In this document: one piece after another, positions 1 through 64,000 of the stretch
How positions within the stretch are numbered: the stretch's first letter is position 1
How the letters are laid out: every line of letters begins with the position of its first letter
DNA from: Actinomycetota bacterium
GTDB lineage: Bacteria; Actinomycetota; Coriobacteriia; Anaerosomatales; Anaerosomataceae
Direction of reading: 5' to 3'
DNA: 64,000 bases
NCBI GenBank assembly: GCA_009773565.1
Contig: WSXY01000001.1
Location: 62,001 to 126,000 of the forward strand
Translations under genes and position numbers: made by a program
Notes under the pieces: model-generated
What the model saw: the letters and a program-made list of their open reading frames with translations, nothing else
Told to the model about the DNA's origin: nothing
The model's database searches: none

Positions 1-232
1 CGTACTCGACCTCGTGCCAGACGCTCCGGTCGCGTTCGACTCGCTCCGTCCACTCGATCGTGTCGAGCACATAGACCGTGCCGCTCTCCTCGACCGACGA
101 CGCAAACAGCGCATCGTCGGGCTCCGCTACACCGATGACCTCGCGGGTCACCGGCCCACCCGCGCCAAATGCAGGCGCGCAGAAGAGCAGCGCCGCGACC
201 GTTGTGGCGACTCCTGCGCGAATGAACCGCAA
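1..232 (-). CDS. Secreted protein, partial (runs off window)
   Basis: The minus-strand frame is open from a TTG start at 230-232 to the window edge. A GGAGGG ribosome site lies at 239-244, six bases upstream, which decides this non-ATG start. The N-terminus (RFIRAGVATTVAALLFC then APAFGAG) is a clear signal peptide with an AFG-type cleavage site near residue 23. The remaining visible residues are acidic and hydrophilic (for example ESGTVYVLDTIEWTERV) and match no family I recognise. The gene is last in the minus-strand series after the ParB/CpaE-like genes, so it may be an extracellular part of the element's transfer or surface machinery. That role is inference. Confidence 0.6.
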   Translation of the reverse strand, partial: MRFIRAGVATTVAALLFCAPAFGAGGPVTREVIGVAEPDDALFASSVEESGTVYVLDTIEWTERVERDRSVWHEVEY

Positions 233-341
233 TGAGATCCCTCCTCGAGCTCGCCCGATGGTTCGGAACGGAATCGTACGGCAACGCTCTGACCGTCTCT
301 GACTTTGTGCTCAGCGGCCCCTTACGCGTCCGAGCGGCGCC

Positions 342-653
342 CTACTTGACGCGTAGGATCGACCGCACGGCGCTCGTCAGCGAGTCGAGCTCTTGCGGGT
401 GGCGAAGAAGCCAGGTAAGAACGAGCGAGACAGCGAGCGCGCCAAGGATCGACAGAACCCAGCCGCCAGCGGTTTCGAGGGCCCGCACGAGAGGACTGGC
501 AGCCCTGCGCTTGCGAGCGCGGTCGCGCTCAATCGCCTCGGCAGCCTTCCGCGCTTTGAGTCTCTCGGCTCGCTGCGCTTCAGCCGCACACGCCGCGCGG
601 CCCTCACCCTCACGGCGCTGCGCCACCAGACGCGGACGGCGGGTGGGGAGCAT
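342..653 (-). CDS. Small single-span membrane protein
   Basis: This is a 103-residue protein. The first about 55 residues are Arg/Ala/Glu-rich, probably a helical or coiled cytoplasmic segment. One hydrophobic span follows at about 66-85 (VLSILGALAVSLVLTWLL) and then a short C-terminal tail. The ATG at 651-653 lies two bases after the stop codon of the CpaE-like gene upstream, so the two are probably translationally coupled. Small membrane partners next to CpaE/TadZ-type ATPases are common in secretion or partition loci, but this protein matches no named family that I recognise. Confidence 0.6.
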   Translation of the reverse strand: MLPTRRPRLVAQRREGEGRAACAAEAQRAERLKARKAAEAIERDRARKRRAASPLVRALETAGGWVLSILGALAVSLVLTWLLRHPQELDSLTSAVRSILRVK

Positions 654-655
654 CG

Positions 656-1744
656 CTAGGCCTCCCGCCCGATCGCGGAGACGATCGCGGCTAGGTCAGC
701 TCGCGAGGCCCCGTCCTTCCAGTCGCTCGGGAAGGCAACCTGCACGCACGACAAGCCCGCCAGATCCTCGACACACATCGCGAAATCGTCCTCAGTCGCG
801 AGCGTCACGCAGAACGTGAAGCCCGCCAGCACGTCTTCGGGTTCGCTGCCGACGATCGCGCTTATCGGGCCGAGCTCCCATTCGCACCCGCCGAACACAA
901 GGCAACGCACCGCTCCGAGCTTGAAGAGATCCGCAGAGTCCTCGTAGACGCCGGTGTCCCACACGACGACCTCGGCGTCGGCCAGATCCCCCGGTGTGAC
1001 ATCGGTCGCGAGCGTCAGGCCGTCGAAGTCGGCGCGCTGCCCTCGGCCCAGTCCGTCGAAATCGAGCTCATAGGTATCCCCGAGCGCCGCCAGCGTGACA
1101 GCCGGCACGATTACGGCCGCTCGCAGCCCTTGAGCCTGCAGCACACGGCCGAGAGACAGCGCGAGGTGCGTCGTGCCCACGCGGCGCTGCGCTCCGGCGA
1201 CGGTCACGACCGGCGTTCCAACCCACTTGACGCGCTCGACCTCCACGACGCGCTCCACCACCTGTGGCTTGACCGATGCCGCCGGCCACGCGAAGCCGCT
1301 CCTAGCTGGAGCCGGCATGTCCTCGCCTCGCCAACGCATCGCGTCGGCGTAGCTGGTCTCGGTCGAGAGCACCATCGCAAGTGTGGCTGCAAGCTCGCTC
1401 GGCGACGCGGCCACGATGTCTCTGACTCCGTCGTTCAGCGCCGAGATGACGATGGGCTCGCCAGGACGCGTGAACTCGTCGACGACGAGCAATATGCGCA
1501 CAGCATCGCCGCGCACAAGCCGCACAGCGGCAATCGTCGAGCGCACCGCAGCCTCTGAAGGGCTGCTCGCCGCATCAAGCACGAGCACGCTTACCCCGGC
1601 GTTTGCCGCAGTGCCGCCCGCGTCTTTCAGCGTGTCCACGTTGGCGATGGTCGTTCCGGCGAGCACGACGCCGGCCTCAAGCGTACCGGTCGTGAGCGCT
1701 CCGGCCCGGCGCTCGTCGCAGGTGATGATCCATGCTTCAGCCAT
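656..1744 (-). CDS. CpaE/TadZ-like P-loop ATPase with pseudo-receiver domain
   Basis: The protein has 362 residues from the ATG at 1742-1744, just after the parB stop. An N-terminal receiver-like alpha/beta domain (about 1-150) lacks a clear phospho-acceptor. It is followed by a MinD/ParA-type fold with a deviant P-loop, GAQRRVGTTH, in which the usual KGGVGKT lysines are replaced. A later VVVWDTG strand could act as Walker B. CpaE/TadZ proteins localise secretion or pilus machinery at the pole or membrane. Variants with GAQRRVGTT are known from mobile elements of Gram-positives. A longer upstream start exists but would overlap parB by about 80 bases and lacks support. Function here is inferred. 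Confidence 0.65.
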   Translation of the reverse strand: MAEAWIITCDERRAGALTTGTLEAGVVLAGTTIANVDTLKDAGGTAANAGVSVLVLDAASSPSEAAVRSTIAAVRLVRGDAVRILLVVDEFTRPGEPIVISALNDGVRDIVAASPSELAATLAMVLSTETSYADAMRWRGEDMPAPARSGFAWPAASVKPQVVERVVEVERVKWVGTPVVTVAGAQRRVGTTHLALSLGRVLQAQGLRAAVIVPAVTLAALGDTYELDFDGLGRGQRADFDGLTLATDVTPGDLADAEVVVWDTGVYEDSADLFKLGAVRCLVFGGCEWELGPISAIVGSEPEDVLAGFTFCVTLATEDDFAMCVEDLAGLSCVQVAFPSDWKDGASRADLAAIVSAIGREA

Positions 1745-1748
1745 GGTG

Positions 1749-2702
1749 CTAGACCCCTCTCTTGGCGGTGATGGCGTCCAGGAGTTCGGCGACAGCGGCG
1801 ATGCGTGGCGTGAACGTGGTGATCTCATCTGGCGTGGCCTGCTCTAGGTTCGAGACCCTCTCGGCGGCACGTTCCAGCGCGGTGATGAGCTTGCCTGCGT
1901 CGGGAGCCTTGGCCACGGTCGGGTCCTTGGCCGTCGCCGACTCCGTCAACGCGGCGACCTGCGCGCCGCTCAGCGCGCCGTCTTCCCCCGACTCGATCTG
2001 TGCCAAGACACGTTCTTGGACATCAATGGGCTGCTGTGCGAGCTCTCGCGCCGTCGTGAACGTGATACGCCGCTCGTCGAGCAAGGCGCGAAGACCCTCG
2101 ATGAGCTTGGTCAGCGAACGGTAGTAAGCGACAGTGCGTGGCGCGAGGTTGACGAGTTCGGCGATCTTGCCGTCCGTCGTCGTCCCCGCTTCAAGGCGCC
2201 CCGCCTCGCGAAGCTCGCCGACAAGGCTTTGGGCAAAGGCGATCGTGTGGATGCGTTCCAGTGTGGAGAGGTCGCGCTGCCGAACGTTGGTGGTGAGCAT
2301 GAGCACACCGGAGTCCAAGTCATCGGAGGGCACGAGGTGGCAGGCCACTTGCCCGAAGCGCCCACCATGACCCTGCTCGACGAGCAGCGAGAGCGCCGCA
2401 TGGCGGCGATGGCCAGCCACGATCATGTACTCGTCCTCGAACTCGGGATGCGGACGCACGACGGGGTAGTGGGCCAGTCCGTTGGCCTCTATGTCGCGCG
2501 CCAGATCCTCGATGCCTCCGAGCTCGAACACCTCGTTGTTGCGCGGGTCCGGGTGGAGCTGGTCGAGGGGCACGGTCACCGACCTGTCTGTCTTCTGGCC
2601 GAGCAGGCTGGTTGGCCGCGCGGAGCGTGCGGCCACGGCCGCCACGCGATCCCTGATCACATCGCCCTGCTTCGCGCCGCGCTCGATCCTCGGTCGCCCC
2701 AT
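1749..2702 (-). CDS. parB: ParB/Spo0J-family partition protein
   Basis: The 317-residue protein has a ParB N-terminal domain at about 40-140: VPLDQLHPDPRNN, then VAGHRRHAAL, which corresponds to the GERRxxA CTP/DNA-binding motif. A helix-turn-helix (KIAELVNLAPRTVAYYRSL) follows, and then a helical C-terminus. ParB proteins bind centromere-like parS sites and spread with CTP to segregate DNA. The gene starts two bases after the parA stop, a standard parAB operon. In an integrated element it probably stabilises the circular intermediate or tunes transfer genes. No classical parS sequence was seen nearby. Confidence 0.9.
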   Translation of the reverse strand: MGRPRIERGAKQGDVIRDRVAAVAARSARPTSLLGQKTDRSVTVPLDQLHPDPRNNEVFELGGIEDLARDIEANGLAHYPVVRPHPEFEDEYMIVAGHRRHAALSLLVEQGHGGRFGQVACHLVPSDDLDSGVLMLTTNVRQRDLSTLERIHTIAFAQSLVGELREAGRLEAGTTTDGKIAELVNLAPRTVAYYRSLTKLIEGLRALLDERRITFTTARELAQQPIDVQERVLAQIESGEDGALSGAQVAALTESATAKDPTVAKAPDAGKLITALERAAERVSNLEQATPDEITTFTPRIAAVAELLDAITAKRGV

Positions 2703-2704
2703 GC

Positions 2705-3505
2705 CTAGCCCTCCTGCCTGATCAGATGCTCGACGAGTTCGGTGTAGTCGGCCGCGCCATGGCTCTTCGGCGCGTAGGACAGCACGCTTCGACCCTCGGC
2801 GTGCGCCTCGCCGATTGCCACGTTTTTGCGAATCGCAAGAGGGTAGAGCAGCCCGGGGAACTGCTCCTCGACAGCCGACGCGATACTGCGGTGCAGTCCC
2901 GTACCGCCCTCGTACTGGGTGAGTAGGATGCCGGCTATTCCTAGGTCCTCGTTGACGCCGGCGTCGATCGTCTCGGCGATGACAGAGCCCAGCATCCCAA
3001 GCCCGCTGACGGCGAAGAGCCCCGGTGTGACCGGAACGATGACCTCACTGGCATAGGCGAGCGCGTTGGCGGTCATGATGCCGAGAGACGGCGGGCAGTC
3101 CAAGATGATGTAGTCGTAGTCGTCCTGCACACCCGGCGCCCGTGTGCCGCTTCCTGGATCGCGTCGGCCCTTCAGAGCGCGGGAGAGAAGGAAATCCCGG
3201 CCCGGCCGGCCGCCGAGATCGTAGTCGGCGCGAGACAGCATCTCAGAGGCGGAAAGCAGGGCGAACTCCGGGCCTGGCACGATAGCCTCTTCGGCGGTCA
3301 TGCTACCCGTCAACACGTCCCACAGGCTTCGCGCCGGTGGTGCGCCGAGCACGCCGGTGGTCAAGTGACACTGGCCATCGAGATCCACGACGAGCACGTC
3401 TCGTCCTTTGGCGGTGAGCCCTGCCGCGACGTTCCAGGCCGTGGTCGTCTTCCCGACGCCGCCCTTCTGTGAGGCGATGGCGATCCGCCTGGTCGTCTTC
3501 TGCAT
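2705..3505 (-). CDS. parA: ParA-family partition ATPase
   Basis: The 266-residue Walker-type ATPase carries SQKGGVGKTTTAWNVAA (deviant Walker A, near residue 13), VLVVDLDGQCH (A') and DYIILDCPPSLGIM (Walker B). It should form ATP-dependent dimers on DNA and move ParB-parS complexes. I chose the ATG at 3503-3505 because AAGGGA lies six bases upstream. Frames extending to 3568 would read through the promoter-like sequence at 3540-3568. The leader resembles those of the RadC-like gene and the gene at 7127-7390, which suggests shared control. It heads the parA-parB-CpaE-membrane-secreted series. Confidence 0.9.
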   Translation of the reverse strand: MQKTTRRIAIASQKGGVGKTTTAWNVAAGLTAKGRDVLVVDLDGQCHLTTGVLGAPPARSLWDVLTGSMTAEEAIVPGPEFALLSASEMLSRADYDLGGRPGRDFLLSRALKGRRDPGSGTRAPGVQDDYDYIILDCPPSLGIMTANALAYASEVIVPVTPGLFAVSGLGMLGSVIAETIDAGVNEDLGIAGILLTQYEGGTGLHRSIASAVEEQFPGLLYPLAIRKNVAIGEAHAEGRSVLSYAPKSHGAADYTELVEHLIRQEG

Positions 3506-3539
3506 CCGTGTTCCCTTCATCGATTCGCGGGCAGCGCCC

Positions 3540-3568
3540 ACTTGAGCGTACCGAGCGGCCATTGGCAC
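3540..3568 (-). promoter_or_regulatory. Conserved element promoter/operator (parA copy)
   Basis: Read on the minus strand, a GTGCCA -35-like hexamer, a 17-base spacer containing CGGTACGC, and TCAAGT as a -10-like hexamer lie 35 bases before the parA start. The arrangement and spacer match the copies at 6811-6839, 7428-7456 and 14335-14363, although the hexamers are weaker here. Confidence 0.5.
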
Positions 3569-3589
3569 GACCTTTCCGGGAGTGTTCTT

Positions 3590-5110
3590 CTAAGACGACA
3601 GGCCGTCGCGTGGGTCGAGCGTCATTCCGCGGCCCCCGTCCGCGCGCCCGGTCGGGCGTGTGGCTCGTCCGAGCCTGCCCCAGTCGATCCGTGCAACCTC
3701 CTGGGCCGTCCGCGAGCTCTGTGGGGACAGATGCCGTGACACCTGCTCGAGCAGGTGGAGCGTGGCCGCAGTCTGCTGCAGCCCCGCCGAGAGCTCGGGG
3801 AGCGCGTTCTCGTTGCGCCACGCCGCCCACTCGGACGGGCGGAGCGGTTGGGCTTCTGCGAAGACGGCCGCAATGCGGGTCGCCGTCGTCTCAATCGGCT
3901 CGTCGCCCCGACACGACTTGACCATCACGCTGGCGGCCGTGTTCTCGTCGATCCCCGCGGTCATGAGAGCTCGGGCGTAGAACACACGTGTGGGCTCGGG
4001 CGCCCCTTGGAGCAGGTGGTTGCGGGCCACCAGCGGAGCAGTTCGTATGATGCCTTCGCCTGTCCTCAGGAGCTGGATGCTCACGGCGGCCTGCAGCACG
4101 TCGGGAGCCAGTCGCGCTCGCACGTCCACCTCTGCGTTGACGCGCGCGGATGCGAGCTCATCGGGATCGGCGGTGTGATGGCGCTTGAGCTCCACCGCCG
4201 CGTCGGCATACGCAGTGACCTGCTCGGCGATCGGCGCCACCGACACCAGCTTGTCCACGATCCGATCGACTGCGGCCTTCGTCTCAGGTGAGACGTACTT
4301 GTATGCAGCTCGGCCGCGTCCAGGCAGTGTGCGCGACAAGGCATCCAGGTCGCGCGTGAGGCCTGAGACCGTAGGGAGGGCGAGCCCCGCTCCAATCCGC
4401 CGCCGTTCCTCGACGGCCAGAGAGAGGGATGTGGTGCCGAACATGCGGACCTCGGAGCGCGCGCGGCCCTTAGCCTCATACACACCTTCGCGCACTGCGC
4501 CGTAGATCTCGCGGGTGAAGGCCCCGCGAAGGGCCTTCAGCCGAGGAGCGGGTATGTGGCCTGCTCCCGCTCGCCGCTGGGGGACTACTCGCTTGAACGC
4601 GGGACTGTCGGCCCTGTCCCAGAGCATGATGTGCGCATGCGGATGCCCGGCCACGGGATTGTGGTGGGCCGCCACCCAGCGCATGTTCTCGCGCGGGATT
4701 CCGGTAGCCGTGGACAGAGCATCGACGCTGGCGCGAACGTGGCGCTCCCACTGCGCCTTGGAGTCCAGGCCAAGCTCCTCGGCGTCAGCTCGGCTGACGG
4801 AGACGATCACGCGGTAGAGCGGGGCGTGCGAAAGCCCTGCGAGCTCATCGGTGACGGAGGCAAGATCGGGGATGCCGTTCTCGTCGAACAAGCCGTGGGC
4901 CCCGCCGTCGGCGGCCACGCCGGGGCGCTCGGCGATGTAGCGGGTGTACGTGGCGTCGTCCGCAACATCGCGAGTCACCATCCGCGCGACGGAATCGGCC
5001 GTGACGGTCAGGTCCGTGCCGGGCCGCGTGGCTATGTAGGCGGCGTGCGCGCCGTCCCCGGCGCTCGGAGCGGCGTAGCTGACTTTGACGACGAGAGGCC
5101 CGAGTGTCAC
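3590..5110 (-). CDS. MobL/MobP-type conjugative relaxase
   Basis: This 506-residue protein should nick the element at oriT and lead the transferred strand into the recipient. The metal-binding histidine motif HHNPVAGHPHAHIMLW starts at residue 149, typical of MobL relaxases. The N-terminal region (KVSYAAPSAGDGAHAAYIA) and the RVIVSVSRADAEELGL segment also fit that family. The C-terminal half is helical and Ala-rich with no obvious helicase motifs. The GTG start overlaps the stop of the upstream MobC-like gene by four bases (GTGA), so the two are coupled. The hairpin-rich region on the other side of that gene is the likely substrate. Confidence 0.8.
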   Translation of the reverse strand: MTLGPLVVKVSYAAPSAGDGAHAAYIATRPGTDLTVTADSVARMVTRDVADDATYTRYIAERPGVAADGGAHGLFDENGIPDLASVTDELAGLSHAPLYRVIVSVSRADAEELGLDSKAQWERHVRASVDALSTATGIPRENMRWVAAHHNPVAGHPHAHIMLWDRADSPAFKRVVPQRRAGAGHIPAPRLKALRGAFTREIYGAVREGVYEAKGRARSEVRMFGTTSLSLAVEERRRIGAGLALPTVSGLTRDLDALSRTLPGRGRAAYKYVSPETKAAVDRIVDKLVSVAPIAEQVTAYADAAVELKRHHTADPDELASARVNAEVDVRARLAPDVLQAAVSIQLLRTGEGIIRTAPLVARNHLLQGAPEPTRVFYARALMTAGIDENTAASVMVKSCRGDEPIETTATRIAAVFAEAQPLRPSEWAAWRNENALPELSAGLQQTAATLHLLEQVSRHLSPQSSRTAQEVARIDWGRLGRATRPTGRADGGRGMTLDPRDGLSS

Positions 5111-5556
5111 GGCGTGCTCCCCGCCCCGTCATCATCCGGCCTCGATTCGGGCTGCTTCGCACCCATGTATTTGAACCCGTGGCCCTCTGCCTCTCGCCAC
5201 ATCTGCGTGACACCCTGCGGATCGAGTTCGAGGACCCTGCTGAGTATCTCGCGGTCGAAGTACACCATCGCGGCCGTGATACCGCCGACCCGATAGAGCC
5301 TCTTATGCAGCCGCTCCGAGTGCGTCTCCATCTCGGCTTTGACAACGCTGCGCAGTAGACGCTCCACGTCGTAGTAGCGCTCACCGAAGATCTGCGGGTC
5401 CATCCCCACCAGCATCACTTCGCGCCCTTTGACGGCCATCGCAACGCCGTCGTTGGCCGCCAAGGCTGAAAGCCTGTCGTAGTCTTCCGGCGTCAGCCGG
5501 ATCATCAGGCGCTTCGGCCTTCCCGCGCTTCCCAGAGGCACACGCTTGTTTGACAC
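5107..5556 (-). CDS. MobC-like mobilisation accessory protein
   Basis: A GTG at 5554-5556 preceded by GAAGGG is the preferred start and gives 149 residues; a longer frame to 5682 would cover part of the hairpin region. Near the N-terminus, RPKRLMIRLTPEDYDRLSAL looks like a ribbon-helix-helix or mobilisation-protein segment, and a helical stretch follows (YYDVERLLRSVVKAEM). Its position, directly upstream of and overlapping the relaxase and next to a palindrome array, fits an oriT-binding accessory factor. I see no family-defining motif beyond this, so the assignment rests mostly on context. Confidence 0.55.
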   Translation of the reverse strand: MSNKRVPLGSAGRPKRLMIRLTPEDYDRLSALAANDGVAMAVKGREVMLVGMDPQIFGERYYDVERLLRSVVKAEMETHSERLHKRLYRVGGITAAMVYFDREILSRVLELDPQGVTQMWREAEGHGFKYMGAKQPESRPDDDGAGSTP

Positions 5557-5590
5557 GACAGGCACCCTTCCATCCGAGGACTGGTATGCA

Positions 5591-6291
5591 AGAGCGCATA
5601 GTACGCGCTCTGCACGAGTGCACAGGACTTTCGCCTCGGAGGACAGATCAAAGGGCCACTTCCGAGCAGCTCTCGTGCTCAACTGTGAGCAGCTCCAGGT
5701 CGCCGCAAGTGCCCGATAGCAACTCTGCCGCTGGGCGGAGTCTCGGACGCGTTTCAGCTGCTCACCGGCTTAGCCGGTGATGCGTTTCCTTCGCGGTGCT
5801 GCGTATTGAGCAGCGACGCTTATCCTGCGTTCTCTCTTCAAGCCCCGGACTCGCTGAGCCCGGTGTGAGTGGAGTCCGGGATGTGGCGCAGAAAGTCCGA
5901 GTCTCCGACCCCCGAGGCAGGTCGGAGACGCTCGGGCTGTCCACAGGTGGGCTGCCTGTGGTCAGGCTGACGGACGGTCGCAGGCCCTGCGCCGGTCCAG
6001 GGCCGGACTCGAGGTCGAGCGGCTGTCCACAGCGGACCTAGCTGTGGCCAGGCGTACGACGCGGCAACGCGACGGGGCACCCGGCTCGATTGAGCTGGGC
6101 GCCCCGTCCCCGGAGAAGTGTCAGCAAGTCCGGGAAGCACACGGCTCAATCAAGAGCCGTCAGGAATGATGATACCGCGCGCTGGCGCGAAGCGCTGGTT
6201 TGCCCGCGAGCGACTTTGATCTCTATGGGGCGACGCCCCCAAGTTCCCGCTCGCGGGGGCTTGGGGGCCGGGCGCAAACCCGACCCCCAAG
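5591..6291. repeat. Array of hairpins; candidate origin of transfer
   Basis: The non-coding stretch 5557-6302 contains many inverted repeats: 5591-5611 (AGAGCGC/GCGCTCT), 5762-5780 (TCACCGGC/GCCGGTGA, 3-base loop), 5844-5880 (CCCGGACT/AGTCCGGG), 5901-5929 (GTCTCCGAC/GTCGGAGAC), 5941-5961 (CCACAGG/CCTGTGG), 6027-6047 (CCACAGC/GCTGTGG), 6072-6107 (16-base arms, 14 matched), 6141-6160 (ACGGCTC/GAGCCGT), 6203-6257 (CCCGCGAGCG/CGCTCGCGGG) and 6236-6291 (CCCCCAAG arms). The direct repeat GAGCAGCTC occurs at 5664 and 5687. The array sits directly upstream of the MobC-like and relaxase genes, so oriT is the leading reading. A replication origin or regulatory RNA is possible. Confidence 0.6.
6260..6291 (-). 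terminator. Hairpin after RadC-like gene
   Basis: Directly after the minus-strand stop at 6303 lies a hairpin with arms CTTGGGGG and CCCCCAAG plus inner GGG/CCC pairing. No U-run follows, so termination is probable rather than certain. The arm at 6260 can instead pair with 6236-6243. Confidence 0.4.
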
Positions 6292-6302
6292 TAGTGTGCT
6301 TT

Positions 6303-6773
6303 CTACATCAGACCCAAGTCACGAAGCGAGGCGATGGACTCGTCACCTACAACGACGTGGTCGAGGAGTTCGATACCGAGGACGTCCCCACCCTTGACGA
6401 GGCGGCGAGTCAGCTGGATGTCGGCTCCGCTCGGAGTCGGGTCGCCGCTCGGGTGGTTGTGGGCGATGACGATGGAGGCTGCCGAGAGCATCACGGCGGG
6501 CTTGAACAGTTCGCGAGGGTGGACGATTGAGGCGTTCAGGCTTCCGACCGACACGGCCCACGCACCGATTACGCGGTTCTTGGTGTTGAGCGCCAGCGCG
6601 ACGAACTGCTCGCGGTCGAGGTGGTCGAAGTCGAACAGGTCACGAACGACCTTTGCGGCATCCTCGGGCGTACTCACGGTGTTGAGTTCGCTCGATACCG
6701 TTTCGCGCACGAGGTATGTCGAAACTACCTGCAGCGCCATGCCTTGCGGGTAACTCTTCTTGCTCCTTGCCAT
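6303..6773 (-). CDS. RadC-like JAB-domain protein of mobile element
   Basis: This 156-residue protein consists almost entirely of the RadC/MPN (JAB) domain. Its signature is AHNHPSGDPTPSGADI near residues 108-123, followed by LLDHVVVGDES. Chromosomal RadC proteins of about 225 residues have an N-terminal helix-hairpin-helix region that is missing here. Short JAB-only forms are frequent on plasmids and integrative elements; their role is unclear, and RadC itself is no longer considered an established repair enzyme. The ATG at 6771-6773 has AAGGGAG upstream. The gene has its own copy of the conserved element promoter. Confidence 0.8.
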   Translation of the reverse strand: MARSKKSYPQGMALQVVSTYLVRETVSSELNTVSTPEDAAKVVRDLFDFDHLDREQFVALALNTKNRVIGAWAVSVGSLNASIVHPRELFKPAVMLSAASIVIAHNHPSGDPTPSGADIQLTRRLVKGGDVLGIELLDHVVVGDESIASLRDLGLM

Positions 6774-6810
6774 TGTGGTGCTCCCTTCATTGCGACTTGC
6801 TGACACCTTT

Positions 6811-6839
6811 AGTGTAGCGTATCGCGCAACTAATGGCAA
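6811..6839 (-). promoter_or_regulatory. Conserved element promoter/operator (RadC-like copy)
   Basis: The minus-strand reading is TTGCCA, a 17-base spacer (TTAGTTGCGCGATACGC), then TACACT. The start codon follows about 37 bases downstream. The spacer and -10 are nearly identical to 7428-7456. The AGT...ACT ends of the core are partly palindromic, which suggests a repressor bound between -35 and -10. The remaining sequence between 6840 and 7093 shows no supportable gene. Confidence 0.65.
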
Positions 6840-7093
6840 GGACTATTCTCAAAATACTTGCAGGTCAGAGCATGTTTTTTGGCAGAGAGCCGGACGCCTC
6901 AACCTTGGCCGCCCGAACATCGCCGACCCCATCCCCCATCTTCCATGCCGAAGATCTGGCGGTCGCAGCCGAGGCGCAGCCGGTGAGGAGTCCTCGGCGG
7001 ATGGTGCCGAGGGCGAACGACAGCCGGGGCGGCTCGGCGGGTGCGGGCGTTCGGCCCTGGCCGACCTTGGCGCTATGCACGAGTGCAGAGCGG

Positions 7094-7121
7094 TGGGCCC
7101 CCGGACGAATCCGGGGGCCCA
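7094..7121 (-). terminator. Perfect 12-bp hairpin after the HTH gene
   Basis: Arms TGGGCCCCCGGA (7094-7105) and TCCGGGGGCCCA (7110-7121) pair perfectly around a CGAA loop (TTCG on the minus strand, a very stable tetraloop). The hairpin lies a few bases after the minus-strand stop at 7127. There is no U-run. Confidence 0.55.
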
Positions 7122-7126
7122 GAGGC

Positions 7127-7390
7127 CTACAGTGCCAGCCACGTCTCCTCGTCGACAATCTCCTCGAACAGGTCGTCGAAGTTCATGTTCAAGACTCCCG
7201 CAAGATCATCGAGCACGTAGAAGTTGATGCGCCTCTTGTGTAGCGCGACGGCCATCCATTCTGAGGACTTGCCAAGCAACTCGCTCGCCTCGCGGTTGTT
7301 GACGAATCGGCGGCGCAGCACCAGGCGCAACTTCGCGGGGTCGATGGGGATTGATGTTGCCGGCCGCACCCGCTTCTTGGTTTCGCTCAT
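7127..7390 (-). CDS. XRE-like helix-turn-helix regulator
   Basis: The protein has 87 residues from the ATG at 7388-7390, with AAGGGAGC eight bases upstream. The segment LRLVLRRRFVNNREASELLGKSSEWMAVALHKRRINFYVLDDLAGVL has the spacing of a XRE/Cro-type helix-turn-helix, followed by an acidic tail (FDDLFEEIVDEETW). Its own promoter carries the conserved element operator, so it is a good candidate for the autoregulated regulator of the parA, RadC-like and 14087-14317 promoters. That link is inferred from shared sequence only. Confidence 0.6.
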   Translation of the reverse strand: MSETKKRVRPATSIPIDPAKLRLVLRRRFVNNREASELLGKSSEWMAVALHKRRINFYVLDDLAGVLNMNFDDLFEEIVDEETWLAL

Positions 7391-7427
7391 CTGTCTTGCT
7401 CCCTTCGGTTGGCTTGCTGACACCTCT

Positions 7428-7456
7428 AGTGTAGCGTACCGCGCAACTCATGGCAA
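7428..7456 (-). promoter_or_regulatory. Conserved element promoter/operator (HTH gene copy)
   Basis: TTGCCA, a 17-base spacer (TGAGTTGCGCGGTACGC) and TACACT are read on the minus strand, followed about 38 bases later by the start codon. Apart from two spacer changes it is identical to the copy at 6811-6839, and the flanking ACACTAxAGGTGTCAGCAAG is conserved too, so leader and promoter were duplicated together. Confidence 0.65.
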
Positions 7457-7490
7457 GACGTAACGGGAAGAAAGCTGCAGGTAAATGGCA

Positions 7491-7766
7491 CTATTCTGAC
7501 GGAGCCGCCTCGCGCTCGACGATGATGTGTGAGGCATGACGAGTTCGGACGGCGCTCATCGCCAGCTCGTCTGGGTGTGCGAGGTCGGACAGCATGTCAC
7601 GACCTGCCTCGTACTGTCGTTCGATTGCTCGCTCGATGTCCGTCAGCGCGCGCTCCGCCTCGCGCTCGTCCCCCGACACCGGCACCGCGAACGTGTCACC
7701 GGGGGCAAGCATGAGAGCCTTCGCGGCTATGGCGTCGATTCGGGCGTCTCTATCATCGGCGGTCAT
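7491..7766 (-). CDS. Hypothetical small acidic protein
   Basis: The 91-residue protein starts at the ATG at 7764-7766 with AAAGG upstream, in a leader (CGATGAAAGGA) similar to that of parA. The sequence is mostly helical and charged (REAERALTDIERAIERQYEAGRDML) with no cysteines or membrane span. I recognise no family. The region upstream holds only a degenerate likeness of the conserved element promoter. It sits between the HTH gene and the IS30 remnant. Confidence 0.5.
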   Translation of the reverse strand: MTADDRDARIDAIAAKALMLAPGDTFAVPVSGDEREAERALTDIERAIERQYEAGRDMLSDLAHPDELAMSAVRTRHASHIIVEREAAPSE

Positions 7767-7877
7767 CTGCGGTCCTTTCATCGACTCAGACAACAGGGAG
7801 GCTAGCACGCATCGCTTTCCGGCCGCTTACCCCGCCGTTTCCACGCCGAGGGTCTAGCAGTCACAGTACCGAGCCCG

Positions 7878-8039
7878 CAATCACCGATGATACGCGCAGA
7901 CTGCGACTGGGTCGCCGCCAAACTCAACTCACGGCCGAGGAAACGACTGGACTACAAGACCCCGGAGGAACGCTATGCCGCGACCAGGTAGGCGTCAGAA
8001 AGCTAGGACTCAGTGGTGCAGTTCAAAGTTGAACTTACG
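7878..8039 (+). pseudogene. IS30-family transposase C-terminal remnant
   Basis: Plus-strand translation from 7905 gives DWVAAKLNSRPRKRLDYKTP and then EERYAATR before a stop at 7989. This is the hallmark C-terminal segment of IS30 transposases (LNxRPRKxLxYxTPxE). In the same frame, after a second stop at 8004, SVVQFKVELT resembles the family's last residues. No catalytic DDE portion, start codon or left terminal repeat remains. The fragment lies where the attC of the DinB-like cassette would be expected, so an insertion and later decay may have removed it. Confidence 0.65.
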
Positions 8040-8073
8040 TGCTCCGCGGCGCGCGAACACCGATTGTCCGCTT

Positions 8074-8511
8074 CTACCGAGAGGGCAGGACTCCCTCAAT
8101 TTGATCCAGGTGCTCGCGGCGGTGCTGCGCTCGTTCGAGACTGCGTACCTTGCCGTTGGACTGGATGACCTCAGCCAGTTCCGGCGGGACAGATTGCGCC
8201 TCGAGGTCCACGGCGTCCGCCGCGCTGCGAACCATGTCGGCGGCGGTGCGATCCGGGATGGCGGCGGCCAGGACGAGGACGGCGGAGTTCAGCGCCTCGA
8301 AGTTCGTCTGCGAAACCCAGAACCCTGAGTCCTGCCACTGCCGTAGACACGAGCGGGTGTACTCGTCCCAGAACGCCAGGTGTACGAGTACGTTTGCTAC
8401 GGTGAGGCCGTTCGGGAGAATGCGAGCTAGGTCGTCGTCAGAGAGGCGCGCGAGCAGCGTGTGGAGCCGGTCACGCTCGACGTCGTTGGCGGACACATAT
8501 GCAGGCTTCAA
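8074..8511 (-). CDS. DinB-like four-helix protein (cassette gene)
   Basis: The 145-residue protein has a TTG start at 8509-8511 preceded by AAGGTGG. The segment LTVANVLVHLAFWDEYTRSCL resembles the metal-histidine helix of the DinB/YfiT-like (maleylpyruvate isomerase N-terminal) fold. Such proteins are often thiol-dependent transferases or of unknown function. The gene begins about 45 bases after the GTTAGAT end of an attC-like site, as expected for the first gene of an integron cassette. Its own downstream attC is not visible and may be lost at the IS30 remnant. Confidence 0.6.
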   Translation of the reverse strand: MKPAYVSANDVERDRLHTLLARLSDDDLARILPNGLTVANVLVHLAFWDEYTRSCLRQWQDSGFWVSQTNFEALNSAVLVLAAAIPDRTAADMVRSAADAVDLEAQSVPPELAEVIQSNGKVRSLERAQHRREHLDQIEGVLPSR

Positions 8512-8555
8512 CTCGTCACCACCTTAGCATGCTGAACACCGGTCTTCAGGGATGC

Positions 8556-8611
8556 ATCTAACGTCCTAGGGATAAACCACAATGCGAAGCGTTGGCGGGT
8601 GTTTGTTAGGC
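8556..8611 (-). repeat. Integron attC-like site 1
   Basis: On the minus strand the site begins with GCCTAAC (R'', fits RYYYAAC) and ends with GTTAGAT (R', fits GTTRRRY), 56 bases in total. The ends are the classical integron core sites, and the following GTTAGATGC is typical of cassette junctions. The internal stem is imperfect, weaker than in the sites at 11750 and 12590. It lies after the ABC permease gene and before the DinB-like gene. Confidence 0.5.
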
Positions 8612-8683
8612 GCTTCACAGCGCCCATCGACCGCAACACCGTTGATCCCTCAGCAGTATCGCCTTCCCGCGACGGGCAGTGCG

Positions 8684-10189
8684 TCATTCCCTCGAGAAGC
8701 GCACCATCAAGCCTAGAAGAACCACGATTGCGACCGCCGCGGCGCAGGCCAACCACAGTGAGCCTGCCGCGCCAGCATAGAGCACGATGCAGGCGCTGAT
8801 TGTGGCACTGATGCCGTAGCCGATGGGCGCTCGCATCCGCGGCAGCGTCAGCCGCTCAAGCCCTCGGCACATCACGGCGATCACCCCGAACATCAGGCAG
8901 AGTAGCGCCCCAAGAACCCGCTGTTCGGACGCCATCGTCTGTACTGCCATCGCAACCGCCGATGTTCCGACGGTGATGGCAAGCACGGGCACCGAGTCGA
9001 TCAACAGCAGGCTCAGGTTGTCGAAAGGCAGCACCTCGCGCAGGGACGGGCGATCGATGTCCTGCTGGAACACGTGCAGAAGCTGCCTGGATGGACCGAC
9101 CACAAAGAAGAACACCGGCGGGAAATACGCCAGGAGCCCTGGTGGATGAATCACCGTGACCGCCACGTACGGCAGCAGAGCCGCGCCCCAAAGGACCGGC
9201 CATACCAGCGACCCGGGCTGCCGGACATGCGACACGAGAGCTCGCGCGACTAGAGCCCAAGCCCCCCCTCCGCTCGGTAGGTGCCACATGGGCTTACGCG
9301 CCGCCAGCCGCTTGCGGCGAGCGATGTCCGCATACGCGCCCGCGTCGTAGCGCTGAAGCGGGCGGAATACCTCAAGTTGCGCGTAGAGCGCGCTTCCGTC
9401 GATGACGGCGACCATGTCCATCTTGCTCGCGGCGACGACCACCAACCACACGTCGATCACACTGACCACGAGCAAGGCCAGCACGTGCCCTGCCACCGGT
9501 GCGCCGTTCAGCGCCAGCACCAGCGCGGTCCCCGGCCACCGGACGGCGGCGGGCGGAAGCAGGAGCGCCAGTGCTACCAGTGGTGCGGCGACCCATGACA
9601 CCGAGCGCCTAGCCCGGGATCCGATCCGGATGCGCGCGAGTCCAGCCGCCCAAGCAAGCAGGAAGACCGCGGACACCAGCAAGGCGCCGACAACAGCCGT
9701 CGAACCCGCCGCAGTCTGCGGCGAACCCATTCCCACCGCGACACTGCCGGCCAGATAGCTCAAAGGAACGGCAGCAAGCGTCGCCGGGATGACCTCGCGA
9801 AGGCAGCTCGAGAGCGCGACCGCGCGCCTGTCGAGCGCGGACGCCCCGACGTAGGCGATATCGGGGAATGTGAGTTTGACCGGCGAGGAGCGCAGGGTCC
9901 GAAAGCCGAGCGCTCCCACGAGAAGGCTCGGAACCACGAACGCCAGGGCCACCACAGCAGGGCGCATGGATGCCCCGAGACCGGCCCCCGCGCCCATCGC
10001 TTCGCTGGCCGCAGCCGCCATCATCGCCACGAACCATGCGCCGAACAGCACCACAAGGTAGATGAGGTAGGTGCGCTCACCGATCAACGCGGAGCCTAGG
10101 TCGGCTCCCGCCAACGCCGCCCAGTAGTCGGCGCGTCCGCGTGCGTGACGCCACCGCAGCCACACGAGCAGCATCAGGTCACTCATCAT
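8684..10189 (-). CDS. ABC transporter permease, multi-span membrane protein
   Basis: The 501-residue protein has about 10-12 hydrophobic spans, arranged as N- and C-terminal clusters around a central soluble loop (FRPLQRYDAGAYADIARRKRLAAR). The ATG start overlaps the stop of the ATPase gene (ATGA), so both are co-translated and form an exporter-type ABC system. Substrate cannot be inferred. The frame extends further upstream, but that would overlap the ATPase by 80 bases. The gene ends about 70 bases before attC-like site 1, so the ATPase-permease pair could be a two-gene cassette. Confidence 0.7.
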   Translation of the reverse strand: MMSDLMLLVWLRWRHARGRADYWAALAGADLGSALIGERTYLIYLVVLFGAWFVAMMAAAASEAMGAGAGLGASMRPAVVALAFVVPSLLVGALGFRTLRSSPVKLTFPDIAYVGASALDRRAVALSSCLREVIPATLAAVPLSYLAGSVAVGMGSPQTAAGSTAVVGALLVSAVFLLAWAAGLARIRIGSRARRSVSWVAAPLVALALLLPPAAVRWPGTALVLALNGAPVAGHVLALLVVSVIDVWLVVVAASKMDMVAVIDGSALYAQLEVFRPLQRYDAGAYADIARRKRLAARKPMWHLPSGGGAWALVARALVSHVRQPGSLVWPVLWGAALLPYVAVTVIHPPGLLAYFPPVFFFVVGPSRQLLHVFQQDIDRPSLREVLPFDNLSLLLIDSVPVLAITVGTSAVAMAVQTMASEQRVLGALLCLMFGVIAVMCRGLERLTLPRMRAPIGYGISATISACIVLYAGAAGSLWLACAAAVAIVVLLGLMVRFSRE

Positions 10190-10929
10190 GCGGGCGACTC
10201 CGCGGACTCCAGCGCCGATCGAAGCAGCCCATCGAGCGTGTTCGCGCAGTCGGTTCCGAGTCCGGCCCACGGTCCCTCGTCGACGATCGTGCCGCCGTCG
10301 AGCACGAAGAAGCGGTCAGGAGCAGCGCCTTCCGGCAGCTGATGGCTGCTGAGAAGCACCGAGCCGCCGGTAGATGCGAGCGTGCGCAACTCCAACCACA
10401 ACTCCCTTGCGGACACCGGGTCGATGGGGCCGAACGGCTCGTCAAGCAGAAGCAGCCGCGGTCGTAACGCGAGGGCGAGCACGAGTGCGAGTTTGTAGCG
10501 CATGCCGCGCGAGAACGTCGACGGGTAGGCGTCGGCGGCATCGCCCAAGCCGAATGTGTCCAGCAGCCGCTCTGCTTCGGCCTCACGCTGCCCCAAACGG
10601 TTCGCGCGCAGCACGAAAGTGACGTGTTCACGCGCGGTGAGATCATCGTAAAAAGGTGGGGTGTCTGTGACCAGGACGAGTTCGCGGCGCAGCTGCCTGT
10701 CGGCTACGCCATACGGCTGTCCAAGGACCTCGACACGACCCTCGCCCGGCGAGCTCCACCCTGCGGCGCAACGCAGCAGAGTGGACTTTCCGGCGCCGTT
10801 GCGACCGATCAGGACGGCGATCTCGCCCGCGGCAACTGACAGATTGACGTCTCGCAGCACCGGCGCCTGGGCGTACGAGAATGCAACGTCGCGCATCGTC
10901 AGAGTGCTTGTTGGGGCTTCGATCGTCAC
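10186..10929 (-). CDS. ABC transporter ATP-binding protein
   Basis: The 247-residue nucleotide-binding subunit has Walker A GRNGAGKST (near residue 42), the signature-like FSRGMRYKLALVLAL, Walker B LLLLDEPFGPID and the switch histidine in VLLSSHQL. The usual LSGGQ is altered to FSRGM, as in many CcmA/NatA-type exporters. The GTG start at 10927-10929 has GAGG six bases upstream. It overlaps the permease gene by four bases. The 260 bases before it hold the degenerate attC at 11068-11151 and no further gene. Confidence 0.85.
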   Translation of the reverse strand: MTIEAPTSTLTMRDVAFSYAQAPVLRDVNLSVAAGEIAVLIGRNGAGKSTLLRCAAGWSSPGEGRVEVLGQPYGVADRQLRRELVLVTDTPPFYDDLTAREHVTFVLRANRLGQREAEAERLLDTFGLGDAADAYPSTFSRGMRYKLALVLALALRPRLLLLDEPFGPIDPVSARELWLELRTLASTGGSVLLSSHQLPEGAAPDRFFVLDGGTIVDEGPWAGLGTDCANTLDGLLRSALESAESPA

Positions 10930-11067
10930 GGTCCACCTCGCGTCGTGTAGTACCCGCTAATCTACCCAGAGAGAGCAGTCATCGCGAACTCCCCGGGCAC
11001 CCAGACTCGCACATCCGAGGAATCGAAGACATCGGCGCACCCAACTCATGCGATCGCCAGCAATGCG

Positions 11068-11151
11068 CCTACGTGTTTAGGTTTGAGCGGCGGGTTTGCC
11101 GCTTTCTTCCATGCTATACCTTGCGCCGTCCGCTCGGAACCTTGGTTAGCC
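11068..11151 (-). repeat. Degenerate integron attC-like site 4
   Basis: On the minus strand the site starts GGCTAAC and ends near GTAGGC, a GTTAGGC core lacking one base. The arms GAGCGG-A-CGG and CCG-CCGCTC pair with one extrahelical A, the feature that distinguishes attC stems from ordinary hairpins. It lies 40 bases after the stop of the GrpB-family gene, where its attC is expected. Confidence 0.4.
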
Positions 11152-11191
11152 GGGACGCTCGCGCCCATCATCCACGCCTATGGGGCGCCAC

Positions 11192-11734
11192 CTACTCGTG
11201 GATGCCTGGCAACAGAATCGACTCGCGTTGATCATGAGCCGCCAGATAGGCTGCCAGAAGAGAATCGATGAACCGCTCCTTGGCCTGCCGATACGAGGCC
11301 ATACTCCGACCGACATAGCGCGATTTCAGGTCGTTGTACTCGTTCAGTGCGTCCGAGTCCGATTCCAGTGCCGCCTTCACGTAGTGGAAGTGATTGTCGA
11401 TGTCGCTGCCGACGACCACCAGCTGAATGGACACGGACGCTCCATCGACCGAGTAGTCATACTCCGCGTACTCGAGCGTTCGCTCGTTCCTCGAGCTGGG
11501 GATGAGCAGTTCGTCCAGAACGAGTTGCGCCTTAAGGAAATCCGCCGCGCCGACTCTGACGAGGACATCAAGATCACCCTTGGTCAGACTGCCTGCCACG
11601 GCAGTGCTGCCAACATGTTCAATAGCCGAAGAGGGGAGTCGCGCGAAGAGATCCGCAGCGATCGTGCGGAAGAGTCGTCGCGCCTGCGAGGTATCAGCGG
11701 CGGACAGCGTGAACAGTTCCTGCTCGTCAGTCAT
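11192..11734 (-). CDS. GrpB-family (UPF0157) nucleotidyltransferase-like protein (cassette gene)
   Basis: The 180-residue protein has the family pattern IEHVGSTAVAGSLTKGDLDVLVRV (read in two parts, residues about 38-61), a GS...DxD nucleotidyltransferase core, followed by LQLVVVGSD-like and YNDLKSRYVG segments. GrpB/UPF0157 proteins are frequent cassette passengers, and their substrate is unknown. The ATG lies only about 20 bases after the GTTAGCC end of attC 2, leaving no room for a normal promoter, which is typical of integron cassettes expressed from outside. Confidence 0.8.
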   Translation of the reverse strand: MTDEQELFTLSAADTSQARRLFRTIAADLFARLPSSAIEHVGSTAVAGSLTKGDLDVLVRVGAADFLKAQLVLDELLIPSSRNERTLEYAEYDYSVDGASVSIQLVVVGSDIDNHFHYVKAALESDSDALNEYNDLKSRYVGRSMASYRQAKERFIDSLLAAYLAAHDQRESILLPGIHE

Positions 11735-11749
11735 GGCTGCCTCGTTTCC

Positions 11750-11834
11750 GGCTAACGTGTTGCGCCTGAGCAGACGCCCGCGCTTATCCTGGTCAGTCTA
11801 GCTCTTGGCGTTCTGCTCGATACGCTTGTTAGCC
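11750..11834 (-). repeat. Integron attC site 2
   Basis: Outer sites GGCTAAC and GTTAGCC pair perfectly. The inner arms GAGCAG-A-ACGCC and GGCGTCTGCTC pair with a single extrahelical A, as in genuine attC folds. Most of the 85-base site is highly similar to attC 3, including the loop segment TAGACTxACCAGGA. The upstream gene's stop codon lies inside it. Confidence 0.8.
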
Positions 11835-12565
11835 ATCGCCCCACACTGCTCAGTGAACAGATTAACCAGTCGCTCGTGCACTTCGACCGCGGCAATCGTC
11901 TGAGGCGTTAGGGCATCCACAACCTCTTGAAGAGAAACCGGTGCCTCGACCGTGAGCATCTCGACTCCATTGGGAAGTCGCACGTGCTTACGCCGAGATC
12001 CCATCGCGATGTTGTTGGGTGCGCCGTGGTGAAACTCATTCCGAAACCCGCGAGTTGCGCGCCGATAGGCAGCGTTGTTGAGGGTGCCCAGCGCACGGTG
12101 CAGCGGTGGCCAGGAGTCCCAGAACTGCGCCATGTACTGCGCGAGCTCACGCTTGGAGTGCCCGAGCTCACCATAGTCGGGCCAGGATGGAACCAGGCGT
12201 CCATTCGCATGGTTGGAGACGACCGCAATGTCGTGAAAGCAGCGCCCCTTGATCGCGGCGGGCGCCTCCAGACAGTAGTAGGCAAGCGGCAATGCCAGCT
12301 CGAAGACAACGTCGAATTGCTCATTCTCGTCGAGGCCGACAACCAGCGTGGTCAGCGCACGTAAGCGCCGGAGATTGAACACGAACGAATTGACGAAGTT
12401 GCCAAGATCCTGGATCGACTGCTGTGCGGTCACGGAGAAGGCATCGCCGAATGGAAGACCGGCGCACTTGAGCCGGGCATCGGTCGCCAGCCGTGGCTTT
12501 TCTGGCAGGGCCAGCCGCAAGCGGCGCCATTCGCGATACAGCTGAACAGCACGGTCTTCGTCCAC
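11798..12565 (-). CDS. Cassette protein of unknown function with RNEFHH motif
   Basis: The 255-residue soluble, mostly helical protein starts at a GTG (12563-12565) about 25 bases after the end of attC 3. A conserved-looking RGFRNEFHHGAP segment resembles the Rx4-6H motif of HEPN ribonucleases, and the helical layout fits, but this is only a suggestion. The last 11 codons (ANKRIEQNAKS) are read from within attC 2, a pattern well known among integron cassette proteins. No membrane span or signal peptide is seen. Confidence 0.65.
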   Translation of the reverse strand: MDEDRAVQLYREWRRLRLALPEKPRLATDARLKCAGLPFGDAFSVTAQQSIQDLGNFVNSFVFNLRRLRALTTLVVGLDENEQFDVVFELALPLAYYCLEAPAAIKGRCFHDIAVVSNHANGRLVPSWPDYGELGHSKRELAQYMAQFWDSWPPLHRALGTLNNAAYRRATRGFRNEFHHGAPNNIAMGSRRKHVRLPNGVEMLTVEAPVSLQEVVDALTPQTIAAVEVHERLVNLFTEQCGAMANKRIEQNAKS

Positions 12566-12589
12566 TGCCGGCCCCCGGTTCCTGCGAAT

Positions 12590-12675
12590 GGCTAACGCAT
12601 TTGCGCATCAGCTGCGCGCCGATGCCGTCCTGGTAAGTCTACCGCTTGCGCGTCAGCTGGATGCGCTTGTTAGCT
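12590..12675 (-). repeat. Integron attC site 3
   Basis: The 86-base site begins AGCTAAC and ends GTTAGCC on the minus strand. The arms GCGCATC-C-AGCTG-A-CGCGC and GCGCGCAGCTGATGCGC pair along 17 bases with two extrahelical bases (C and A) on one side only. That asymmetry is the structural signature by which integron integrases choose the attC strand. It starts eight bases after the stop of the lipoprotein gene. Confidence 0.85.
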
Positions 12676-12682
12676 CGATCGC

Positions 12683-13240
12683 CTAGCGCTGAACCGGCGC
12701 TTCGACGAGCGAGGTCACGGTGCCGCCTGTCACGGTCACGAACCAGTAGGACTCTTGGTAGGCCGCACTGTTCTTGCCTCCACCGTTGAGATCCGCGAAG
12801 AAATCAACATACGACAAGGGCATTGGAGCGGACGCGTCCACATACGGCTGTCCGAGCGGTGCGTTTACGTAGACGCCTCCGAGCGGATCGAGAACAAGCG
12901 ACTGGTGATACGTCGACTCGTTGGTGATCGTTGTGCCGTGGACCGGGACCGACCACAGGCCCTCTGTCGAGACCCAGTCGACCTCGAACCGGATGGTGCC
13001 CGTGCTGCCGGGAAAGATGCGCCCCAGATAGACACCCGCAGTCGCATCTTTGGCAGGCTCCGGATTTGGACGTAGGTACATCAGCTGATCGGCCCATCCG
13101 GCACGCACAGTGGTCGCGGTGGATTCGTCGCTTACGGCCGGCGTCGAGGGAGACACCGTAGGTGCACCGCAACCGGACAGCATCCCGACGAGCGCGCCGA
13201 GAAGCAACACGACGAGCAGTCGACCACTGGAGCCTGTCAC
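12683..13240 (-). CDS. Putative lipoprotein (cassette gene)
   Basis: The 185-residue protein has a lipoprotein signal: GRLLVVLLLGALVGMLSGCG, with the lipobox LSGC at residues 21-24. A Ser/Thr/Pro linker follows and then a beta-rich domain with RFEVDWVSTEGLWSV and TTITNESTYHQS. It would be exported and anchored to the outer face of the membrane. The GTG at 13238-13240 is chosen because GAGGAG precedes it by six bases; a longer frame to 13300 is less likely. It is immediately followed by attC 3. The domain is not recognised. Confidence 0.65.
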   Translation of the reverse strand: MTGSSGRLLVVLLLGALVGMLSGCGAPTVSPSTPAVSDESTATTVRAGWADQLMYLRPNPEPAKDATAGVYLGRIFPGSTGTIRFEVDWVSTEGLWSVPVHGTTITNESTYHQSLVLDPLGGVYVNAPLGQPYVDASAPMPLSYVDFFADLNGGGKNSAAYQESYWFVTVTGGTVTSLVEAPVQR

Positions 13241-13359
13241 GGCGATCTCCTCGATTCGAGCTAGCAAAGATTCTGCAGTCTGCATAACAGGATATGACAA
13301 GAGACCCCAGCGTGTCTGCCGAGGTCCCTTCAGTGGAGAATAACGAATTTCGACGCCTT

Positions 13360-13578
13360 CTACGCGCGTGTGACGCGCGAGAATGCAGTCTCGTCCGCGA
13401 CCTCAAGCGGCGGCATTCCGCCTTCGATTGCATCCGCGATCGCCGCGGCGGCGGCGAGCGCACTCGGATACCATTCCTCAAGCGCGGTGGTGGCGAGACC
13501 GCCGGGCATCACAACTCGCACACCGCCACCGTCCGCAGCAACGATTCGGTAGAGGTCCCGACTCTCGTACACGCTCAT
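13360..13578 (-). CDS. Small hypothetical protein
   Basis: The 72-residue protein (MSVYESRDLYRIVAADGGG...) starts at an ATG whose first bases overlap the stop of the upstream DNA-binding gene (ATGA), so it is probably coupled to it. It is predicted as a short beta segment followed by an Ala-rich helix (YPSALAAAAAIADAIEGG). No family is recognised. It closes the three-gene operon 14317-13360. Confidence 0.55.
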   Translation of the reverse strand: MSVYESRDLYRIVAADGGGVRVVMPGGLATTALEEWYPSALAAAAAIADAIEGGMPPLEVADETAFSRVTRA

Positions 13579-14087
13579 CGCCCCTCCCGCTTCTTCTTGA
13601 TGGCGGGTAGCGCGTCTGGCAACACGACCCACGGACTCTTGTGAGCCGCAGGTTCGAGCTTCCTGGAGTACGGCACGACGCCTTTGTACATGTCCGCCCG
13701 CAGAGTCTTGGCAGGCATCCCGACAATCGCCGCCGCTTCGTCGGCGAGCATCAACTCCGACAGGAACAGACCGACGAGGCGATCTGCCTCTTCCGGTCCG
13801 AACAGTTCGCCCAAAGCCTCACGCGCCGTCTGCGGCCGGCCGGGTATCGGCTCGCGCACGACCACCCAGCGGGGTTGGCCGTGTGGTTTCACCGACTCGG
13901 ACATGAGCCTCGCGTGCTTCGTGTCGCCCTGCGACAGTCGGTACTCGAAGACGCTGAGCGACATGCCGAGCTCGGCGGCTGCCTCGCGCTTCGTCATGAG
14001 ATCTTCCAAGAACATCTGAGTGAGGCGATCGGCCTCATCAGCCCCTACTCGACCGACTAACTCAGCGTGCGCGGTTCTCTTGGTCAT
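13575..14087 (-). CDS. Protein with two tandem HTH-like repeats
   Basis: The 170 residues consist of two copies of a roughly 75-residue unit. GADEADRLTQMFLEDLMTKREAAAELGM (near residue 15) and GPEEADRLVGLFLSELMLADEAAAIVGM (near 97) align closely, and each is followed by a recognition-helix-like segment and a PRWVV/SPWVV strand. Each unit looks like a helix-turn-helix with a small wing, so the protein may bind a two-fold site as a monomer. The start overlaps the upstream stop codon (TGATG). A regulator or element-specific DNA-organising role is inferred. Confidence 0.6.
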   Translation of the reverse strand: MTKRTAHAELVGRVGADEADRLTQMFLEDLMTKREAAAELGMSLSVFEYRLSQGDTKHARLMSESVKPHGQPRWVVVREPIPGRPQTAREALGELFGPEEADRLVGLFLSELMLADEAAAIVGMPAKTLRADMYKGVVPYSRKLEPAAHKSPWVVLPDALPAIKKKREGR

Positions 14088-14317
14088 CAGCTATGTCCCT
14101 CCTCAGTTACCTCCTCTCGTGCACCGAGGAGGAATCTCTCCACGAAGTTGAGCCCTTTGGTTACGTTCTCTTCCATCCTGAGACTCAGCGCTTGCTCAAG
14201 AGCATTGCCCTGGTCCGTCCAGTCGGTCAGCCTGTCGCACTTTTCTTCCATCGCCAGACGGATCGTGGCAAACGCGCGTATCACGTCGCGCTTCTTGACG
14301 TCCTTGAACTCTCTCAC
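14087..14317 (-). CDS. Small helical protein, first gene of regulatory operon
   Basis: The 76-residue protein is all helical and charged (RDVIRAFATIRLAMEEKCDRL). A GTG start at 14315-14317 has AGGAGG eight bases upstream. The conserved element promoter lies so close (14335-14363) that the leader would be only about 10 bases. It is coupled by a one-base overlap to the tandem-HTH gene. No family is recognised. Confidence 0.55.
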   Translation of the reverse strand: MREFKDVKKRDVIRAFATIRLAMEEKCDRLTDWTDQGNALEQALSLRMEENVTKGLNFVERFLLGAREEVTEEGHS

Positions 14318-14334
14318 GCGCCGATCCTCCTCTC

Positions 14335-14363
14335 AGTGTGGCGTACCGCGTGACTGATGGCAA
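14335..14363 (-). promoter_or_regulatory. Conserved element promoter/operator (third copy)
   Basis: TTGCCA, a 17-base spacer (TCAGTCACGCGGTACGC) and CACACT are read on the minus strand. The match to the copies at 6811 and 7428 covers both hexamers and the CGCGGTACGC core. The short distance to the GTG start at 14317 would put the ribosome site at the transcription start, so the sequence may act mainly as an operator here. Confidence 0.55.
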
Positions 14364-14375
14364 TGCATACGGGGC

Positions 14376-14891
14376 TCAGTGATCTGGCATCTTCCAAGCC
14401 TCGGCGAGGTGCCGGATGAGGTTTTCCACAGGCATTTCGCCGGTGACGGTTGAATCTGATGTCTTGTCTGACGTACCGGGTGAAGTGGGCTTCACCCTTG
14501 CCGTGCTTGCATGGGTGAAGCCCACTTCACCCATGTCGTGCAGTGCGCTACACCCGTCCACCGCGCCCTGTGGAGAACTCCCCCGCGGTTGGTAGACCAG
14601 AGGCAGCGCCTCGATTGCTGCGACATTGATGACGAAACGGTTTGAGAATCCACGGTGCTTCTTGGTCTGCGGATCGGTGAACCGTCCGCCCTTGGCGACG
14701 ATTCGCACCAGATCGGCTGCGATGAGGTCGTTGACGTTGTTGATCGCGGAACGCCTTGAGCAGCCGAGCTTGCCCGCTAGCTCGTCGTACGACGGCCAGC
14801 AGAAGCCGTCGTCACTTGCCCGGTCGGCAAGGATCAGGAGTGTGAGCTTGAGATGGGGTTTGCCGCCGTAGCGCTTGATGACCGCGCCCAT
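14376..14891 (-). CDS. Winged-helix protein, putative replication initiator
   Basis: The protein has 171 residues from the ATG at 14889-14891, 20 bases after the excisionase-like gene. The N-terminal part (KPHLKLTLLILADRASDDGF, WPSYDELAGKLGCSRRSAIN) is an HTH_36-type winged helix found in plasmid and phage replication proteins and regulators. The C-terminal 70 residues are Ser/Thr/Pro-rich and low in predicted order. A 20-bp inverted repeat lies inside the coding region (14478-14532), as in replication genes that contain their own origin. A transcription regulator remains possible. Confidence 0.6.
   Translation of the reverse strand: MGAVIKRYGGKPHLKLTLLILADRASDDGFCWPSYDELAGKLGCSRRSAINNVNDLIAADLVRIVAKGGRFTDPQTKKHRGFSNRFVINVAAIEALPLVYQPRGSSPQGAVDGCSALHDMGEVGFTHASTARVKPTSPGTSDKTSDSTVTGEMPVENLIRHLAEAWKMPDH
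14478..14532. repeat. Nested 20-bp inverted repeats inside putative rep gene
   Basis: GGGTGAAGTGGGCTTCACCC at 14478-14497 and its exact reverse complement at 14513-14532 are separated by 15 bases. Each arm is itself a palindrome of GGGTGAAG/CTTCACCC, giving four 8-base half sites in alternating orientation. Such iteron-like, cruciform-forming repeats within an initiator gene suggest an internal origin. Confidence 0.6.
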
Positions 14892-14910
14892 GACCGAAAT
14901 GCTCAATGGA

Positions 14911-15270
14911 CTAGGTCGGGTCGCCTGGGGATTGTTCCGGCGGGATGTGCGAGATGGCCGCCTGCGTAACGCGGAGTCGTCCCCCCACGCGATACGTCGA
15001 AATCTCCCCCGAATGGATCTTTCTGCGCAGCCACTCGCGCGTGCAGTGAAGCACCTTGCAGGCCTCATCAATCGTGAGACCGTTCTCGTCGAGCTGCGCC
15101 GGTCCGATGCCGGCCGTCTCGCCTTCGAGCCCGTCCGTCCGATCAAGTGACGTCCCCTGCTCGGCGTCGCAGTGTGTGTCAGATCCGCAATTGTCTGAGA
15201 TCGTGTCGCCCCCCTCTGGTTGAAAACCGCAGCTAGCGCAAGCCTTGTCGGTAAGGTCCTCGTTAGACAT
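14911..15270 (-). CDS. Excisionase-like HTH protein with cysteine-rich N-terminus
   Basis: The 119-residue protein's last 50 residues are an HTH_17/excisionase domain (LTIDEACKVLHCTREWLRRK, then GEISTYRVGGRLRVTQAAI). The first 55 residues are unusual: acidic with six cysteines (ACASCGF...DNCGSDTHC), possibly metal binding. Xis proteins bend the attachment-site DNA and steer the integrase towards excision. The ATG at 15268-15270 overlaps the preceding gene by a few bases. A GTG two codons earlier is an alternative start. Confidence 0.65.
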   Translation of the reverse strand: MSNEDLTDKACASCGFQPEGGDTISDNCGSDTHCDAEQGTSLDRTDGLEGETAGIGPAQLDENGLTIDEACKVLHCTREWLRRKIHSGEISTYRVGGRLRVTQAAISHIPPEQSPGDPT

Positions 15271-15472
15271 CGGCACTGTCGCATTCGGTCGAGCGGTCCA
15301 TCATCTGCTCCAAGGCAGCGCGAGGAGTCCGCAGCTGTCGCCCGAGACGAATGGTCGGAACATCACCTGTGCGTGCGAGTTCGTAGACCGTATTCCTACT
15401 CAGTTGGAGCACAATGCACACTTCCTCCATGGTTAGGAGTTCACCGTATCCGGTGAGGCTACGGCCGCTCAT
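15263..15472 (-). CDS. Excisionase-family small HTH protein
   Basis: The 69-residue protein is a classical excisionase/HTH_17 domain: LLTMEEVCIVLQLSRNTVYE, then VPTIRLGRQLRTPRAALEQM. The ATG at 15470-15472 overlaps the preceding gene by 14 bases and uses AGGAAG nine bases upstream within it. It is a strong candidate for the element's recombination directionality factor, although the neighbouring 119-residue protein has the same fold. Confidence 0.8.
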   Translation of the reverse strand: MSGRSLTGYGELLTMEEVCIVLQLSRNTVYELARTGDVPTIRLGRQLRTPRAALEQMMDRSTECDSADV

Positions 15473-15674
15473 CGTTGTCGACTTCCTCAAGCAACTCTTC
15501 CGTATCGCCCGTGAACCCAAGAGCAGCGGCAAGCTTCTCGAGCTGCGACTGGTACGGTCGCCCGATGTAGCAACTCTCGATCTGCCCCACCGTTGCCGCA
15601 TGCATGAGGGCGATGCGAGCCAAAGCCGACCGGCTAAGCCCTTGGGCCTCCCGGAGCCTCTGAATCCTGAGCAT
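15459..15674 (-). CDS. XRE-family transcriptional regulator
   Basis: The 71-residue protein is a bare Cro/C1-type helix-turn-helix (IQRLREAQGLSRSALARIAL, then ATVGQIESCYIGRPYQSQLE) with a short acidic tail. The ATG at 15672-15674 has AAGG seven bases upstream; a longer frame up to 15824 would cross the divergent promoter region. It is transcribed divergently from the zinc-finger/integrase pair, so it probably controls both directions, the usual switch position in integrative elements. Confidence 0.75.
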   Translation of the reverse strand: MLRIQRLREAQGLSRSALARIALMHAATVGQIESCYIGRPYQSQLEKLAAALGFTGDTEELLEEVDNDERP

Positions 15675-15762
15675 CAATCCGCCTTTCCCTTGCAGACATT
15701 GTCCTATGCGAAGTATGTTGTCCGTGTCTGCATATAGGTAGACGGCTATGGAGGACAGAACT

Positions 15763-16662
15763 GTGACATCGCGAATCAGCTCGGTATCACCCGCCGCCCT
15801 CGTGGACTTCCAGTGGTGGCGCATGGCAGAAGGCCGATGGATCGGCCTTAAGAACCAGCGTCTATTGGCGGGCCACCCCGCAGATGATGGCTATCAGCCC
15901 CTGAAGAGCGAGCCGGCGCTGTTCCGGAGATTCGCGGATCAACGAGACTCTGAAGACGCTTTCGCGGCGTTCGCTGCCAGGTACGGCGATCTAGATGGCG
16001 GCGGCGTGGTGGTTGTCGACGACCACATGGCGACTGGCGAGGAGATGGCGAGCAGTGACCCGTTCCTCGTGTACTCGGAGGGTCGCAGCCTCCAGATCTG
16101 GCGGGGGCACCGCCAGATGCTCGCCTTCGCGGTTCGACTCTGGGACGCAATCAACGAAGGAAGGGCTGACGAGTTGATAGGTACGGATCTGCTCGTGAAG
16201 CCATACGACTCCCTCGTCGAGCCGGGCAAGCCCGCACCCAAGTACATGGTCTGGACACGCACCGCATCCGCGCAGCATGACCTGGGATTGACCACTCCGA
16301 AGACGTTCGACGAGCAGTTCGAGCCGGCCACGCCGCTCATGAAGGCAAGCCTTCCGGAAGTGGCGGCTCGTGCTGCTCTCGCCAATCTCGTGTCCGAGAT
16401 GTGCGCGACCGTGCGGGTGGTGATGCGAGTAACGAGCGCACAGCCGGGCGGTCTTCGACTCACATTCGAAGTTCGGTCGCTCATAGCGGCAATGTGGCTG
16501 CAGTTTGCGCTCGCGGTCGACGGGCAGCGAGAGTATCGCCCCTGTCCGGTCTGTGGCGACTGGTGGGATGCGACCGAGGCCCGGTCTGATAGGAAAACCT
16601 GCAGCGACCGATGTCGCAAGCGAATGCATCGCCAAGCAGTGTCTGGAGTAACCGGAGTATGA
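15763..16662 (+). CDS. Zinc-finger protein upstream of integrase
   Basis: The protein has 299 residues from a GTG at 15763 that has GGAGG eight bases upstream; the ATG at 15748 lies before that ribosome site and is less likely. The body is an unrecognised mixed alpha/beta domain. The C-terminus has a CGNR-like zinc finger, CPVCGDWWDATEARSDRKTC followed by SDRCRKRMHRQ (C-x2-C ... C-x3-C plus basic residues). Proteins of this layout often sit beside integrases in actinobacterial elements. The stop overlaps the integrase start (ATGA). Confidence 0.6.
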   Translation: MTSRISSVSPAALVDFQWWRMAEGRWIGLKNQRLLAGHPADDGYQPLKSEPALFRRFADQRDSEDAFAAFAARYGDLDGGGVVVVDDHMATGEEMASSDPFLVYSEGRSLQIWRGHRQMLAFAVRLWDAINEGRADELIGTDLLVKPYDSLVEPGKPAPKYMVWTRTASAQHDLGLTTPKTFDEQFEPATPLMKASLPEVAARAALANLVSEMCATVRVVMRVTSAQPGGLRLTFEVRSLIAAMWLQFALAVDGQREYRPCPVCGDWWDATEARSDRKTCSDRCRKRMHRQAVSGVTGV

Positions 16663-17954
16663 AAGGCCACGTGCAGCCCTACAAGAAGAACGGCGCGGTA
16701 GTCCGCAATCGGTGGCGAATCGCCATTGACCGTGGTCGAGACGGTGCAGGCAGTCGCCAACGGGACTACTACTACTTCACCGGATCAAAGGCTGCAGCCG
16801 ACCGGGAGATGAGACGACTACTCACCTCTGCCGACAAGGGTATGTACGTCAAGCCCGAAGGCCAGAGCGTGGCCGACTGGCTCGACACATGGATCAAGGA
16901 CTATGCGCCGATCGGACGGGCGGGCTCGACGCTCAAGGGTTATCAGGGAATCATCAGACGCTACCTGAAGCCCGAGCTGGGACAGCTGCGACTTCAGAAG
17001 TTGAGCGCAGAGGCCATCCAGGCGCTGTACACACGCATGCAGCTACCCAAGGCGAACGGCGGACTCGGGCTTTCGGCACGCACCGTGATTCAGACACACG
17101 CCGTGCTGCACAAGGCCCTTTCGCAGGCCGTAAGGCTGGATAGGATCGCGTTCAATCCGGCTGACACCGAACGTGGAGTCGAACTGCCGCGACCGAAGCG
17201 ACATCGAGTCGAGGTACTCAGCGAACACAAGGTTGCCGAGCTTCTGAATGCGGTTGCGGGGACTCGACTGCATCTGCCCGTACTGCTCGCTGTCACGACT
17301 GGGATGCGCCGCGGCGAGATCCTGGCGCTTTCCTGGGATGACGTCGACCTAGTGCGTGGCACGATCTCGGTCGTGCGGGCGTGGGATGAGGGGTCCAACG
17401 GCTACCAACTCAAGGATCCGAAGAGTGAGAGGTCGCGCCGAACCATTGAGGTACCGGCGATCTTAGTCGACGCGCTCGCGTTCGCGAAGAACGAACACGA
17501 GGAGCGCCGCGCACGTCGAGAACTCGCCGGCGAGGGCTACCAGCTTGAGTACGGACCACTCGTCTTCACTGAAGAGGACGGCGAGCCGTGGTGGCCGTCG
17601 CGTTTCGAGTGGGTCTGGCAGGAGTTCAGAAAGTCCTCGCGTCTGGCACCGCGGTTTCACGACCTGCGCCACACTGCGCTATCGCTCATGCTCAGACAGG
17701 GCAACAGCCCGAAGGTCGTCCAAGAGATTGCCGGTCACCACTCTTCGGCATACACGATGGACACCTACTGCTGGTCCGATCGCCGCACCCAGAGAGCCGC
17801 GGCCGACAGCATCGGCGACCTGTTCAGCGGCGCCTTGGGTGCAATGGAAATCAAATCGGGCGACAAATCGGGCGACAAATCAGAGGCCGTACCCACTCTG
17901 ACCTGCGAACAAATGGTGCCCCCAAGGGAATTCGAATCCCTGTTGCCGCCTTGA
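16659..17954 (+). CDS. int: Tyrosine site-specific integrase
   Basis: This 431-residue phage-type integrase has an N-terminal AP2-like arm-binding domain (RWRIAIDRGRDG, YYYFTGSKAAADREMRRL), a SAM-like core-binding domain (about 65-165) and a catalytic domain with Arg in TGMRRGE (about 214), HDLRHTA (about 333), GHHSSAYTMDTYCW and the nucleophile Tyr at about 370. The last 13 codons (VPPREFESLLPP) and the stop are read from the antisense strand of the tRNA-Glu gene, so the attachment core forms part of the coding sequence. It is not an IntI: the catalytic domain lacks the extra integron-specific patch as far as can be judged. Confidence 0.95.
   Translation: MKGHVQPYKKNGAVVRNRWRIAIDRGRDGAGSRQRDYYYFTGSKAAADREMRRLLTSADKGMYVKPEGQSVADWLDTWIKDYAPIGRAGSTLKGYQGIIRRYLKPELGQLRLQKLSAEAIQALYTRMQLPKANGGLGLSARTVIQTHAVLHKALSQAVRLDRIAFNPADTERGVELPRPKRHRVEVLSEHKVAELLNAVAGTRLHLPVLLAVTTGMRRGEILALSWDDVDLVRGTISVVRAWDEGSNGYQLKDPKSERSRRTIEVPAILVDALAFAKNEHEERRARRELAGEGYQLEYGPLVFTEEDGEPWWPSRFEWVWQEFRKSSRLAPRFHDLRHTALSLMLRQGNSPKVVQEIAGHHSSAYTMDTYCWSDRRTQRAAADSIGDLFSGALGAMEIKSGDKSGDKSEAVPTLTCEQMVPPREFESLLPP
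17914..17954. other. Attachment site core within tRNA-Glu 3' end
   Basis: The integrase coding region runs into the tRNA gene up to the stop at 17952-17954. This implies that at least the CCA end, T arm and variable loop belong to the sequence duplicated on integration. The exact core length requires the other att copy, which lies outside the window. Confidence 0.6.
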
Positions 17955-17989
17955 AAGGGCGGAGTCCTTGGCCACTAGACGATGGGGGC
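17914..17989 (-). tRNA. tRNA-Glu (anticodon TTC)
   Basis: The 76-base cloverleaf includes an encoded CCA. The acceptor GCCCCCA pairs with TGGGGGC. The anticodon stem CCGCC/GGCGG encloses the loop CTTTCAA, giving anticodon TTC. The T arm contains GATTCGAATTC-type pairing. It lies 13 bases before tRNA-Lys on the same strand and serves as the integration target of the element. Confidence 0.95.
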
Positions 17990-18002
17990 CTATGAAAGTA
18001 TG

Positions 18003-18078
18003 TGGTGGGCCGTATAGGGATCGAACCTATGACCTTGGGATTAAAAGTCCCCTGCTCTACCAACTGAGCTAACGGCCC
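18003..18078 (-). tRNA. tRNA-Lys (anticodon TTT)
   Basis: The acceptor GGGCCGT pairs with ACGGCCC, CCA is encoded, and the anticodon stem GGGGA/TCCCA encloses loop CTTTTAA with anticodon TTT. The T-arm GGTTCGATCC is present. It is co-transcribed with tRNA-Glu from the promoter at 18135-18164. Confidence 0.95.
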
Positions 18079-18134
18079 TCGTTCGAGCACATTCCGTGCC
18101 CACGCGCGACCTACCGGCCGAAAGCGCAACGCGT

Positions 18135-18164
18135 AGTGTAGCCCACGGCGGAACCGAGGGTCAA
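18135..18164 (-). promoter_or_regulatory. Promoter of tRNA-Lys/tRNA-Glu operon
   Basis: The minus-strand reading is TTGACC, an 18-base spacer and TACACT, about 57 bases upstream of the tRNA-Lys 5' end. Both hexamers are close to the housekeeping sigma consensus, which is expected for stable RNA. Confidence 0.6.
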
Positions 18165-18191
18165 CGTAGACGGCGTAATCCACCGGAGCGG

Positions 18192-18461
18192 TCACCGAGG
18201 GCGATATACGTCGGCCCGGTGGTCGATGCGTGTGACGAGAACGACCTGATCAGTCTCGATGATCCGATACATGACGCGATACATCCCGACTCGAGCAGCA
18301 TGAAGTCCGACGAGATCATCTCGCAGCGGCTTGCCAACACGCCACGGGTTCTCGATAAGCGGACCCTGGACGAAAGCCACGACAGCCGCCGCAAAGCGCA
18401 GAGGGAGTCGGCCAAGTGCACGGCGCGCCGAGGGAACGATGCGCAGCTCATACGAGCTCAC
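18192..18461 (-). CDS. RelE/ParE-family toxin
   Basis: The 89-residue protein has the RelE fold pattern: LRIVPSARRALGRLP, then ENPWRVGKPLRDDLVGLHAA, and the C-terminal YRVMYRIIETDQVVLVTRIDHR. RelE toxins cleave mRNA in the ribosomal A site, while ParE-type members poison gyrase; the YRVxYRI and HR residues favour a RelE-type nuclease. It lies six bases downstream of the Phd-type antitoxin, forming a type II module just outside the integrated element. Confidence 0.85.
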   Translation of the reverse strand: MSSYELRIVPSARRALGRLPLRFAAAVVAFVQGPLIENPWRVGKPLRDDLVGLHAARVGMYRVMYRIIETDQVVLVTRIDHRADVYRPR

Positions 18462-18467
18462 GCGGCA

Positions 18468-18764
18468 TCACTCCCGACGATTCTCGAGGTCTCGCTTGAT
18501 GTCTTCGATCGTGTAGTACTTGCCTGCGGCGTAATCGGCCTCGGCCTGCTTCAGATCATCCAGCAGGCCCGGCGTTGCCAGGGCATCGAGCGTCTCCATG
18601 ATGCTCTCGTACTCGTCAACGCCGATAACCAATGCGGCGGGCTTACCGCGCCTCGTGATGACGACGTGCTCTTGCGTGGCCTCGACCTCATCGATGATCT
18701 CCGAGAGGTGCGCCTTGGTATGTGCTAATGAGTAGTGTTCTGTCATGACCTGAATTGTAGTCAT
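18468..18764 (-). CDS. Phd/YefM-family antitoxin
   Basis: The 98-residue protein has a Phd/YefM N-terminus (YSLAHTKAHLSEIIDEVEAT, HVVITRRGKPAALVIGVDEYES) that dimerises and binds its own operator, and a flexible acidic C-terminus (QAEADYAAGKYYTIEDIKRD) expected to wrap around the toxin. The ATG at 18762-18764 has AGGAG five bases upstream; a second ATG six codons in is less well placed. Autoregulation of the pair is typical of the family. Confidence 0.85.
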   Translation of the reverse strand: MTTIQVMTEHYSLAHTKAHLSEIIDEVEATQEHVVITRRGKPAALVIGVDEYESIMETLDALATPGLLDDLKQAEADYAAGKYYTIEDIKRDLENRRE

Positions 18765-18866
18765 ATCATCTCCTGCCGACAAGGTCTGCAGGAGCAACGC
18801 TACCAGAACAGGCTAAGCAGAATCTGAACGGAATCTATCCCGAGCAAATAGGCCCTATGACGTCGC

Positions 18867-20423
<1,557 letters not shown>

Positions 20424-20491
20424 GAAGATGCCCCTTCCGAGATGATTTGTCGCGACCATTGTGCAACAGAAACCGTTGCCGTGCGGGTCCG

Positions 20492-21163
20492 TTACTCCGC
20501 AGCCTTGATGCGGACCTTCCGACCTTCGATGGCGAGACGACCTTCGGCAAAGAGTCGCACAGCATCCACGACAAGCCGGTGCTCGACCTCGTGAATCTTC
20601 GCCTCAAGCGTTGCTACAGTTTCGTCCTCCGCAACACGGATCGGCTCCTGCGCGATGATCGGTCCGCGGTCGAACACCTCATCGGCGAAGTGCACGGTCA
20701 CGCCGGTGATCTTCACGCCGTGCTCGAATGCGTCTTTGATGGCCGACGCGCCCGCGAATGACGGCAGTAGTGCCGGATGCAGGTTCATCACAGCACCGGG
20801 GAATGCGGTGAGCACTTCCTGGCCGAGGAGACGCATATAGCCAGCCATGACGACGAGACCGACTCCGTGCTGCATGAGCGCTGCGGTGAGCGCGTGGTTG
20901 TAAGCGGCAATCGTGGTGTACGCCGTGCGGTCGACGTAGACGGTAGCGATGCCGGCCCGCCGCGCGCGCTCGAGACCAAACGCGTCGGGCTTGTTCGAGA
21001 TGACGACCGCGACGACTGCGTCGATGGTGCCATCGGCGCACGCATCAATAAGCGCCTGCAGGTTCGTGCCGCTTCCCGAGATGAGCACGCCGATGTGGAG
21101 ACGCTCATCGGTATCGACCGGCGGAAAGAACCCGGCGTCCTCGTGGAACATGCTGTCATCCAT
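20492..21163 (-). CDS. purN: PurN, GAR formyltransferase
   Basis: The 223-residue enzyme transfers the formyl group of 10-formyl-THF to GAR. Recognisable parts are [19 protein letters not shown] (phosphate loop), [20 protein letters not shown], the catalytic [10 protein letters not shown] (Asn-His) and [17 protein letters not shown]. About 20 extra residues precede the usual start. The ATG at 21161-21163 overlaps the purM stop by eight bases and has GGGGAGG upstream. Confidence 0.95.
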
Positions 21164-22211
21164 AGATGACCTCCCCGTTTCCGGCGACGATCTCGCCGAT
21201 CTCCGAGACTGTCTCGCCGGCGGCAATCAGTGCGGCGGCCGCGCGTGGCGCCTCTGATGGGTCGAGTATGAGCGCGAAACCGACGCCCATGTTGAACGTG
21301 CGGAGCATTTCGTCGTCGGGAAGTGCCGCGGCGGCCTGGATGAGATCGAAGACCGCCGGCACCTTCCACGATCCGCGCACCAGTCGCGCGTCGCAGGTCT
21401 TGGGCAGGGCACGGTTGAGGTTCTCGGTGATGCCCCCGCCGGTGATGTGCGCCATCCCCTTCACCTTCACGCCAGAGCGCAGCAGCTCGAGAATCGCTTT
21501 CACGTAGATGCGCGTCGGCTCGAGCAGCGCTTCGCCAAGCGTACGCCCGCCAAGATCGATACGGGGGAGCGTGATCTCGCCCTCGTGTCCATCAACGAGC
21601 ACGCGCCGGATCAGCGAGAAGCCGTTGCTGTGCGCACCGCTGGAGCCCAGCCCCAGCACCACGTCGCCGGGCACGATCGTCGACCCGTCGATCGCCTTCG
21701 GCCGGTCGACGACGCCCACGCAGAAACCGGACAGGTCGTAATCATCGGCATCCATGACACCCGGGTGCTCGGCCATCTCGCCACCGACAAGCGAGCAACC
21801 GGCCTGGCGACACCCCTCAGCGATACCCGAAACGATCGAGGCTGTGAGCGTCCCGTCCAGCTTGCCGACCGCGATGTAATCGAGGAAGAAGAGCGGCTCC
21901 GCACCGGTCACGAGGATGTCGTTCACGCACATCGCTACCAGGTCGATGCCCACGGTATCGTGCTTACCGAGCAGCGCTGCAAGCTTGAGCTTCGTGCCCA
22001 CGCCGTCAGTGCCGCTCACCATGACCGGTTCGTCCATCTCCTTGAATGCCACTGCCGAGAACATCCCGCCGAAGCCACCGATATCACCGATCACCTCGGG
22101 ACGATACGTCGAGCGCACGGCCTCGCGGATGCCCTCCACCGCACGGGCACCTTCGTCGATGTCGACGCCGGCCTCGCGGTATGAGATGGGCTTGTCTGGC
22201 GTGTCGGTCAT
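21156..22211 (-). CDS. purM: PurM, AIR synthetase
   Basis: The 351-residue phosphoribosylformylglycinamidine cyclo-ligase converts FGAM to AIR with ATP. It has [19 protein letters not shown] at the N-terminus, the FGGMFS loop, [13 protein letters not shown], the [19 protein letters not shown] motif and the [16 protein letters not shown] motif. Start chosen at 22209-22211 with GGAGGG close upstream. It is followed by overlapping purN. Confidence 0.96.
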
Positions 22212-22286
22212 GCGGCCCTCCGGCTCGACGGTTCTTGTTGGCTGACATGATACCAGCGCGGGGGTGACTCGCACGGGAGAAAACAA

Positions 22287-22314
22287 AGAAGGCCGGGGTC
22301 TCCCCCGGCCTTCT
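22287..22314 (-). terminator. Rho-independent terminator of the subtilisin-CWB2 gene
   Basis: Arms AGAAGGCCGGGG and CCCCGGCCTTCT (12 bp) are followed on the minus strand by TTTGTTTTC. It lies 17 bases after the stop at 22331 and before purM, so it separates the exoprotein gene from the purM-purN-purH unit. Confidence 0.8.
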
Positions 22315-22330
22315 CGTGACAAGTTAGCGC

Positions 22331-25300
22331 CTACATACCTTTGAAGATCGCGATAATCTCCTGCATAACATCATCGGAGACCGCACCCGGGCCACCGAGG
22401 ACGTCGAGCTTCGTGATTCCCGGTGCATTCATGAGGAGCGCATCAGCGGCCGGGGTGCTCAAAGCATCCGGACTCGTGAGCAGCATGACGCCGCCCTCAT
22501 GTCCGATTGCCGAGGCACCCGAGAGCGCGTCAGCGAAGTTCGTACCTGTTGCAACGCCGGTGTAGGCAAAGGATGCCCAACCTGCGTCGGCTGCATACGT
22601 GGCGACGGCGGCGGCGGTCTCGTAGCGATCCTTTCCGGCAATCCGCTCCCACGTGCAGTCCACGCGCCAGTCCACGTCGGCATCCGGCAGGGCACCCGAG
22701 CCACCGATCACGTAGGCCCGCGTGTATGTGTCATCGCCAACTCCGGAGAACAATGAATCAGAACTACCCGGACGTACAAGCAAGATGGGCATCTTGCGCG
22801 CGTACGCGATGGGCGCGGACGCGAGCGCGTCAGGGAAGTTGAGACCTGACACCACAAACGTCTCGCCACAGAAGTCAGCGCCCTGGAAGGCGATGATGGC
22901 ATCGGCAACAGCGCGTGATGTCGAATAGCGGTTGGCACCGGCGATACGGCTAACCGTAACGCGCGTCGCAATCCGGAGGCTGTCAGCGACAGTCTCTGCG
23001 ACCGCCCCCTCACCGCCGACGATGATGACGCTGCTCGCACCGAGGCGCTCGATTTCGGCCGCAACGCCGTCTGACAGCTTCATGGGATCCGTAAGCAGAA
23101 TCGGTGCGTCGTAGCAGCCAGCAAGCCCGGCCGCAGAGATCGCGTCCGCATAGCCCTGACCCGACACAAGAATGACGGTCTCAGCTGTGTCGTAGTGCGC
23201 GCCGCTCACCACAAGCGCGGTGCTGTAGCGATTGCTACCCGCGCGCCTGACAACACCCTCATTCGGCACCGATGAAACCGCTTCTGGCTTGAGGCTCTCA
23301 TGCCCGACACCGTCTACGGCAGTCACGGCGAAGAAGTACTCCTGTCCGGAATCCAGTCCTCCGGCAACATACTCGGGTGTGTCGGCGGGTACGTCATTGA
23401 CCTGAACCCACGGTCCGGTCGCACTGTCGGCCTGATACACATTCCAGCCGATGACCGACTCGTCTTCCGGAAGATCCCAGTTAAGACGCACCGAGTAGTT
23501 CAGGTTGGAGGCAGCTAAACCCACGGGAGCGTCCGGCGTGTTCAGATCGTAGTAGACGTTGTTGAAGCACTCGAGCACGTTTCCGCTGGAGTCGCGATAC
23601 TCGGCGATCACCGGTCGGATGCCATCGGCACTAGAGAGCGTCAGGCTCTTGGTTGATGCGTATGGTTCGCGCGCGGTCCAAGCGCCCTCGCAGTTGAAAC
23701 GCATATCCACAGCGCCGGTCACATCGGAAACCACGGTCACCGCGGTGCTTGTCGTAAACGCTATCGTCTCGCCGGTGACGGGGCTCAGATAGGAGTCGAG
23801 GCCCTCGAAGGAGAAGGTGCCGACCGGAGCCTCGGTGTCGACGATGATACTCACCTCGGAGGCGCCAGAAACGTTAGCGGAAGCGTCATAGGCGAACACC
23901 GCATAGTACGCGCGGGTTCCGGTCGGCTCACTCATAACCTCGAAGTCGGTCACGGACGCCCCGGTGCCGTCGTACACGACAACAGCGCTCGGATCATCGA
24001 CTGCCGTTGGCGTCGTATCCGTGCGGCGGAGGACCTTGATGCCCGAGAACTGCCACGGCGCGGGGTTCATCCACCCCAGCGTAACAGCGCCATCTGCCAT
24101 GACCGCCTCGAGGAATTCCACCGGATCGGGAGCGATGCTGTCGCTCACCAGTGCTGAGTCAAACGATCCCTCCGACCAGTTCTGATTCTCATCGACCGAG
24201 AAGGCGCCATAGTACGCCGTCTTACCACTGGGAAGGCCGACGTCAGAGAATGCACCGGCGGTCCCCTCGTAGACGACGACAGCCTCGGCGTCATCGGGAC
24301 CAGTCGGAGCCGTGTCCATGCGACGCAGAACGCGAGTAAGGGCGAAATCAACATCAGTCGAGTCGGTCCACGACAGAGCAACGTCGCCGTCACTTCCAGC
24401 AACAGCGGCAAAGCCCGCCGGAGCTGCCGGGGCGATCGCGTCGCTCGTGATCTTGACGTTCTTCACATAGCCCCATGCCGAGGAGACATCGTTGAGATTC
24501 GCGCGTACGCGGAACCACACATCCGGGCTCTCCACTGCGGGAACGGTGTAATCAAGGTCATAGACGCCGGCCGCAGTTGTTCCGAGCGGCGTGAACGTGT
24601 GACCGGTAACCGTGATGTCATCGATGTAGAGCGCATCGTCCGAAGAATCTGTCGCTTCGGGCGACGTAGCGCACTCCAGAGAGAGTTCATGCACGCCGGC
24701 AGGGACCTCCGCTTCGAAGCGCTGCCAGTCGGTCGGTGAGTCCAGATACGCGATCTGCATGCCATCGATCCCGATCCAGCCGTTCGTCATGAACGCCTCT
24801 CCGCCCATCTTGGCCCAGAGCGCCAGGGTCGCACCACCCGCAGGTACATCCACCGTCGTCGTCGCGACTGCGTACTGCCCCGGTGTCAGATCGCCACTCC
24901 AGGCGGCGTAGGTGCCGGAGTGCGCGGAGGTCGTGATTCCCCACGCAACGTCACCGAACGTCGAATAGCCCAGCGTTCCGTCCTCGAAATCATCAGACCA
25001 GGCGACTTCCGGGAGGCCGATTTCGGCTTCAAAGGTAGCCTCGGTTGAACCGCCTGCAGCGGGGGCCCAACTGAGGATCCCGCTCGAGAGGCTGCGGAGC
25101 GCCGTGCCGCTTCGTGGCGAGGTGATTGTTGGGCGACCAGGATACGTCTCAAAGGCGCTCGCAAGGTTGAGCCGACCGCCGCTGACGGTCTTACCATCGA
25201 GCGCAGGAAGCGGGTCAACGGTATTCTCCAGCCGTGCCCGTATCTCGCCCGAGTTCGCTCCGGGAAGCGCTGACATCAGGAGCGCCGCAGCGCCGCTCAC

Positions 25301-27208
25301 CTGAGGAGCAGCCATGCTCGTTCCGGAAAGCAGCCCGTAGCCGCCCATCCCGAAGATTGGCGTGGCACTTGAATCGATCGGCGAGATCGAGTCACTACCT
25401 GTGGGCCAAGGCGCCTGCCACCACGTCTGGTAGGTAGCCGGCAGCGCACCGCCGATACCCTCAAACTCAGTTCCGGGCTCGCCGCGCAATCCGAAGCCCC
25501 ACGTCGACATATCGACCGGCCACACGCGAAGGTAGTTCATGAACCACTCAGTGTCCTCAAAGAACACTTCCGAGGCAGCCTCGCCGCTTGCAAGCAGCAG
25601 GCGGCCGCCATTGTCCAGATACGCACCGATCGATGCCCGATCCTCTGCGTCGAGGGTGACCGTCCCGTACCAGCCGGCTGCCGATCCCCCGGTGAACCAA
25701 ACGACGACCTTGCCCTGGAGCGCGGAGATGGGCGGCGTGCCCTTCTCCTCCGTCGACCAGGTATTCACCTTGGTGTATCCCGCTGCGGCAAGAGCCGAGG
25801 TGTAGACATCGAGCCGCACGCCTGCCGCCTCTCCCGTGAGGAGCGGCATGCTGTCATCGACGATGAGTATGGAACTTGTCGACTTCGCACCGAGCTTCGT
25901 CAGCGAACGCGTGATTGCCGCATCCCGATCAGCCGCAGGCTCGATCGCCTCCGCTGCAAACGCCAGATACGCGACCTTGTAGGGCAGCGCGTTGATGAAC
26001 ACGCCCGTGCACTCGTATGGCAGCGTGGAGAGAACATCCTCGCCCGGCGCGCCAAGATCGACTGAAGTGGCGCCGTAGTTGGAGAAGTCCGACAGCAGAT
26101 CGTCTTTGTTGGTAGAAGCGACGGTCACGACAGCGGTGACTTCGGAAGAGGCGGGGTAGAAGGAGCCGCCGCCCGTGTCGACGTCAGAGCCATCGTTACC
26201 GGCAGCAGCGACCACGAGCACGCCCTTGTCCGCCGCGTACTGAAGAGCCTCCTCGATGACCTGCGAGTACGAGCCACCCCACGAGCAGTTGATGACGTCG
26301 GCGCCGTTATCGACCGCATAGATGATCGCCTCGGCCCCGTCATAGTCCGTACCGCCGCCCATGCCGAGGAACTTCACCGGCATGATCGTGACGTTCCAGT
26401 TCACGCCCGCGATGCCCTTGCCGTTGTTCCCGGTGGCACCGATGATTCCCGAGACGTGCGTGCCGTGGCGATCGCCATCTACGGCGTCGTACACGGTCGC
26501 ATCACGGTTGACGAAGTCGTAGCCGTTGACGTCGTCAACGTAGCCGTTCTTGTCATCGTCCCGGCCGTTGCCCGGGATCTCGTCAGTGTTAACCCATATC
26601 TGACCCGCAAGGTCCTCGTGATAGATATCCGAACCCTCATCGACCACGGCGACCACAATGTCTTTTGATCCGGTCCCATGCGCTGCCCATGCTTCAGGGG
26701 CGCTGATATCGGCACCGGACGCTCCGCCTGTCTGCCCGTAGTTGCTGAGCGACCACTGCTCAGGATAGAGAGGGTCGTTCGGGCCCGTGCGCACGGCAAC
26801 TGTATACGTCTTCTCGACTTCGGCACGCGCAGCAAGCCGCGTCTTGCGAAGCGATGTTGCGAGGTCGACCGGAGCAAGCCCCTTGCGTGTCGGTTCAACG
26901 AGCGTCCACCCGAGCTTCTGAGACGTGCGGACGACCTTGAAACCGAGAAGGCCACCAGCGGCAGCGATCTGCTCGGTCTGGACGCCGGGCGTCCATCTGA
27001 CGAGTACGCGTTTGGCGGTCAGCGTCTGAATCGACCCCGCAACGCCCTTTGCGTTCTCTTTCGCGGCCTGCACGTAACGCGGTGTACCTGCCCCCGCAGC
27101 CGTCGCTCCGGTCGCGAAGCCCTGACCCACCGGTACGAATCCGGCAACCAGTGCAGCGACGACCACAAGCCCCATCAAACGCCTTGTCAGAGATGACCGT
27201 GCCCGCAT
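22331..27208 (-). CDS. Secreted subtilisin-like protease with FnIII and CWB2 repeats
   Basis: This 1625-residue exoprotein has a signal peptide ([20 protein letters not shown]), a propeptide-like region to about 150, then an S8 domain with Asp in VAVVDEGSD (about 190), His in DRHGTHVSG (about 248), the oxyanion Asn in VAAAGNDG and Ser in LSGTSMAAP (about 628). An insert of nearly 200 residues separates the Asn and Ser motifs. MAM/jelly-roll-like and several FnIII-like modules follow, and the last about 300 residues are three CWB2 repeats that bind cell-wall polymer. The ATG at 27206-27208 has GGGGGAGG upstream. A wall-anchored protease is the likely product. Confidence 0.9.
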
Positions 27209-27320
27209 CAGAATCCTCCCCCGTCGTAGAACACCGGCGACCGCCGGTGATATGCCCACCAACAGGTTTACACGAAAGAGGGTCGTCGTGCAGTACTAAT
27301 TCCTGGTGAAACGGGAACCG

Positions 27321-27779
27321 TTACCCGAGAACGCCAAGCGCGGCGATGAGACTTGAAAGGCCAAGCGATGCGCCGACCGCGATCGACATCGCGGCAAGCC
27401 AGCCGGTGCCGTGGGTCACGCGTCGGCCAACGGTGATACCCGCCCAGGTCGGCAGAAGGTACCCGACCACCACACTCACAACAGCCCAGAGCGCGAGGAG
27501 CAGGATCGTCCCCCACACCGGCGTACCGTTTAGAAGGGTAGCCCCATCGTACGCGTCACGGGCGCGTGCGAGCACGCGCAGACCATCGCCCGCAAGCCAG
27601 GCGACGACGATCACGGAACCCGCCCAGAACATGCGCTCGCGCGGGGCCTTCCGGTAGCCAAGGAGACCGGCCGCGATCGCGGCACCCACGACCGCGAAGA
27701 CAGGGTTGAATTGCAGCCCGAGACGGATGGCCTGCCACACAACGTCCGCGGCATCGCCGAACAGGGAGAAAAGGCTCAC
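27321..27779 (-). CDS. Integral membrane protein coupled to purF
   Basis: The 152-residue protein has about four or five hydrophobic spans (for example FAVVGAAIAAGLLGY, MFWAGSVIVVAWLAGDG, LLLALWAVVSVVVGYLLP). A GTG start overlaps the purF stop by four bases (GTGA). No family is recognised and there is no sign of a transport motif. Several small membrane proteins are woven into this purine cluster; whether they have a purine role is unknown. Confidence 0.7.
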   Translation of the reverse strand: MSLFSLFGDAADVVWQAIRLGLQFNPVFAVVGAAIAAGLLGYRKAPRERMFWAGSVIVVAWLAGDGLRVLARARDAYDGATLLNGTPVWGTILLLALWAVVSVVVGYLLPTWAGITVGRRVTHGTGWLAAMSIAVGASLGLSSLIAALGVLG

Positions 27780-29251
27780 CCGACGGGCTCCAGGCTCAGC
27801 TTGCCGCGCTTGACGGAATCGGGAATCTCGACCGGATACTCGCCCGTGAAGCATGCGGTGCAGTACTCGTCAGCGCAGCGTCCGGTCGAAGCGATCATGT
27901 CGGGCACCGAGAGGTAGGCAAGCGAGTCCGCGCCGATGTGCTCACGGATCTCCTCGATCGTCTTGACTGCAGCGATGAGCTGCTCCTGCGTGTCGGTATC
28001 GATTCCGTAGAAACACGGCCACTTCACGGGAGGCGAGGTGATGCGCATGTGGACCTCGGTCGCACCCGCCTCACGAAGCAGCGCAATGAGCTTGCGGGTG
28101 GTATTCCCGCGCACGATCGAGTCATCGACGACGACGAGGCGCTTGCCCTCGATTGCGTGGCGCATTGGATTCAGCTTGAGGCGAATGCCCTGCTGGCGGA
28201 GCGTCTCGGACGGTGCGATGAACGTCCGGCCGACGTAGCGGTTCTTGGCGAGACCCTCGCCGTACGGAATGCCGCTCTCCATCGCGTAGCCGGTGGCAGC
28301 GGGAACACCCGAGTCGGGAACGCCCATGACAAGATCAGCCTCGACGGCCGCCGAACGGGCGAGCGCGGCGCCCATGCGCTGGCGGGCCTCGTAAAGCGTA
28401 CAGTCGTACATCACGCTGTCAGGTCGTGCGAAGTAAATGAACTCGAAGATGCACAGGCTTGGACGCTCGGCCGGGACAGCCTGCTCGCTCTCAAGGCCGG
28501 CGGCGCTGATCTTCAGCATCTCGCCGGGAGCAACGTCTCGAACGAACTTCGCGCCGATGATATCGAGACCACATGTCTCGGAGGCCACCACCCACGAGTC
28601 ATTCAGCAGACCAAGGACGAGCGGTCGCACGCCATAGGGATCGCGGAACGCGTAGAGTGCCTCCTCGGACATGAGCACGACGGCATAGGCGCCGCTCACA
28701 AGCTTCATCGTCTCGCGAATGCCCCCGCGGATAGAACCGTGCTCCTGGGTGAAGTGATCGACGAGCGTGGCAATCACCTCGGAGTCTGTCGTCGACCTGA
28801 AGCGGATACCGCGACCCTTGAGAATGTCTCTGAGCTCGACCGTGTTCACGAGGTTGCCGTTGTGTGCGAGAGCGATCGTGTTGTGGCCGATCGAGGAAAC
28901 CATCGGCTGCGCGTTCTCCCAATGGCTGCTGGAGCCCGTGGTGGAGTAGCGAGTATGCCCGATGGCGAGATGTCCCTGGAGTGTTGCGAGGTCGCTCTCT
29001 TTGAACGCCTGCGCCACGAGCCCGAGGCTCTTTACCACGGTAAGCGTGTGCCCATCCGCAACCGCGATGCCGGCAGACTCCTGCCCGCGATGCTGCAGGG
29101 CGTGAAGGCCGAAATAGGCGAGTCTGGCGACGTCTTCACCCGGGGCGTAGACACCGAAGACGCCACATGCTTCTTCGGGCCGGTCAGGACGCTCTTCCAG
29201 TATCCATTCCTGCGAGGACTGGTCGACCGAAACGGGCGGATTATGGTCCAT
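27776..29251 (-). CDS. purF: PurF, amidophosphoribosyltransferase
   Basis: The 491-residue enzyme makes phosphoribosylamine from PRPP and glutamine, the first committed purine step. The N-terminal propeptide ends before CGVFGVY, whose Cys becomes the Ntn nucleophile. HTRYSTTG, the PRPP loop VVVDDSIVRGNTTRK and C-terminal cysteines in GRCADEYCTACFTGEYP indicate the Bacillus-type class with a propeptide and a 4Fe-4S cluster. ATG at 29249-29251. Oxygen sensitivity of the cluster fits an anaerobe or microaerophile. Confidence 0.96.
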   Translation of the reverse strand: MDHNPPVSVDQSSQEWILEERPDRPEEACGVFGVYAPGEDVARLAYFGLHALQHRGQESAGIAVADGHTLTVVKSLGLVAQAFKESDLATLQGHLAIGHTRYSTTGSSSHWENAQPMVSSIGHNTIALAHNGNLVNTVELRDILKGRGIRFRSTTDSEVIATLVDHFTQEHGSIRGGIRETMKLVSGAYAVVLMSEEALYAFRDPYGVRPLVLGLLNDSWVVASETCGLDIIGAKFVRDVAPGEMLKISAAGLESEQAVPAERPSLCIFEFIYFARPDSVMYDCTLYEARQRMGAALARSAAVEADLVMGVPDSGVPAATGYAMESGIPYGEGLAKNRYVGRTFIAPSETLRQQGIRLKLNPMRHAIEGKRLVVVDDSIVRGNTTRKLIALLREAGATEVHMRITSPPVKWPCFYGIDTDTQEQLIAAVKTIEEIREHIGADSLAYLSVPDMIASTGRCADEYCTACFTGEYPVEIPDSVKRGKLSLEPVG

Positions 29252-29318
29252 TCGGTGGGAGGCTCCTGCGTGAGACGGGGTTGATGGGCGGTAGCATACC
29301 ACGATTGAGGATAGCGAG

Positions 29319-29348
29319 AGGGACCCGTCGCGATTGCGGCGGGTCCCT
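29319..29348. terminator. Bidirectional hairpin between purF and FG-GAP gene
   Basis: AGGGACCCG (29319-29327) pairs with CGGGTCCCT (29340-29348), with extra CGC/GCG pairs inside the loop. GTTTT follows on the plus strand. It lies about 30 bases after the minus-strand stop at 29377. Confidence 0.6.
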
Positions 29349-29376
29349 GTTTTCAGGGCGCGGTGGCGGGCCCGCG

Positions 29377-31497
29377 CTACCTGAGGGCACCGTATGCAGC
29401 GACTCTTGTGACATCACCAACGGAGGCCTGGCCACCGAGGAAGATGATGGTGTTCACTTCTGCCGAGTGGTGGCTCAGTGCGTTCAATGCGGCCTCGGGA
29501 AGCTGGTTCGCCCGGGTCAGCAACATGACCGATCCGCGCGAGCCAAGCATCGCTCCACCAGTAAGTGCATCCGGGAAATCCGCACCGGTTGCAAGACCAA
29601 CGCCATCCCAGCTCAGGCCGTCCTGGCTGACACCATACTCAGCGACCGCGGCGGCGGTGTCGTAACGATTCACACCGGCGATCCGACTCACGCGACCGGT
29701 ACCGAAGGTCGAGACCAGTTCAAGTTCAACAGCAGAACCAACGGCGGATGTTCCACCCAAGATGATAGCGTCGGTCACACCGTCGCCGACCATCTCGCCT
29801 ACGAGCGCGCTGCGACCCTCTGCGGGAGTGAGATACACGGGACGACCGGCGGCATAGGCAAGCGGAGACGCTGCGAGGGCATCAGCGAAGGTTCCGCCGG
29901 TTGCGACGAATGCGATACCGTCGAACTCGCTCCCTGCGATTGCGACGACCTCATGCGCGACAGCGTCGGCGGTCTCATAGCGGGTTGCCCCGGCCAGGCG
30001 GCGAACCTCACCGGTACCGACAAGCGCCTTCAGCGCAGTTACGACGGCCTCAGACACAGCGCCCTCTCCACCGATGACCACTGCCGTTGAGCTACCGAGA
30101 CGCCATACCTCTTCGGCCACCGCGGTCGGGAGTGCATCGCCACGGGTGAGCAGCAAGGGAGCCTGAAGGCGACCGGCGAGTGCTGATGCGGTCACCGCAT
30201 CGGGCCAGTTCTCGCCACTTGCCACAACCAGGCTGTTCGCACCGTTCGGGAATGCAAGCTTGGAGGCTTCGATCGCGGTCTCGTAGCGGGTTGCTCCCAT
30301 AACATCGATCGAGTCGAGGGTGTTGGGGACCGGCACCGGTGGCAGGCTGAAGCGCATCGGCATCATCGTCTGGAGCGACGGGATGGCGTCCACGCCGCCG
30401 GAACCGGCGACAATGATATCCAGGGTGCCGTCGTTTCCCGGGTCGCCGAATGCGATAGCGGTGGGGTTGGAACCAACTGAAGCGCTCTCGATAAGCGAGA
30501 ACTGACCGCTGCCGTCGTTGTCGAAGGCCACGAGGGAGCCGCTTCCGTTGGCTACGAGAAGGTCAAGGTCACCATCGAGGTCCAGATCACGAGCGGCCAT
30601 GGCGCCCGCCTGGGCGTCCGTGCCGGTCGACACCGCGACCGCGCCTGCGAAGGCACCGGTGCCATCGGCGAGGAAGATCTCAACGTCTGAGGCGGTGCTG
30701 CTGGAGGCCGCGACGTCGTCGTAACCGTCACTGTTGAGATCGGCAACGGCCACGTCAAGTGGCTGCCCGCCCGTGGCCAGCACCTGCGCCACCGAGAAGC
30801 CCGCTCCCGTATTCTCCAGGACCAGAACCCGCGCGCCATCCTTGTCTGCAAGCGCGATATCCGGCAGCTCATCGCCGACGAGCTGGCCCGAAGCGGCTTC
30901 AAGTACGTTACCGGCATCGGGAACCTGGTACTCGGAAACACTGAAACCACCGTTGTCACCACTGAGCACAACGACACCAGGGAGTTCCGGCTGGGTGCCC
31001 ACGATGTCCATCCAACCATCAGCGTTGAGGTCCGCAAGCTCGAGATCGCGAACCAGGTGACCCGTCAGGTAGATGATCGGCTCCGAGAAGGTCCCGTCGC
31101 CGTGACCAAACAGCACGGCGATGCATGGATCCACGGACAGCGAAGCGGCGATGTCCATATTCCCGTCAGCGTCAAAGTCGTTCGCGACGACGCTCCAGGT
31201 CGGGGCACCCACTTCGATCATCACGGGAGCGGCGAGAATCGGATCCGCGCCGCCGAGCGACAGCGATACGCCGGCCGGCTGAGCTTCTGCGCCCACAACC
31301 GAGCTCACAACGTCGTCGTAGCCGTCACCGTTGAAGTCAGCGACCGCGACATCACGCGGAGCTACCGGGTACTGCACCGCGATTGTCTCGCCGAAGACGG
31401 GCGCTGCCAGCCCTGCGGCCGGAGCAATACCGGTACCGAAGGCGGACGCAACCGCGACCGCGAGCAGTACTGCAAGGATTCTCTTCTGTGTCCTCAT
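29377..31497 (-). CDS. Secreted FG-GAP propeller protein with CWB2 repeats
   Basis: The 706-residue protein has a signal peptide (RILAVLLAVAVASAFGTGIA), followed by about five FG-GAP/VCBS repeats (for example VAVADFNGDGYDDV, ADLNADGWMDI, ADLNSDGYDDVA) whose DxDxDG loops should bind calcium and build a beta-propeller. From about 395 on there are three CWB2 repeats (DVMGATRYETAIEAS, RRLAGATRYETADAVA, RIAGVNRYDTAAAVA). The protein is probably displayed on the cell wall as a binding or adhesion protein. The ATG at 31495-31497 has GAGGGG eight bases upstream. Confidence 0.9.
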   Translation of the reverse strand: MRTQKRILAVLLAVAVASAFGTGIAPAAGLAAPVFGETIAVQYPVAPRDVAVADFNGDGYDDVVSSVVGAEAQPAGVSLSLGGADPILAAPVMIEVGAPTWSVVANDFDADGNMDIAASLSVDPCIAVLFGHGDGTFSEPIIYLTGHLVRDLELADLNADGWMDIVGTQPELPGVVVLSGDNGGFSVSEYQVPDAGNVLEAASGQLVGDELPDIALADKDGARVLVLENTGAGFSVAQVLATGGQPLDVAVADLNSDGYDDVAASSSTASDVEIFLADGTGAFAGAVAVSTGTDAQAGAMAARDLDLDGDLDLLVANGSGSLVAFDNDGSGQFSLIESASVGSNPTAIAFGDPGNDGTLDIIVAGSGGVDAIPSLQTMMPMRFSLPPVPVPNTLDSIDVMGATRYETAIEASKLAFPNGANSLVVASGENWPDAVTASALAGRLQAPLLLTRGDALPTAVAEEVWRLGSSTAVVIGGEGAVSEAVVTALKALVGTGEVRRLAGATRYETADAVAHEVVAIAGSEFDGIAFVATGGTFADALAASPLAYAAGRPVYLTPAEGRSALVGEMVGDGVTDAIILGGTSAVGSAVELELVSTFGTGRVSRIAGVNRYDTAAAVAEYGVSQDGLSWDGVGLATGADFPDALTGGAMLGSRGSVMLLTRANQLPEAALNALSHHSAEVNTIIFLGGQASVGDVTRVAAYGALR

Positions 31498-31595
31498 TAC
31501 TAACACCCCTCACCGTGAACCCTGAACCAATGGTCGTCCCGCCGGGGGACGCTAAGTGGTTCATCGGCGAGGATAAGCGGTACCTCAAGAGCAAA

Positions 31596-31634
31596 ACGAC
31601 GAACGGTCATCGCCACATAGCGACCGTTCGTCGT
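31596..31634 (-). terminator. Terminator after purL
   Basis: Perfect 13-bp arms ACGACGAACGGTC and GACCGTTCGTCGT enclose a 13-base loop. The minus strand continues TTTTGCTCTT. It is placed between the purL stop and the start of the FG-GAP gene. Confidence 0.75.
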
Positions 31635-31670
31635 CCGTAACAACCGTTCATCTGCTTGTGCAACCGTTCA
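31622..31670. repeat. Three CCGTTC direct repeats at 20-base spacing
   Basis: CCGTTC occurs at 31624, 31644 and 31664, and the last two lie in identical 10-mers CAACCGTTCA. The first lies in one arm of the purL terminator. Spacing of two helical turns suggests a protein-binding array upstream of the FG-GAP gene. Confidence 0.45.
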
Positions 31671-31688
31671 CACCTTCGCAAGCGCGAA

Positions 31689-33935
31689 CTACTCTGCGGC
31701 AAGCGCCTTCTCAAGCGCAGGCTCCCAGGCGCGGCGCAGGTTCGCGAGCGTGAGCCCTGCGACACCCTCGAAGCTGAGGCTCTCACCGCCCACTGTGCCC
31801 AGCACCGTGTACGGGATCTCGTAGGCGATCGCGAGCGCCACAAGCCGCTCAGCATCATCCGGTGTCGTCGTCACAACAATGCGACTCTGCGACTCCGAGA
31901 AGAGCGAAGCGTAGGCCGGCAGGTCGTCCTCAAGGTGGATGTCGGCGCCCAGACCGCCGGCGATGCAGCACTCCGCAAGCGTCACCGCGAGGCCGCCTTC
32001 GGAGCAGTCATGCGCCGAGCGAGCGATACCGGCCTCGATCGCATCAAGCACGGTCGCCTGCACCGCCTGCTCCAGGTCGAGGTCGAGTACGGGCGGACGT
32101 CCGGAGACGATCCCGTGCGTGAGCTTGAGGTACTCGCTGCCGCCGATCTCGTTCTCGGTCTCGCCGAGCAGGAAGATCACGTCGCCCTCGGACTTGAACG
32201 ACATCGTGCAGTGCTTCGATACGTCGTCGAGCACGCCCACCATGCCGACGGTCGGCGTCGGGTAGATGGGTGACCCGAAGCTCTCGTTGTAGAAGCTCAC
32301 ATTGCCCGAGATAACCGGCACACCGAACGCACGGCACGCGTCGGAGAGGCCGCGCACAGACTCGTGGAAGGTCCAGAACACCTCGGGCTTCTCGGGATTG
32401 CCGAAGTTGAGGCAGTCCGTGATGGCAGCAGGATGACCACCGGAGCACACGACGTTCCGCGCGGCCTCGGCGAACGCGATCTGCGCGCCGACGTACGGAT
32501 CGAGGTAGCAGTAGCGACCGTTGCAGTCCGAGGAGACCGCGACGCCACGCGTCGTCATCGCTCCCCGGCCGGTGTCGCCGATGCGCAGCACCGCGGCATC
32601 GCCGCCCGGGAGAACGACGGTGTTGAGCATGACCTGGTGGTCGTACTGCTGCCAGATCCAGCGGCGCGAGCAGATGTTCGGACTTGCGAGCAGCGCGAGC
32701 AGGACGTCGCCGAGCGCGTCCTCGCCATCGGGATGATCGAGCATCGTCGGGTCGAACGCCTGGACCTCATCGAGGTACGCCGGTCGCGTCTTCGCCGGGT
32801 CGTAGATCGGCGCGTCGTGCGCAAGTGTCGCTGCAGGCATGTCGGCGACGATCTCGTCGCCCTCGCGTACGACGAAGCGACCAGTATCAGTGACGGTCCC
32901 GATGACCGTCGAGCGCAGGCCCCACTTCTCGCAGACCGCCTGTGCGGCGTCGAGGTTCTCGGGCACGAGCACGGCGAGCATGCGCTCCTGGCTCTCGGAG
33001 ACCATGAACTCGAACGGCTTCATCGCGTCTTCGCGCGCGGGGATCTTGGTGACGTCGATGTCGAGACCCACGCCGCCACGGCTCGCCATCTCACTTGCCG
33101 AGGAGGTGAGGCCCGCAGCGCCGAGGTCGCCGAGACCGACGAGAAGCTTCTCGTCGAGCAGCTCGAGACACGCCTCGATGAGGAGCTTCTCCTCGAAGGG
33201 GTCGCCGACCTGGACGCTCGGGCGCTTGTCCTCGGCCTTCTCGTCAAACTCCTGACTGGCAAGCGTGGAGGCCCCGCCGATACCATCGCGGCCGGTCGTC
33301 GAACCGATGAGCAGCACGAGATTGCCCGCACCGCTCGCCGTCGCACTGGTGAGGTTCTCCTCGCGCATGAGGCCGAGGGACATCGCGTTGATGAGGCAGT
33401 TGCCCTCGTAGGCTTCGTCGAAGTAGACCTCGCCGCCAACGGTCGGCACGCCGAGGCAGTTGCCGTAGCCACCGATGCCGGCGACCGCACCCTCGAACAG
33501 GTAGCGCTGACGCGGTTTGTCGAGCGTGCCGAAGCGGAGTGAGTTGAGGCTCGCGATCGGGCGAGCGCCCATCGTGAAGATGTCGCGGATGATGCCGCCG
33601 ACGCCGGTTGCCGCGCCCTGGTACGGCTCGATCGCGCTCGGGTGGTTGTGCGACTCCATCTTGAACGCGAGGGCCCAGCCGTCACCCACACCGATGACAC
33701 CGGCGTTCTCGCCGGGACCCTGGAGGACGTGATCGCCCTCGGTCGGGAACATGCGGAGCGCCTTGCGCGAGTGCTTGTAGCTGCAGTGCTCGCTCCACAT
33801 GAGCGAGTACATGTAGAGCTCGGTCAGGCTCGGTGTGCGGCCGAGAATCGCTACGACCTTCTCGTACTCATCGGGCTTGAGGCCGAGTTCGACGGCGAGC
33901 TTCGGGGCGAGTTCTGGCTTCAGGTCATCACGCAT
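31689..33935 (-). CDS. purL: PurL, small-type FGAM synthetase subunit
   Basis: The 748-residue ATP-dependent synthetase subunit is the small form that needs PurQ and PurS. It shows [11 protein letters not shown] near the N-terminus, the catalytic His region [20 protein letters not shown], a second domain with PAVISGNVS-like [14 protein letters not shown] and [16 protein letters not shown]. The ATG at 33933-33935 overlaps the stop of the membrane-protein gene upstream by eight bases. It is part of the purS-purQ-(membrane)-purL order. Confidence 0.96.
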
Positions 33936-34281
33936 CGGTCGATTGCTCCTCGATGGTCGTGTCGGGATTGGTTGCGGCACTCGCTCCCCGTGCAGGGAAC
34001 ACGACGCGCAGCAGGTAGGTGACCTCGGTCACGAGGATCACGACGAACGCGATTCCGACGACGGTGAAGGTCGTGTCGTTGCGCCAGATGAGCGCGAAAA
34101 CGAGCGAGAGAGACCACGCGGCGGCAAGCGCGACCCAGATGAAGCGTGTCCACGGGTGGCGCCAGCGGTCGGCCGGGCGTGTGAGCGCGTGCACGATCAT
34201 GGCAAGCCCACCCAGCACGAGCGCGAACGTCAGCACCTGGAAGAAGATGATGCCGGGTCCAGCGAGCGTGTTGCCGTGCAC
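33928..34281 (-). CDS. Small membrane protein between purQ and purL
   Basis: The 117-residue protein has three hydrophobic spans ([60 protein letters not shown]). The GTG start follows the purQ stop directly and has GGAGGTG upstream; its stop overlaps purL. The tight packing argues that it is a real gene translated with the purine genes. No family is recognised. Confidence 0.7.
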
Positions 34282-34977
34282 CTACACCACCTCCGCGAGC
34301 CGTCTGGCGATGGCCGTGAAGATCGCGGCACCGTCTGTTCCGCCGACGGCCGGGTCGACGACCCGCTCCGGATGCGGCATGAGTCCGAATACGTTTCCGC
34401 GCTCGTTGCAGATGCCGGCGATATCATCGAGCGCGCCATTGGGAGCGCTTCCGCCGTCAGCGCGCGTGCCGTCCGGCTCGCAGTAGCGCAGGACGACCTG
34501 GCCGTTGCCGTTCAGGCGTGCGAGGGTTTCCTCATCGCAGATGTAGTTGCCCTCGTTGTGGTTGATGGGGATTCTCAGCAGCGTGCCGGCGGGCTCGTCC
34601 AGCCACTGGCAGATGCTCGGCTCAACCTTGAGCGTCGCCTCGCGACAGATGAACTTGAGGCCGCGATTGCGCAGCAGCGCGCCGGGGAGCAGGTGCGCCT
34701 CGGCGAGGATCTGGAAGCCGTTGCAGATTCCGAGAACGGGGCCGCCGCGACCGGCGAAGCGGATGACCTCGGCCATCACGGGTGAGAAGCGCGCGACCGC
34801 GCCGCAGCGGATGTAGTCGCCGTACGAGAACCCGCCCGGCAAGACGATCGCGTCAAAGCCGGAGAGGTCGGTCGAGCCATGCCAGACGAACTCGGCCTCG
34901 TAACCGAGGGTGTTCGCGGCATGAATGACGTCTTGCTCGCAGTTGCTACCGGGGAAGATGACGACGCCGAAACGCAT
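34282..34977 (-). CDS. purQ: PurQ, FGAM synthetase glutaminase subunit
   Basis: The 231-residue class I glutamine amidotransferase supplies ammonia to PurL. It has [15 protein letters not shown] at the N-terminus, [15 protein letters not shown], the nucleophile in [11 protein letters not shown] (Cys) and the C-terminal His-Glu in [11 protein letters not shown] at 34975-34977, four bases after purS. Confidence 0.96.
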
Positions 34978-34981
34978 GCGG

Positions 34982-35224
34982 CTACGCCCCCTCGACGGTC
35001 TCGATGCGGTACTCCTCGATGACGGGGTTTGCGAGCAGCTTGTCGCACATCTCGCGTACCCGGGCCTCGGGCGTTCCGTCAGCGACCTCAAGCTGGATGA
35101 ACTTGCCGATCTTGACCGAGGAGACCTCGTCGTAGCCGAGGCTCACGAGCGCGCGCTCGGCGGTGGCACCCGGCGGGTCGAAGATGCCCTTCTTGTATGT
35201 CACGAAGATCTGGAAACGCGCCAC
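34982..35224 (-). CDS. purS: PurS, FGAM synthetase small subunit
   Basis: The 80-residue PurS bridges PurL and Pur[41 protein letters not shown] and the C-terminal [10 protein letters not shown] match the family along its whole length. Its presence confirms the three-subunit type of FGAM synthetase. Confidence 0.95.
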
Positions 35225-35237
35225 CGCAACCGCCCTT

Positions 35238-35531
35238 TCAGTCGAGTTCTACAACAGCGGAATCAGCAAGCTCCTGCGTGCGCTTGCGGACCGCCTTGTT
35301 CAGCATGATTCGGCCGTACCAGGCGAGCAGGAGCCCGCCGACCCACATGAAGATGGAGATGTACGCGCCCCACGGGATGTCGCGATGCACGTCTTCGAGC
35401 GCCTGTGCGGGACTTCCCACGGAGTTGAACGACAGGAAAAAGCCGAGAATACCCAGCGCGCCAAGTGCCATGCCCGCCCACGTTATATACATATGCACGC
35501 GCACGTGCGGGGGAACACCTTTGAGGTTCAC
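35238..35531 (-). CDS. Small two-span membrane protein
   Basis: The 97-residue protein has two hydrophobic spans (MYITWAGMALGALGILGFFL and ISIFMWVGGLLLAWYGRIML) and a charged C-terminus. Its start overlaps the end of the preceding membrane-protein gene by four bases. It is unrecognised, but its place between purC and purS on the same strand suggests co-transcription. Confidence 0.65.
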   Translation of the reverse strand: MNLKGVPPHVRVHMYITWAGMALGALGILGFFLSFNSVGSPAQALEDVHRDIPWGAYISIFMWVGGLLLAWYGRIMLNKAVRKRTQELADSAVVELD

Positions 35532-35929
35532 GACTTCCCCTTCTTGGCGGCCTTCTGCTCGGCCATAACCGCGTTTCTCAGCTTGCGGATGACGATAAGG
35601 TCGATACCCACCGCGACGGCTACGGCGCCAAGTTCGACTGCCAGCGCGATCGTGAGCATCAGCTCACTCTTGATGCTCTGCGCGTAGAGCGTGATCGCAT
35701 ACGAGGCGACCGCGAGGGCGAGCAGCGCATACCAGATGCGACGCCACTTCTTGATCTCGGGCGATGTCGGCAGCGGCGAGAACAACCGCTCCTTCTTCTT
35801 CTCGGGCTTCTTCGACGCGGTGGCCATGGAGCCGGCTTCACGCTTCGGCTTTGACGATGAAGCGCTCCGACGCGTGGAGCCGATCTTCGCGTTCTTCTGA
35901 TAGCGCTCGTTTGACGCGGAACGACGGGC
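35528..35929 (-). CDS. Basic two-span membrane protein
   Basis: The 133-residue protein has a Ser/Lys/Arg-rich N-terminal 60 residues, then two spans (IWYALLALAVASYAITLYA, MLTIALAVELGAVAVAVGID) and a Lys-rich tail (AEQKAAKKGKS). ATG at 35927-35929 with GGAAGG eight bases upstream, right after the purC stop. No family recognised. Confidence 0.6.
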   Translation of the reverse strand, partial: ARRSASNERYQKNAKIGSTRRSASSSKPKREAGSMATASKKPEKKKERLFSPLPTSPEIKKWRRIWYALLALAVASYAITLYAQSIKSELMLTIALAVELGAVAVAVGIDLIVIRKLRNAVMAEQKAAKKGKS

Positions 35930-35933
35930 CATA

Positions 35934-36818
35934 TCAGTCACCTTCCGGCACGAATGGCTCATCCGTGATCATCTCGTAGGCCTCGACATACTTCTCTGCG
36001 GTGATGGTGAGGATGTCCTCGGGCAGCTCGGGAGGCGGCGGTGTCTTGTCCCAGCCGCTTGCTTCGAGCCAATCGCGCACGAACTGCTTGTCGAACGACG
36101 GCTGGCCGTGGCCAGGCTCGTAAGAGTCAGCGGGCCAGAATCGCGAGGAGTCCGGCGTGAGGCATTCGTCGACGAGTGCGACCTCACCATCGATGAGCCC
36201 GAACTCGAACTTCGTGTCGGCGATGATGATTCCGCGCATCGCGGCGTGCTCTGAGGCCCGCTTGTAGAGCGCAAGTGCAACCTCGCGCAGTCGCTCCGCG
36301 TGCTCCGCGCCGATGATCTCGACCATGCGCTCGAAGGAGATGTTCTCGTCGTGATCGCCGATGGCCGCCTTCGTCGAGGGCGTGAAGATCGGCTCGGGCA
36401 GCTTCTGCGACTCGAGAAGCCCGGCGGGCAGCTCCTGTCCGCAGACGGTGCCGTGCTCGCGGTACTCTTTCCAGCCGGAACCGGCCAGATACCCGCGGAC
36501 GATGCACTCGACCGGGAAGACGTCGGCCTTGCGCACCAGCATGAACCGGCCGGCGAGCGCGTCCGCATGTGCGGCGTACTCGCCTGGCAGATCGACCACG
36601 TCGGCCGAGAGCAGATGGTTCGGGACGATATCGCAGAGCAGGTCGAACCAGAAGAGCGAGGTTCGGGTGAGCACCTCACCCTTGTACGGGACCGGGTCGG
36701 GCAACACGATGTCGAACGCACTGATCCGATCGGTCGCGACGATGAGAAGCTCGCCGCCAAGATCGAAGATGTCGCGGACTTTACCCTGGGTATCGGGCTT
36801 GAGTTCGGGCAGCTGCAC
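35934..36818 (-). CDS. purC: PurC, SAICAR synthetase
   Basis: The 294-residue enzyme joins CAIR and aspartate. It has QGKVRDIFDLGGELLIVATD, RISAFDIVLPDPVPYKG, the metal and substrate loop ECIVRGYLAGSGWKEY, and IADTKFEFGL. The GTG at 36816-36818 is chosen because GGAGGG lies seven bases upstream and because family members start close to the GKVRD motif. It heads the minus-strand purine cluster. Confidence 0.95.
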   Translation of the reverse strand: MQLPELKPDTQGKVRDIFDLGGELLIVATDRISAFDIVLPDPVPYKGEVLTRTSLFWFDLLCDIVPNHLLSADVVDLPGEYAAHADALAGRFMLVRKADVFPVECIVRGYLAGSGWKEYREHGTVCGQELPAGLLESQKLPEPIFTPSTKAAIGDHDENISFERMVEIIGAEHAERLREVALALYKRASEHAAMRGIIIADTKFEFGLIDGEVALVDECLTPDSSRFWPADSYEPGHGQPSFDKQFVRDWLEASGWDKTPPPPELPEDILTITAEKYVEAYEMITDEPFVPEGD

Positions 36819-36957
36819 GTGGTTCCCTCCGGAAGCATTGCGTCGGACGATCGCAGCGAGACGGGGTACGTCAAAGAGCCGCGCAACCGTTGCGGTCATT
36901 GTAGGCGATAGCAGGGCGAGCGGTAAGGGCGACGTGGGAGGACGGGGCGGGTGAGTC

Positions 36958-37380
36958 CTAACCCAGTAGGTTCTCCGCAAAAGTCACGAACCGCTTTGCG
37001 ACGGCAAGCATGGCCTCGGCGGACTCGGGAGAGAACTGCGTGAGATAGTCGGCGTTCTCGCGGAGGAGGCGGGCTTGCTCGATGCCTTGCGCCAACTCTC
37101 GGCCCTCGCCGTCCTCACCGTAGAAGGCCCTGAATGCGACAAGAAGGCAGTAGTGACTCTTCTCTGCGTAACCCTTGGCAAGAACCAGGGCGCGCGCGGC
37201 GTGGAACATCGCGTAGTACGCCGTGATCGTCGTGCGCTTAGACATGTTGTTCGCGAAAACGAACTCAGCGTCGTGCAGGTCCTCCCGCGCCGCGCGGATC
37301 TCGTGACCGACCGCGTCCTGCCCGACATCGGCAAAACGCTTCAGGCTGCCCTTTTGGATGCAGCGCTCGAGCTCGGTCAT
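36958..37380 (-). CDS. HEPN-domain toxin of HEPN/MNT pair
   Basis: The 140-residue helical protein is a HEPN domain (DLHDAEFVFANNMSKRTTIT, AYYAMFHAARALVLAKGY). The classic RxxxxH catalytic motif is not obvious; helices and the AYYAMFHAA region match minimal-nucleotidyltransferase-linked HEPN proteins. The ATG at 37378-37380 overlaps the stop of the MNT gene by four bases. In known HEPN/MNT modules the MNT partner AMPylates and silences the HEPN ribonuclease. An upstream frame to 37488 is a shadow of the MNT gene. Confidence 0.8.
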   Translation of the reverse strand: MTELERCIQKGSLKRFADVGQDAVGHEIRAAREDLHDAEFVFANNMSKRTTITAYYAMFHAARALVLAKGYAEKSHYCLLVAFRAFYGEDGEGRELAQGIEQARLLRENADYLTQFSPESAEAMLAVAKRFVTFAENLLG

Positions 37381-37910
37381 CGCTTCTTCCAAATCGTGAT
37401 TCCGCGAGCCGTCTCCTTCGCCAGGGTTCCGTCTTCTGCAATCAGCACCATGTGTCGCTCGGGTGTCAGAACCACCGGCTGCAGCCATTGATGTTGTGCC
37501 AATGAAGCTTGCACCGAAGCCGCGTCATGCGCCACGACAAGAATGTCGACGTCACTCCCCTGGCGATCCTCGCCCCGGGACGCACTGCCGAAAAGGACCA
37601 CCAGATCGAGTTCATCGCGCAGCGGGAGAATGGCCTGCTGCACCATGCGTATGGCGCGGGCGATCTTGAGTTGTCGGGTCAGCGGATCCGCAGGGTCCAC
37701 CGAGTACCGTCCTGTGCGGCCGACACGCTCCTGAACGACAAGACCCTTGGCGACAAGCGCGCTGAGGGCAACGTGAGTGGTCGTCTTTGGGAGGTCGAGA
37801 GCGGCGGATACTTCTGCCTCGGTGAACGCGTCCCCTGCTGCGACGAGCACGAAGTCATAGACGGCCTCGGCGGCCGTCGGCGTGTCTGAGACCCTGGAGT
37901 AAAGTTCCAC
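37377..37910 (-). CDS. MNT-type nucleotidyltransferase antitoxin with wHTH domain
   Basis: The 177-residue protein has an N-terminal winged helix (AEAVYDFVLVAAGDAFTEAE, LPKTTTHVALSALVAKGLVV) and a C-terminal minimal nucleotidyltransferase with VVLFGSASRGEDRQGSDVDI (GSxxxG...DxD). The fused DNA-binding domain is not universal in MNT antitoxins and points to autoregulation through the palindromes just upstream. The GTG at 37908-37910 has AGGAG seven bases upstream. Confidence 0.85.
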   Translation of the reverse strand: MELYSRVSDTPTAAEAVYDFVLVAAGDAFTEAEVSAALDLPKTTTHVALSALVAKGLVVQERVGRTGRYSVDPADPLTRQLKIARAIRMVQQAILPLRDELDLVVLFGSASRGEDRQGSDVDILVVAHDAASVQASLAQHQWLQPVVLTPERHMVLIAEDGTLAKETARGITIWKKR

Positions 37911-37921
37911 TGAGTGGCTCC

Positions 37922-37965
37922 TAAGTTCCGTTATGCTGAACTGGTGTTCAGTCTAGTGGAACTTA
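37922..37965. promoter_or_regulatory. Symmetric nested palindrome, likely operator of the HEPN/MNT operon
   Basis: TAAGTTCC (37922-37929) and GGAACTTA (37958-37965) flank CTGAAC/GTTCAG (37936-37941, 37946-37951), with equal six-base gaps on both sides, so the whole 44-bp unit is symmetric about 37943.5. A further AAGTTCCAC at 37902-37910 overlaps the start codon. It lies directly before the wHTH-MNT gene. Confidence 0.65.
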
Positions 37966-38030
37966 TGGACGGCTACAAGACCGCAGCACGTCATTCTCCG
38001 CCCGCAACTCAAGGAAAGCCTCCGCGAGCC

Positions 38031-38987
38031 TTACCTCGGCAGCGAGATGCGCCTGAGCGTGTCGGCATCCACCGGCGACCGGTTGCTCTGGAAGCCGATG
38101 AGACTCGTGGCAAGATCCTCGAGCGTGGTACCCGCTTCGTACGTCACGATGCCCGGATCGCCTTCGATGCCGCCAAGTTCGCCGGCTTTGGCGACCGCGT
38201 CGTCGTAGTTGCCGAGGCTGTCAACGAGGCCGAGGCTCTTCGCCTCGCTACCAAGCCAGGCCCACCCGGTGGCAAGCTCGCGGACCTTCTTCTCGTCAAG
38301 GTCACGGCCCTTCGCGACGTCTGCGATGAACTGATCGTATGCGATCTTCATCTGGTCCTTGAGCAGGAGCGACTCCGTGGGACTCATACTCCGGTAGGGG
38401 CTCCCGGTGTCCTTCAACTCGCCTTGCGTGATGACGGTGAACTCAACGCCGACCTTGTCGAGCAGGCCTTTCACGTTCGGGATCTCCATGATGACGCCGA
38501 TGCTACCCACGGCCGAGCCGGGTGCAGCGATGATGTGGTCGCACTGCGCGGCGACCATGTACGCACCTGAGGCACCCATGTCGCCGATGCTCGCGACGAC
38601 CGGCTTCTTGATGCGCTCAACCGCCATCGCGATCTCCTGCGATGCCGCCACAGTGCCGCCGGGCGAATCGATGCGGAGAAGAATCGCCTTCACGCTATCG
38701 TCTTCGACCGCCATCTTGAGCTGGTCGAGCACGTCCTCAGGAGTGATGGTTCCACCCGTCGCGCTCCCCGTGCCCGCAATGACGCCATCGATGTGGATGA
38801 CCGCGATGCTGTCGCCTACAGGAAGCGAGCCACTTCCGCCGCTCAATCCGGCGAGCAACGCAACACTCCCCAAGCAGCTGAAGAGCACGAGCGCCACAAC
38901 GACGCCCAGCACCCATTTCCAGGCGTTCGACTTCTTGACGGGTGTCGGTGCCAACACTGGGGCGGGCTCGGGCTGCTGGATGTCCAC
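38031..38987 (-). CDS. sppA: Signal peptide peptidase SppA-type serine protease
   Basis: This 318-residue membrane-anchored protease degrades signal-peptide remnants. A proline-rich N-terminus leads to one span (WVLGVVVALVLFSCLGSVAL), then the ClpP-like fold with LLRIDSPGGTV and the nucleophile Ser in GDMGASGAYMVAA. The length matches the short Gram-positive SppA, which has one protease domain. The GTG start has AGGAGG close upstream. Confidence 0.9.
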   Translation of the reverse strand: MDIQQPEPAPVLAPTPVKKSNAWKWVLGVVVALVLFSCLGSVALLAGLSGGSGSLPVGDSIAVIHIDGVIAGTGSATGGTITPEDVLDQLKMAVEDDSVKAILLRIDSPGGTVAASQEIAMAVERIKKPVVASIGDMGASGAYMVAAQCDHIIAAPGSAVGSIGVIMEIPNVKGLLDKVGVEFTVITQGELKDTGSPYRSMSPTESLLLKDQMKIAYDQFIADVAKGRDLDEKKVRELATGWAWLGSEAKSLGLVDSLGNYDDAVAKAGELGGIEGDPGIVTYEAGTTLEDLATSLIGFQSNRSPVDADTLRRISLPR

Positions 38988-39020
38988 ATGGCCTCCTGGG
39001 GCGAGATCAGTACGTCAGAA

Positions 39021-39233
39021 TCAGATGAAACCGAGAAACGCGAGGCCGGCGGCCGCGTGGAATACGACGAACGCGAGCATAGCGTATGCCGTCAGCTTGT
39101 GGATCTTCATGTGGAGCGCACCCTTGAACTTGATCTTGCGAAGCCCGGTGAGCACCTGGAACGCGAGTAGCGCGAACAACGTCGATCCACCGATCAGGAT
39201 CATGTACGGCTCGATCGTGATGCCGAAGAGCAT
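39021..39233 (-). CDS. Small two-helix membrane protein with paired histidines
   Basis: The 70-residue protein has two spans (MILIGGSTLFALLAFQVLTG and LTAYAMLAFVVFHAAAGLAF). His in KIHKLTAYAM and VVFHAAAG at the helix ends resemble haem ligands of small cytochrome-b-like proteins, but haem binding is conjecture. AGGAGG precedes the ATG. It follows sppA's promoter side on the same strand. Confidence 0.65.
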   Translation of the reverse strand: MLFGITIEPYMILIGGSTLFALLAFQVLTGLRKIKFKGALHMKIHKLTAYAMLAFVVFHAAAGLAFLGFI

Positions 39234-39291
39234 GGTGGTCCTCCTCTTTCGCCTGGCTATCTTGCCCTATTGTTCCCCGAGCAGCGATCCC

Positions 39292-40899
39292 TCACGCCGG
39301 AAAATCGAGCGCCGCGACGTAGCGGTCCTGAAACTCCGGATGCGTCGCGAGCGCGAGCGTGCGCACGCGCGTGGCAATCTCCTCGGCCGACCGACGCGTC
39401 GCACTACTGACGAGCGCCGCGCGAGCGCCCTCTTTAGAGGTGTTGCCCACGAAGACGAGCCGGTCGGCCCACTCCGGTGGGATCATGCCGATACGGGCGA
39501 GGACATGACCGTCCACGTGGAGGCCGAAGCCGCCGGCGACGAGCACCTCCCGGACATCGCCGGAGTGCACGCTCGCCTCGGAAAGCAGCAGGTCGATCGC
39601 GGTGCGCACTGCGCCCTTCGCAAGCTGCAGCTGGCGCACGTCTTTCTGCGTGAGCACGACGCCCGCGTCGGCATCGACGACGAACGCGCGCACGTCGCCA
39701 CGCTCGACAACCCGCGAGCTAAGCGTGCCGGGGACGTCGTCGCGCAGGCGCCCGCTCGCATCAAGGACACCGGCGTCGAGCATCGCTGCGAGCAAGTCGA
39801 GCGCGCCGCTGCCGCACAGACCGACCGGCTGGAAGCCGCCGATGGTGGCGATGACAAGTTCGCCGTCCTCGAGCCAGACGCGCTCTATAGCGCCGGGCTC
39901 GGCGCGCATGCCGGAGGCGATCCCGGCGCCTTCAAGCGCGGGACCGGCGGCAGCCGAGGCGGCTACCATCTCTTCCGCGGTGACAAGCACAAGCTCGCCG
40001 TTCGTCCCGAGGTCCATGAAGAGGACCGGGCCCGTCTCGGCGGAAGGCTGCGTTGCGAGCAGCCCGGCCACGATGTCGGCACCGACGAACGCGGAGATGC
40101 CGGGCAGGACGTAAAACGTCGCCTGCGACAAGCGCGTGAAACCCAGCCCGGTGGCGATGACGGAGCGCGCTTCTAGAACGGCGCCCTCGTACGGCGCCGC
40201 AGCCAGCGGGGTGAGGTCCTCCCCGAGGAACGAGTTCGTCATGGCGGTGTTCCCCGCGACTGCGACCTCGCGCACGTCCTCAGGTGGGGCTTCAAGCACC
40301 TCCAGCAGCGCGAGAATCATCCGCTCGATCTGCATGACAAGCGGCCGGTGAAGGATGTCGCCGCCCTCGCGAACCGCCATCGAGACGCGCGTCATGACGT
40401 CCGCGCCCCACGGGTATTGCACGTTAAGCGCGCCCGCGCGCACGAGTTCGTCGCCGTTCTCGAGGTCGATGAGCGCCGCCACGGTCGTTGTCGTCCCGAT
40501 ATCGACGACCGCACCAAGCACGTACGGGCTGCCTTCACGACGCTCGATGCCGCGATTCGCCGGGTTCTCGACATCAAGGTCCGGCACGCGGCCTTCCTCG
40601 GCAATCGTCATCTCGCCGCGGGTGCGTGCGGTGACCGTCGCGTCCGAGAGCAGGCGTGCACGGCAGGCGAGCCGGACTCCACTCGCGAGATCAGGCAGAT
40701 CGATCAGCGCGATCTCGTCGGCGGTGGGCGGCGAAACCTCGCCGTCGACGGTGACGGTACAGCGACCGCAGCGACCGAGACCGCTACAGGGAGCGTCGAG
40801 GTGCACACCGGCTGCGATTGCCGCCGAATGGGCGGTTGAGCCGTGGGGAACCGTGACAATCACGCCGTCCGGCTCGAAGCGTACTGTGACGTTTTCCAC
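39292..40899 (-). CDS. ASKHA/DUF4445 protein with 2Fe-2S domain (RACo-like)
   Basis: The 535-residue protein has an N-terminal plant-type ferredoxin domain with CSGLGRCGRC and a later Cys (RLACRA), then an ASKHA ATPase region with VVDIGTTTTVAAL, DLGTNGELVL and GIASGMRAEPGA. This layout matches reductive activators of corrinoid proteins (RACo family) that reduce inactive Co(II) with ATP. No methyltransferase or corrinoid protein gene is adjacent, so the partner is unknown. The GTG at 40897-40899 is preferred because of GGGGAGG upstream. Divergent from the gene at 40995. Confidence 0.85.
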   Translation of the reverse strand: MENVTVRFEPDGVIVTVPHGSTAHSAAIAAGVHLDAPCSGLGRCGRCTVTVDGEVSPPTADEIALIDLPDLASGVRLACRARLLSDATVTARTRGEMTIAEEGRVPDLDVENPANRGIERREGSPYVLGAVVDIGTTTTVAALIDLENGDELVRAGALNVQYPWGADVMTRVSMAVREGGDILHRPLVMQIERMILALLEVLEAPPEDVREVAVAGNTAMTNSFLGEDLTPLAAAPYEGAVLEARSVIATGLGFTRLSQATFYVLPGISAFVGADIVAGLLATQPSAETGPVLFMDLGTNGELVLVTAEEMVAASAAAGPALEGAGIASGMRAEPGAIERVWLEDGELVIATIGGFQPVGLCGSGALDLLAAMLDAGVLDASGRLRDDVPGTLSSRVVERGDVRAFVVDADAGVVLTQKDVRQLQLAKGAVRTAIDLLLSEASVHSGDVREVLVAGGFGLHVDGHVLARIGMIPPEWADRLVFVGNTSKEGARAALVSSATRRSAEEIATRVRTLALATHPEFQDRYVAALDFPA

Positions 40900-40994
40900 C
40901 GGACCTCCCCTACAAATCGCCGTCGCTGCTATTGTAGCGGGGTGCCGACCCCTCACGAAGGAATTGTCAGAACCATGCCGTATGATGAGCAATC

Positions 40995-42548
40995 ATGATT
41001 CTCAACGCGATCGTCTTCCTGTGTGGCGCCTCGCTGATGGGCCTCGAGCTCCTCGGCGCGCGTGTCCTCGCGCCCTCGATGGGCAACTCCATCTTCGTGT
41101 GGGGCAGCGTCATCTCAAGCTTCATGATCGCGCTCTCGATCGGCTACTGGCTTGGCGGTCGGGCCGCTGACCGCTACGGCTCCACGCACAGCCTCGGCGT
41201 CGTCATCGGCGGCGCCGGTCTCGCGACGGCGCTCTCACCGCTCATCTCGGACGCGTGCCTCGAGTGGACGGCGACGCTAGGCCCGCGGCTCGGACCGCTC
41301 GTGGCCACGACGCTCATCTTCTTCGTGCCGGCGCTGCTGCTCGCGATGGTCTCGCCGATGGGCGTTCGGCTCGCGGCCGCCAAAGGACTTTCACGCATCG
41401 GCCGCTCGGCGGGCAGCCTCTACGCGGTGTCGACCGCCGGTAGCATCGTCGGCACGCTGACGACGTCGTTCTACCTGATACCGCTCCTGCAGGTGAAACC
41501 GCTCATCGTCAGCATCGGCCTACTCCTCACGCTCGTCTCGCTTCTCACACTCCGGCTGTCGCCCGAGGCCGAGCCGGGCCGTCCACCACACGAACTCGGC
41601 TTCCGCTCGACATCCGTGGTGCTCGCAATCTCGCTCCTCGGCGCACTCGCAAGCTTCGGGATGCTCCTGAACGTGCAACAACCGGCGACCACAAACGCCT
41701 CAGGCGAGCAGATCCTCTTCCGCGCCGACACGCAGTACCACCAGATAACCGTCACGGAGTCCAAGAACATCCGCCGGCTGCACTTCGACCGGAGCACTCA
41801 GTCCGCCATCGATCTGCGGGATGGCTACACGTCGGTCATCGGGTACCCCAACTACCTGCACCTCGCGCTCACGGTCAAGCCGGACGCCAAGCGCGTGCTC
41901 GTTCTCGGCCTCGGCGGCGGTGCGATCACCAAGCGTATGTGGCGCGATTACCCCGATATGCGCATCGACTCGGTCGAGATCGATCCCGTCGTCGTCGATG
42001 TCGCCAAGCGGTATTTCGGCCTTCCGGAGGATGAGCGACTCACCACCACCGTCGCGGACGCGCGCCGCTACATCCAGTCGACGCCCGAGACCTACGACAT
42101 CATCATCGTCGACGCGTACTACGCCGACTCGCTGCCCTTCCACCTCACAACGAGCGAGTTCTTCAGCGAGCTCAAGGGGCGTCTCGCGCCCGATGGCGTC
42201 ATCGCATACAACGTGATCTCAGCCGTGGGCGGCGAGAAGAGCGACCTGTTCCGCAGCATGTACCGAACGGCATCGGGCGTGTACGACCACCTCTGGGTCT
42301 TCCCGATCGGCATCGGCGGAGACGATTCGGTCAACGCGAACCGCAACATCATCGTGCTGGCCACCGATGCCGACGTGTCGAAGACGGAGCTCCTCGCCAG
42401 GATCAAGAGCCGGCTTGACGGTCGGGTCAGCATCGGAGGGTTCGAGAACTTCGGGCGAGACCTGTGGACCGACGTGGTTCCGGTCGGTGACGTACCCGAG
42501 CTCACCGACGAATTCGCGCCGACGGACTCGCTCATCAACGTGAACTGA
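40995..42548 (+). CDS. Membrane-fused spermidine-synthase-like protein
   Basis: The 517-residue protein has about seven hydrophobic spans (1-220), then a Rossmann methyltransferase-like domain of the spermidine synthase superfamily with VLVLGLGGGAITKRM, DSVEIDPVVVDVAKRYFG and VADARRYIQST and DIIIVDAYYAD. This fused architecture is widespread in bacteria; whether it makes polyamines is unproven. Membrane topology suggests a transport or sensing link. The distance of 95 bases to the divergent ASKHA gene holds both promoters. Confidence 0.85.
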   Translation: MILNAIVFLCGASLMGLELLGARVLAPSMGNSIFVWGSVISSFMIALSIGYWLGGRAADRYGSTHSLGVVIGGAGLATALSPLISDACLEWTATLGPRLGPLVATTLIFFVPALLLAMVSPMGVRLAAAKGLSRIGRSAGSLYAVSTAGSIVGTLTTSFYLIPLLQVKPLIVSIGLLLTLVSLLTLRLSPEAEPGRPPHELGFRSTSVVLAISLLGALASFGMLLNVQQPATTNASGEQILFRADTQYHQITVTESKNIRRLHFDRSTQSAIDLRDGYTSVIGYPNYLHLALTVKPDAKRVLVLGLGGGAITKRMWRDYPDMRIDSVEIDPVVVDVAKRYFGLPEDERLTTTVADARRYIQSTPETYDIIIVDAYYADSLPFHLTTSEFFSELKGRLAPDGVIAYNVISAVGGEKSDLFRSMYRTASGVYDHLWVFPIGIGGDDSVNANRNIIVLATDADVSKTELLARIKSRLDGRVSIGGFENFGRDLWTDVVPVGDVPELTDEFAPTDSLINVN

Positions 42549-42604
42549 GGGCGGTCCGCGGGGTAGCTGCCGAGGTTGACGCGTCTGCGTCGTTCGGCTA
42601 CTCT

Positions 42605-42629
42605 CATCGTCAATCGGCGATAAACGATG
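42605..42629. promoter_or_regulatory. Inverted repeat upstream of arsR
   Basis: CATCGT (42605-42610) and ACGATG (42624-42629) flank 13 bases and lie directly before the arsR ribosome site. Position and size fit an ArsR operator. Confidence 0.45.
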
Positions 42630-42639
42630 AAGGGCAGCC

Positions 42640-42963
42640 ATGCGAGACCAATCTCTGAGTGATATCGCGCGTGCGCTCGGGCATCCCGTGCGGGTGCGCA
42701 TCATCCGTCTGCTTGCCGAAGAGAGCGAGTGCCGCGGCGCTGATGTCTTCTCGAGCCTGCCGCTCGCGCAGTCGACGATCTCGCAGCACCTGCGGGTCCT
42801 GCGCGACGCGGGTCTCGTTGCCTCGCGTCCGGTCGGGACAGGATCCGTATACTGCCTCGTGCCGTCCATACTCGAGGAGTTCGCTCGAGAAGCTCTCTCG
42901 CTCGCCAAGAGCGCGCCCGCCTGTTCGAGCGTCTTATCACCAGCCACAGCGACGAAGGAGTAG
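42640..42963 (+). CDS. arsR: ArsR-family metalloregulator
   Basis: The 107-residue winged-helix repressor has LSDIARALGHPVRVRIIRLL, the recognition helix LAQSTISQHLRVLRDAGLVA and a RPVGTGSVY wing. The canonical CxCxxC arsenite site is missing; single Cys residues occur at ESECRGA and near the C-terminus (APACSS), so inducer binding must use another arrangement. It precedes the acr3 gene by three bases, which supports arsenic sensing. Confidence 0.85.
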   Translation: MRDQSLSDIARALGHPVRVRIIRLLAEESECRGADVFSSLPLAQSTISQHLRVLRDAGLVASRPVGTGSVYCLVPSILEEFAREALSLAKSAPACSSVLSPATATKE

Positions 42964-42966
42964 ACG

Positions 42967-44094
42967 ATGTCGTCTTCGGTTAGTAAGAACCTCTCGTTCC
43001 TCGACAGGTATCTCACGCTCTGGATCTTTCTCGCCATGGCCATCGGTGTTGTCGCCGGTGCGTTCCTGCCGGCCATCCCTGCGTTCATCGAGGGACTGGC
43101 GGTCGGAACCACCAACATCCCCATCGCGATCGGGCTAATCGCCATGATGTATCCGGCGCTCGCCAAGGTGCGATATGAGGAGCTGCCGGACGCCATGCGC
43201 GACAAGAAGGCGCTGGGGCTCGCGATGCTGATGAACTGGATTGTCGCGCCGCTCGTCATGTTCGGACTCGCCGTCACGCTCATGCGCGGCTATCCCGAGT
43301 ACATGGTCGGGCTCATCATCATCGGCATCTCGCCGTGCATCGCGATGGTGATCGTCTGGAACGGACTCGCGAAAGGTGACACCGAGTTCGCGGCGGGTCT
43401 CGTCGCCATCAACAGCGTCATGCAGGTACTGTTCTTCAGCGTCTACGCGTGGGTCTTCATCACTGTGCTACTGCCCGCGATGGGTCTCCAGGGCGCTGTC
43501 GTCGACGTGTCGATGCTGGAAATCGCCGGCACGGTCGCTGTCTACCTCGGCGTGCCGTTCCTCGCGGGTATCATCTCGCGCTTCACGCTGCGGAAGCTCA
43601 AGGGTGCGGCGTGGTACGACGACGTCTTCGTACCGAGAGTCGGGCCCATTACGCTCGTGGCGTTGCTCTTCACGATTTTCACAATGTTCTCGCTGAAGGG
43701 CGACCTCATCCTGCAGATTCCGCTGGATGTTGTGCGGGTCGCCGTGCCGATGCTCTTCTACTTCGCGATCATGTTCTTTCTCACGTTCTTTGTGGCGAAA
43801 GCGCTCGGGCTCAAGTACGCGAAGACGACGACGCTCTCTTTCACTGCGGCGTCGAACAACTTCGAGCTCGCGATCGCGGTGTGCATCGCCGTGTTTGGCA
43901 TTAACAGCGGCGCGGCTTTCGCGGCCGTGATCGGGCCGCTCGTTGAGGTGCCGGTCCTCATCGGCCTTGTGAACGTGGCGCTCGCGTTCAAGAAGCGCTA
44001 CTTCGCCGGGGAAGCCGAGGTAGCTGACGTCGGTCTCGTACCCTGCCCGGCCGGGGCGTGCGTGGTCAGCGACATGCTAGATGAGTCGAACTGA
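42967..44094 (+). CDS. acr3: ACR3-family arsenite efflux permease
   Basis: The 375-residue protein has ten predicted spans. The family motifs [17 protein letters not shown] (with the essential Cys) and [21 protein letters not shown] are present. It exports As(III) driven by membrane potential. The C-terminus has an extra CPAGACVV segment not needed for transport. It is in an operon with arsR upstream and overlaps the phosphoesterase gene downstream by one base. Confidence 0.93.
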
Positions 44095-44885
44095 TGCGAC
44101 ACATCGCGCTGTTCTCGGACGTCCATGCAAACCTGGAAGCACTGGACGTCGTGCTCCGGGATATCGACGAACGCGGAACCGGTGAGCTCTACTGCCTCGG
44201 CGACCTTGTCGGGTATGGGCCTGAGCCCGCTGCCGTAATCGAGCGCATCCGCTCGCTGGGTATCCCCACGATTCGCGGCAACTACGACGACGGCATCGGG
44301 AACCGTCGGGGCGAGTGTGGCTGCTACTACGCCACCGAGCAGGCGAAGAGCGATGGTGCCGCTTCGTACGCGTTCACAGAAGGCGCGCTTGGCGACCTAG
44401 ACCACGCGTGGCTTGCCGCGCTACCGGACTCGTTCCGACTCGAACACGCGGGCGCGCGCGTGCTACTCGCGCACGGGAGCCCGCGCAAGATCAACGAGTA
44501 CCTACTGCCGGATAGGCAAGACGCGCAGTTGGCGCGACTTGCGGCCGAGGCCGACGCAGACGTCGTGTGTATCGGACACGTCCACATCCCGTACCATCGC
44601 GCGATTGAGACCGACGCAGGTGTCGTTCACTACGTCAGCAGCGGCTCGGTCGGGAAGCCGAAGGATGGCGACCCTCGATCTGACTGGGTCGAGGTGCTGC
44701 TCGGCACAACCGATGAGATTACCGCAGCAGCACCCGAGGATGGCGCGGCAGCGCGCGTCGGCGAGACCGACGTATGGCTGGCCACGATCGTTCATCGTGT
44801 CGCGTATGACGTTGAGCGCGTCGCGTCGGCCGTGATCGCGGCGGGCCTACCGCCGACGTTGGCCGAGGCGCTTCGACAGGCGTAG
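44094..44885 (+). CDS. Metallophosphoesterase, calcineurin-like
   Basis: The 263-residue protein has the metal-site motifs ALFSDVHANLEAL (DxH), YCLGDLVGYGP (GDxxGYG), RGNYDD (GNxD) and CIGHVHIPYHR (GHxH). The family includes YfcE-like phosphodiesterases. Its overlap with acr3 (TGATG) places it in the arsenic operon, although a specific arsenical role is not known. The C-terminal 60 residues are less typical. Confidence 0.9.
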   Translation: MRHIALFSDVHANLEALDVVLRDIDERGTGELYCLGDLVGYGPEPAAVIERIRSLGIPTIRGNYDDGIGNRRGECGCYYATEQAKSDGAASYAFTEGALGDLDHAWLAALPDSFRLEHAGARVLLAHGSPRKINEYLLPDRQDAQLARLAAEADADVVCIGHVHIPYHRAIETDAGVVHYVSSGSVGKPKDGDPRSDWVEVLLGTTDEITAAAPEDGAAARVGETDVWLATIVHRVAYDVERVASAVIAAGLPPTLAEALRQA

Positions 44886-44887
44886 GA

Positions 44888-45124
44888 CTAGCAGGCGCAG
44901 CTTCCGGAGCCGTCGCCGTTGCCGCCTCCGTTGCCGTTACCGCCGCAACCTCCGCCGCCGCAGCCGCATCCACCGGGATTGAGCTCGGGAAGCATGAACG
45001 CCTTCACGGCTTCGCCGCCGTCGCAGCTCGAGCAGGAAACCGTCTCAGGCGCGTCTGCGCCAGACTCCACGTCAACGGCGAACGTCATCGCGCAGTCGCC
45101 GCACCGGTATACCCATGTCGCCAT
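44888..45124 (-). CDS. FmdB-like zinc-ribbon protein with Gly/Cys-rich tail
   Basis: The 78-residue protein's first 45 residues are a zinc ribbon: VYRCGDCAMTFAV and VSCSSCDGGEA (C-x2-C twice). The tail GGCGCGGGGCGGNGNGGG ending SGSCAC is almost only Gly, Cys and Asn. A Cys-rich tail next to an arsenic operon could bind thiophilic metals, but such low-complexity tails also occur in ordinary FmdB-family proteins. The stop lies three bases from the end of the converging phosphoesterase gene. Confidence 0.7.
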   Translation of the reverse strand: MATWVYRCGDCAMTFAVDVESGADAPETVSCSSCDGGEAVKAFMLPELNPGGCGCGGGGCGGNGNGGGNGDGSGSCAC

Positions 45125-45240
45125 TGTGTGCTCCTTGCTTCGAAAGTCAGTCGGGAGAAACCACCGCTCTCGCGAGCGGCGACTTCTGACACAATAGCAC
45201 CGGTACTCGCATTGCCGGGCCGATTATCGAAAGGAACCGC

Positions 45241-45753
45241 ATGTCCAGAAAGGGCCGCTGGCTCATCGACGTCGTCATCCTCGTCGCATGGCTGCTTGCC
45301 GACAACCCGGACGCCACGGGGATATCCCTGCACGAGTGGCTCAGCGTCGGACTTGCGCTTGTCGCATGCGTGCACGTTGCGCTCAACTGGACCTGGATCG
45401 TGCACGCCACACGCAGCGTGCTCAAGAAGCTCCGCTCGGCGACCCGGCTCAACTTCATCGTGGACGTCGTGCTCTTCGTCGCGTTCGTCGCCGTCATGCA
45501 GAGCGGACTCGTCATCTCCCAGGTCGTGCTGCCGGCACTCGGCTTCAAAGCCGCACCGGGAGAGTTCTGGACCGAGATACATTCTGCGTCGGCCCAACTG
45601 GGTATCGCGGCTCTCGCCGCGCACTTCGGACTCCACTGGCGCTGGATCGCCAGTACCACCCGCTCTGTGTTCGGCATGTCGAAACACGCACAAACGCCGG
45701 TTTCTGTCGCTACTGTGACGCCTACAGACGAGTCCCGGGGGGATGCCCGATGA
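45241..45753 (+). CDS. DUF4405-type cytochrome-b-like membrane protein
   Basis: The 170-residue protein has four hydrophobic helices. Histidines occur at helix positions in SLHEWLSVGLALVACVHVAL, FWTEIHSASAQLGI and AAHFGLHWRWI. This is the pattern of DUF4405 proteins, thought to bind haem like formate dehydrogenase gamma or cytochrome b561. It is coupled to the next gene by a four-base overlap (ATGA). Confidence 0.75.
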   Translation: MSRKGRWLIDVVILVAWLLADNPDATGISLHEWLSVGLALVACVHVALNWTWIVHATRSVLKKLRSATRLNFIVDVVLFVAFVAVMQSGLVISQVVLPALGFKAAPGEFWTEIHSASAQLGIAALAAHFGLHWRWIASTTRSVFGMSKHAQTPVSVATVTPTDESRGDAR

Positions 45754-46049
45754 AAGCGATCGTGCGGACACTTCTCGTCGTGATGATATCGCTGGCGCTC
45801 GGGGCCATGATCTTTGCCGCAGGCTCAGCTGTGTCGCTGGTTTCGGGCGGAGAAGAGCGCGCACGCTCAGAGCGACTCACTGACGAAGCGGAAAGCCGTG
45901 CCGAAGACGAGGTCGACGGCTCCGAGATGAACGAAAGCCGTGTGGAGGGTCTCGATAGTATCGCCTTCGATCTCGGGCTGATCGCGCTCGTCACGGTCGG
46001 CATTCTCGGCGTTGAGCTCGTCGTTCGCCGGAAACCAGCACAGAAATAG
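45750..46049 (+). CDS. Small bitopic membrane protein
   Basis: The 99-residue protein has an N-terminal span (TLLVVMISLALGAMIFAAGS), an acidic, charged middle (about 35-70) and a second span (LGLIALVTVGILGVELVV) with a basic end. It begins in the stop codon of the DUF4405 gene. No family is recognised; it may be a partner of the cytochrome-like protein. Confidence 0.65.
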   Translation: MKAIVRTLLVVMISLALGAMIFAAGSAVSLVSGGEERARSERLTDEAESRAEDEVDGSEMNESRVEGLDSIAFDLGLIALVTVGILGVELVVRRKPAQK

Positions 46050-46052
46050 CCT

Positions 46053-46520
46053 CTAGTTCAGGGCGACCACCTTCGCCAGCTCCTTCTCGTCCACGAAGAA
46101 CGGCCGGTCGAAACTCGACGTCGCCTTCTCCATATCGAAGTCGAAGGTGCCCGGCGTGCCTCGATCGGCATGGACCGCGACGATCACGTTCGGGGTGGTC
46201 ACACCTTCGAGCGGGACAGAGATGATCGTGCTCTCGCCCTTGGTGACGTGCACGAGACCCACCCTCATGCCCGGCTTGCCATCGACCTCGAGGTGCACGA
46301 CGATCCATGCGTCCTCGGGAGCGAGCACTCGCTCGACCACGAGACTGGTGTGCCCCTGCTGTTGAGGCGCAACCTCAAGTTGTGCGTTCTTGGCAGCGAC
46401 AACGTAGCCCCACACGCCCATGTCTCCACTCTCAGCAGCGGGGGCGGCAGCACAGCCGCCAAGCGCGAGTAGTGCAAACGCCAGTACAGTGATCGCGACT
46501 GCGATGATTCTTCTGCGCAT
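46053..46520 (-). CDS. Putative lipoprotein with DUF7282-like domain
   Basis: The 155-residue protein has a lipobox LALGGC (signal IAVAITVLAFALLALGGCAA). The mature part, LVVERVLAPEDAWIVVHLEV, GLVHVTKGESTIISVPLEG and IVAVHADRGTPGTFDFD, matches the DUF7282 beta-sandwich pattern of halted cupredoxin-like proteins. ATG at 46518-46520 with AGAGGA upstream. It lies next to the copper genes and may belong to them. Confidence 0.7.
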   Translation of the reverse strand: MRRRIIAVAITVLAFALLALGGCAAAPAAESGDMGVWGYVVAAKNAQLEVAPQQQGHTSLVVERVLAPEDAWIVVHLEVDGKPGMRVGLVHVTKGESTIISVPLEGVTTPNVIVAVHADRGTPGTFDFDMEKATSSFDRPFFVDEKELAKVVALN

Positions 46521-46577
46521 CAGTATTCCTCTCACTTCCACGGAGCGGCGCAACCGCCGACCCCGGAACGTATGTTG

Positions 46578-49262
46578 TTATGCAGCTTTGCTCGACATGC
46601 TCGGCTTGAAGCGCCGCAGCATCAGCGAACTCGTGACCACGCTCACCGAGGAGAGCGCCATCGCGGCGCCGGCAAGTTCGGGTCGGAGCAGGCCAAGCGC
46701 GGCCACCGGGATGCCGAGCGTGTTGTAGCCGAGTGCCCAGAAGAAGTTCTGGCGGATCTTGCGCATGGTGGCGCGGGACAGCTCGATGGCGGTGACGACA
46801 TCGCGCAGGTCGTTCTTGATGAGCACGATGCCGCCTGTCTCCATGGCCACGTCGGTGCCCGCGCCCATGGCGATGCCCACGTCGGCCTGCGCCAGCGCCG
46901 GCGTGTCATTGATGCCGTCGCCGACCATCGCAACCGTCAGGCCCTTCGCCTGCAGTTTCGCAACCTCCTCCGCCTTGTGCTCCGGGAGCACCTCGGCGAG
47001 AACATGGTCGGGGGCGATACCTGCTTGCGACGCGATCGCCTCGGCAGTCCGCCGGTTGTCGCCGGTGATCATGAAGACCTCGACGCCCATCTTGGTGAGG
47101 CGCTCAACGGCCTCCCTGGAGTTCTCCTTGAGCGTATCGGCCACGGCGATCATGCCGGCGAGCTTCTGGCCGCCGACGCCGACGAGCATCACGGTCTTGC
47201 CCTCGCTCTCAAGCGCAGCGATGCGCTCCTCGAATCGCGAGATGTCGATTCCGTCACGCGCCATGAGCTTGCGGTTGCCGAACGCAACCTGGGTGCCCGC
47301 AACGGTTCCCTCGACGCCGTGACCGGGAATCGCCGAGAAACCTTCGACGTCAGGAAGGTCCACGCCGGTGGCCTTTGCGTGCAAGACGATCGCTTCCGCA
47401 AGCGGATGCTCGGAGTTGCGCTCGAGCGCGGCCGCCAGCATGAAGACGCGGGCGGTGTCGTGTCCGTCGGCGAGTTCGACGTCGGTCACGACGGGCTTGC
47501 CATGCGTGAGCGTGCCGGTCTTGTCGAAGACGATCGCCTTGAGCTTGTATGCGGTCTCCAGCGCCTCGCCGCTCTTGATGAGGATGCCGTTCTCGGCACC
47601 CTTGCCGGTGCCGACCATGATGGCCGTCGGCGTGGCGAGACCAAGGGCGCACGGGCACGCGACGACCACGACGGCCGTCCCGGCGAGGAGCGCCTTCACG
47701 AACGGAGTGGCTGTCGCGTAGAACGCGGCGTCGACGAACTGCGGTACGGCGAACAACCAGACGAGGAACGTGAGCACGGCCGCGCCGACTACAGCAGGTA
47801 CAAACACAGCGCTGATGCGATCTGCGAAGCGCTGAACGGGTGCTTTCGAACCCTGAGCGTCTTCCACGAGCTTCACGATCTGTGCGAGTGCGGTATCTGC
47901 GCCGACCTTCGTGGCGCGGAACCTGAACGACCCGAGGGTATTCATGGTCGCGCCGATAACGGCATCGCCAGCGTTCTTCTCGACGGGGATCGACTCGCCG
48001 GTGAGCATCGACTCGTCCACCGAGGAGCGCCCGTCGGTGAGCACGCCATCGACCGGAACCTTCTCGCCGGGGCGAACCACGACGACATCGCCGACGACGA
48101 CCTGCTCGATCGCTACGTCGATCTCCTCGCCGCCGCGCACCACACGCGCGGTCTTGGCCGCGAGACCCATGAGCTTCTTGATGGCGTCGGAGGTCTTACC
48201 CTTAGCGCGCGCCTCGAGGAGCTTGCCGAGGATGACGAACGTGATGAGCAGCGCCGCCGTCTCGTAGAAGACGGGTTCGGCATGGAGGGCAGGCACGAAC
48301 GTGGCCGCTATCGAGTAGAAATACGCCGAACTCGTGCCGATCGCGATGAGCGTGTCCATGTTGCCGGTGCGCCGCTTGAGCGCGTGGAAGAAGCCGCGGT
48401 AGAACTGCCATCCGGCGATGAACTGCACCGGCGTGGCCAAAGCGAGACCGATGTACTTGAAGACCATGTTGGGATCCCACGCGCCGCCGACCGTATTGGC
48501 GAGCCACGTGGCGACCGCAAGCGGGACACCCATCATGAGCGACGGGATCATGAGCGCGAGGAGCGGGAGCGACAGCACGAGCGACATCGCGAAGAGCCGC
48601 TGCTCTTTACGGGTGTGCTTCTGCTGAGCGATGCGCTGCACGTCTTCGGCAGGAGCCTCGCCAGCAACTGCCTCGACTTTGAGGATCGCATCGTAGCCGG
48701 CGTTCTTCACGGCGCCGATGAGGTCATCGACGCCCAGAACCGCCGGGTCGAACACGACGGTGCCGGTCTCGGCAGCGAGGTTCACGGTCGCGCTGGAAAC
48801 GCCGGGCATCTTGCCGAGCGTCTTCTCGATGACCATCGAGCACGACGAACACGTCATGCCGATCAGCCCAAGCGTGACGGTGCCGGTGAGTGCGGACGCG
48901 GGTGCGGCGACAGGCGTCGCGGGTGCAACGTCGTCTGCGGGAACGATCGGGCACGCGCGCGTCTCGCCCGCGGGTGTGGGGGCGGGTGCGGGTGCGGGTG
49001 CAACGATCGCGCCTTCTGCCGGCTCGACGGCCATGCCCTCAGCCGTCGGTGTGAACCCGGCCGCCACGATCGCGCCGATGACCGCGTCGACGTCCAGCAC
49101 CGACGGATCTGCCTGGATCGTGACGGTACCGGCCTTCGCGTCGGCAACGACGGCACTCACGCCCGGGAGGGCCGAGATGCCCTGGCTGACCAGCATCTCG
49201 CACGAATGGCAGTGCATACCTTCAACATCGATGCGGAATCTCCGCTCGGAAATAGCGTTCAT
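46578..49262 (-). CDS. copA: Copper-type P1B ATPase with two HMA domains
   Basis: The 894-residue transporter has HMA domains with GMHCHSC (residue 16 on) and GMTCSSC (about 140), joined by an unusual Pro/Ala linker ([12 protein letters not shown]) that contains a lone CPIVP. The membrane CPC motif is in [14 protein letters not shown], phosphorylation site [11 protein letters not shown], and C-terminal YN and MxxSS residues ([20 protein letters not shown]) indicate Cu(I). It exports copper or loads exported cuproproteins. Start chosen at 49260-49262. It is the last gene of a copper operon read from 51071. Confidence 0.95.
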
Positions 49263-49271
49263 ATGCGTCAC

Positions 49272-49799
49272 CTACTCGACCGTCAGGGTGCCGAAGACCA
49301 TCTGCATGCCGCAGTTGAAGCCGTACGTGCCAGCGTCGAGGGCGGGCAGCTTGACGACCGTGGCGCCCGCGCTGAGGTCCGCGCTGATGCCAAGATCCGG
49401 GAACTCGACCTGGCCAAGGCAACCTGTCGACTGCGTGAACGTGATCTCGGTCGGCACGCCTGCCTTGAGCGTGATGGTATTGGGGTTGTACGAGCCGGAC
49501 GTCGTGTCGATGGTTATCTTCTGAACGGCTCCCTCAAGCGTTGCCGCGCCCTGGACAGGCTCGCTCGAGCCGCCCGTGCCGCAACATGCGCACGCCGGAG
49601 AGGCGCCCGTAGACGCGGCGATCGGCGTCACACCTTGAGCCGCAGCGACAGTCCCGGCGCTGCTCGCACGGTTCGCCCGCGCGACTGCAAGCGAGTAGGA
49701 ACCGAAGAACGCAGCGACGATGATGCCCGCGATGATCACATAGCGCACCGTCATCGAGTTGGATGTCTTGGTGGTGTCGTTCATGTTCGTGTCAGTCAT
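49272..49799 (-). CDS. Membrane-anchored cupredoxin-like protein
   Basis: The 175-residue protein has one N-terminal span (YVIIAGIIVAAFFGSYSLAV), a Cys motif ACACCGTGGSS and a cupredoxin domain (about 85-175) with SGSYNPNTITLKAGVPTEI, a Cys in STGCLGQVEFP and CGMQMVFG at the C-terminus. Cys plus CGMxM are plausible Cu(I)/Cu(II) ligands. It lies nine bases before copA and after the TauE-cupredoxin gene, so it probably delivers copper on the outer face of the membrane. AGGAG precedes the ATG at 49797-49799. Confidence 0.8.
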   Translation of the reverse strand: MTDTNMNDTTKTSNSMTVRYVIIAGIIVAAFFGSYSLAVARANRASSAGTVAAAQGVTPIAASTGASPACACCGTGGSSEPVQGAATLEGAVQKITIDTTSGSYNPNTITLKAGVPTEITFTQSTGCLGQVEFPDLGISADLSAGATVVKLPALDAGTYGFNCGMQMVFGTLTVE

Positions 49800-49838
49800 T
49801 GTCGTCTCCTTATTGAGTGCCATATACAGAGTATGTCC

Positions 49839-51071
49839 CTATCGGGTGAACATCCCACCGACCGACAGGCCGGCGATGATCGCTGCGGCCACTGCCACAC
49901 CGATGATGAGTGCTTCTTTCGGGCTCATCGTGGCTCCTGCACGGCGGGTGTTCCACCACAGGCCGATGCCGAGAAGGAGCAGCGCCACGCCCGCGAGCGG
50001 TACGGCCGGCGGCACACCGGATGTCGCCGGGGTCGCTCCCACCTGCAGGAGACCGCTCATCATCCCCATGCCGCACGTCAGCGTGTACTTCCCTGCTTTC
50101 GTCGCGGGAATATCGACGATCGTCACCGCATTGGGCGCGAGGTCTTTGAGGATCCCAAGCTGCGGCATCGCTATCTGCGCGGAGCACGAATTCGCTTCGC
50201 GCCGATCGACCACAAGTCGGACCGGCGTATCAGCCGGGATGCTCACCGTCTGCGGAACGAACTGCGTGTTCTCGATGACGAGCGGGATCTCGACGACTCC
50301 GTCGGCGCCCGTCGCGTACTGCGGCGTGGCGTCCGTCGCGGTGACCGGCGCGCCCATGATCGCAACCTTGATGGTATTCGCTGTCACCGGCGAGCCGACG
50401 ATACTGAGGCCGCGGTTGAGCATCACGAGGCCGAGCAGCGCGATGAGAATCGCGGCGACGACCATCATGCGCTGCTTGAACTTGGCCGACAGCATTCCGG
50501 AAACCGCGCCGAAGCCGAGCATGAGCGGTGCCGTGCCAAGCCCGAAACCGAGCATCGCGAGCGCACCGTTGATAGGCGAACCTGCGCCCGCGGCGGCGAT
50601 CTGCGCCGTCTGGAGCGGTCCGCACGGCATGAGTCCTGTCAGCAGGCCGAAGGTGATCGGCGTGGCGATGCTGACGTGTCCCGACTTCTCGTCGGCAACG
50701 GCCTTGTTGCGGAGCTTGCCGATAGCGCCGATAAGCGCCTTTGGCGGCTTGAAAGTCAGCTTATTCAGGATCGGGAACTTCCCGGTCATCTGGAGACCGA
50801 GCAACACCATAAAGACGCCAGCGAAGACGGTGACCCAGCCGCGCAGACCGCCGACGTCGAAGAGCGACCCGAGCGTGCCGAGCAGCAGACCCACCAGCAC
50901 GTAGCTGAAGATCTTCGCGGTCTGATAGGCAAAGTGAGGGAGCATGCGCTTGACGAGAGGACCCTCCTCAGCGCCCTTCACCGCGTAGGTGAGGACGAGC
51001 GGGCCGCACATCGCCACACAGTGAATGCTGGTGACGAGTCCCACGCCAAGCATGGGGAGAAACAGGTTCAC
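49839..51071 (-). CDS. TauE/SafE-like transporter fused to cupredoxin domain
   Basis: The 410-residue protein has six spans of the SafE/CcdA-like type with SIHCVAMCGPLVL and GLLTGLMPCGPLQTA, the paired Cys-Pro motifs of the family. A periplasmic cupredoxin domain (about 245-355, with SCSAQIAMP and LTCGMGMMSG) and a final span follow. SafE-like proteins (for example CcoH/CcoI-linked types) support copper delivery to cytochrome oxidases. It heads the operon with the cupredoxin protein and copA. Confidence 0.85.
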   Translation of the reverse strand: MNLFLPMLGVGLVTSIHCVAMCGPLVLTYAVKGAEEGPLVKRMLPHFAYQTAKIFSYVLVGLLLGTLGSLFDVGGLRGWVTVFAGVFMVLLGLQMTGKFPILNKLTFKPPKALIGAIGKLRNKAVADEKSGHVSIATPITFGLLTGLMPCGPLQTAQIAAAGAGSPINGALAMLGFGLGTAPLMLGFGAVSGMLSAKFKQRMMVVAAILIALLGLVMLNRGLSIVGSPVTANTIKVAIMGAPVTATDATPQYATGADGVVEIPLVIENTQFVPQTVSIPADTPVRLVVDRREANSCSAQIAMPQLGILKDLAPNAVTIVDIPATKAGKYTLTCGMGMMSGLLQVGATPATSGVPPAVPLAGVALLLLGIGLWWNTRRAGATMSPKEALIIGVAVAAAIIAGLSVGGMFTR

Positions 51072-51141
51072 AGGGTACTCCTCGTGTCAGGAACGGACGA
51101 ACCGCAGACGCGCGAGGGCGACTGCAGGACACGGGAGTATT

Positions 51142-51555
51142 CTAGACCCTCAGTCGCACCCCGAGCGGATCGGGGGGATGGGGCTCGGTGAGCCCGCGGG
51201 GCGCAGAAGCGATGCGAATCGAGACGAGCGCCGGCACGCGAGGCGCCTGCGCGATTGTGGCGACAGCGGGGACGTCGACACCGGTAGCAACGGTCGCATC
51301 TGCAGCGCCATAGGACATCACGGTATCGCTGCAGGAGCCTTCGTGGCACGGCGCAGTAGAGCGAGTCGGGCCCGCTCCGCCAGGCATGTCGCACGCCGAC
51401 TTGAATTGCACCGTCTCACCGCAGGCAGCGACCGGTCCGCTGTTCGCACCGAACCCGCAATCCGGCATCGCGCATGCAGGCGCCGCTGTCATGATGAGCA
51501 GCGCCGCGAGAAGCACGGGTCCGTAGACTGAGAGTATGGTCGAGCGGGACTTCAC
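51142..51555 (-). CDS. Secreted cysteine-containing protein of copper region
   Basis: The 137-residue protein has a signal peptide (GPVLLAALLIMTAAPACA). The mature part has cysteines in MPDCGFG, VAACGET, SACDMPGG, APCHEGSCSD and then a Pro/Val-rich tail. GTG at 51553-51555 is the likely start; AAGGA lies upstream. The Cys/His/Met composition is compatible with copper binding, but there is no recognised family. Confidence 0.55.
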   Translation of the reverse strand: MKSRSTILSVYGPVLLAALLIMTAAPACAMPDCGFGANSGPVAACGETVQFKSACDMPGGAGPTRSTAPCHEGSCSDTVMSYGAADATVATGVDVPAVATIAQAPRVPALVSIRIASAPRGLTEPHPPDPLGVRLRV

Positions 51556-51627
51556 GGTAGCGAGTTCCTTCTCTCCTCGGTGAGCACGCGTGAATGAACG
51601 CAAACCGCGTGCCAAGCGATGACCCGG

Positions 51628-52071
51628 CTACCAGCGGTTAGAGCGCACGTAGAACACAGCAGCACCGGTCGATAACACGAGGCCGAACGGCCCGAAAGCA
51701 CCGATGACTGCACCGAGGAACGCGCACACACCCGCGAGGGACGCGACGCCCGGAGTGCGGTGGCCACCGGTTCCCCTGCGGACAACCTCGCCGACAAGCA
51801 GTCCGTGGCCAAGGTAAGCGAACCAGAAGCCGAAGCCCAGCACCCACCCGAGCAGGAATCCCCCTCCGAGGCCAACCACCAGACCCACCACGGCGCCGAT
51901 CGCCCATTGGCGCGGCTTCACATACTGCAACGCCGTGCGCACGGGCTTCGCACACTCGCGGCACTTGTAGCCGACGGGGGTCGATACCATGTCCTTCGGG
52001 CAGATGGGTCGCTCGCACTCGGTGCAGCGGACCCCGGTCTCAACCCCGGGGTGAAAGGCGCATTCGGCCAC
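51628..52071 (-). CDS. B-box-type zinc-finger membrane protein
   Basis: The 147-residue protein has an N-terminal zinc module CAFHPGVETGVRCTECERPI then CPKDM and YKCRECAKP, matching the bacterial B-box/rhomboid-associated finger. Three or four hydrophobic spans follow (WAIGAVVGLVVGLGGGFLLG and others). GTG at 52069-52071 is preferred because the zinc motif starts directly after it. Proteins of this type often accompany rhomboid proteases, but none is visible here. Confidence 0.75.
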   Translation of the reverse strand: MAECAFHPGVETGVRCTECERPICPKDMVSTPVGYKCRECAKPVRTALQYVKPRQWAIGAVVGLVVGLGGGFLLGWVLGFGFWFAYLGHGLLVGEVVRRGTGGHRTPGVASLAGVCAFLGAVIGAFGPFGLVLSTGAAVFYVRSNRW

Positions 52072-52128
52072 TCGTCGGGTCCTCTCTCGCAGGGCTAGCG
52101 GCAGACTATCACGCACACTCGGTGAGGG

Positions 52129-52758
52129 TCAGGGCGCTATGCTCACGGTGCGGCGCAGGTAGCTGTCGACCACGAGCGACTTCAACAACAGCGCCGCCAC
52201 ATCGGCACGCGAGACCTGGTTGCCCTTCGGCAGCGCCCGTCCGTCGAGACCAACGCGGTAGTGCCCGGTCGCAGGACCGTCGGTGAGGCCGGGGGGTCGC
52301 ACGATCGTCCACTCAGCCGCACTCGCCATGATGCGCTGCTCCATGCGCTCGAAATCATCGTAGATGGGTGCGAGCCGCGGCATCATGAGCACCCGATATG
52401 CCCACGCAATGTTCTTGTCCTTGCGCGCGAATGTTCCGATCGCACTCACCACAGCGAGGCGAGACACGCCCTCCTCGGCCATGGCCTGAACGATGTTGCC
52501 GATCCCCACCGAGTAGAGGTCGACCTGCTTCGCGAGCGGCGCCCCGATGGCGGAAACGACTGCATCGCACCCCGCGACCGCCAGGCGAACAGATGCCAGG
52601 TCGCGCACGTCCGCCGCCACCACGCGTAGCCGCTCGTGCGTGAGATCGAACGCGTCGGGTGTGCGGACGGCAGCGACGACCTCGTCGCCGTGTCCGAGCG
52701 CTTGCTCAACAACACAACGCCCTGCGCGACCCGATGCTCCAAACACTGCGATGCGCAT
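52129..52758 (-). CDS. NAD(P)-binding SDR-like protein
   Basis: The 209-residue Rossmann protein begins MRIAVFGASGRAGRCVVEQA (GxxGxxG), with ADVRDLASV, SAIGAPLAK and the NAD(P)-binding atypical SDR pattern of NmrA/YwnB-like proteins. The TIVRPPGLTDGP segment is typical. Likely a redox-cofactor sensor or reductase of unknown substrate. It is convergent with no partner on the minus strand. Confidence 0.8.
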   Translation of the reverse strand: MRIAVFGASGRAGRCVVEQALGHGDEVVAAVRTPDAFDLTHERLRVVAADVRDLASVRLAVAGCDAVVSAIGAPLAKQVDLYSVGIGNIVQAMAEEGVSRLAVVSAIGTFARKDKNIAWAYRVLMMPRLAPIYDDFERMEQRIMASAAEWTIVRPPGLTDGPATGHYRVGLDGRALPKGNQVSRADVAALLLKSLVVDSYLRRTVSIAP

Positions 52759-52870
52759 CTCTGTTCTCCTTTAGGCGGGCGCCGGATGGCAAACCCGAGT
52801 ATCTCGTGGTCACTACTTCGCTTCAAGCCCTTGCTACAATCGAGCCAACATCGAACGAAAGGTGGCTTTC

Positions 52871-53443
52871 ATGCCCGAGGAGCCCGATTCCACCCTCGCC
52901 GATCTCCCACTCCCACCGTCATCGCTCGTGGAGGAGCTACCGGGTGGTCTCCGCATCCCGATGCAGGCACGCCGGGTCGGCTGCACAATCGGGTTCCTGA
53001 CAATGTGGCTCATGGCCTGGGCCGTAAGCGCGTCGTTCATCGCCCGCGATCTCTTCTTTGGCGGCGAGGGCCTTCCCGAGCGACTCCTGCTGTTGGCATG
53101 GCTTCTGCCGTGGACCGCTTTCGGGGTCGCCTGCGCCGGAGTTCTCGCATTCATGCTGAACGGACGCGAGATTCTCACGATCGACGGTAACGGCGTATCG
53201 CGACGTGTCGAGGCCTTTGGCGTCGGTCGCACCTGGCAGTGGCCCACCGGCGAAGTCACCTCGTTCCGCGCGAGTGGCGCGTTCCTCTCCTTTGACGTGC
53301 GAGGGAAGACCATGCGCACCGGCACCGATCTCACTGAGGGTTCCGCCAAACGCATAGCCGAGAAAGTCATCGCGCGATTCCCGGGATTGGCAGAAGAGAG
53401 TTCACATCCGCTTGAAATGGGGTATCCCCCAACTATGCCGTGA
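52871..53443 (+). CDS. Two-span membrane protein preceding the oxidase
   Basis: The 190-residue protein has a Pro-rich N-terminus, two spans (TIGFLTMWLMAWAVSASFIA and LLLLAWLLPWTAFGVACAGV) and a C-terminal PH-like beta domain (REILTIDGNGVSRRVEAFGV, TWQWPTGEVTSFRASG). The ATG at 52871 is preferred; AAAGGTGG lies upstream. Its 25-base spacing to the oxidase gene suggests an operon. Function unknown. Confidence 0.65.
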   Translation: MPEEPDSTLADLPLPPSSLVEELPGGLRIPMQARRVGCTIGFLTMWLMAWAVSASFIARDLFFGGEGLPERLLLLAWLLPWTAFGVACAGVLAFMLNGREILTIDGNGVSRRVEAFGVGRTWQWPTGEVTSFRASGAFLSFDVRGKTMRTGTDLTEGSAKRIAEKVIARFPGLAEESSHPLEMGYPPTMP

Positions 53444-53468
53444 GTAGAGCGACAAAGGGGGCACGCGC

Positions 53469-56210
53469 GTGCATGACAAGGGAGACACCGCAGTTCGAAC
53501 CTGGCTCGCGACCACGCTCGCGTGGTTCCCGCTTTTCACGACGATCGGCTTTCTTCTCGCAATCAAGTTCTTGTCCCCCACCTTTCTCACCGACACGGCC
53601 TGGCTGACGTTCGGCAGGCTTCGCCCCGCGCATGTGAACGGGGTCGCGTTCGGACTGCTCTCCTCGGGGCTTATCGGCGTGATGCTCTACGTCCTACCGA
53701 GAGTCGTCGACGCACCGCTCAGGTTCCCGCGCCTGGCCACATGGACGGCTGTCGCGTGGAACGTCGCGGTGCTCACCGGGATCGTGATGATCCTCGGTGG
53801 CGGCTCCCAGGGTCGCGAGTACGCGGAGCTCCCGTGGATCATCGACGTCGCCGTCGAACTGTGTCTGCTCGCACTGGCTGTTGTGGTGTTCAGCACCATT
53901 CGCCATCGGCGCGAGAAGAAACTGTACGTCAGCGCGTGGTACTACTCGGCGACGATGCTCTGGTTCCCGGTTGTGTACTTTGTCGGCAACGTCATGTGGC
54001 ACCCCGCGACCGGCGCACTCAATGGCACCATCGACGGCATCTTCAACTGGTACTACGGGCACAACATCCTCGGGCTGTGGTTCACCACGCTCGCCGTGCC
54101 GGCCTGGTACTTCTTCATCCCGAAGATCGTGAAACGACCGCTCTACAGCCACATGCTTTCGCTCATCGGGTTCTTCTCGATCGCGTTCTTCTACACCGGG
54201 GTCGGCGAGCATCACCTCCTCCAGGCCCCGATTCCCGCATGGCTTCGCACCGAAGCCGTCATCATGAGTGCGCTCATGGCGGTGCCGGTTCTGACGTTCG
54301 CGGTGAACATACTTCTCACGACGCGCGGCGTGCGAATGCCCTACAAGGACACGACGTTCCGATTCATCATGGCGGGCTTCTTCATGTACATCGGCGTCTC
54401 GCTCCAGGGCTCGTTCCAGGCACTCCGCACGACGAACGCCTACCTGCACTTCTCGCAGTATCCGGTGGCGCACGCCCACCTTGCTCTCACCGGTGCGATG
54501 GGATTCACCGTCGTGGGTCTCGCGCTCAGGCTTGTGCCGCTGGTATGCAAGCGCGAGCTCTGGAACAGAAAGTTGCTCGATATCACCTGGTGGGTCGCAA
54601 TCACCGGCTTCATCACCTTCTTCACCGGCATGACACTGGCCGGTCTGGTGGCGAACGCCGCGTGGTGGAACCAGATTCAGGTCGTACCCACGCTGCCGTT
54701 GCTGCCGGTGCATTTCTTCATCCGCGCCGTTGGCGGTGGGATGGTTGTAACGGCCGCCTACCTCTTCGGCTTCAATCTGTTCATGACGATGCTACCGTTT
54801 GGTGCTGCCGCACACCCCATCGCCACGGGAGAGCCGCTTGAGGCGAAGCGCACGGACCGCAAGGCATCGGCGTTCCAGAGCCGCTCGCAGCAGGAGCTCA
54901 GCTTACCGATCATCCTTGTCGGCGGTATCTCGCTCTTCAGTCTCATGACGTTCATGGTCGTCGGCATGCCGTACATGTTCGCACCCACCGAGGCGTCCCC
55001 GCGCGCGGTTAAGCTCAACGCGCTCGAGCAGAAGGGCATGGACGAATACCGGCGAAACGGCTGCTTCTATTGCCATTCGCAATTCGTGCGTACGCAGGAC
55101 TGGGCCGTCGGCACGCCGAGTGAGGCGGGTGACTTCTTCTACTCGGTGCCGAACTTCCTCGGGACCGAGCGAACAGGTCCGACAATCGGCCAAATCGGTG
55201 GAAAACGGCCGACCATGTGGATCAGGGATCACTACCTCGACCCGCGCAAGGTCAGCCCGACCTCCGTCATGCCGAACTTCAAGTTCCTGGCCGATACGAA
55301 TCTGACCGCGCTCAGCGCGTACATCGAGACACTCGGCGGCAAGGACCTCGAACCGAGGGCATTCCAGCCGATTCCGCCAGAACAGTACGCAAGCGCAGAG
55401 AACCCGTACAACCCACTGATGAAGACGGTTGCGGCGTCGTATGAGGCTTCGAGCCAGACGTACAGCGGGTCGGCATCCGACGGCAAGGCATACGCCGAGG
55501 TGTTCGAGGCCGGCAAGATAGCGTACATCGAGCGATGTCTCTCATGTCACGGCTGTTCAGGGAATGGCCAGGGGCCGTACGCGCGAACCGTCGTCACGCG
55601 CCCGGCCAACCTTAACGAGCGCCTGAAGAACTATCCGTCGGATGGCATGCACTTCTGGCGCATCAGTGAAGGAGTGCCCGGCACCGCAATGCCACCCTGG
55701 CGCATGTCTATGACCGAGGATCTCCGCTGGCGTATCGCAACGTACGAGGACTCCATGGTCAGTGGCGCAATCCGCACGGTTGAGGGCGGCGTCTCAGACG
55801 ACGCAGCGATCGCCTACGCGAATCGCACGAACGCCAAACCCTCGATCGCCGGAACGAAGAGCGAGTGGGACGCCGGCAAGAAGATATACGACCTCTACTG
55901 CGCGCAGTGTCATGGTGAGAAGGGGGACGGCCAGGGTCCCGCCGCCGGAGTGGTTCCGGGGGGCTACATTCTGCCAAAACCCGCCGTCTTCTCAGAGACC
56001 GGTCACGATTTCAAGCTCTTCGGACAGTACCAGTGGAAGCTGGAAGAGGGTGTGCCGACTACTAATATGCCGCCCTGGAAGTACGCGCTCTCCAAACCTG
56101 AGCTTGCGAACACGCTCTTCTACATCCAGACGTTCGCCGAGCAGCCCGACTACGCCGCAAAGTGGGGCCCCCTCTATCGTGACCCCTACGCTCGAAACTT
56201 CGGGAGGTGA
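53469..56210 (+). CDS. ccoN: cbb3-type oxidase, CcoN-CcoO-CcoP fusion
   Basis: The 913-residue polypeptide's residues 1-465 are a 12-span CcoN with haem/copper His in LRPAHVNG, WYYGHNILGLW, GEHHLLQAP and PVAHAHLAL. A further span (LPIILVGGISLFSLMTFMVV) and a CFYCH haem site at about 530 form CcoO. Two more c-haem sites, CLSCH (about 689) and CAQCH (about 809), correspond to CcoP without its membrane anchor. It should reduce oxygen at low concentrations and pump protons. The GTG start has AAAGGGGG seven bases upstream. No frameshift or separate subunit genes are present. Confidence 0.93.
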   Translation: MHDKGDTAVRTWLATTLAWFPLFTTIGFLLAIKFLSPTFLTDTAWLTFGRLRPAHVNGVAFGLLSSGLIGVMLYVLPRVVDAPLRFPRLATWTAVAWNVAVLTGIVMILGGGSQGREYAELPWIIDVAVELCLLALAVVVFSTIRHRREKKLYVSAWYYSATMLWFPVVYFVGNVMWHPATGALNGTIDGIFNWYYGHNILGLWFTTLAVPAWYFFIPKIVKRPLYSHMLSLIGFFSIAFFYTGVGEHHLLQAPIPAWLRTEAVIMSALMAVPVLTFAVNILLTTRGVRMPYKDTTFRFIMAGFFMYIGVSLQGSFQALRTTNAYLHFSQYPVAHAHLALTGAMGFTVVGLALRLVPLVCKRELWNRKLLDITWWVAITGFITFFTGMTLAGLVANAAWWNQIQVVPTLPLLPVHFFIRAVGGGMVVTAAYLFGFNLFMTMLPFGAAAHPIATGEPLEAKRTDRKASAFQSRSQQELSLPIILVGGISLFSLMTFMVVGMPYMFAPTEASPRAVKLNALEQKGMDEYRRNGCFYCHSQFVRTQDWAVGTPSEAGDFFYSVPNFLGTERTGPTIGQIGGKRPTMWIRDHYLDPRKVSPTSVMPNFKFLADTNLTALSAYIETLGGKDLEPRAFQPIPPEQYASAENPYNPLMKTVAASYEASSQTYSGSASDGKAYAEVFEAGKIAYIERCLSCHGCSGNGQGPYARTVVTRPANLNERLKNYPSDGMHFWRISEGVPGTAMPPWRMSMTEDLRWRIATYEDSMVSGAIRTVEGGVSDDAAIAYANRTNAKPSIAGTKSEWDAGKKIYDLYCAQCHGEKGDGQGPAAGVVPGGYILPKPAVFSETGHDFKLFGQYQWKLEEGVPTTNMPPWKYALSKPELANTLFYIQTFAEQPDYAAKWGPLYRDPYARNFGR

Positions 56211-56215
56211 GTGCC

Positions 56216-56389
56216 GTGCTTGAGGCAACTATCGCGCAGGCGCTCTTCACGGCAGCACTCACTCTGATCTTTGGCGGATTCCTCTTCTGGGGCTTGAAGA
56301 CGGGTCAGTTCCGCGACACGGAGGAATCCAAGTACCACATCGTCGATGAACCGGATCCCATACCTCGGGAAAGGGGTGACCACGAATGA
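56216..56389 (+). CDS. ccoS: CcoS-like oxidase assembly protein
   Basis: The 57-residue single-span protein contains FGGFLFWGLKTGQFRDTEES, which matches the FxWxLKSGQFDDLE signature of CcoS, a factor needed to insert cofactors into CcoN. The GTG at 56216 has GGGAGG eight bases upstream, just after the oxidase stop. The C-terminal acidic tail (DEPDPIPRERGDHE) is typical. Confidence 0.75.
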   Translation: MLEATIAQALFTAALTLIFGGFLFWGLKTGQFRDTEESKYHIVDEPDPIPRERGDHE

Positions 56390-56640
56390 TGTACTTCTGG
56401 TTAGTACTCCTTTTCGTCGCAGGAACGGTCGGGGCGATCATGCTCATCTCGTTTGGCGGCAGCACCTACACCCCCCACGATGCAGAGATGCACGCCTCCG
56501 AATACGCAGGGACCGTACGCGAAGCGCACGGTCCCGTAACGCTCTTCTTGTGGGTGTCTTACGCGGCGATTGCGATCTTCTCGGTATGGTACGCGTGGTT
56601 ACACTGGTCTGAGTTCGCCGAGATGTTCCGGATGATGTGA
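56386..56640 (+). CDS. Small two-span protein of the oxidase operon
   Basis: The 84-residue protein has spans FWLVLLFVAGTVGAIMLISF and VTLFLWVSYAAIAIFSVWYA. HDAEMHASEYAGTVREAHGP lies between them. It starts in the stop codon of the CcoS-like gene (ATGA). It could substitute for CcoQ or a small structural subunit of the oxidase; no named family is recognised. Confidence 0.7.
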   Translation: MMYFWLVLLFVAGTVGAIMLISFGGSTYTPHDAEMHASEYAGTVREAHGPVTLFLWVSYAAIAIFSVWYAWLHWSEFAEMFRMM

Positions 56641-56653
56641 TCACACCCATACA

Positions 56654-57052
56654 CTACGACGCGTCTCCGATGCGGTCCTCGATACGCTTGAGTTGAGCCT
56701 CTACGCGCTCCAGCGTCGACTGGATGAGTTCGATCTCGCATTCGGCCTTCACGTTCGTGTCGAAGTCCGACTGCGCCTGATAGCGATCACGTTCCGCCTG
56801 CCGATTCTGGCTCATCATGAGGACGGGGCCTGCGTACGCCGCCTGCACCGAGAACATGAGATTGAGCAAAATGAACGGATATGGATCCCAGTGCTTCGCC
56901 CATGCGATGAGATTGAGTAGTATCCAGGCCGCAACCAAAACCGTCTGCCCGATGATGAACGGCCACGAACCGAGAAGCTTCGCCGTCGAATCCGCAACGC
57001 GCTGACCGGTCGTCAGGTCTTCGCTGTGGCGCTGGTGCCAGGTAGTTGCCAT
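56654..57052 (-). CDS. DUF1003 membrane protein
   Basis: The 132-residue protein has two spans (PFIIGQTVLVAAWILLNLIA and PFILLNLMFSVQAAYAGPVL) followed by MMSQNRQAERDRYQAQSDFD, the DUF1003 hallmark, and a coiled-coil tail. Function unknown. ATG overlaps the stop of the upstream gene by one base (TGATG). Confidence 0.85.
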   Translation of the reverse strand: MATTWHQRHSEDLTTGQRVADSTAKLLGSWPFIIGQTVLVAAWILLNLIAWAKHWDPYPFILLNLMFSVQAAYAGPVLMMSQNRQAERDRYQAQSDFDTNVKAECEIELIQSTLERVEAQLKRIEDRIGDAS

Positions 57053-57492
57053 CAGCTAGCGCCCGGCTCCGCAGGCTTATCGGCCGGTGCTGCTGGCGCC
57101 TCAGTCTTCTGCTCCATCTTTCCGGCGGCCTCGCGCAGCTTTTCCGACGCGCTCTTGAACGCGCCTGCGAGATGAGGACCGACTTCGCTACCGATCTTAT
57201 GGCCGGCAACCTTGAACGCCTCGCCGGTCTTCTCGGCAGCTTCCTTGAAGGACTGGCCGACTTCGCTGTCCGTCGCCTTATCGGCAGCGTCACCGATCGA
57301 TGACGCGACCTTGTCCATCCCGACCTTGAGTTCTTCAATGCGACGCTTGTTGTCCGGGTCGTTCACGGCGGCTTTTGCCCACCGCCCTACGGCTTCGGTG
57401 AACACCTCAAGCTGCGTCATCACATCGCGCCATGCTTCACCTGCGCCGGGTGTCTGCTCGGTCGGCTGTGGGACTTCCTGTTCGTCACTCAT
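57052..57492 (-). CDS. Soluble helical protein paired with DUF1003
   Basis: The 146-residue amphipathic, largely helical protein has repeats of AlaLysGlu-rich segments (MDKVASSIGDAADKATDSEV, GAFKSASEKLREAAGKMEQK) resembling late-embryogenesis or stress-type proteins, and a Pro/Ala tail. It is coupled with the DUF1003 gene. No enzymatic motif. Confidence 0.65.
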   Translation of the reverse strand: MSDEQEVPQPTEQTPGAGEAWRDVMTQLEVFTEAVGRWAKAAVNDPDNKRRIEELKVGMDKVASSIGDAADKATDSEVGQSFKEAAEKTGEAFKVAGHKIGSEVGPHLAGAFKSASEKLREAAGKMEQKTEAPAAPADKPAEPGAS

Positions 57493-57618
57493 GGGTAGTC
57501 CTCCCCTGGGTTCGATATATGCTTCCTCTAAGAGTATCCCCCAGCATCGGCGTGAGGTGCCATACCGATTCGGGTACCCTTACAAGACGGAAGAGAGCGA
57601 CCACATAAGGAGGCGCCG

Positions 57619-58191
57619 ATGAGCATCAAAGGCACCCGCACGGAACAGAACCTGCTGAAGGCATTCGCGGGCGAGTCGCAGGCCCGCAACCGCTATACGT
57701 ACTTCGCGAGCGCCGCGAAGAAAGAGGGCTTCGAGCAGATAAGCGCGCTGTTCACAGAGACCGCCGAGAACGAGAAAGAGCACGCGAAGGTCTTCTTCAA
57801 GTACCTCGAGGGTGGTCCGACCGAGATCACCGCGACGTATCCCGCAGGCAGGATCGGTACAACCGCCGAGAATCTTCTTGCCTCCGCAGACGGCGAACTC
57901 GAAGAGTGGAGCACGCTGTACCCCGACTTCGCTCAGGTCGCCGCCGAGGAGGGCTTTGCCGACGTTGCTGAGTCGTTCAAGCAGATCGCCGAGGTCGAGG
58001 CACACCACGAGGCGCGTTATCGCAAGCTGCTCGAGAACGTAAACGGCTACAAGGTGTTCAAGAAAGACGGCGTCGTCTTCTGGAAGTGCCGCAACTGCGG
58101 CTACGTATACGAGGGTGCCGAGGCACCGCTCGAGTGCCCGGCATGCAAGCACCCGCAGGCCTACTACGAGATTCTCGCTGAGAACTACTAG
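57619..58191 (+). CDS. rbr: Rubrerythrin
   Basis: The 190-residue protein has a ferritin-like di-iron domain with ESQARNRYTYFASAAKKEGF, TAENEKEHAKVFFKYLEGG and EVEAHHEARYRKLLENV, and a C-terminal rubredoxin domain CRNCGYVYEGAEAPLECPAC. It reduces hydrogen peroxide in anaerobes and microaerophiles. AAGGAGG precedes the ATG. Length and domain order are normal. Confidence 0.96.
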   Translation: MSIKGTRTEQNLLKAFAGESQARNRYTYFASAAKKEGFEQISALFTETAENEKEHAKVFFKYLEGGPTEITATYPAGRIGTTAENLLASADGELEEWSTLYPDFAQVAAEEGFADVAESFKQIAEVEAHHEARYRKLLENVNGYKVFKKDGVVFWKCRNCGYVYEGAEAPLECPACKHPQAYYEILAENY

Positions 58192-58220
58192 AGGCCGATT
58201 CGGCTCAGATGCACGTCACC

Positions 58221-58250
58221 GACGCGCTCGCCCAACATGGCGGGCGCGTC
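58221..58250. terminator. Bidirectional terminator after rubrerythrin
   Basis: GACGCGCTCGCC pairs with GGCGGGCGCGTC (one T-G wobble) around a six-base loop. It lies between the convergent stops at 58191 and 58259. Confidence 0.6.
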
Positions 58251-58258
58251 GTGCGTTC

Positions 58259-58735
58259 CTAGCGGTCTTTGAGGCGGTAGACGAACTTCAGTCCGGAGAG
58301 ACGGTCGGACAGGCTCGCGGCCATGACATCGACCAGACCGGCGTCAAGACCGGCGCGCCGAACGTGCGCCTGTCCGATACCTGACTCATCTCGAGGCCAC
58401 AGTACCCACAGTACGCCCGTACGCCGAACGGCGCTCATCAGTTCCGAGATACGGCGCAGCGCGAAGACGCCGTCGACCTGATAGATGACGACATCGACCG
58501 GCTCCCGCGGCAGCATCGAGGTGACGTTCTGAGTAGCTTCGCGCGCGAGACCTGCGACAGTCTCGTCCCCGACTCCCACCAGCGCGACTCGCATTCCTGC
58601 TCGAATCCCCAGACGATCAAGAGCTGAACCCGGCGGACGCACCGAGTCACCCTCGGGAACCTCGATCCGAAAGCGCGGTTTAGTAGCAAAGCCGTGATGC
58701 CGGGCCGCCTGGCACTCTCGCGAGTTGTCACACAT
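58259..58735 (-). CDS. Hypothetical protein, DUF3052-like
   Basis: The 158-residue protein contains ALDRLGIRAGMRVALVGVGD and VDVVIYQVDGVFALRRISEL and TGVLWVLWPRDESGIGQA. The pattern resembles small methyltransferase-like DUF3052 proteins. ATG at 58733-58735 with GGAGG four bases upstream; upstream extension to 58873 would overlap the divergent transporter's leader. Not well supported functionally. Confidence 0.6.
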   Translation of the reverse strand: MCDNSRECQAARHHGFATKPRFRIEVPEGDSVRPPGSALDRLGIRAGMRVALVGVGDETVAGLAREATQNVTSMLPREPVDVVIYQVDGVFALRRISELMSAVRRTGVLWVLWPRDESGIGQAHVRRAGLDAGLVDVMAASLSDRLSGLKFVYRLKDR

Positions 58736-58942
58736 AGGACCTCCGAGAACGATTTGTGCTGTCGCGCCGAGCGTATCACGACGGCGCCGCGTGCCGCCGC
58801 TCACCGGCTCATCACTGCCACCGACCCGGTGTCTTATAGCCCCGGACAGAAGGGTGTGGCAGACTGCCAACAAGCGTGCGGCGGCCCACTGGGGGCTTTG
58901 CGGCCGCGCTCAATGACTGCATGCGACTCTCTGGGGGTCCTC

Positions 58943-60205
58943 ATGGCACAAGGTGCTTCCACGCGTGGCTGGATAGTCACGCTCGCTGGTCTCGGTATCA
59001 ACCTCGCCCTGGGCGTTCTCTACTCATGGAGCATCATCGGCAAGGCGCTGAGTGCCGAGTGGGGCTGGTCCGCCGGACAGACGAGTCTCCCGTATGCCAC
59101 GGCCGTTGGCGTCTTCGCGATCGCGATGGTGTTCGCCGGACGCGCTCAGGATCGCTTCGGTCCGAGAATCGTTGCAACGATCGGCGGCGTTCTCACCGGT
59201 GCAGGCCTCATCGTCGCTTCATTCGCAAGCGCGGACAACGCTCTACCGCTGATTCTTGGCTTCGGGCTACTCGCCGGCTCGGGAATCGGACTTGGCTACG
59301 CATCAGCCACGCCGGCCGCGGTGAAGTGGTTCCCGCCGGCCCGCAAGGGCCTGATTACCGGCCTGGTCGTCAGCGGTTTCGGTCTCGCGTCGGTCTACAT
59401 CGCCCCGATGACGACCTCACTGCTGCACACGTACGGCATCGAAACCACCCTTCGCATGCTCGGCGTCGTCTTCCTTGTCGCGGTGGTCGCTTTCGCGCAG
59501 CTGCTCGTGAACCCGCCGGCAGGCTACGTGCCCGCAACGCCGCTTACCACCGCATCCTCCACCAAGTCGAAGGCCGCCCGGCCCGAGCTTGACTGGCGCG
59601 AGATGGTTCGGACGAAGCAGTTCGCGCTTCTGTGGTTCATGTATGCGTTCTCTGCGTTCGCCGGACTCATGATCATCGGCCACATGGCCAAGATCGCCGT
59701 CGCCCAGCTTCCCGGCATCGACCTCGGTTTCGGGCTCGTGGCCGTTCTCGCGATCGGCAACGCATCCGGTCGCATCGCTGCCGGTATGGCATCTGACCGC
59801 CTTGGCGAGACGCGCACGATGTTCTTCGTCTTTGTCGCGCAGGCCGCGATGATGGCGACGATCGCGTTCGCTAAGACGCCACTCTCGCTCATTCCGGTCG
59901 CTGCCGGTATCGGCTTCTGCTACGGCGCGAACCTCTCGCTGTTCCCCTCGGCCACGGCCGGTTTCTTCGGGACGAAACACCTCGGTGTCAACTACGGTCT
60001 TGTCTTCACGGCCTGGGGTGTCGGTGGCGTCTTCGGCTCGATGACTGCCGGAACCATCGTCGACTCGACGGGCTCGTACGCGGTGGCATATGGCGTTGCA
60101 GCGGTGCTGTGTCTCCTCGCCGCGGGTACGACCTTCATCACGAAGGCCCCGGATCCGCTTGCCATTCCCGTCGCGCTCAAGCCGCGCAAGAGTAAGGCCG
60201 CGTAG
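58943..60205 (+). CDS. MFS transporter, oxalate/formate antiporter-type
   Basis: The 420-residue protein has 12 spans and the OFA-family features GINLALGVLYSWSIIGKALS at the N-terminus, GRAQDRFGPR between helices 2 and 3, and GLGYASATPAAVKWFPPARK and GLVVSGFGLASVYIAP. Substrates of such proteins are small carboxylates. The ATG at 58943 with a GGGGG site is preferred; an ATG at 58915 is possible. The 200 bases upstream hold no other gene. Confidence 0.85.
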   Translation: MAQGASTRGWIVTLAGLGINLALGVLYSWSIIGKALSAEWGWSAGQTSLPYATAVGVFAIAMVFAGRAQDRFGPRIVATIGGVLTGAGLIVASFASADNALPLILGFGLLAGSGIGLGYASATPAAVKWFPPARKGLITGLVVSGFGLASVYIAPMTTSLLHTYGIETTLRMLGVVFLVAVVAFAQLLVNPPAGYVPATPLTTASSTKSKAARPELDWREMVRTKQFALLWFMYAFSAFAGLMIIGHMAKIAVAQLPGIDLGFGLVAVLAIGNASGRIAAGMASDRLGETRTMFFVFVAQAAMMATIAFAKTPLSLIPVAAGIGFCYGANLSLFPSATAGFFGTKHLGVNYGLVFTAWGVGGVFGSMTAGTIVDSTGSYAVAYGVAAVLCLLAAGTTFITKAPDPLAIPVALKPRKSKAA

Positions 60206-60222
60206 CAACGAGGGGCGGTCGG

Positions 60223-60780
60223 CTAGAGTCGACCCGCGCGCAGCCCGAGGGAAACCGCAAGCGCATCGAGGTCGGGTGCGGCGCTCTCCCGTCTGCAGCG
60301 CATCGCAATGCGTGCGCACGCTGCCGCATCGGATGCCGCGTCGTGGTGACACAGCTCGATGCCGCAGTGCTCACACACGGTCGGCAGTTGATGGTTGACC
60401 AGCCGAGGCCAGACCTTGCGAGCCATCGAGACCGTGCAGTGATACGCCACCTCAGGCGCCTGGAGCCCGTACCGCTCAAGCGATGCGCGCAGCACGGCGA
60501 TATCAAACGGCGCGTTGTGTGCGAGTAGGACGGCACCTTGCAGGTATGGCTCAATCTCCGCCCACGCTTCGTCGAACTCGGGCTCCTGCCACACCATATC
60601 GGCGTCGATTCCGTGAATGCGCGTGTTCATCGGCTCGAAGTAGTTGCCAGGCGGCTGGATGAGCCACGAACGCTCCTCGACAATACCGCCGCCGTCGATG
60701 ACCGCGATGCCAAGCGCACACGCGCTCGCGCGCTCGCGTGAGGCGGTCTCAAAATCGATGGCGACCCAACGTTGGGGCAA
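60223..60780 (-). CDS. DEDDh 3'-5' exonuclease (DnaQ/RNase T-like)
   Basis: The 185-residue exonuclease fold has WVAIDFETAS (DxE), LLAHNAPFDIAVL, and HHDAASDAAACARI (HxAxxDA). Proteins of this size act in DNA proofreading, repair or RNA trimming. The TTG at 60778-60780 is chosen because AGGA lies six bases upstream and because the fold starts right after it; a longer frame to 60840 is possible. Confidence 0.8.
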   Translation of the reverse strand: MPQRWVAIDFETASRERASACALGIAVIDGGGIVEERSWLIQPPGNYFEPMNTRIHGIDADMVWQEPEFDEAWAEIEPYLQGAVLLAHNAPFDIAVLRASLERYGLQAPEVAYHCTVSMARKVWPRLVNHQLPTVCEHCGIELCHHDAASDAAACARIAMRCRRESAAPDLDALAVSLGLRAGRL

Positions 60781-60852
60781 GAGCGGTCCTGTCCTCGAGA
60801 GATGTCGGGGGTAAGTGTACCCGAGCGGGCGTGTGCCCACCCGTGCCCCCCG

Positions 60853-62679
60853 CTACCTCAGAGCGTCGAGCCCCGCGATGTCCATCCCGAGCACCCAGCC
60901 GCGCAGCAACCGTCCGGTCGCACGCACCCGAGAAGGCTGCACATGCGCTGCAGTATCACGCGTCGTGTGGTAGACCGGATCCTCGCGCCACTCAAGCCAG
61001 GCTGCGGGGATTCCCGCGCGCTCGAAGCCCTCGTGGTCACTCCACCCGTACCGCCCGGGATCGCGAAGGTACGGGAGCGACTGCCCGACGTACCAGGCGC
61101 GCTGCCGCAGCGACGCAACGGCCGTCTGCGGCCCGGTTCCCAGGCTCCGCACGTTGAACACCGAACCGTAGCCGACCATATCGACCGAAACCATCCCGTG
61201 GATGCGCGCCCGCTCGAGAGTGGAAAGAGCCGCTACGTACTGGCGCGAACCGAAGTGGTGGTCGTCAGCAGTCGCTCCGGCGATCTCCTCGGCGCCGAAC
61301 GCCATGAAGCGCACCGTCGGTGTTGAGGTGGTACCTGCGAGAAGCCTCGCAAGCTCCAGCACCGTCGCCACGCCCGATGCGTTGTCGTTGCCGCCGGGTG
61401 ACGGCGACTTGGTGTCGATATGGCCACCCAGGAGCAGAACTTCGGGACGCGTGCCCACGCGCTCGGCGATGACGTTTCGCGTCGTGCGGCCGTTTGGCAG
61501 CATCACGGTGGGCGTGCTTACTGTGTAGCCCCAACCGGCAAGTTGCGCGGCAACGTAGTCGATTGCGTTGTGCTCCGCCACGCCACCCGCACCACGAGCA
61601 CCGAACGCCGTAATCGCACGCACGTGAGACATCGCACGATTGTTGTCGAAGCATGGTGCGACGAGTGCGTGCAGCGCTTCTTGCCGCAGAGCGCCGGGAA
61701 CCGCCCCGGTGCCGCCGAGAATCGTGAAGCCAGTCACCGCTGCGCGGCGCGCGTAGATCGCATTCGTGATACCGTCCGGGAGCCCCGCCCGCGGCGTCGG
61801 CAGAAGCGGCGTATGACGCTGTCCGAGCAAGACGCCACCCGTCAGCGCATCGGCGAAGTCGTCACTGGTGGCGATGCCCGGTTTGGCCCAGGTGAAACCG
61901 GCGTGTGCCTCGGCGTATGCGGCGATCTCAAGCGCGGTCGCGAAACGATCGACGCCCGCGGCGCGCTCCGTACTTCCAACAACTGCCGCGATGCGCGCCT
62001 CAAGCGCCGCCGGGACGACGCCCGTGCCACCAAGAACGACAGCGTGCGTCGCCCCCGTCGAGCCTATCGCCGCCAACACGCCGGTAGCCGCGGCGTTGTC
62101 GTCAATGAGGAAGAGTGGCCGCCCAAGCGCAGCGGCGACCGGTCCCGCAGCTTCGGCGTCAGCAAACCCGCGCCCCGTAGCGACGAATACGGTGCCGTCC
62201 CATCCCGGGTTGGCGGCAACCGTCGCCGTGGCTACGGCCGCAGCCGTCTCGTACCGCGTCGAGCCCTCAAGTCTGGTGAAGAGCACGCTGCCCGGAAGGC
62301 CGACCCGCAGCGCCGCGAGCACGCCCTCACTCACGGCAGACGATCCCCCGATGACGAACACCTCACTGGCACCAAGACGTACGATCTCGGCAAGCACAGC
62401 GGGAGTGAGTCGCGCCGGGTCCGTCAATAGCGCCGGTCCGCCAAGCGCACCCGCGAGGCCGGTGCCCGCGAGCGCATCGGGCCAGTTCAGGCCGCTTGCA
62501 AGCACAACGTGCCCCGAGCCTGCGGGGAACGCCGCGACCGAGATGGCGACGGCCGTAGAATAGCGAGTGTCGCCGGCGAAACCCTCTAGGGTGACCGCGT
62601 GCGCAGGCGCGGGCGTCGCGAGCGCAAGGGCGCACGCAAGCGCAAGGGCCATGCTCACACGGTGTGCGCTTCGAATCAT
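60853..62679 (-). CDS. Secreted CWB2-repeat protein with M28 peptidase domain
   Basis: The 608-residue protein has a signal peptide (ALALACALALATPAPAHA), then three CWB2 repeats ([47 protein letters not shown]) at about 30-330, and a C-terminal M28 zinc aminopeptidase-like domain with LLLGGHIDTKSPSPGGNDNA, FMAFGAEE, MVSVDMVGYG and a late His in YHTTRD. The order is reversed relative to the other two CWB2 proteins here, in which repeats are C-terminal. Confidence 0.9.
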   Translation of the reverse strand: MIRSAHRVSMALALACALALATPAPAHAVTLEGFAGDTRYSTAVAISVAAFPAGSGHVVLASGLNWPDALAGTGLAGALGGPALLTDPARLTPAVLAEIVRLGASEVFVIGGSSAVSEGVLAALRVGLPGSVLFTRLEGSTRYETAAAVATATVAANPGWDGTVFVATGRGFADAEAAGPVAAALGRPLFLIDDNAAATGVLAAIGSTGATHAVVLGGTGVVPAALEARIAAVVGSTERAAGVDRFATALEIAAYAEAHAGFTWAKPGIATSDDFADALTGGVLLGQRHTPLLPTPRAGLPDGITNAIYARRAAVTGFTILGGTGAVPGALRQEALHALVAPCFDNNRAMSHVRAITAFGARGAGGVAEHNAIDYVAAQLAGWGYTVSTPTVMLPNGRTTRNVIAERVGTRPEVLLLGGHIDTKSPSPGGNDNASGVATVLELARLLAGTTSTPTVRFMAFGAEEIAGATADDHHFGSRQYVAALSTLERARIHGMVSVDMVGYGSVFNVRSLGTGPQTAVASLRQRAWYVGQSLPYLRDPGRYGWSDHEGFERAGIPAAWLEWREDPVYHTTRDTAAHVQPSRVRATGRLLRGWVLGMDIAGLDALR

Positions 62680-62702
62680 GACGGCCTCCCGCTCTCTGAC
62701 TC

Positions 62703-63212
62703 CTACTGCGTGAGCCCCAGCTTAGGCGCCACCGCATCGGCCCATGCCGCAACGGCGGCGAAGTCACGAAAATCGCCCTCGGGAGCTTTCATTAGCTTCA
62801 TGATAAGCCGCTCCGGTAGGGAGAACGTCTTCGGCACGTTCATTCCCGCGAATAGTCCGACGTCGACGGGAACGACTCCTGTCTCGGCGGTGAGCGCATC
62901 GGTGTACGCACGAACCTCGTCGGACTTCTCAGGTGATGTACCCATCGTGAGACACGCCGTGAAAAGCGCGGTCGGCTTCGCCCTAAGTGTGTCGGCGTTC
63001 GCCGTCACCCACTCCTTGACGCTCCCGTGCCAGTTGCCCGCACGCACCCCGCTCCCGACGATGATCGCGTCGTAAGCGGAAGGGTCAGGCTTGTCCTCGG
63101 CGGGCCGTACGTCTGCCCTCATGCCAAGCGCCGCGAGCGTCTCGCTGATCTTCTCGGCGATGCCAGAGGTGCACCCGGTCCTTGTCCCGTAGACGACCAG
63201 AACTGTACTCAT
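62703..63212 (-). CDS. Flavodoxin-domain protein
   Basis: The 169-residue protein begins STVLVVYGTRTGCTSGIAEK (FMN phosphate loop), followed by IIVGSGVRAGNWHGSVKEWV and TALFTACLTMG. This matches flavodoxin_5 (HemG-like) proteins that use FMN for menaquinone-linked or other reductions. ATG at 63210-63212 with GGGAG upstream. No heme-biosynthesis gene is adjacent. Confidence 0.85.
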   Translation of the reverse strand: MSTVLVVYGTRTGCTSGIAEKISETLAALGMRADVRPAEDKPDPSAYDAIIVGSGVRAGNWHGSVKEWVTANADTLRAKPTALFTACLTMGTSPEKSDEVRAYTDALTAETGVVPVDVGLFAGMNVPKTFSLPERLIMKLMKAPEGDFRDFAAVAAWADAVAPKLGLTQ

Positions 63213-63290
63213 GGCTGCTCCCATCTCACGAACCGGACATGGCGCATGCCCGTCATAAGGGTAAGTATACTTGCGACTGAGGAGGCGGCC

Positions 63291-63734
63291 ATGTTCACAC
63301 GCACCATCGTGACACTCACAGCTCTTGTTCTTGCCATGGCACTCGTGGGGTGCACCTCATCTCCCACTTCTAAGCCAATCACGAACACCCCACCTCCTGC
63401 GGTCGAGACGCCCGCTACCGGAACCAGACTTGCACCCGGCATGTACGACATGCAGGGCGGAACCGTACAGGCAATCGGCACGCTCGAGTACCGCGATATC
63501 GAGGGCGGCGTCTGGGCCATCATCGGCGGCACCCAGGCCGACGGCAACCTCGGTGAAACGGTCGCGGTCATCGCCAATGCCGCAGAGTTCTCGGGTCAGC
63601 TGAAAGCGCTCACCGGCAAGACCGTCATCGCGATCGGACGACGTGCCGGTGGTATGTCGATCAGAATGGCCGGCCCCGAGATGGTGCTCGAGTCCATCAG
63701 TGAGATAAGCGATACGCCGGGACCTGCCCAGTAG
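63291..63734 (+). CDS. Putative lipoprotein
   Basis: The 147-residue protein has signal TLTALVLAMALVGC with the lipobox (ALVGC), then a Pro/Thr-rich linker and a small OB-like or beta-barrel domain (YDMQGGTVQAIGTLEYRDIE, GGVWAIIGGTQADGNLGETV). ATG at 63291 has GAGGAGG upstream. No family is recognised. A 5-bp hairpin lies about 35 bases after the stop. Confidence 0.7.
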   Translation: MFTRTIVTLTALVLAMALVGCTSSPTSKPITNTPPPAVETPATGTRLAPGMYDMQGGTVQAIGTLEYRDIEGGVWAIIGGTQADGNLGETVAVIANAAEFSGQLKALTGKTVIAIGRRAGGMSIRMAGPEMVLESISEISDTPGPAQ

Positions 63735-63791
63735 ACTCGTATAGAGCGGCCGGCCAGAACCCGATCACCCCGATTTTCGGGCTAGCAACAA

Positions 63792-63822
63792 CTCCCGCTA
63801 TCTGTGAGCATCTTTGCGGGAG
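63792..63822 (+). promoter_or_regulatory. Hairpin sequestering the ribosome site of the response-regulator gene
   Basis: CTCCCGC (63792-63798) is complementary to GCGGGAG (63816-63822), which contains the GGGAGG ribosome site seven bases before the GTG at 63831. A 17-base loop separates them. Folding would block initiation. Confidence 0.5.
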
Positions 63823-63830
63823 GTGTTCTG

Positions 63831-64000
63831 GTGTCGCATCTAACAAGTTCCGTGCTGATCATCGATGACGACTACTACGCCCGGGAGGCATTGGCGCTTC
63901 TGCTCGCTCGCGACGAGCGGACGCGCGTCTGGGACAGCGCCGAAAGTATCGATGCGGCCCTCCTGCTTCTTGAGCGAACACCCGGTCCCGGACCCGACGT
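63831..64000 (+). CDS. Response regulator, partial (runs off window)
   Basis: The first 56 residues from a GTG at 63831 are SSVLIIDDDYYAREALALLL and then ARDERTRVWDSAESIDAALL. This is the N-terminal beta1-alpha1 part of a CheY-like receiver domain with the acidic cluster DDD. The output domain lies outside the window; the NarL/LuxR type is a guess based on similar N-termini. GGGAGG lies seven bases upstream and may be masked by a hairpin. Confidence 0.8.
   Translation, partial: MSHLTSSVLIIDDDYYAREALALLLARDERTRVWDSAESIDAALLLLERTPGPGPD

Follow-up and report, generated by a model that had tools for sequence, protein, structure and literature searches.

Four operator-like sites and a candidate antisense RNA at radC, regulator and partition genes of an integrative conjugative element from Coriobacteriia

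The window, a stretch of 64,000 nucleotides from a Coriobacteriia genome (contig WSXY01000001.1, positions 62,001 to 126,000), carries four related sites lying within a ~45-kb conjugative element at tRNA-Glu. A 26-nt direct repeat of the tRNA end is found at contig positions 34795 and 79914 (window 17914). The element combines two hallmarks of integrative conjugative elements: an integrase beside a tRNA gene with a direct repeat on the far side, and a relaxase (MobP3) together with a transfer ATPase (a TraG-type P-loop protein, L025:1818-3686). It is classed as such an element, with excision and transfer predicted. The genes and features relevant here are the following:

1749..2702 (-): ParB-like protein, a rival candidate regulator (ParB models in Pfam, NCBIfam and PHROGs)
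2705..3505 (-): ParA partition ATPase (AAA_31/ParA family)
3590..5110 (-): MobP3-family relaxase (NF041499 above cut-off)
5107..5682 (-): p5107, mobilisation accessory protein whose start codon is uncertain, perhaps of the ribbon-helix-helix type (sole match an Arc-like PHROG, E 0.028)
5740..5830 (-): oriT-like block, aligned in 7 elements; similar blocks lie upstream of the relaxase genes in L118 and in the distant element (see below)
6303..6773 (-): short RadC with a JAB domain (PF04002, 7.9e-41)
7127..7390 (-): 87-aa Cro/C1-like protein, candidate repressor (HTH_26 family matches, AF2 layout)
13575..14087 (-): tandem-HTH protein (weak excisionase/MerR-like PHROG matches)
14087..14317 (-): p14087, first gene downstream of site 3 (ORF conserved in relatives)
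16611..17954 (+): tyrosine integrase abutting tRNA-Glu

These assignments agree with those of an earlier note for RadC, ParA, the small gene at 7127-7390, and p14087 with the tandem-HTH gene. The sites were found in 9 of 296 genomes of the class, and the 87-aa protein occurs at 90% identity or more in the same nine (292 searched). Plasmid searches returned a single irrelevant match by megablast with the element and, for RadC, only generic relatives below 60% identity. Neither ParB used as bait for further elements nor the 87-aa protein and site patterns searched in viral_contigs gave anything useful. No paper was found on RadC, integrative conjugative elements, partition, repressor and operator combined, and none on integrative or conjugative elements of Coriobacteriia (OPB41) dealt with this element as far as titles and abstract openings tell.

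Three of the four sites are near-identical σ70-like promoters described by one 29-nt consensus:

6811..6839 (-): site 1, radC promoter-operator, TTGCCA-17-TACACT, kept in 10/10 close copies
7428..7456 (-): site 2, promoter-operator of the 87-aa regulator gene, kept in 11/11 close copies
14335..14363 (-): site 3, promoter-operator for p14087 and the tandem-HTH gene, −10 CACACT, with a 5-bp deletion in 3/8 copies
6860..6865 (-): ACCTGC, 20 nt upstream of the radC −35, present in the distant element too (see below)
7477..7482 (-): ACCTGC, 20 nt upstream of the regulator gene −35

The consensus matches sites 1-3 and nothing else in the 2.27-Mb genome; the reversed pattern used as control gave no match, and none was expected from 100 shuffles. 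A host sigma regulon was rejected because no copy of the site occurs in the rest of the genome. Recombination sites of the dif type were considered too and seem unlikely, the sites lacking symmetric arms. All four stretches described by the earlier note are present on the minus strand. Their proposed TTGCCA-17-TACACT-like promoters stand at 6811, 7428 and 14335 but not at 3540, which has no −10. The common core it singled out (CGCGGTACGC) is exact in only two of the four sites and carries no weight by itself, with 12 occurrences found against 13.07 expected. Its observation holds largely and is confirmed in part.

The spacer is conserved beyond the needs of sigma, as had been proposed: over the three paralogous promoters in nine genomes the majority averages 0.92-0.94 across the spacer, compared with 0.64-0.79 across the 25 nucleotides that precede the promoter. 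All 26 intact sites carry TTGCCAT..GT and TACGC without variation (10 of radC, 11 of the regulator and five of the eight of p14087; the deletion-bearing copies of site 3 in G031, G111 and G115 C191 were omitted). The condition that the earlier note gave for refuting its reading, genes retained without the spacer sequence, was checked in close relatives, and both genes and spacer are kept there (9/9 genomes). Plain promoters spread by segmental duplication, their spacers alike through recent ancestry only, would accord with the leader that sites 1 and 2 share besides the promoter and with the expendable −35/−10 spacing of site 3, destroyed by the 5-bp deletion in three of eight elements. This explanation is nevertheless very improbable, since the flanks have diverged while the spacer has not, and since the spacer motif is kept at a fourth site that has no promoter.

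3540..3568 (-): site 4, operator-like, in the parA leader, without a −10 (24-nt matrix score, conservation)

Site 4 reads GTGCCA...TCAAGT (TCGGTT at the end in two relatives) and is never accompanied by a −10 in the elements examined. Trained on sites 1-3 (24 copies), a matrix of 24 nt scores it 18.3, and between 18.3 and 20.9 in the 7/7 elements holding the region, the window's included, whereas the top score among 40 random 64-kb sequences was 17.8. As it matches the left 24 nt above every control and has no −10, site 4 is taken to be an operator-like site and not a promoter. The possibility that parA coding begins at this site was discarded, codon-phase and synonymous counts not being coding-like: synonymous versus non-synonymous codon differences number 31 versus 65 in the leader and 1051 versus 231 in parA (6/7 sequences; G125a was left out as its contig ends there). 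The same matrix gives a weak recurrent match (11.2-15.7 in G000, G057, G031 and G077) in coding sequence to the left of the window, and further weak matches in parB of two elements and, scoring 17.0, in G031.

A second type of element, designated here the distant element, keeps the arrangement of radC and parA, but the leaders of these genes share a promoter motif different from sites 1-4. Visual inspection gave the 15-mer that its radC and parA promoters have in common; among 390 random pairs of segments from the same contig, 3 reached as high a score. A longer version of the pattern is absent from 295 other genomes. The conservation of the sites, their co-occurrence with the 87-aa gene and the shared motif of the distant element together make it likely that the four sites share one operator. 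An element-encoded repressor would bind it.

The 87-aa protein is the most likely candidate for that role. HTH_26 matches 11 of 15 members of its family (best E 5.2e-5; 0.018 for the window protein, whose 15.7 bits fall short of the Pfam cut-off of 22). The AF2 model has a five-helix layout at a mean pLDDT of only 53.7, which is low confidence, and the PDB match, to the DdrO HTH, is weak (E 0.22). Alignment of the protein with the element's other HTH protein by hhalign gave 13%.

A serious rival for the binder, although we consider it unlikely, is ParB, the sites then being scattered parS-like sequences over promoters that let one protein serve both partition and repression. ParA and ParB are encoded in both element types, while the 87-aa protein has no detectable homologue in the distant element; a site lies upstream of parA in both; and no multi-copy palindrome conserved in 5/5 elements offers itself as a separate parS. 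There is a precedent in IncC plasmids and SGI1, where one parS overlaps the parA −10 and further copies lie near other operon promoters (PMC10954446). Unlike the 22-bp inverted repeat described there, in 12-14 copies in most plasmids, the four copies found here are asymmetric. Inspection of the operator revealed weak symmetry and no clear palindrome, and it seems to lack the inverted repeat usual in parS. The pair of sites that flanks the 87-aa gene in every copy also speaks against ParB.

p5107 is a much weaker contender. It would repress these genes as RA3 MobC represses its own operon, by binding between the −35 and −10 of the promoter (PMC4175270). In the distant element, too, the relaxase is preceded by a related protein, of 153 aa. 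However, neither the oriT region nor the p5107 leader carries the operator, and for p5107 a ribbon-helix-helix fold is no more than a possibility (E 0.028; AF2 mean pLDDT 39.8, low confidence).

A feature missed earlier is a second box, which the leaders of radC and the regulator gene have in common and which has its counterpart in an antisense-like RNA located 3′ of radC:

6063..6162 (-): three-hairpin RNA, candidate antisense RNA (predicted fold, conservation)
6118..6130 (-): antisense box GACTTGCTGACAC, in the loop of hairpin 2 (complementarity to the leader boxes)
6169..6174 (-): TATCAT, −10-like, just upstream of the RNA, invariant in 8/8, no clear −35
6794..6806 (-): radC leader box GTGTCAGCAAGTC (complementarity to the loop)
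7411..7423 (-): regulator-gene leader box GTGTCAGCAAGCC (complementarity to the loop)

The predicted fold has a z-score of −6.1 and was equalled in stability by none of 200 shuffles. Of the 100 alignment columns 86 are invariant, and pairing is kept in all 203 cells of the stems, with covariation limited to one doubly changed pair. The covariance model matches 8 of 69 genomes. In 8/8 elements the invariant loop is an 11-13-nt complement of the box in both leaders, against at most 8 nt for 21 other leaders and never 12 in shuffles. Duplex energies stand out only moderately: among 1000 random leaders, 3 and 7 do as well, and radC ranks third among 23 leaders. Neither a clear −35 nor a strong terminator was found for the RNA, and Rfam has no family, C4 antisense RNA included, in region 5000-8000 at E up to 1. 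In its stable fold, its loop complementary to the target leaders and its conservation, the candidate has the traits of a mobile-element antisense RNA; it is predicted to be transcribed and to act on its targets. Alternatively, boxes and hairpin could be a protein-binding DNA site that involves no RNA pairing, as might be suggested by the occurrence of the box three times in each element and in both orientations. This seems rather improbable: in 8/8 elements the third copy is antisense to the leaders and occupies a loop within a stable fold of three hairpins, and stem changes preserve the pairing throughout.

Taken together, we favor, at a probability of about 60%, transcriptional repression through a shared operator combined with antisense RNA control of radC and the regulator. 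The sites would be copies of one operator of the element, three overlapping the −35, spacer and −10 of the radC, Cro/C1-like regulator and p14087/tandem-HTH promoters, and the fourth, in the parA leader, having no promoter. In the quiet state a repressor, most likely the 87-aa protein controlling its own gene, would occupy them; induction would free the operators and switch the genes on together. The earlier interpretation as one promoter switch is partly supported: the site is shared, but its copy before parA does not form a promoter, and the promoter spacing of site 3 can be lost. Transcripts from sites 1 and 2 would share the leader box just upstream of the Shine-Dalgarno sequence. The three-hairpin RNA, made from its own promoter or cleaved from the radC 3′ end, would pair by its loop with the box and on into the Shine-Dalgarno sequence, so that less RadC and regulator would be translated. 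More tentative, at slightly less than even odds, is a full two-tier switch in which one operator joins radC, regulator and partition, a new RNA silences radC and the regulator, and the operator has been re-specified in the distant element. If so, radC expression would be self-limiting and the repressor level tuned by the RNA. Conjugative elements of uncultured Coriobacteriia would thereby gain a concrete regulon, and the mobile-element RadC, a protein still poorly understood, would come under the switch that also governs partition and the element repressor.

FinP and the P4 CI RNA are likewise antisense to a leader and present the complementary sequence in a loop, as in the three-hairpin RNA; we know of no sequence relation between them and it. 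Phage P1 C4 is also a mobile-element antisense RNA controlling a gene of the same element (PMC8201110). Its fold, targets and context differ from those of the candidate described here, whose box is common to two leaders. A close parallel for the operators is RK2/RP4, where the operators of the element-encoded repressors KorA and KorB lie on replication, stable-inheritance and transfer promoters and the KorA operator overlaps a −10 (PMC2680271). Here too one operator lies on several element promoters and is absent elsewhere in the genome, with a candidate as repressor. Unlike the palindromic KorA/KorB operators it is an asymmetric 24-29-mer with a putative binder and one copy without a promoter. 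Another integrase-RadC cassette, from which the motif is absent, has distant homologues (27-31%) of the 87-aa protein in its vicinity.

On the minus strand, 29-nt promoter-like sites were read directly from the window at 6811, 7428 and 14335. A consensus scan allowing up to three mismatches gave these as sole matches in the window (expected 0) and, again, over the 2.27-Mb genome. The four promoters claimed in the earlier note are reduced to three: site 3540 has no −10 and its −35 lacks the T at position 1. The spacer core named there, taken by itself, is no more frequent than chance. The features concerned are the following.

3540-3568 (−): site 4, parA leader
5107-5682 (−): p5107, mobilisation accessory protein
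5740-5830 (−): oriT-like block, common to other relaxase loci of this kind
6063-6162 (−): three-hairpin candidate antisense RNA
6227-6300 (−): strong GC-rich hairpins immediately 3′ of the radC stop codon, kept in most copies
6303-6773 (−): radC
6811-6839 (−): site 1, radC
7127-7390 (−): regulator gene (87-aa protein, candidate repressor)
7428-7456 (−): site 2, regulator gene
14087-14317 (−): p14087, first gene behind site 3
14335-14363 (−): site 3, p14087/tandem-HTH

With a 24-nt matrix derived from 24 copies of sites 1–3 in nine genomes, site 3540 scores 18.3 (maximum over 40 random 64-kb sequences, 17.8), and its counterparts reach 18.3–20.9 in all seven elements holding the region. A pattern composed after site 3540 was seen has five genome matches with up to two mismatches, four being sites 1–4; the reversed control has two. 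The copies compared (10 of radC, 11 of the regulator, 8 of p14087) share an invariant −35 and have a mean majority of 0.92–0.94 in the spacer versus 0.64–0.79 in the 25 nt upstream, bearing out the proposal of spacer conservation beyond sigma needs. The 26 intact sites all carry TTGCCAT, GT and TACGC unchanged. A 5-bp deletion in three of the eight site 3 copies leaves 12 nt between the hexamers, so that the site cannot function there as a normal promoter. Because these copies still retain the left 21 nt, and site 4 has the motif but no promoter, the comparison suggests that the conserved entity is a putative operator rather than the promoter as such.

The host element (~45 kb) is bounded by 26-nt repeats of a tRNA-Glu end (contig 34795 and 79914) and encodes an integrase, a MobP3 relaxase, ParA, ParB and a TraG-type ATPase. 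Downstream of the par region it also codes for an 891-aa protein (locus L025:10942-13617, −) that has SpaA and sortase domains. On contig 1 of genome G000 the repeat has three copies (5194, 34795, 79913), and the stretch from 5194 to 34795 may hold another element or a remnant. Near relatives, in 9 of 296 class genomes, span several families of one order; gene order is kept among related elements, whose named carriers include uncultured Coriobacteriia and HGW-Actinobacteria-1. The 87-aa gene (at least 90% identity) occurs in exactly those nine genomes, but the remaining core genes travel with it, so co-occurrence gives no reason to prefer it. Taken as a family, the 87-aa proteins are Cro/C1-like (HTH_26 matched by 11 of 15 members, best 5.2e-5), while the window protein scores below the HTH_26 cut-off and its AF2 model has low confidence. 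We give it a probability of about 0.45 as binder of the putative operator, binder weights being judged, not computed. Distant homologues (27–31%; loci L111, L112, L113, L114) occur in four genomes, the window's own among them, close to a tyrosine recombinase and a RadC gene.

The distant element of genome G069 (identities: RadC 71%, ParA 38%, relaxase 34%, ParB 33%) bears on the choice of binder. The window element's site is absent from it; its radC and parA leaders have TTACGCKTTGTGCTA in common, in promoter register. The 19-nt pattern of this motif, which was spotted by eye, occurs in the G069 genome at these two leaders only and is absent from 295 other genomes; matches as good as the leader pair were given by 0/400 random first-order sequences and 3/390 random segment pairs of the G069 contig. 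We read this as the same wiring with another specificity. No homologue of the 87-aa protein is detectable in G069, which weakens its case, whereas ParB, present in both element types, gains as a candidate, though we consider it the less probable binder. Binding by p5107 is improbable; other proteins take what probability remains.

When the region separating radC from the mobilisation genes was aligned, one nearly invariant block stood out; it is predicted to fold into three hairpins (MFE −58.7, z −6.1; 0/200 shuffles as stable). Of its columns, 86/100 are invariant in 8/8 elements, compared with 41/130 upstream, 22/175 downstream and 103/156 radC third codon positions; the contigs of genome G115 stop short of it. 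Standard pairs fill all 203 cells; one pair is altered on both sides and four on one side. Covariation is modest, since 14/500 shuffles reach its score. An invariant −10-like TATCAT lies directly upstream, without a clear −35. No Rfam family matches the RNA. A covariance model finds it in 8/69 genomes of the order, confined to these elements, and also returns opposite-strand echoes of the hairpins (E 0.001–0.007); the G069 element lacks it.

The hairpin 2 loop contains GACTTGCTGACAC, the complement of a box located after the −10 and before the Shine-Dalgarno sequence in the radC and regulator leaders. Across 8/8 elements the longest exact complement to the RNA is 12–13 nt for radC and 11–13 nt for the regulator, versus 5–8 nt for 21 other leaders; 0/3000 shuffled RNAs attain 12 nt. 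With one mismatch, the 13-mer occurs genome-wide in the loop, the two boxes and one other place. Predicted duplexes extend into the Shine-Dalgarno sequence (regulator −32.6 kcal/mol, best of 23 leaders; radC −29.7 kcal/mol, third).

In the proposed switch the repressor would occupy sites 1–4 at steady state, induction would lead to joint expression of radC, the regulator and p14087, and the RNA would afterwards limit radC and regulator translation. In its operation this switch would resemble RK2 Kor circuits (PMC2680271), IncC parS promoters (PMC10954446), RA3 MobC autoregulation (PMC4175270) and antisense RNAs of phages, for example C4 (PMC8201110); membership in none is claimed. For the RadC domains that mobile elements carry, a part in nucleic-acid processing has been put forward (PMC5512222). 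ACCTGC, a possible activator site near −61, lies 20 nt upstream of the −35 of radC (6860-6865, −) and of the regulator gene (7477-7482, −); the radC copy, with its A-rich, ATGCT-containing surroundings, is retained in the distant element.

Follow-up and report, generated by a model that had tools for sequence, protein, structure and literature searches.

Clusters of attC sites without an integron integrase (CALIN) have been described in Shewanella and Xanthomonas genomes in which an intI resides elsewhere, and mobilisation of such clusters in trans has already been proposed (PMC9024848, PMC9229058, PMC12444791). CALINs are also borne by phages, including the actinobacterial Tetrasphaera phage TJE1, and IntI1 was shown to use attC sites from phages (PMC9892861). 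Complete integrons were reported to be absent from the complete RefSeq Actinobacteria (PMC9024848). The locus described here addresses an open question, that of how the cassettes of large immobile chromosomal integrons travel between cells. It lies within the window, by which we mean the whole 64,000-nucleotide stretch of DNA analysed, and is part of a 45-kb conjugative element inserted at tRNA-Glu in a subsurface actinobacterium. Our analysis suggests that the segment from position 13265 down to about 7860 (Table 1) is probably a cassette dock on this ICE, made up of an attI and cassettes without intI, which would be served in trans by the IntI of the host. The case for such a dock is wholly comparative, as it draws on attC sites, attI homology, junctions, variable content, absence of intI, and the same arrangement in other loci and genomes.

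Table 1. Features of the dock and of the surrounding element (window coordinates)
Feature	Position	Strand	Evidence and remarks
ParA-type ATPase of element	2705..3568	-	
Probable relaxase	3590..5110	-	MobL, E 0.00028, under cut-off (weak match)
Remnant resembling the end of a transposase gene	7860..8000 (limits approximate)	.	LDYKTPEERYAATR on + strand; read by eye
DinB-like gene	8074..8511	-	Weak MDMPI_N and DinB_2 matches under cut-off
attC-like site D, short, uncertain	8556..8611	-	Not picked up by R1; R3 E 0.47
Membrane protein, likely permease partner of ATPase	8684..10187	-	ORF directly after ATPase; no Pfam match; start codon uncertain
ABC transporter ATPase, probable two-gene cassette 4	10186..10929	-	PF00005, E 6.5e-28
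attC C, degenerate R' box	11067..11151	-	R1 43.5 bits, E 6e-12
Cassette 3 gene, GrpB family	11192..11734	-	PF04229, E 6.9e-15
attC B	11750..11834	-	R1 56.7 bits, E 2.6e-16
Cassette 2 gene, RNEFHH protein	11798..12565	-	No Pfam or PADLOC match
attC A	12590..12675	-	R1 99.9 bits, E 1.5e-30
Cassette 1 gene, lipoprotein-like	12683..13240	-	No Pfam match; start 25 bases past attI, end 8 bases short of attC A
attI without intI	13258..13288	-	Left arm GTTATGCAGACTGCAGAATCTTTG 13288-13265, then CTAGCTC; crossover between 13265 and 13264
Conserved hairpin, terminator-like, just upstream of attI	13301..13328	-	In all seven attI-bearing copies aligned; function putative
Small conserved backbone gene upstream of dock	13360..13632	-	Within stretch homologous among attI-bearing copies
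Backbone gene, query for finding further element copies	13575..14087	-	92-98% identical in other copies
Tyrosine integrase of element	16611..17954	+	PF00589 + PF14659; adjoins tRNA-Glu 17914-17989
Attachment repeat, tRNA-Glu 3' end	17914..17939	.	TGGTGCCCCCAAGGGAATTCGAATCC, 26 bp; second copy near C1:34.79 kb, 45 kb off

The initial annotation placed the locus in a tRNA-integrated mobile element, and this was borne out by the integrase beside tRNA-Glu and by the distant repeat of the end of that tRNA. As in an ICE, the integrase and flanking repeats are accompanied by coupling protein and type IV secretion genes (T4SS-DNA_transf, 6.2e-49; TrbL_4, 1.1e-25; TraG P-loop, 3e-15; NlpC/P60), the relaxase match being weak. 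Hosts with IntI proteins that share 72% identity carry backbones 90% identical to each other, which implies, by indirect evidence, that the element moved between them.

Since the boxes of the attC sites vary, a scan for the exact RYYYAAC...GTTRRRY pattern overlooked the sites, and covariance models were used instead. For model R1 we took 20 attC sites from the same genome, leaving out those of the window, and ran it on both strands of the 64 kb, while R3 is a model of short attC sites; compensatory changes were found at 9 of the 16 base pairs of the attC model. Among the four attC sites originally listed, those at 12590, 11750 and 11067 were significant with the held-out model, the next-best match in the window having an E value of 2.5, but the one at 8556 was the fourth-best R3 match in the window, with good outer boxes (CCTAAC / GTTAGAT) and a fold no better than shuffles (z 0.28). 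The bottom strands of attC A and attC B folded as DNA better than shuffles (z -3.2 and -2.3, respectively), with attC C being less clear (z -1.25). An Rfam scan of 7000-15000 returned nothing relevant. The spacing of genes and sites put forward at the outset was borne out, with genes that start 16, 25 and 45 bases past a site and a stop, at 11798, within an attC; the one exception is the ABC ATPase, which starts 138 bases past its site. No recognisable attC was seen after the DinB-like gene, and this gene might not be a cassette. PADLOC gave no match for four cassette-region genes of the window, the ABC pair being outside the scan.

A profile of 22 chromosomal attI sites, from which the element was excluded, had its top match in the whole window at 13265 (25.8 bits, followed by 13.4), and this score was above those of all 60 shuffles (maximum 24.0). 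The sequence after the crossover is CTAG, not TTAG, the window reading TTTG|CTAG as against CTTG|TTAGGC in the other form of the element attI. Seven attI-bearing copies of the element, whose backbones share 85-91% identity, all lose homology at one and the same base, and the genes are different in each copy, which is not what would be seen if orthologous loci held them as a fixed operon. In window coordinates homology ends at 13261 and is found again from 7859 or 7906, no content of at least 110 bp is common to the copies in between, and at the crossover the column identity of the seven-copy alignment, 88% until then, falls to 45%. Because the profile of chromosomal sites peaks at the base where homology breaks, we take the element to have an attI; the best profile matches in five further copies (L147, L148, L149, L153, L154) likewise fall on their crossover bases. 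At the other end, the final attC of L153 and L154 passes directly into the common right flank at G|TTAGGCC, the window has the transposase-like remnant where other copies have the downstream flank, and no significant attC follows the attI in L149 and L151.

These comparisons also bear on two other explanations. Secondary sites are among the known targets of IntI (PMC12444791), and several satellite clusters of this genome (C17, C1:233 kb) have no attI, so that cassettes could have landed by chance at an attG-like site whose likeness to attI is coincidental; we consider this extremely improbable, as the score at 13265 exceeds everything else in the window and in the shuffles exactly at the homology break, and the other copies behave likewise. 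The second explanation is a general cargo hotspot, where homologous recombination within the conserved flanks would swap genes, with attI and attC as mere passengers. Three backbone copies without attI (L146, L150, L152) have other, variable genes at this location, which may therefore double as a general cargo site, but passenger status for attI and attC is very unlikely, as the break in the seven copies is one base, the attI crossover, instead of being spread through the flank, and two copies show the direct attC-to-flank junction mentioned above.

With regard to the enzyme, intI-model matches on this contig were confined to the tRNA-site integrase, and tblastn of IntI was without match in the element, which agrees with the claim in the initial annotation that no integron integrase is adjacent; furthermore, neither the element of the window nor the surroundings of the dock in other copies showed an intI remnant. 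At the dock, attI and cassettes are not accompanied by intI as they would be in a complete or mobile integron, and the locus, with at least two attC sites and no intI nearby, is a CALIN by definition. The earlier CALIN reading stands as far as the array without adjacent intI is concerned, but not its orphan status, as the genome has its own chromosomal integron with a near-identical attC, and the element its own attI. The integron in question is one complete, sedentary integron in a genome with about 40 attC sites, and has a full-length intI (481 bits) on contig C3. Behind this gene come attI (C3:101081) and an attC (C3:101565) that shares 98.8% identity with attC A across 82 bp. Neither this integron nor the attI at 13265 had been noticed in the first reading of the sequence. 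An intI was found in 47 of the 69 genomes of the host order (Coriobacteriia, probably Anaerosomatales) versus 0 of 329 from the other orders of the class. Two genomes, G021 and G066, carry attI-bearing copies with no intI found, and both are incomplete.

CALINs are often regarded as degraded integrons (PMC9024848), and the locus could be the fossil of a mobile integron whose ancestor, with intI, attI and cassettes, lost its intI and ceased to exchange cassettes. The degenerate R' box of attC C, the weak site D, and the insertion-sequence-like remnant in place of the right flank would be compatible with such decay. We nonetheless deem it unlikely, as no intI remnant was found with the dock in any copy of the element, and a fossil would not show different cassettes in each copy at the same crossover, with backbones so similar. 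In addition, attC A is nearly identical to a chromosomal attC of the same genome.

The initial annotation further suggested that an orphan cluster might move cassettes between phyla. R1 does score in integrons from outside the phylum, for example those of Nitrospira, Cyanobium, and Desulfobulbaceae MAGs, and the attC type is therefore not unique to the order. Against such a route, the element was found in 8 of 398 Coriobacteriia genomes, all in a single order, no close cassette relative was found in the other phyla searched, and the cluster is not an orphan, which leaves the proposal with next to no credibility. Among the matches listed, GrpB relatives on plasmids were 32-36% identical, and all 16 were below 60%; generic ABC ATPase matches aside, the window cassettes were absent from the other-phylum arrays examined.

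Returning to the dock, 18 attI sites without intI were found in the host order, each followed by attC in an orientation that was always right, and 5 of them are copies of this element. Other attI matches were set aside for a partial intI at a contig edge (G006:C23), for being at contig edges (G021:C201, G023:C8), or for having no attC in the sequence examined (G020:C126, G020:C47, G016:C42). Several findings tell against the dock, namely the CTAG after the crossover, the lack of a significant attC behind the attI of L149 and L151, the backbone copies without attI, and the attI-bearing copies in G021 and G066. To the same side belong two negative results: no empty dock was found in the 69 genomes using a pattern with 3 mismatches, and no cassette was common to the element and the chromosomal arrays.

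The homologous attI, the near-identical attC, and the full-length IntI in one genome are indirect pointers to service in trans. The chromosomal IntI probably acts on the attI of the element, where it would recombine cassettes in and out through the bottom strand of their attC, and conjugation would spread the dock with its cassettes to further hosts within the order, the majority of which possess an IntI of their own. Judging from the sequences compared, cassette exchange may well be ongoing and the element still transferring. On a larger scale, there is an even chance that the integron of this order is a distributed system, in which one chromosomal IntI serves scattered attI docks, some of them at two fixed ICE positions, and ICEs shuttle cassettes, including anti-phage genes, between hosts that supply the enzyme. 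One of these positions adjoins the backbone gene at 13575, and the other lies upstream of the gene for the coupling protein. If true, a conjugative element with attI and without intI would be a simple vehicle, loaded by the resident enzyme, transferred, and unloaded by that of the next host. Our results also document that sedentary integrons occur regularly in an actinobacterial order, and suggest that CALINs elsewhere are worth checking for an attI at their head.

Searches of the literature available without subscription, for integrons in Coriobacteriia and for attI-headed CALINs borne by conjugative elements, turned up no previous description of such an arrangement. Like the CALINs of Shewanella and Xanthomonas, the cluster has no intI beside its cassettes and a resident intI elsewhere in the genome; unlike them, it has at its head an attI with homology to that of the host chromosome, lies at a set position in a family of conjugative elements, and differs in content from copy to copy. 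A cryptic prophage with an attI-headed CALIN also combines a mobile element with an attI at the head, but is a single prophage that carries intI too, and not an intI-less family of conjugative elements. Phage-borne CALINs share the intI-less cassettes on a mobile element, but are found on phages rather than conjugative elements, and the portion of that report considered here mentions no family-wide conserved attI (PMC9892861). The mobile integrons of classes 1 to 5, which reside on transposons and plasmids, likewise have attI and a few cassettes on a transferable element, but bring their own intI, which this element lacks. The host does have a sedentary chromosomal integron, with intI, attI and a long array, which differs from typical ones in that intI and the cassettes point the same way and in that it belongs to an actinobacterial order.

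Three of the four sites that the initial annotation had put forward as attC in the window are attC sites, according to a covariance model (R1) built, to avoid circularity, from the bottom-strand alignment of 20 attC sites found outside the window in the genome under study (G000; 2.27 Mb in 25 contigs, of which the window covers C1:62001-126000), with compensatory changes in 9 of its 16 stem pairs. Beyond these three sites, R1 returned no match below E 2.5 in the window; the fourth candidate lacked R1 support and scored no better than E 0.47 with a model for short attC (R3). The same annotation had described an integrase-less cluster, and the array does sit without an integron integrase gene (intI) of its own; it is not an orphan, however, as G000 carries a single full-length intI on contig C3 (481 bits, cut-off 265). 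Its product shows the tyrosine-recombinase signature residues HTLRH, LLGH and Y and the IntI-like stretch WGWQWVFP (all read by eye), and its closest relatives come from MAGs such as HGW-Actinobacteria-1 and -6. Genome G018 is HGW-Actinobacteria-1, as the attC coordinates at its integron locus coincide with those of L046. From intI, and in the same direction, follow a YefM/RelE-like toxin-antitoxin pair (by eye), attI, a gene, and then an attC that matches the window site at 12590-12675 with 98.8% identity over 82 bases. Over the whole genome R1 gave 43 sites at E <= 1: a main array interrupted by contig ends, whose pieces on C3, C24 and C1:248-261 kb we infer to be joined, and satellite clusters on C7, C20, C12, C16, C17 and C1. 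Those attC on C17 and C1 that have no attI at their head may be secondary-site insertions.

Features of the element, its dock and the chromosomal integron (window positions unless a contig C or extracted locus L is named)
Feature	Location	Support or remark
attC	12590-12675, minus	R1 E 1.5e-30
attC	11750-11834, minus	R1 E 2.6e-16
attC	11067-11151, minus	R1 E 6e-12
attC candidate	8556-8611	R3 E 0.47
Array-adjoining gene	13575-14087	
Tyrosine integrase	16611-17954	at tRNA-Glu end
Repeated tRNA-Glu end	near C1:34.79 kb	26 bp
Further tRNA-Glu repeat	C1:5177-5220	
attC pair	C1:43279-44153 (L010:1279-2153)	left of window
Coupling-protein gene	C1:44222	
GmrSD-like protein, C5 DNA methylase	L011:16597-18393, L010:12569-13588	
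SpaA-type repeat protein	L010:15942-18617	891 aa
intI	C3:99419-100360	
Toxin-antitoxin pair	L001:2453-3024 (C3)	
Chromosomal attI	C3:101081	
attC without attI	C17:103443-108368, C1:232997-233080	
SduA, with attC	L153:421-1640	PADLOC E 1.7e-94
PDC-M49A-like, with attC	L154:6500-8690	PADLOC 9e-39

The integron is a trait of the order of G000, presumably Anaerosomatales, formerly OPB41. Among 398 genomes of the class, intI was found in 47, every one from this order (47 of its 69 genomes vs 0 of 329 in the other orders) and almost always in single copy. Within the family, intI exceeded the cut-off in 22 of 27 genomes and all 11 genera, and attC sites were present in 25 of the 27. Two genomes, G026 and G008, 98-99% complete, have 36 and 7 attC sites with no intI found, and appear to have lost the enzyme while the cassettes stay.

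The proposal that the array lies in a tRNA-integrated mobile element was borne out, as the tRNA-Glu end beside the tyrosine integrase recurs 45 kb leftward. Between the repeats are genes for a coupling protein, TrbL, a TraG/VirB4-like ATPase, NlpC/P60, ParA and a MobL relaxase (weak match), and the unit is, judged by its sequence, an integrative and conjugative element. Restriction-type genes lie in its left part, and it encodes a protein that combines SpaA-type repeats with a sortase domain. The further attachment repeat on C1 suggests another integrated element or island, of ~30 kb, in tandem. Within the order, 7 more genomes have the array-adjoining gene at 92-98% identity; the 329 genomes sampled from the class's other orders lack it. 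Backbone DNA is 90% identical between G000 and G025, whose IntI proteins share 72% identity, and likewise between different families (G066), which supports transfer of the element between hosts; such transfer may still take place today.

The backbones of the element copies are 85-91% identical. Where a copy has attI, homology ends at window 13260-13273 and restarts at 7859 (7906 in one copy). Dock content differs in every copy, and no stretch of at least 110 bases is common to the contents of different docks. The conserved side terminates ...GCAGACTGCAGAGTCCTTG, followed by TTAG, TTGG or CTAG, and column identity falls at this boundary from 88% to 45%. In copies L153 and L154 the last attC joins the common flank at G|TTAGGCCGTTCGAA, and the undisturbed site is therefore expected to read CTTG|TTAGGCCGTTCGAA; no such empty dock was found in 69 genomes searched. 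Three more copies (L146, L150, L152) are without attI.

A profile of the 24-nt left arms of attI beside intI (22 loci, element sites excluded) had its top match in the whole window at 13265, minus strand (25.8 bits; next 13.4; maximum 24.0 among 60 shuffled windows), and the top match also fell on the crossover base in L147, L148, L149, L153 and L154. With a 30-nt profile, 13 matches of at least 20 were obtained in 517 kb: four adjoin intI, four fall where the homology of an element copy breaks off, and five mark the head of an intI-less attC array or lie close to it. The chromosomal attI of most of 27 genomes was recovered by a separate model based on sequence only (R2), which gave more sites on other contigs; all of the latter that have attC in the sequence examined have them downstream on the correct strand (G016 C74, C43, C18 and C10, G003 C123, G006 C34 and G023 C24), and intI was not found near any of them. 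Other attI with correctly oriented attC are those of G000 C7, C12, C16 and the window, G014 C11 (two), G022 C14, and L147, L148, L153 and L154, so that orientation was correct in 18/18 intI-less attI having attC in the sequence examined, not all of them independent events, as five are copies of one element. By these profile and context matches, the site at 13265 is an attI. The most docks per enzyme in this survey were seen in G016, with six attI hits (C68, C74, C43, C18, C10, C42) vs one intI.

The C7 dock adjoins a coupling-protein gene. In the element of the window, an attC pair with no recognisable attI lies just upstream of the corresponding gene, which suggests a second fixed dock. An attI occupies a similar place in G022 C14.

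In the window, the cassette region holds lipoprotein-like, RNEFHH (no family match), GrpB family and DinB-like genes and an ABC exporter pair. Among the other copies, the dock of G025 holds the defence gene SduA (Shedu), and that of G066 a gene for a PDC-M49A-like candidate defence protein; both genes are oriented opposite to the attC direction, and would therefore need their own promoter.

We infer that the host IntI acts in trans on the dock: the element would supply attI and cassettes, and the chromosome IntI. Such exchange would leave differing cassettes at one crossover base in similar backbones, as observed.

The occurrence of attC clusters without an integrase (CALINs) alongside a resident intI, and the idea that such clusters are mobilised in trans, are both accepted (PMC9229058, PMC12444791). 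In the literature searched, we found no report of an intI-less attI dock at a fixed place on a conjugative-element family. The cryptic Shewanella prophage M16-3 is reported to carry a CALIN with its own attI, along with a complete integron (PMC9892861), whereas the element dock described here is without intI.
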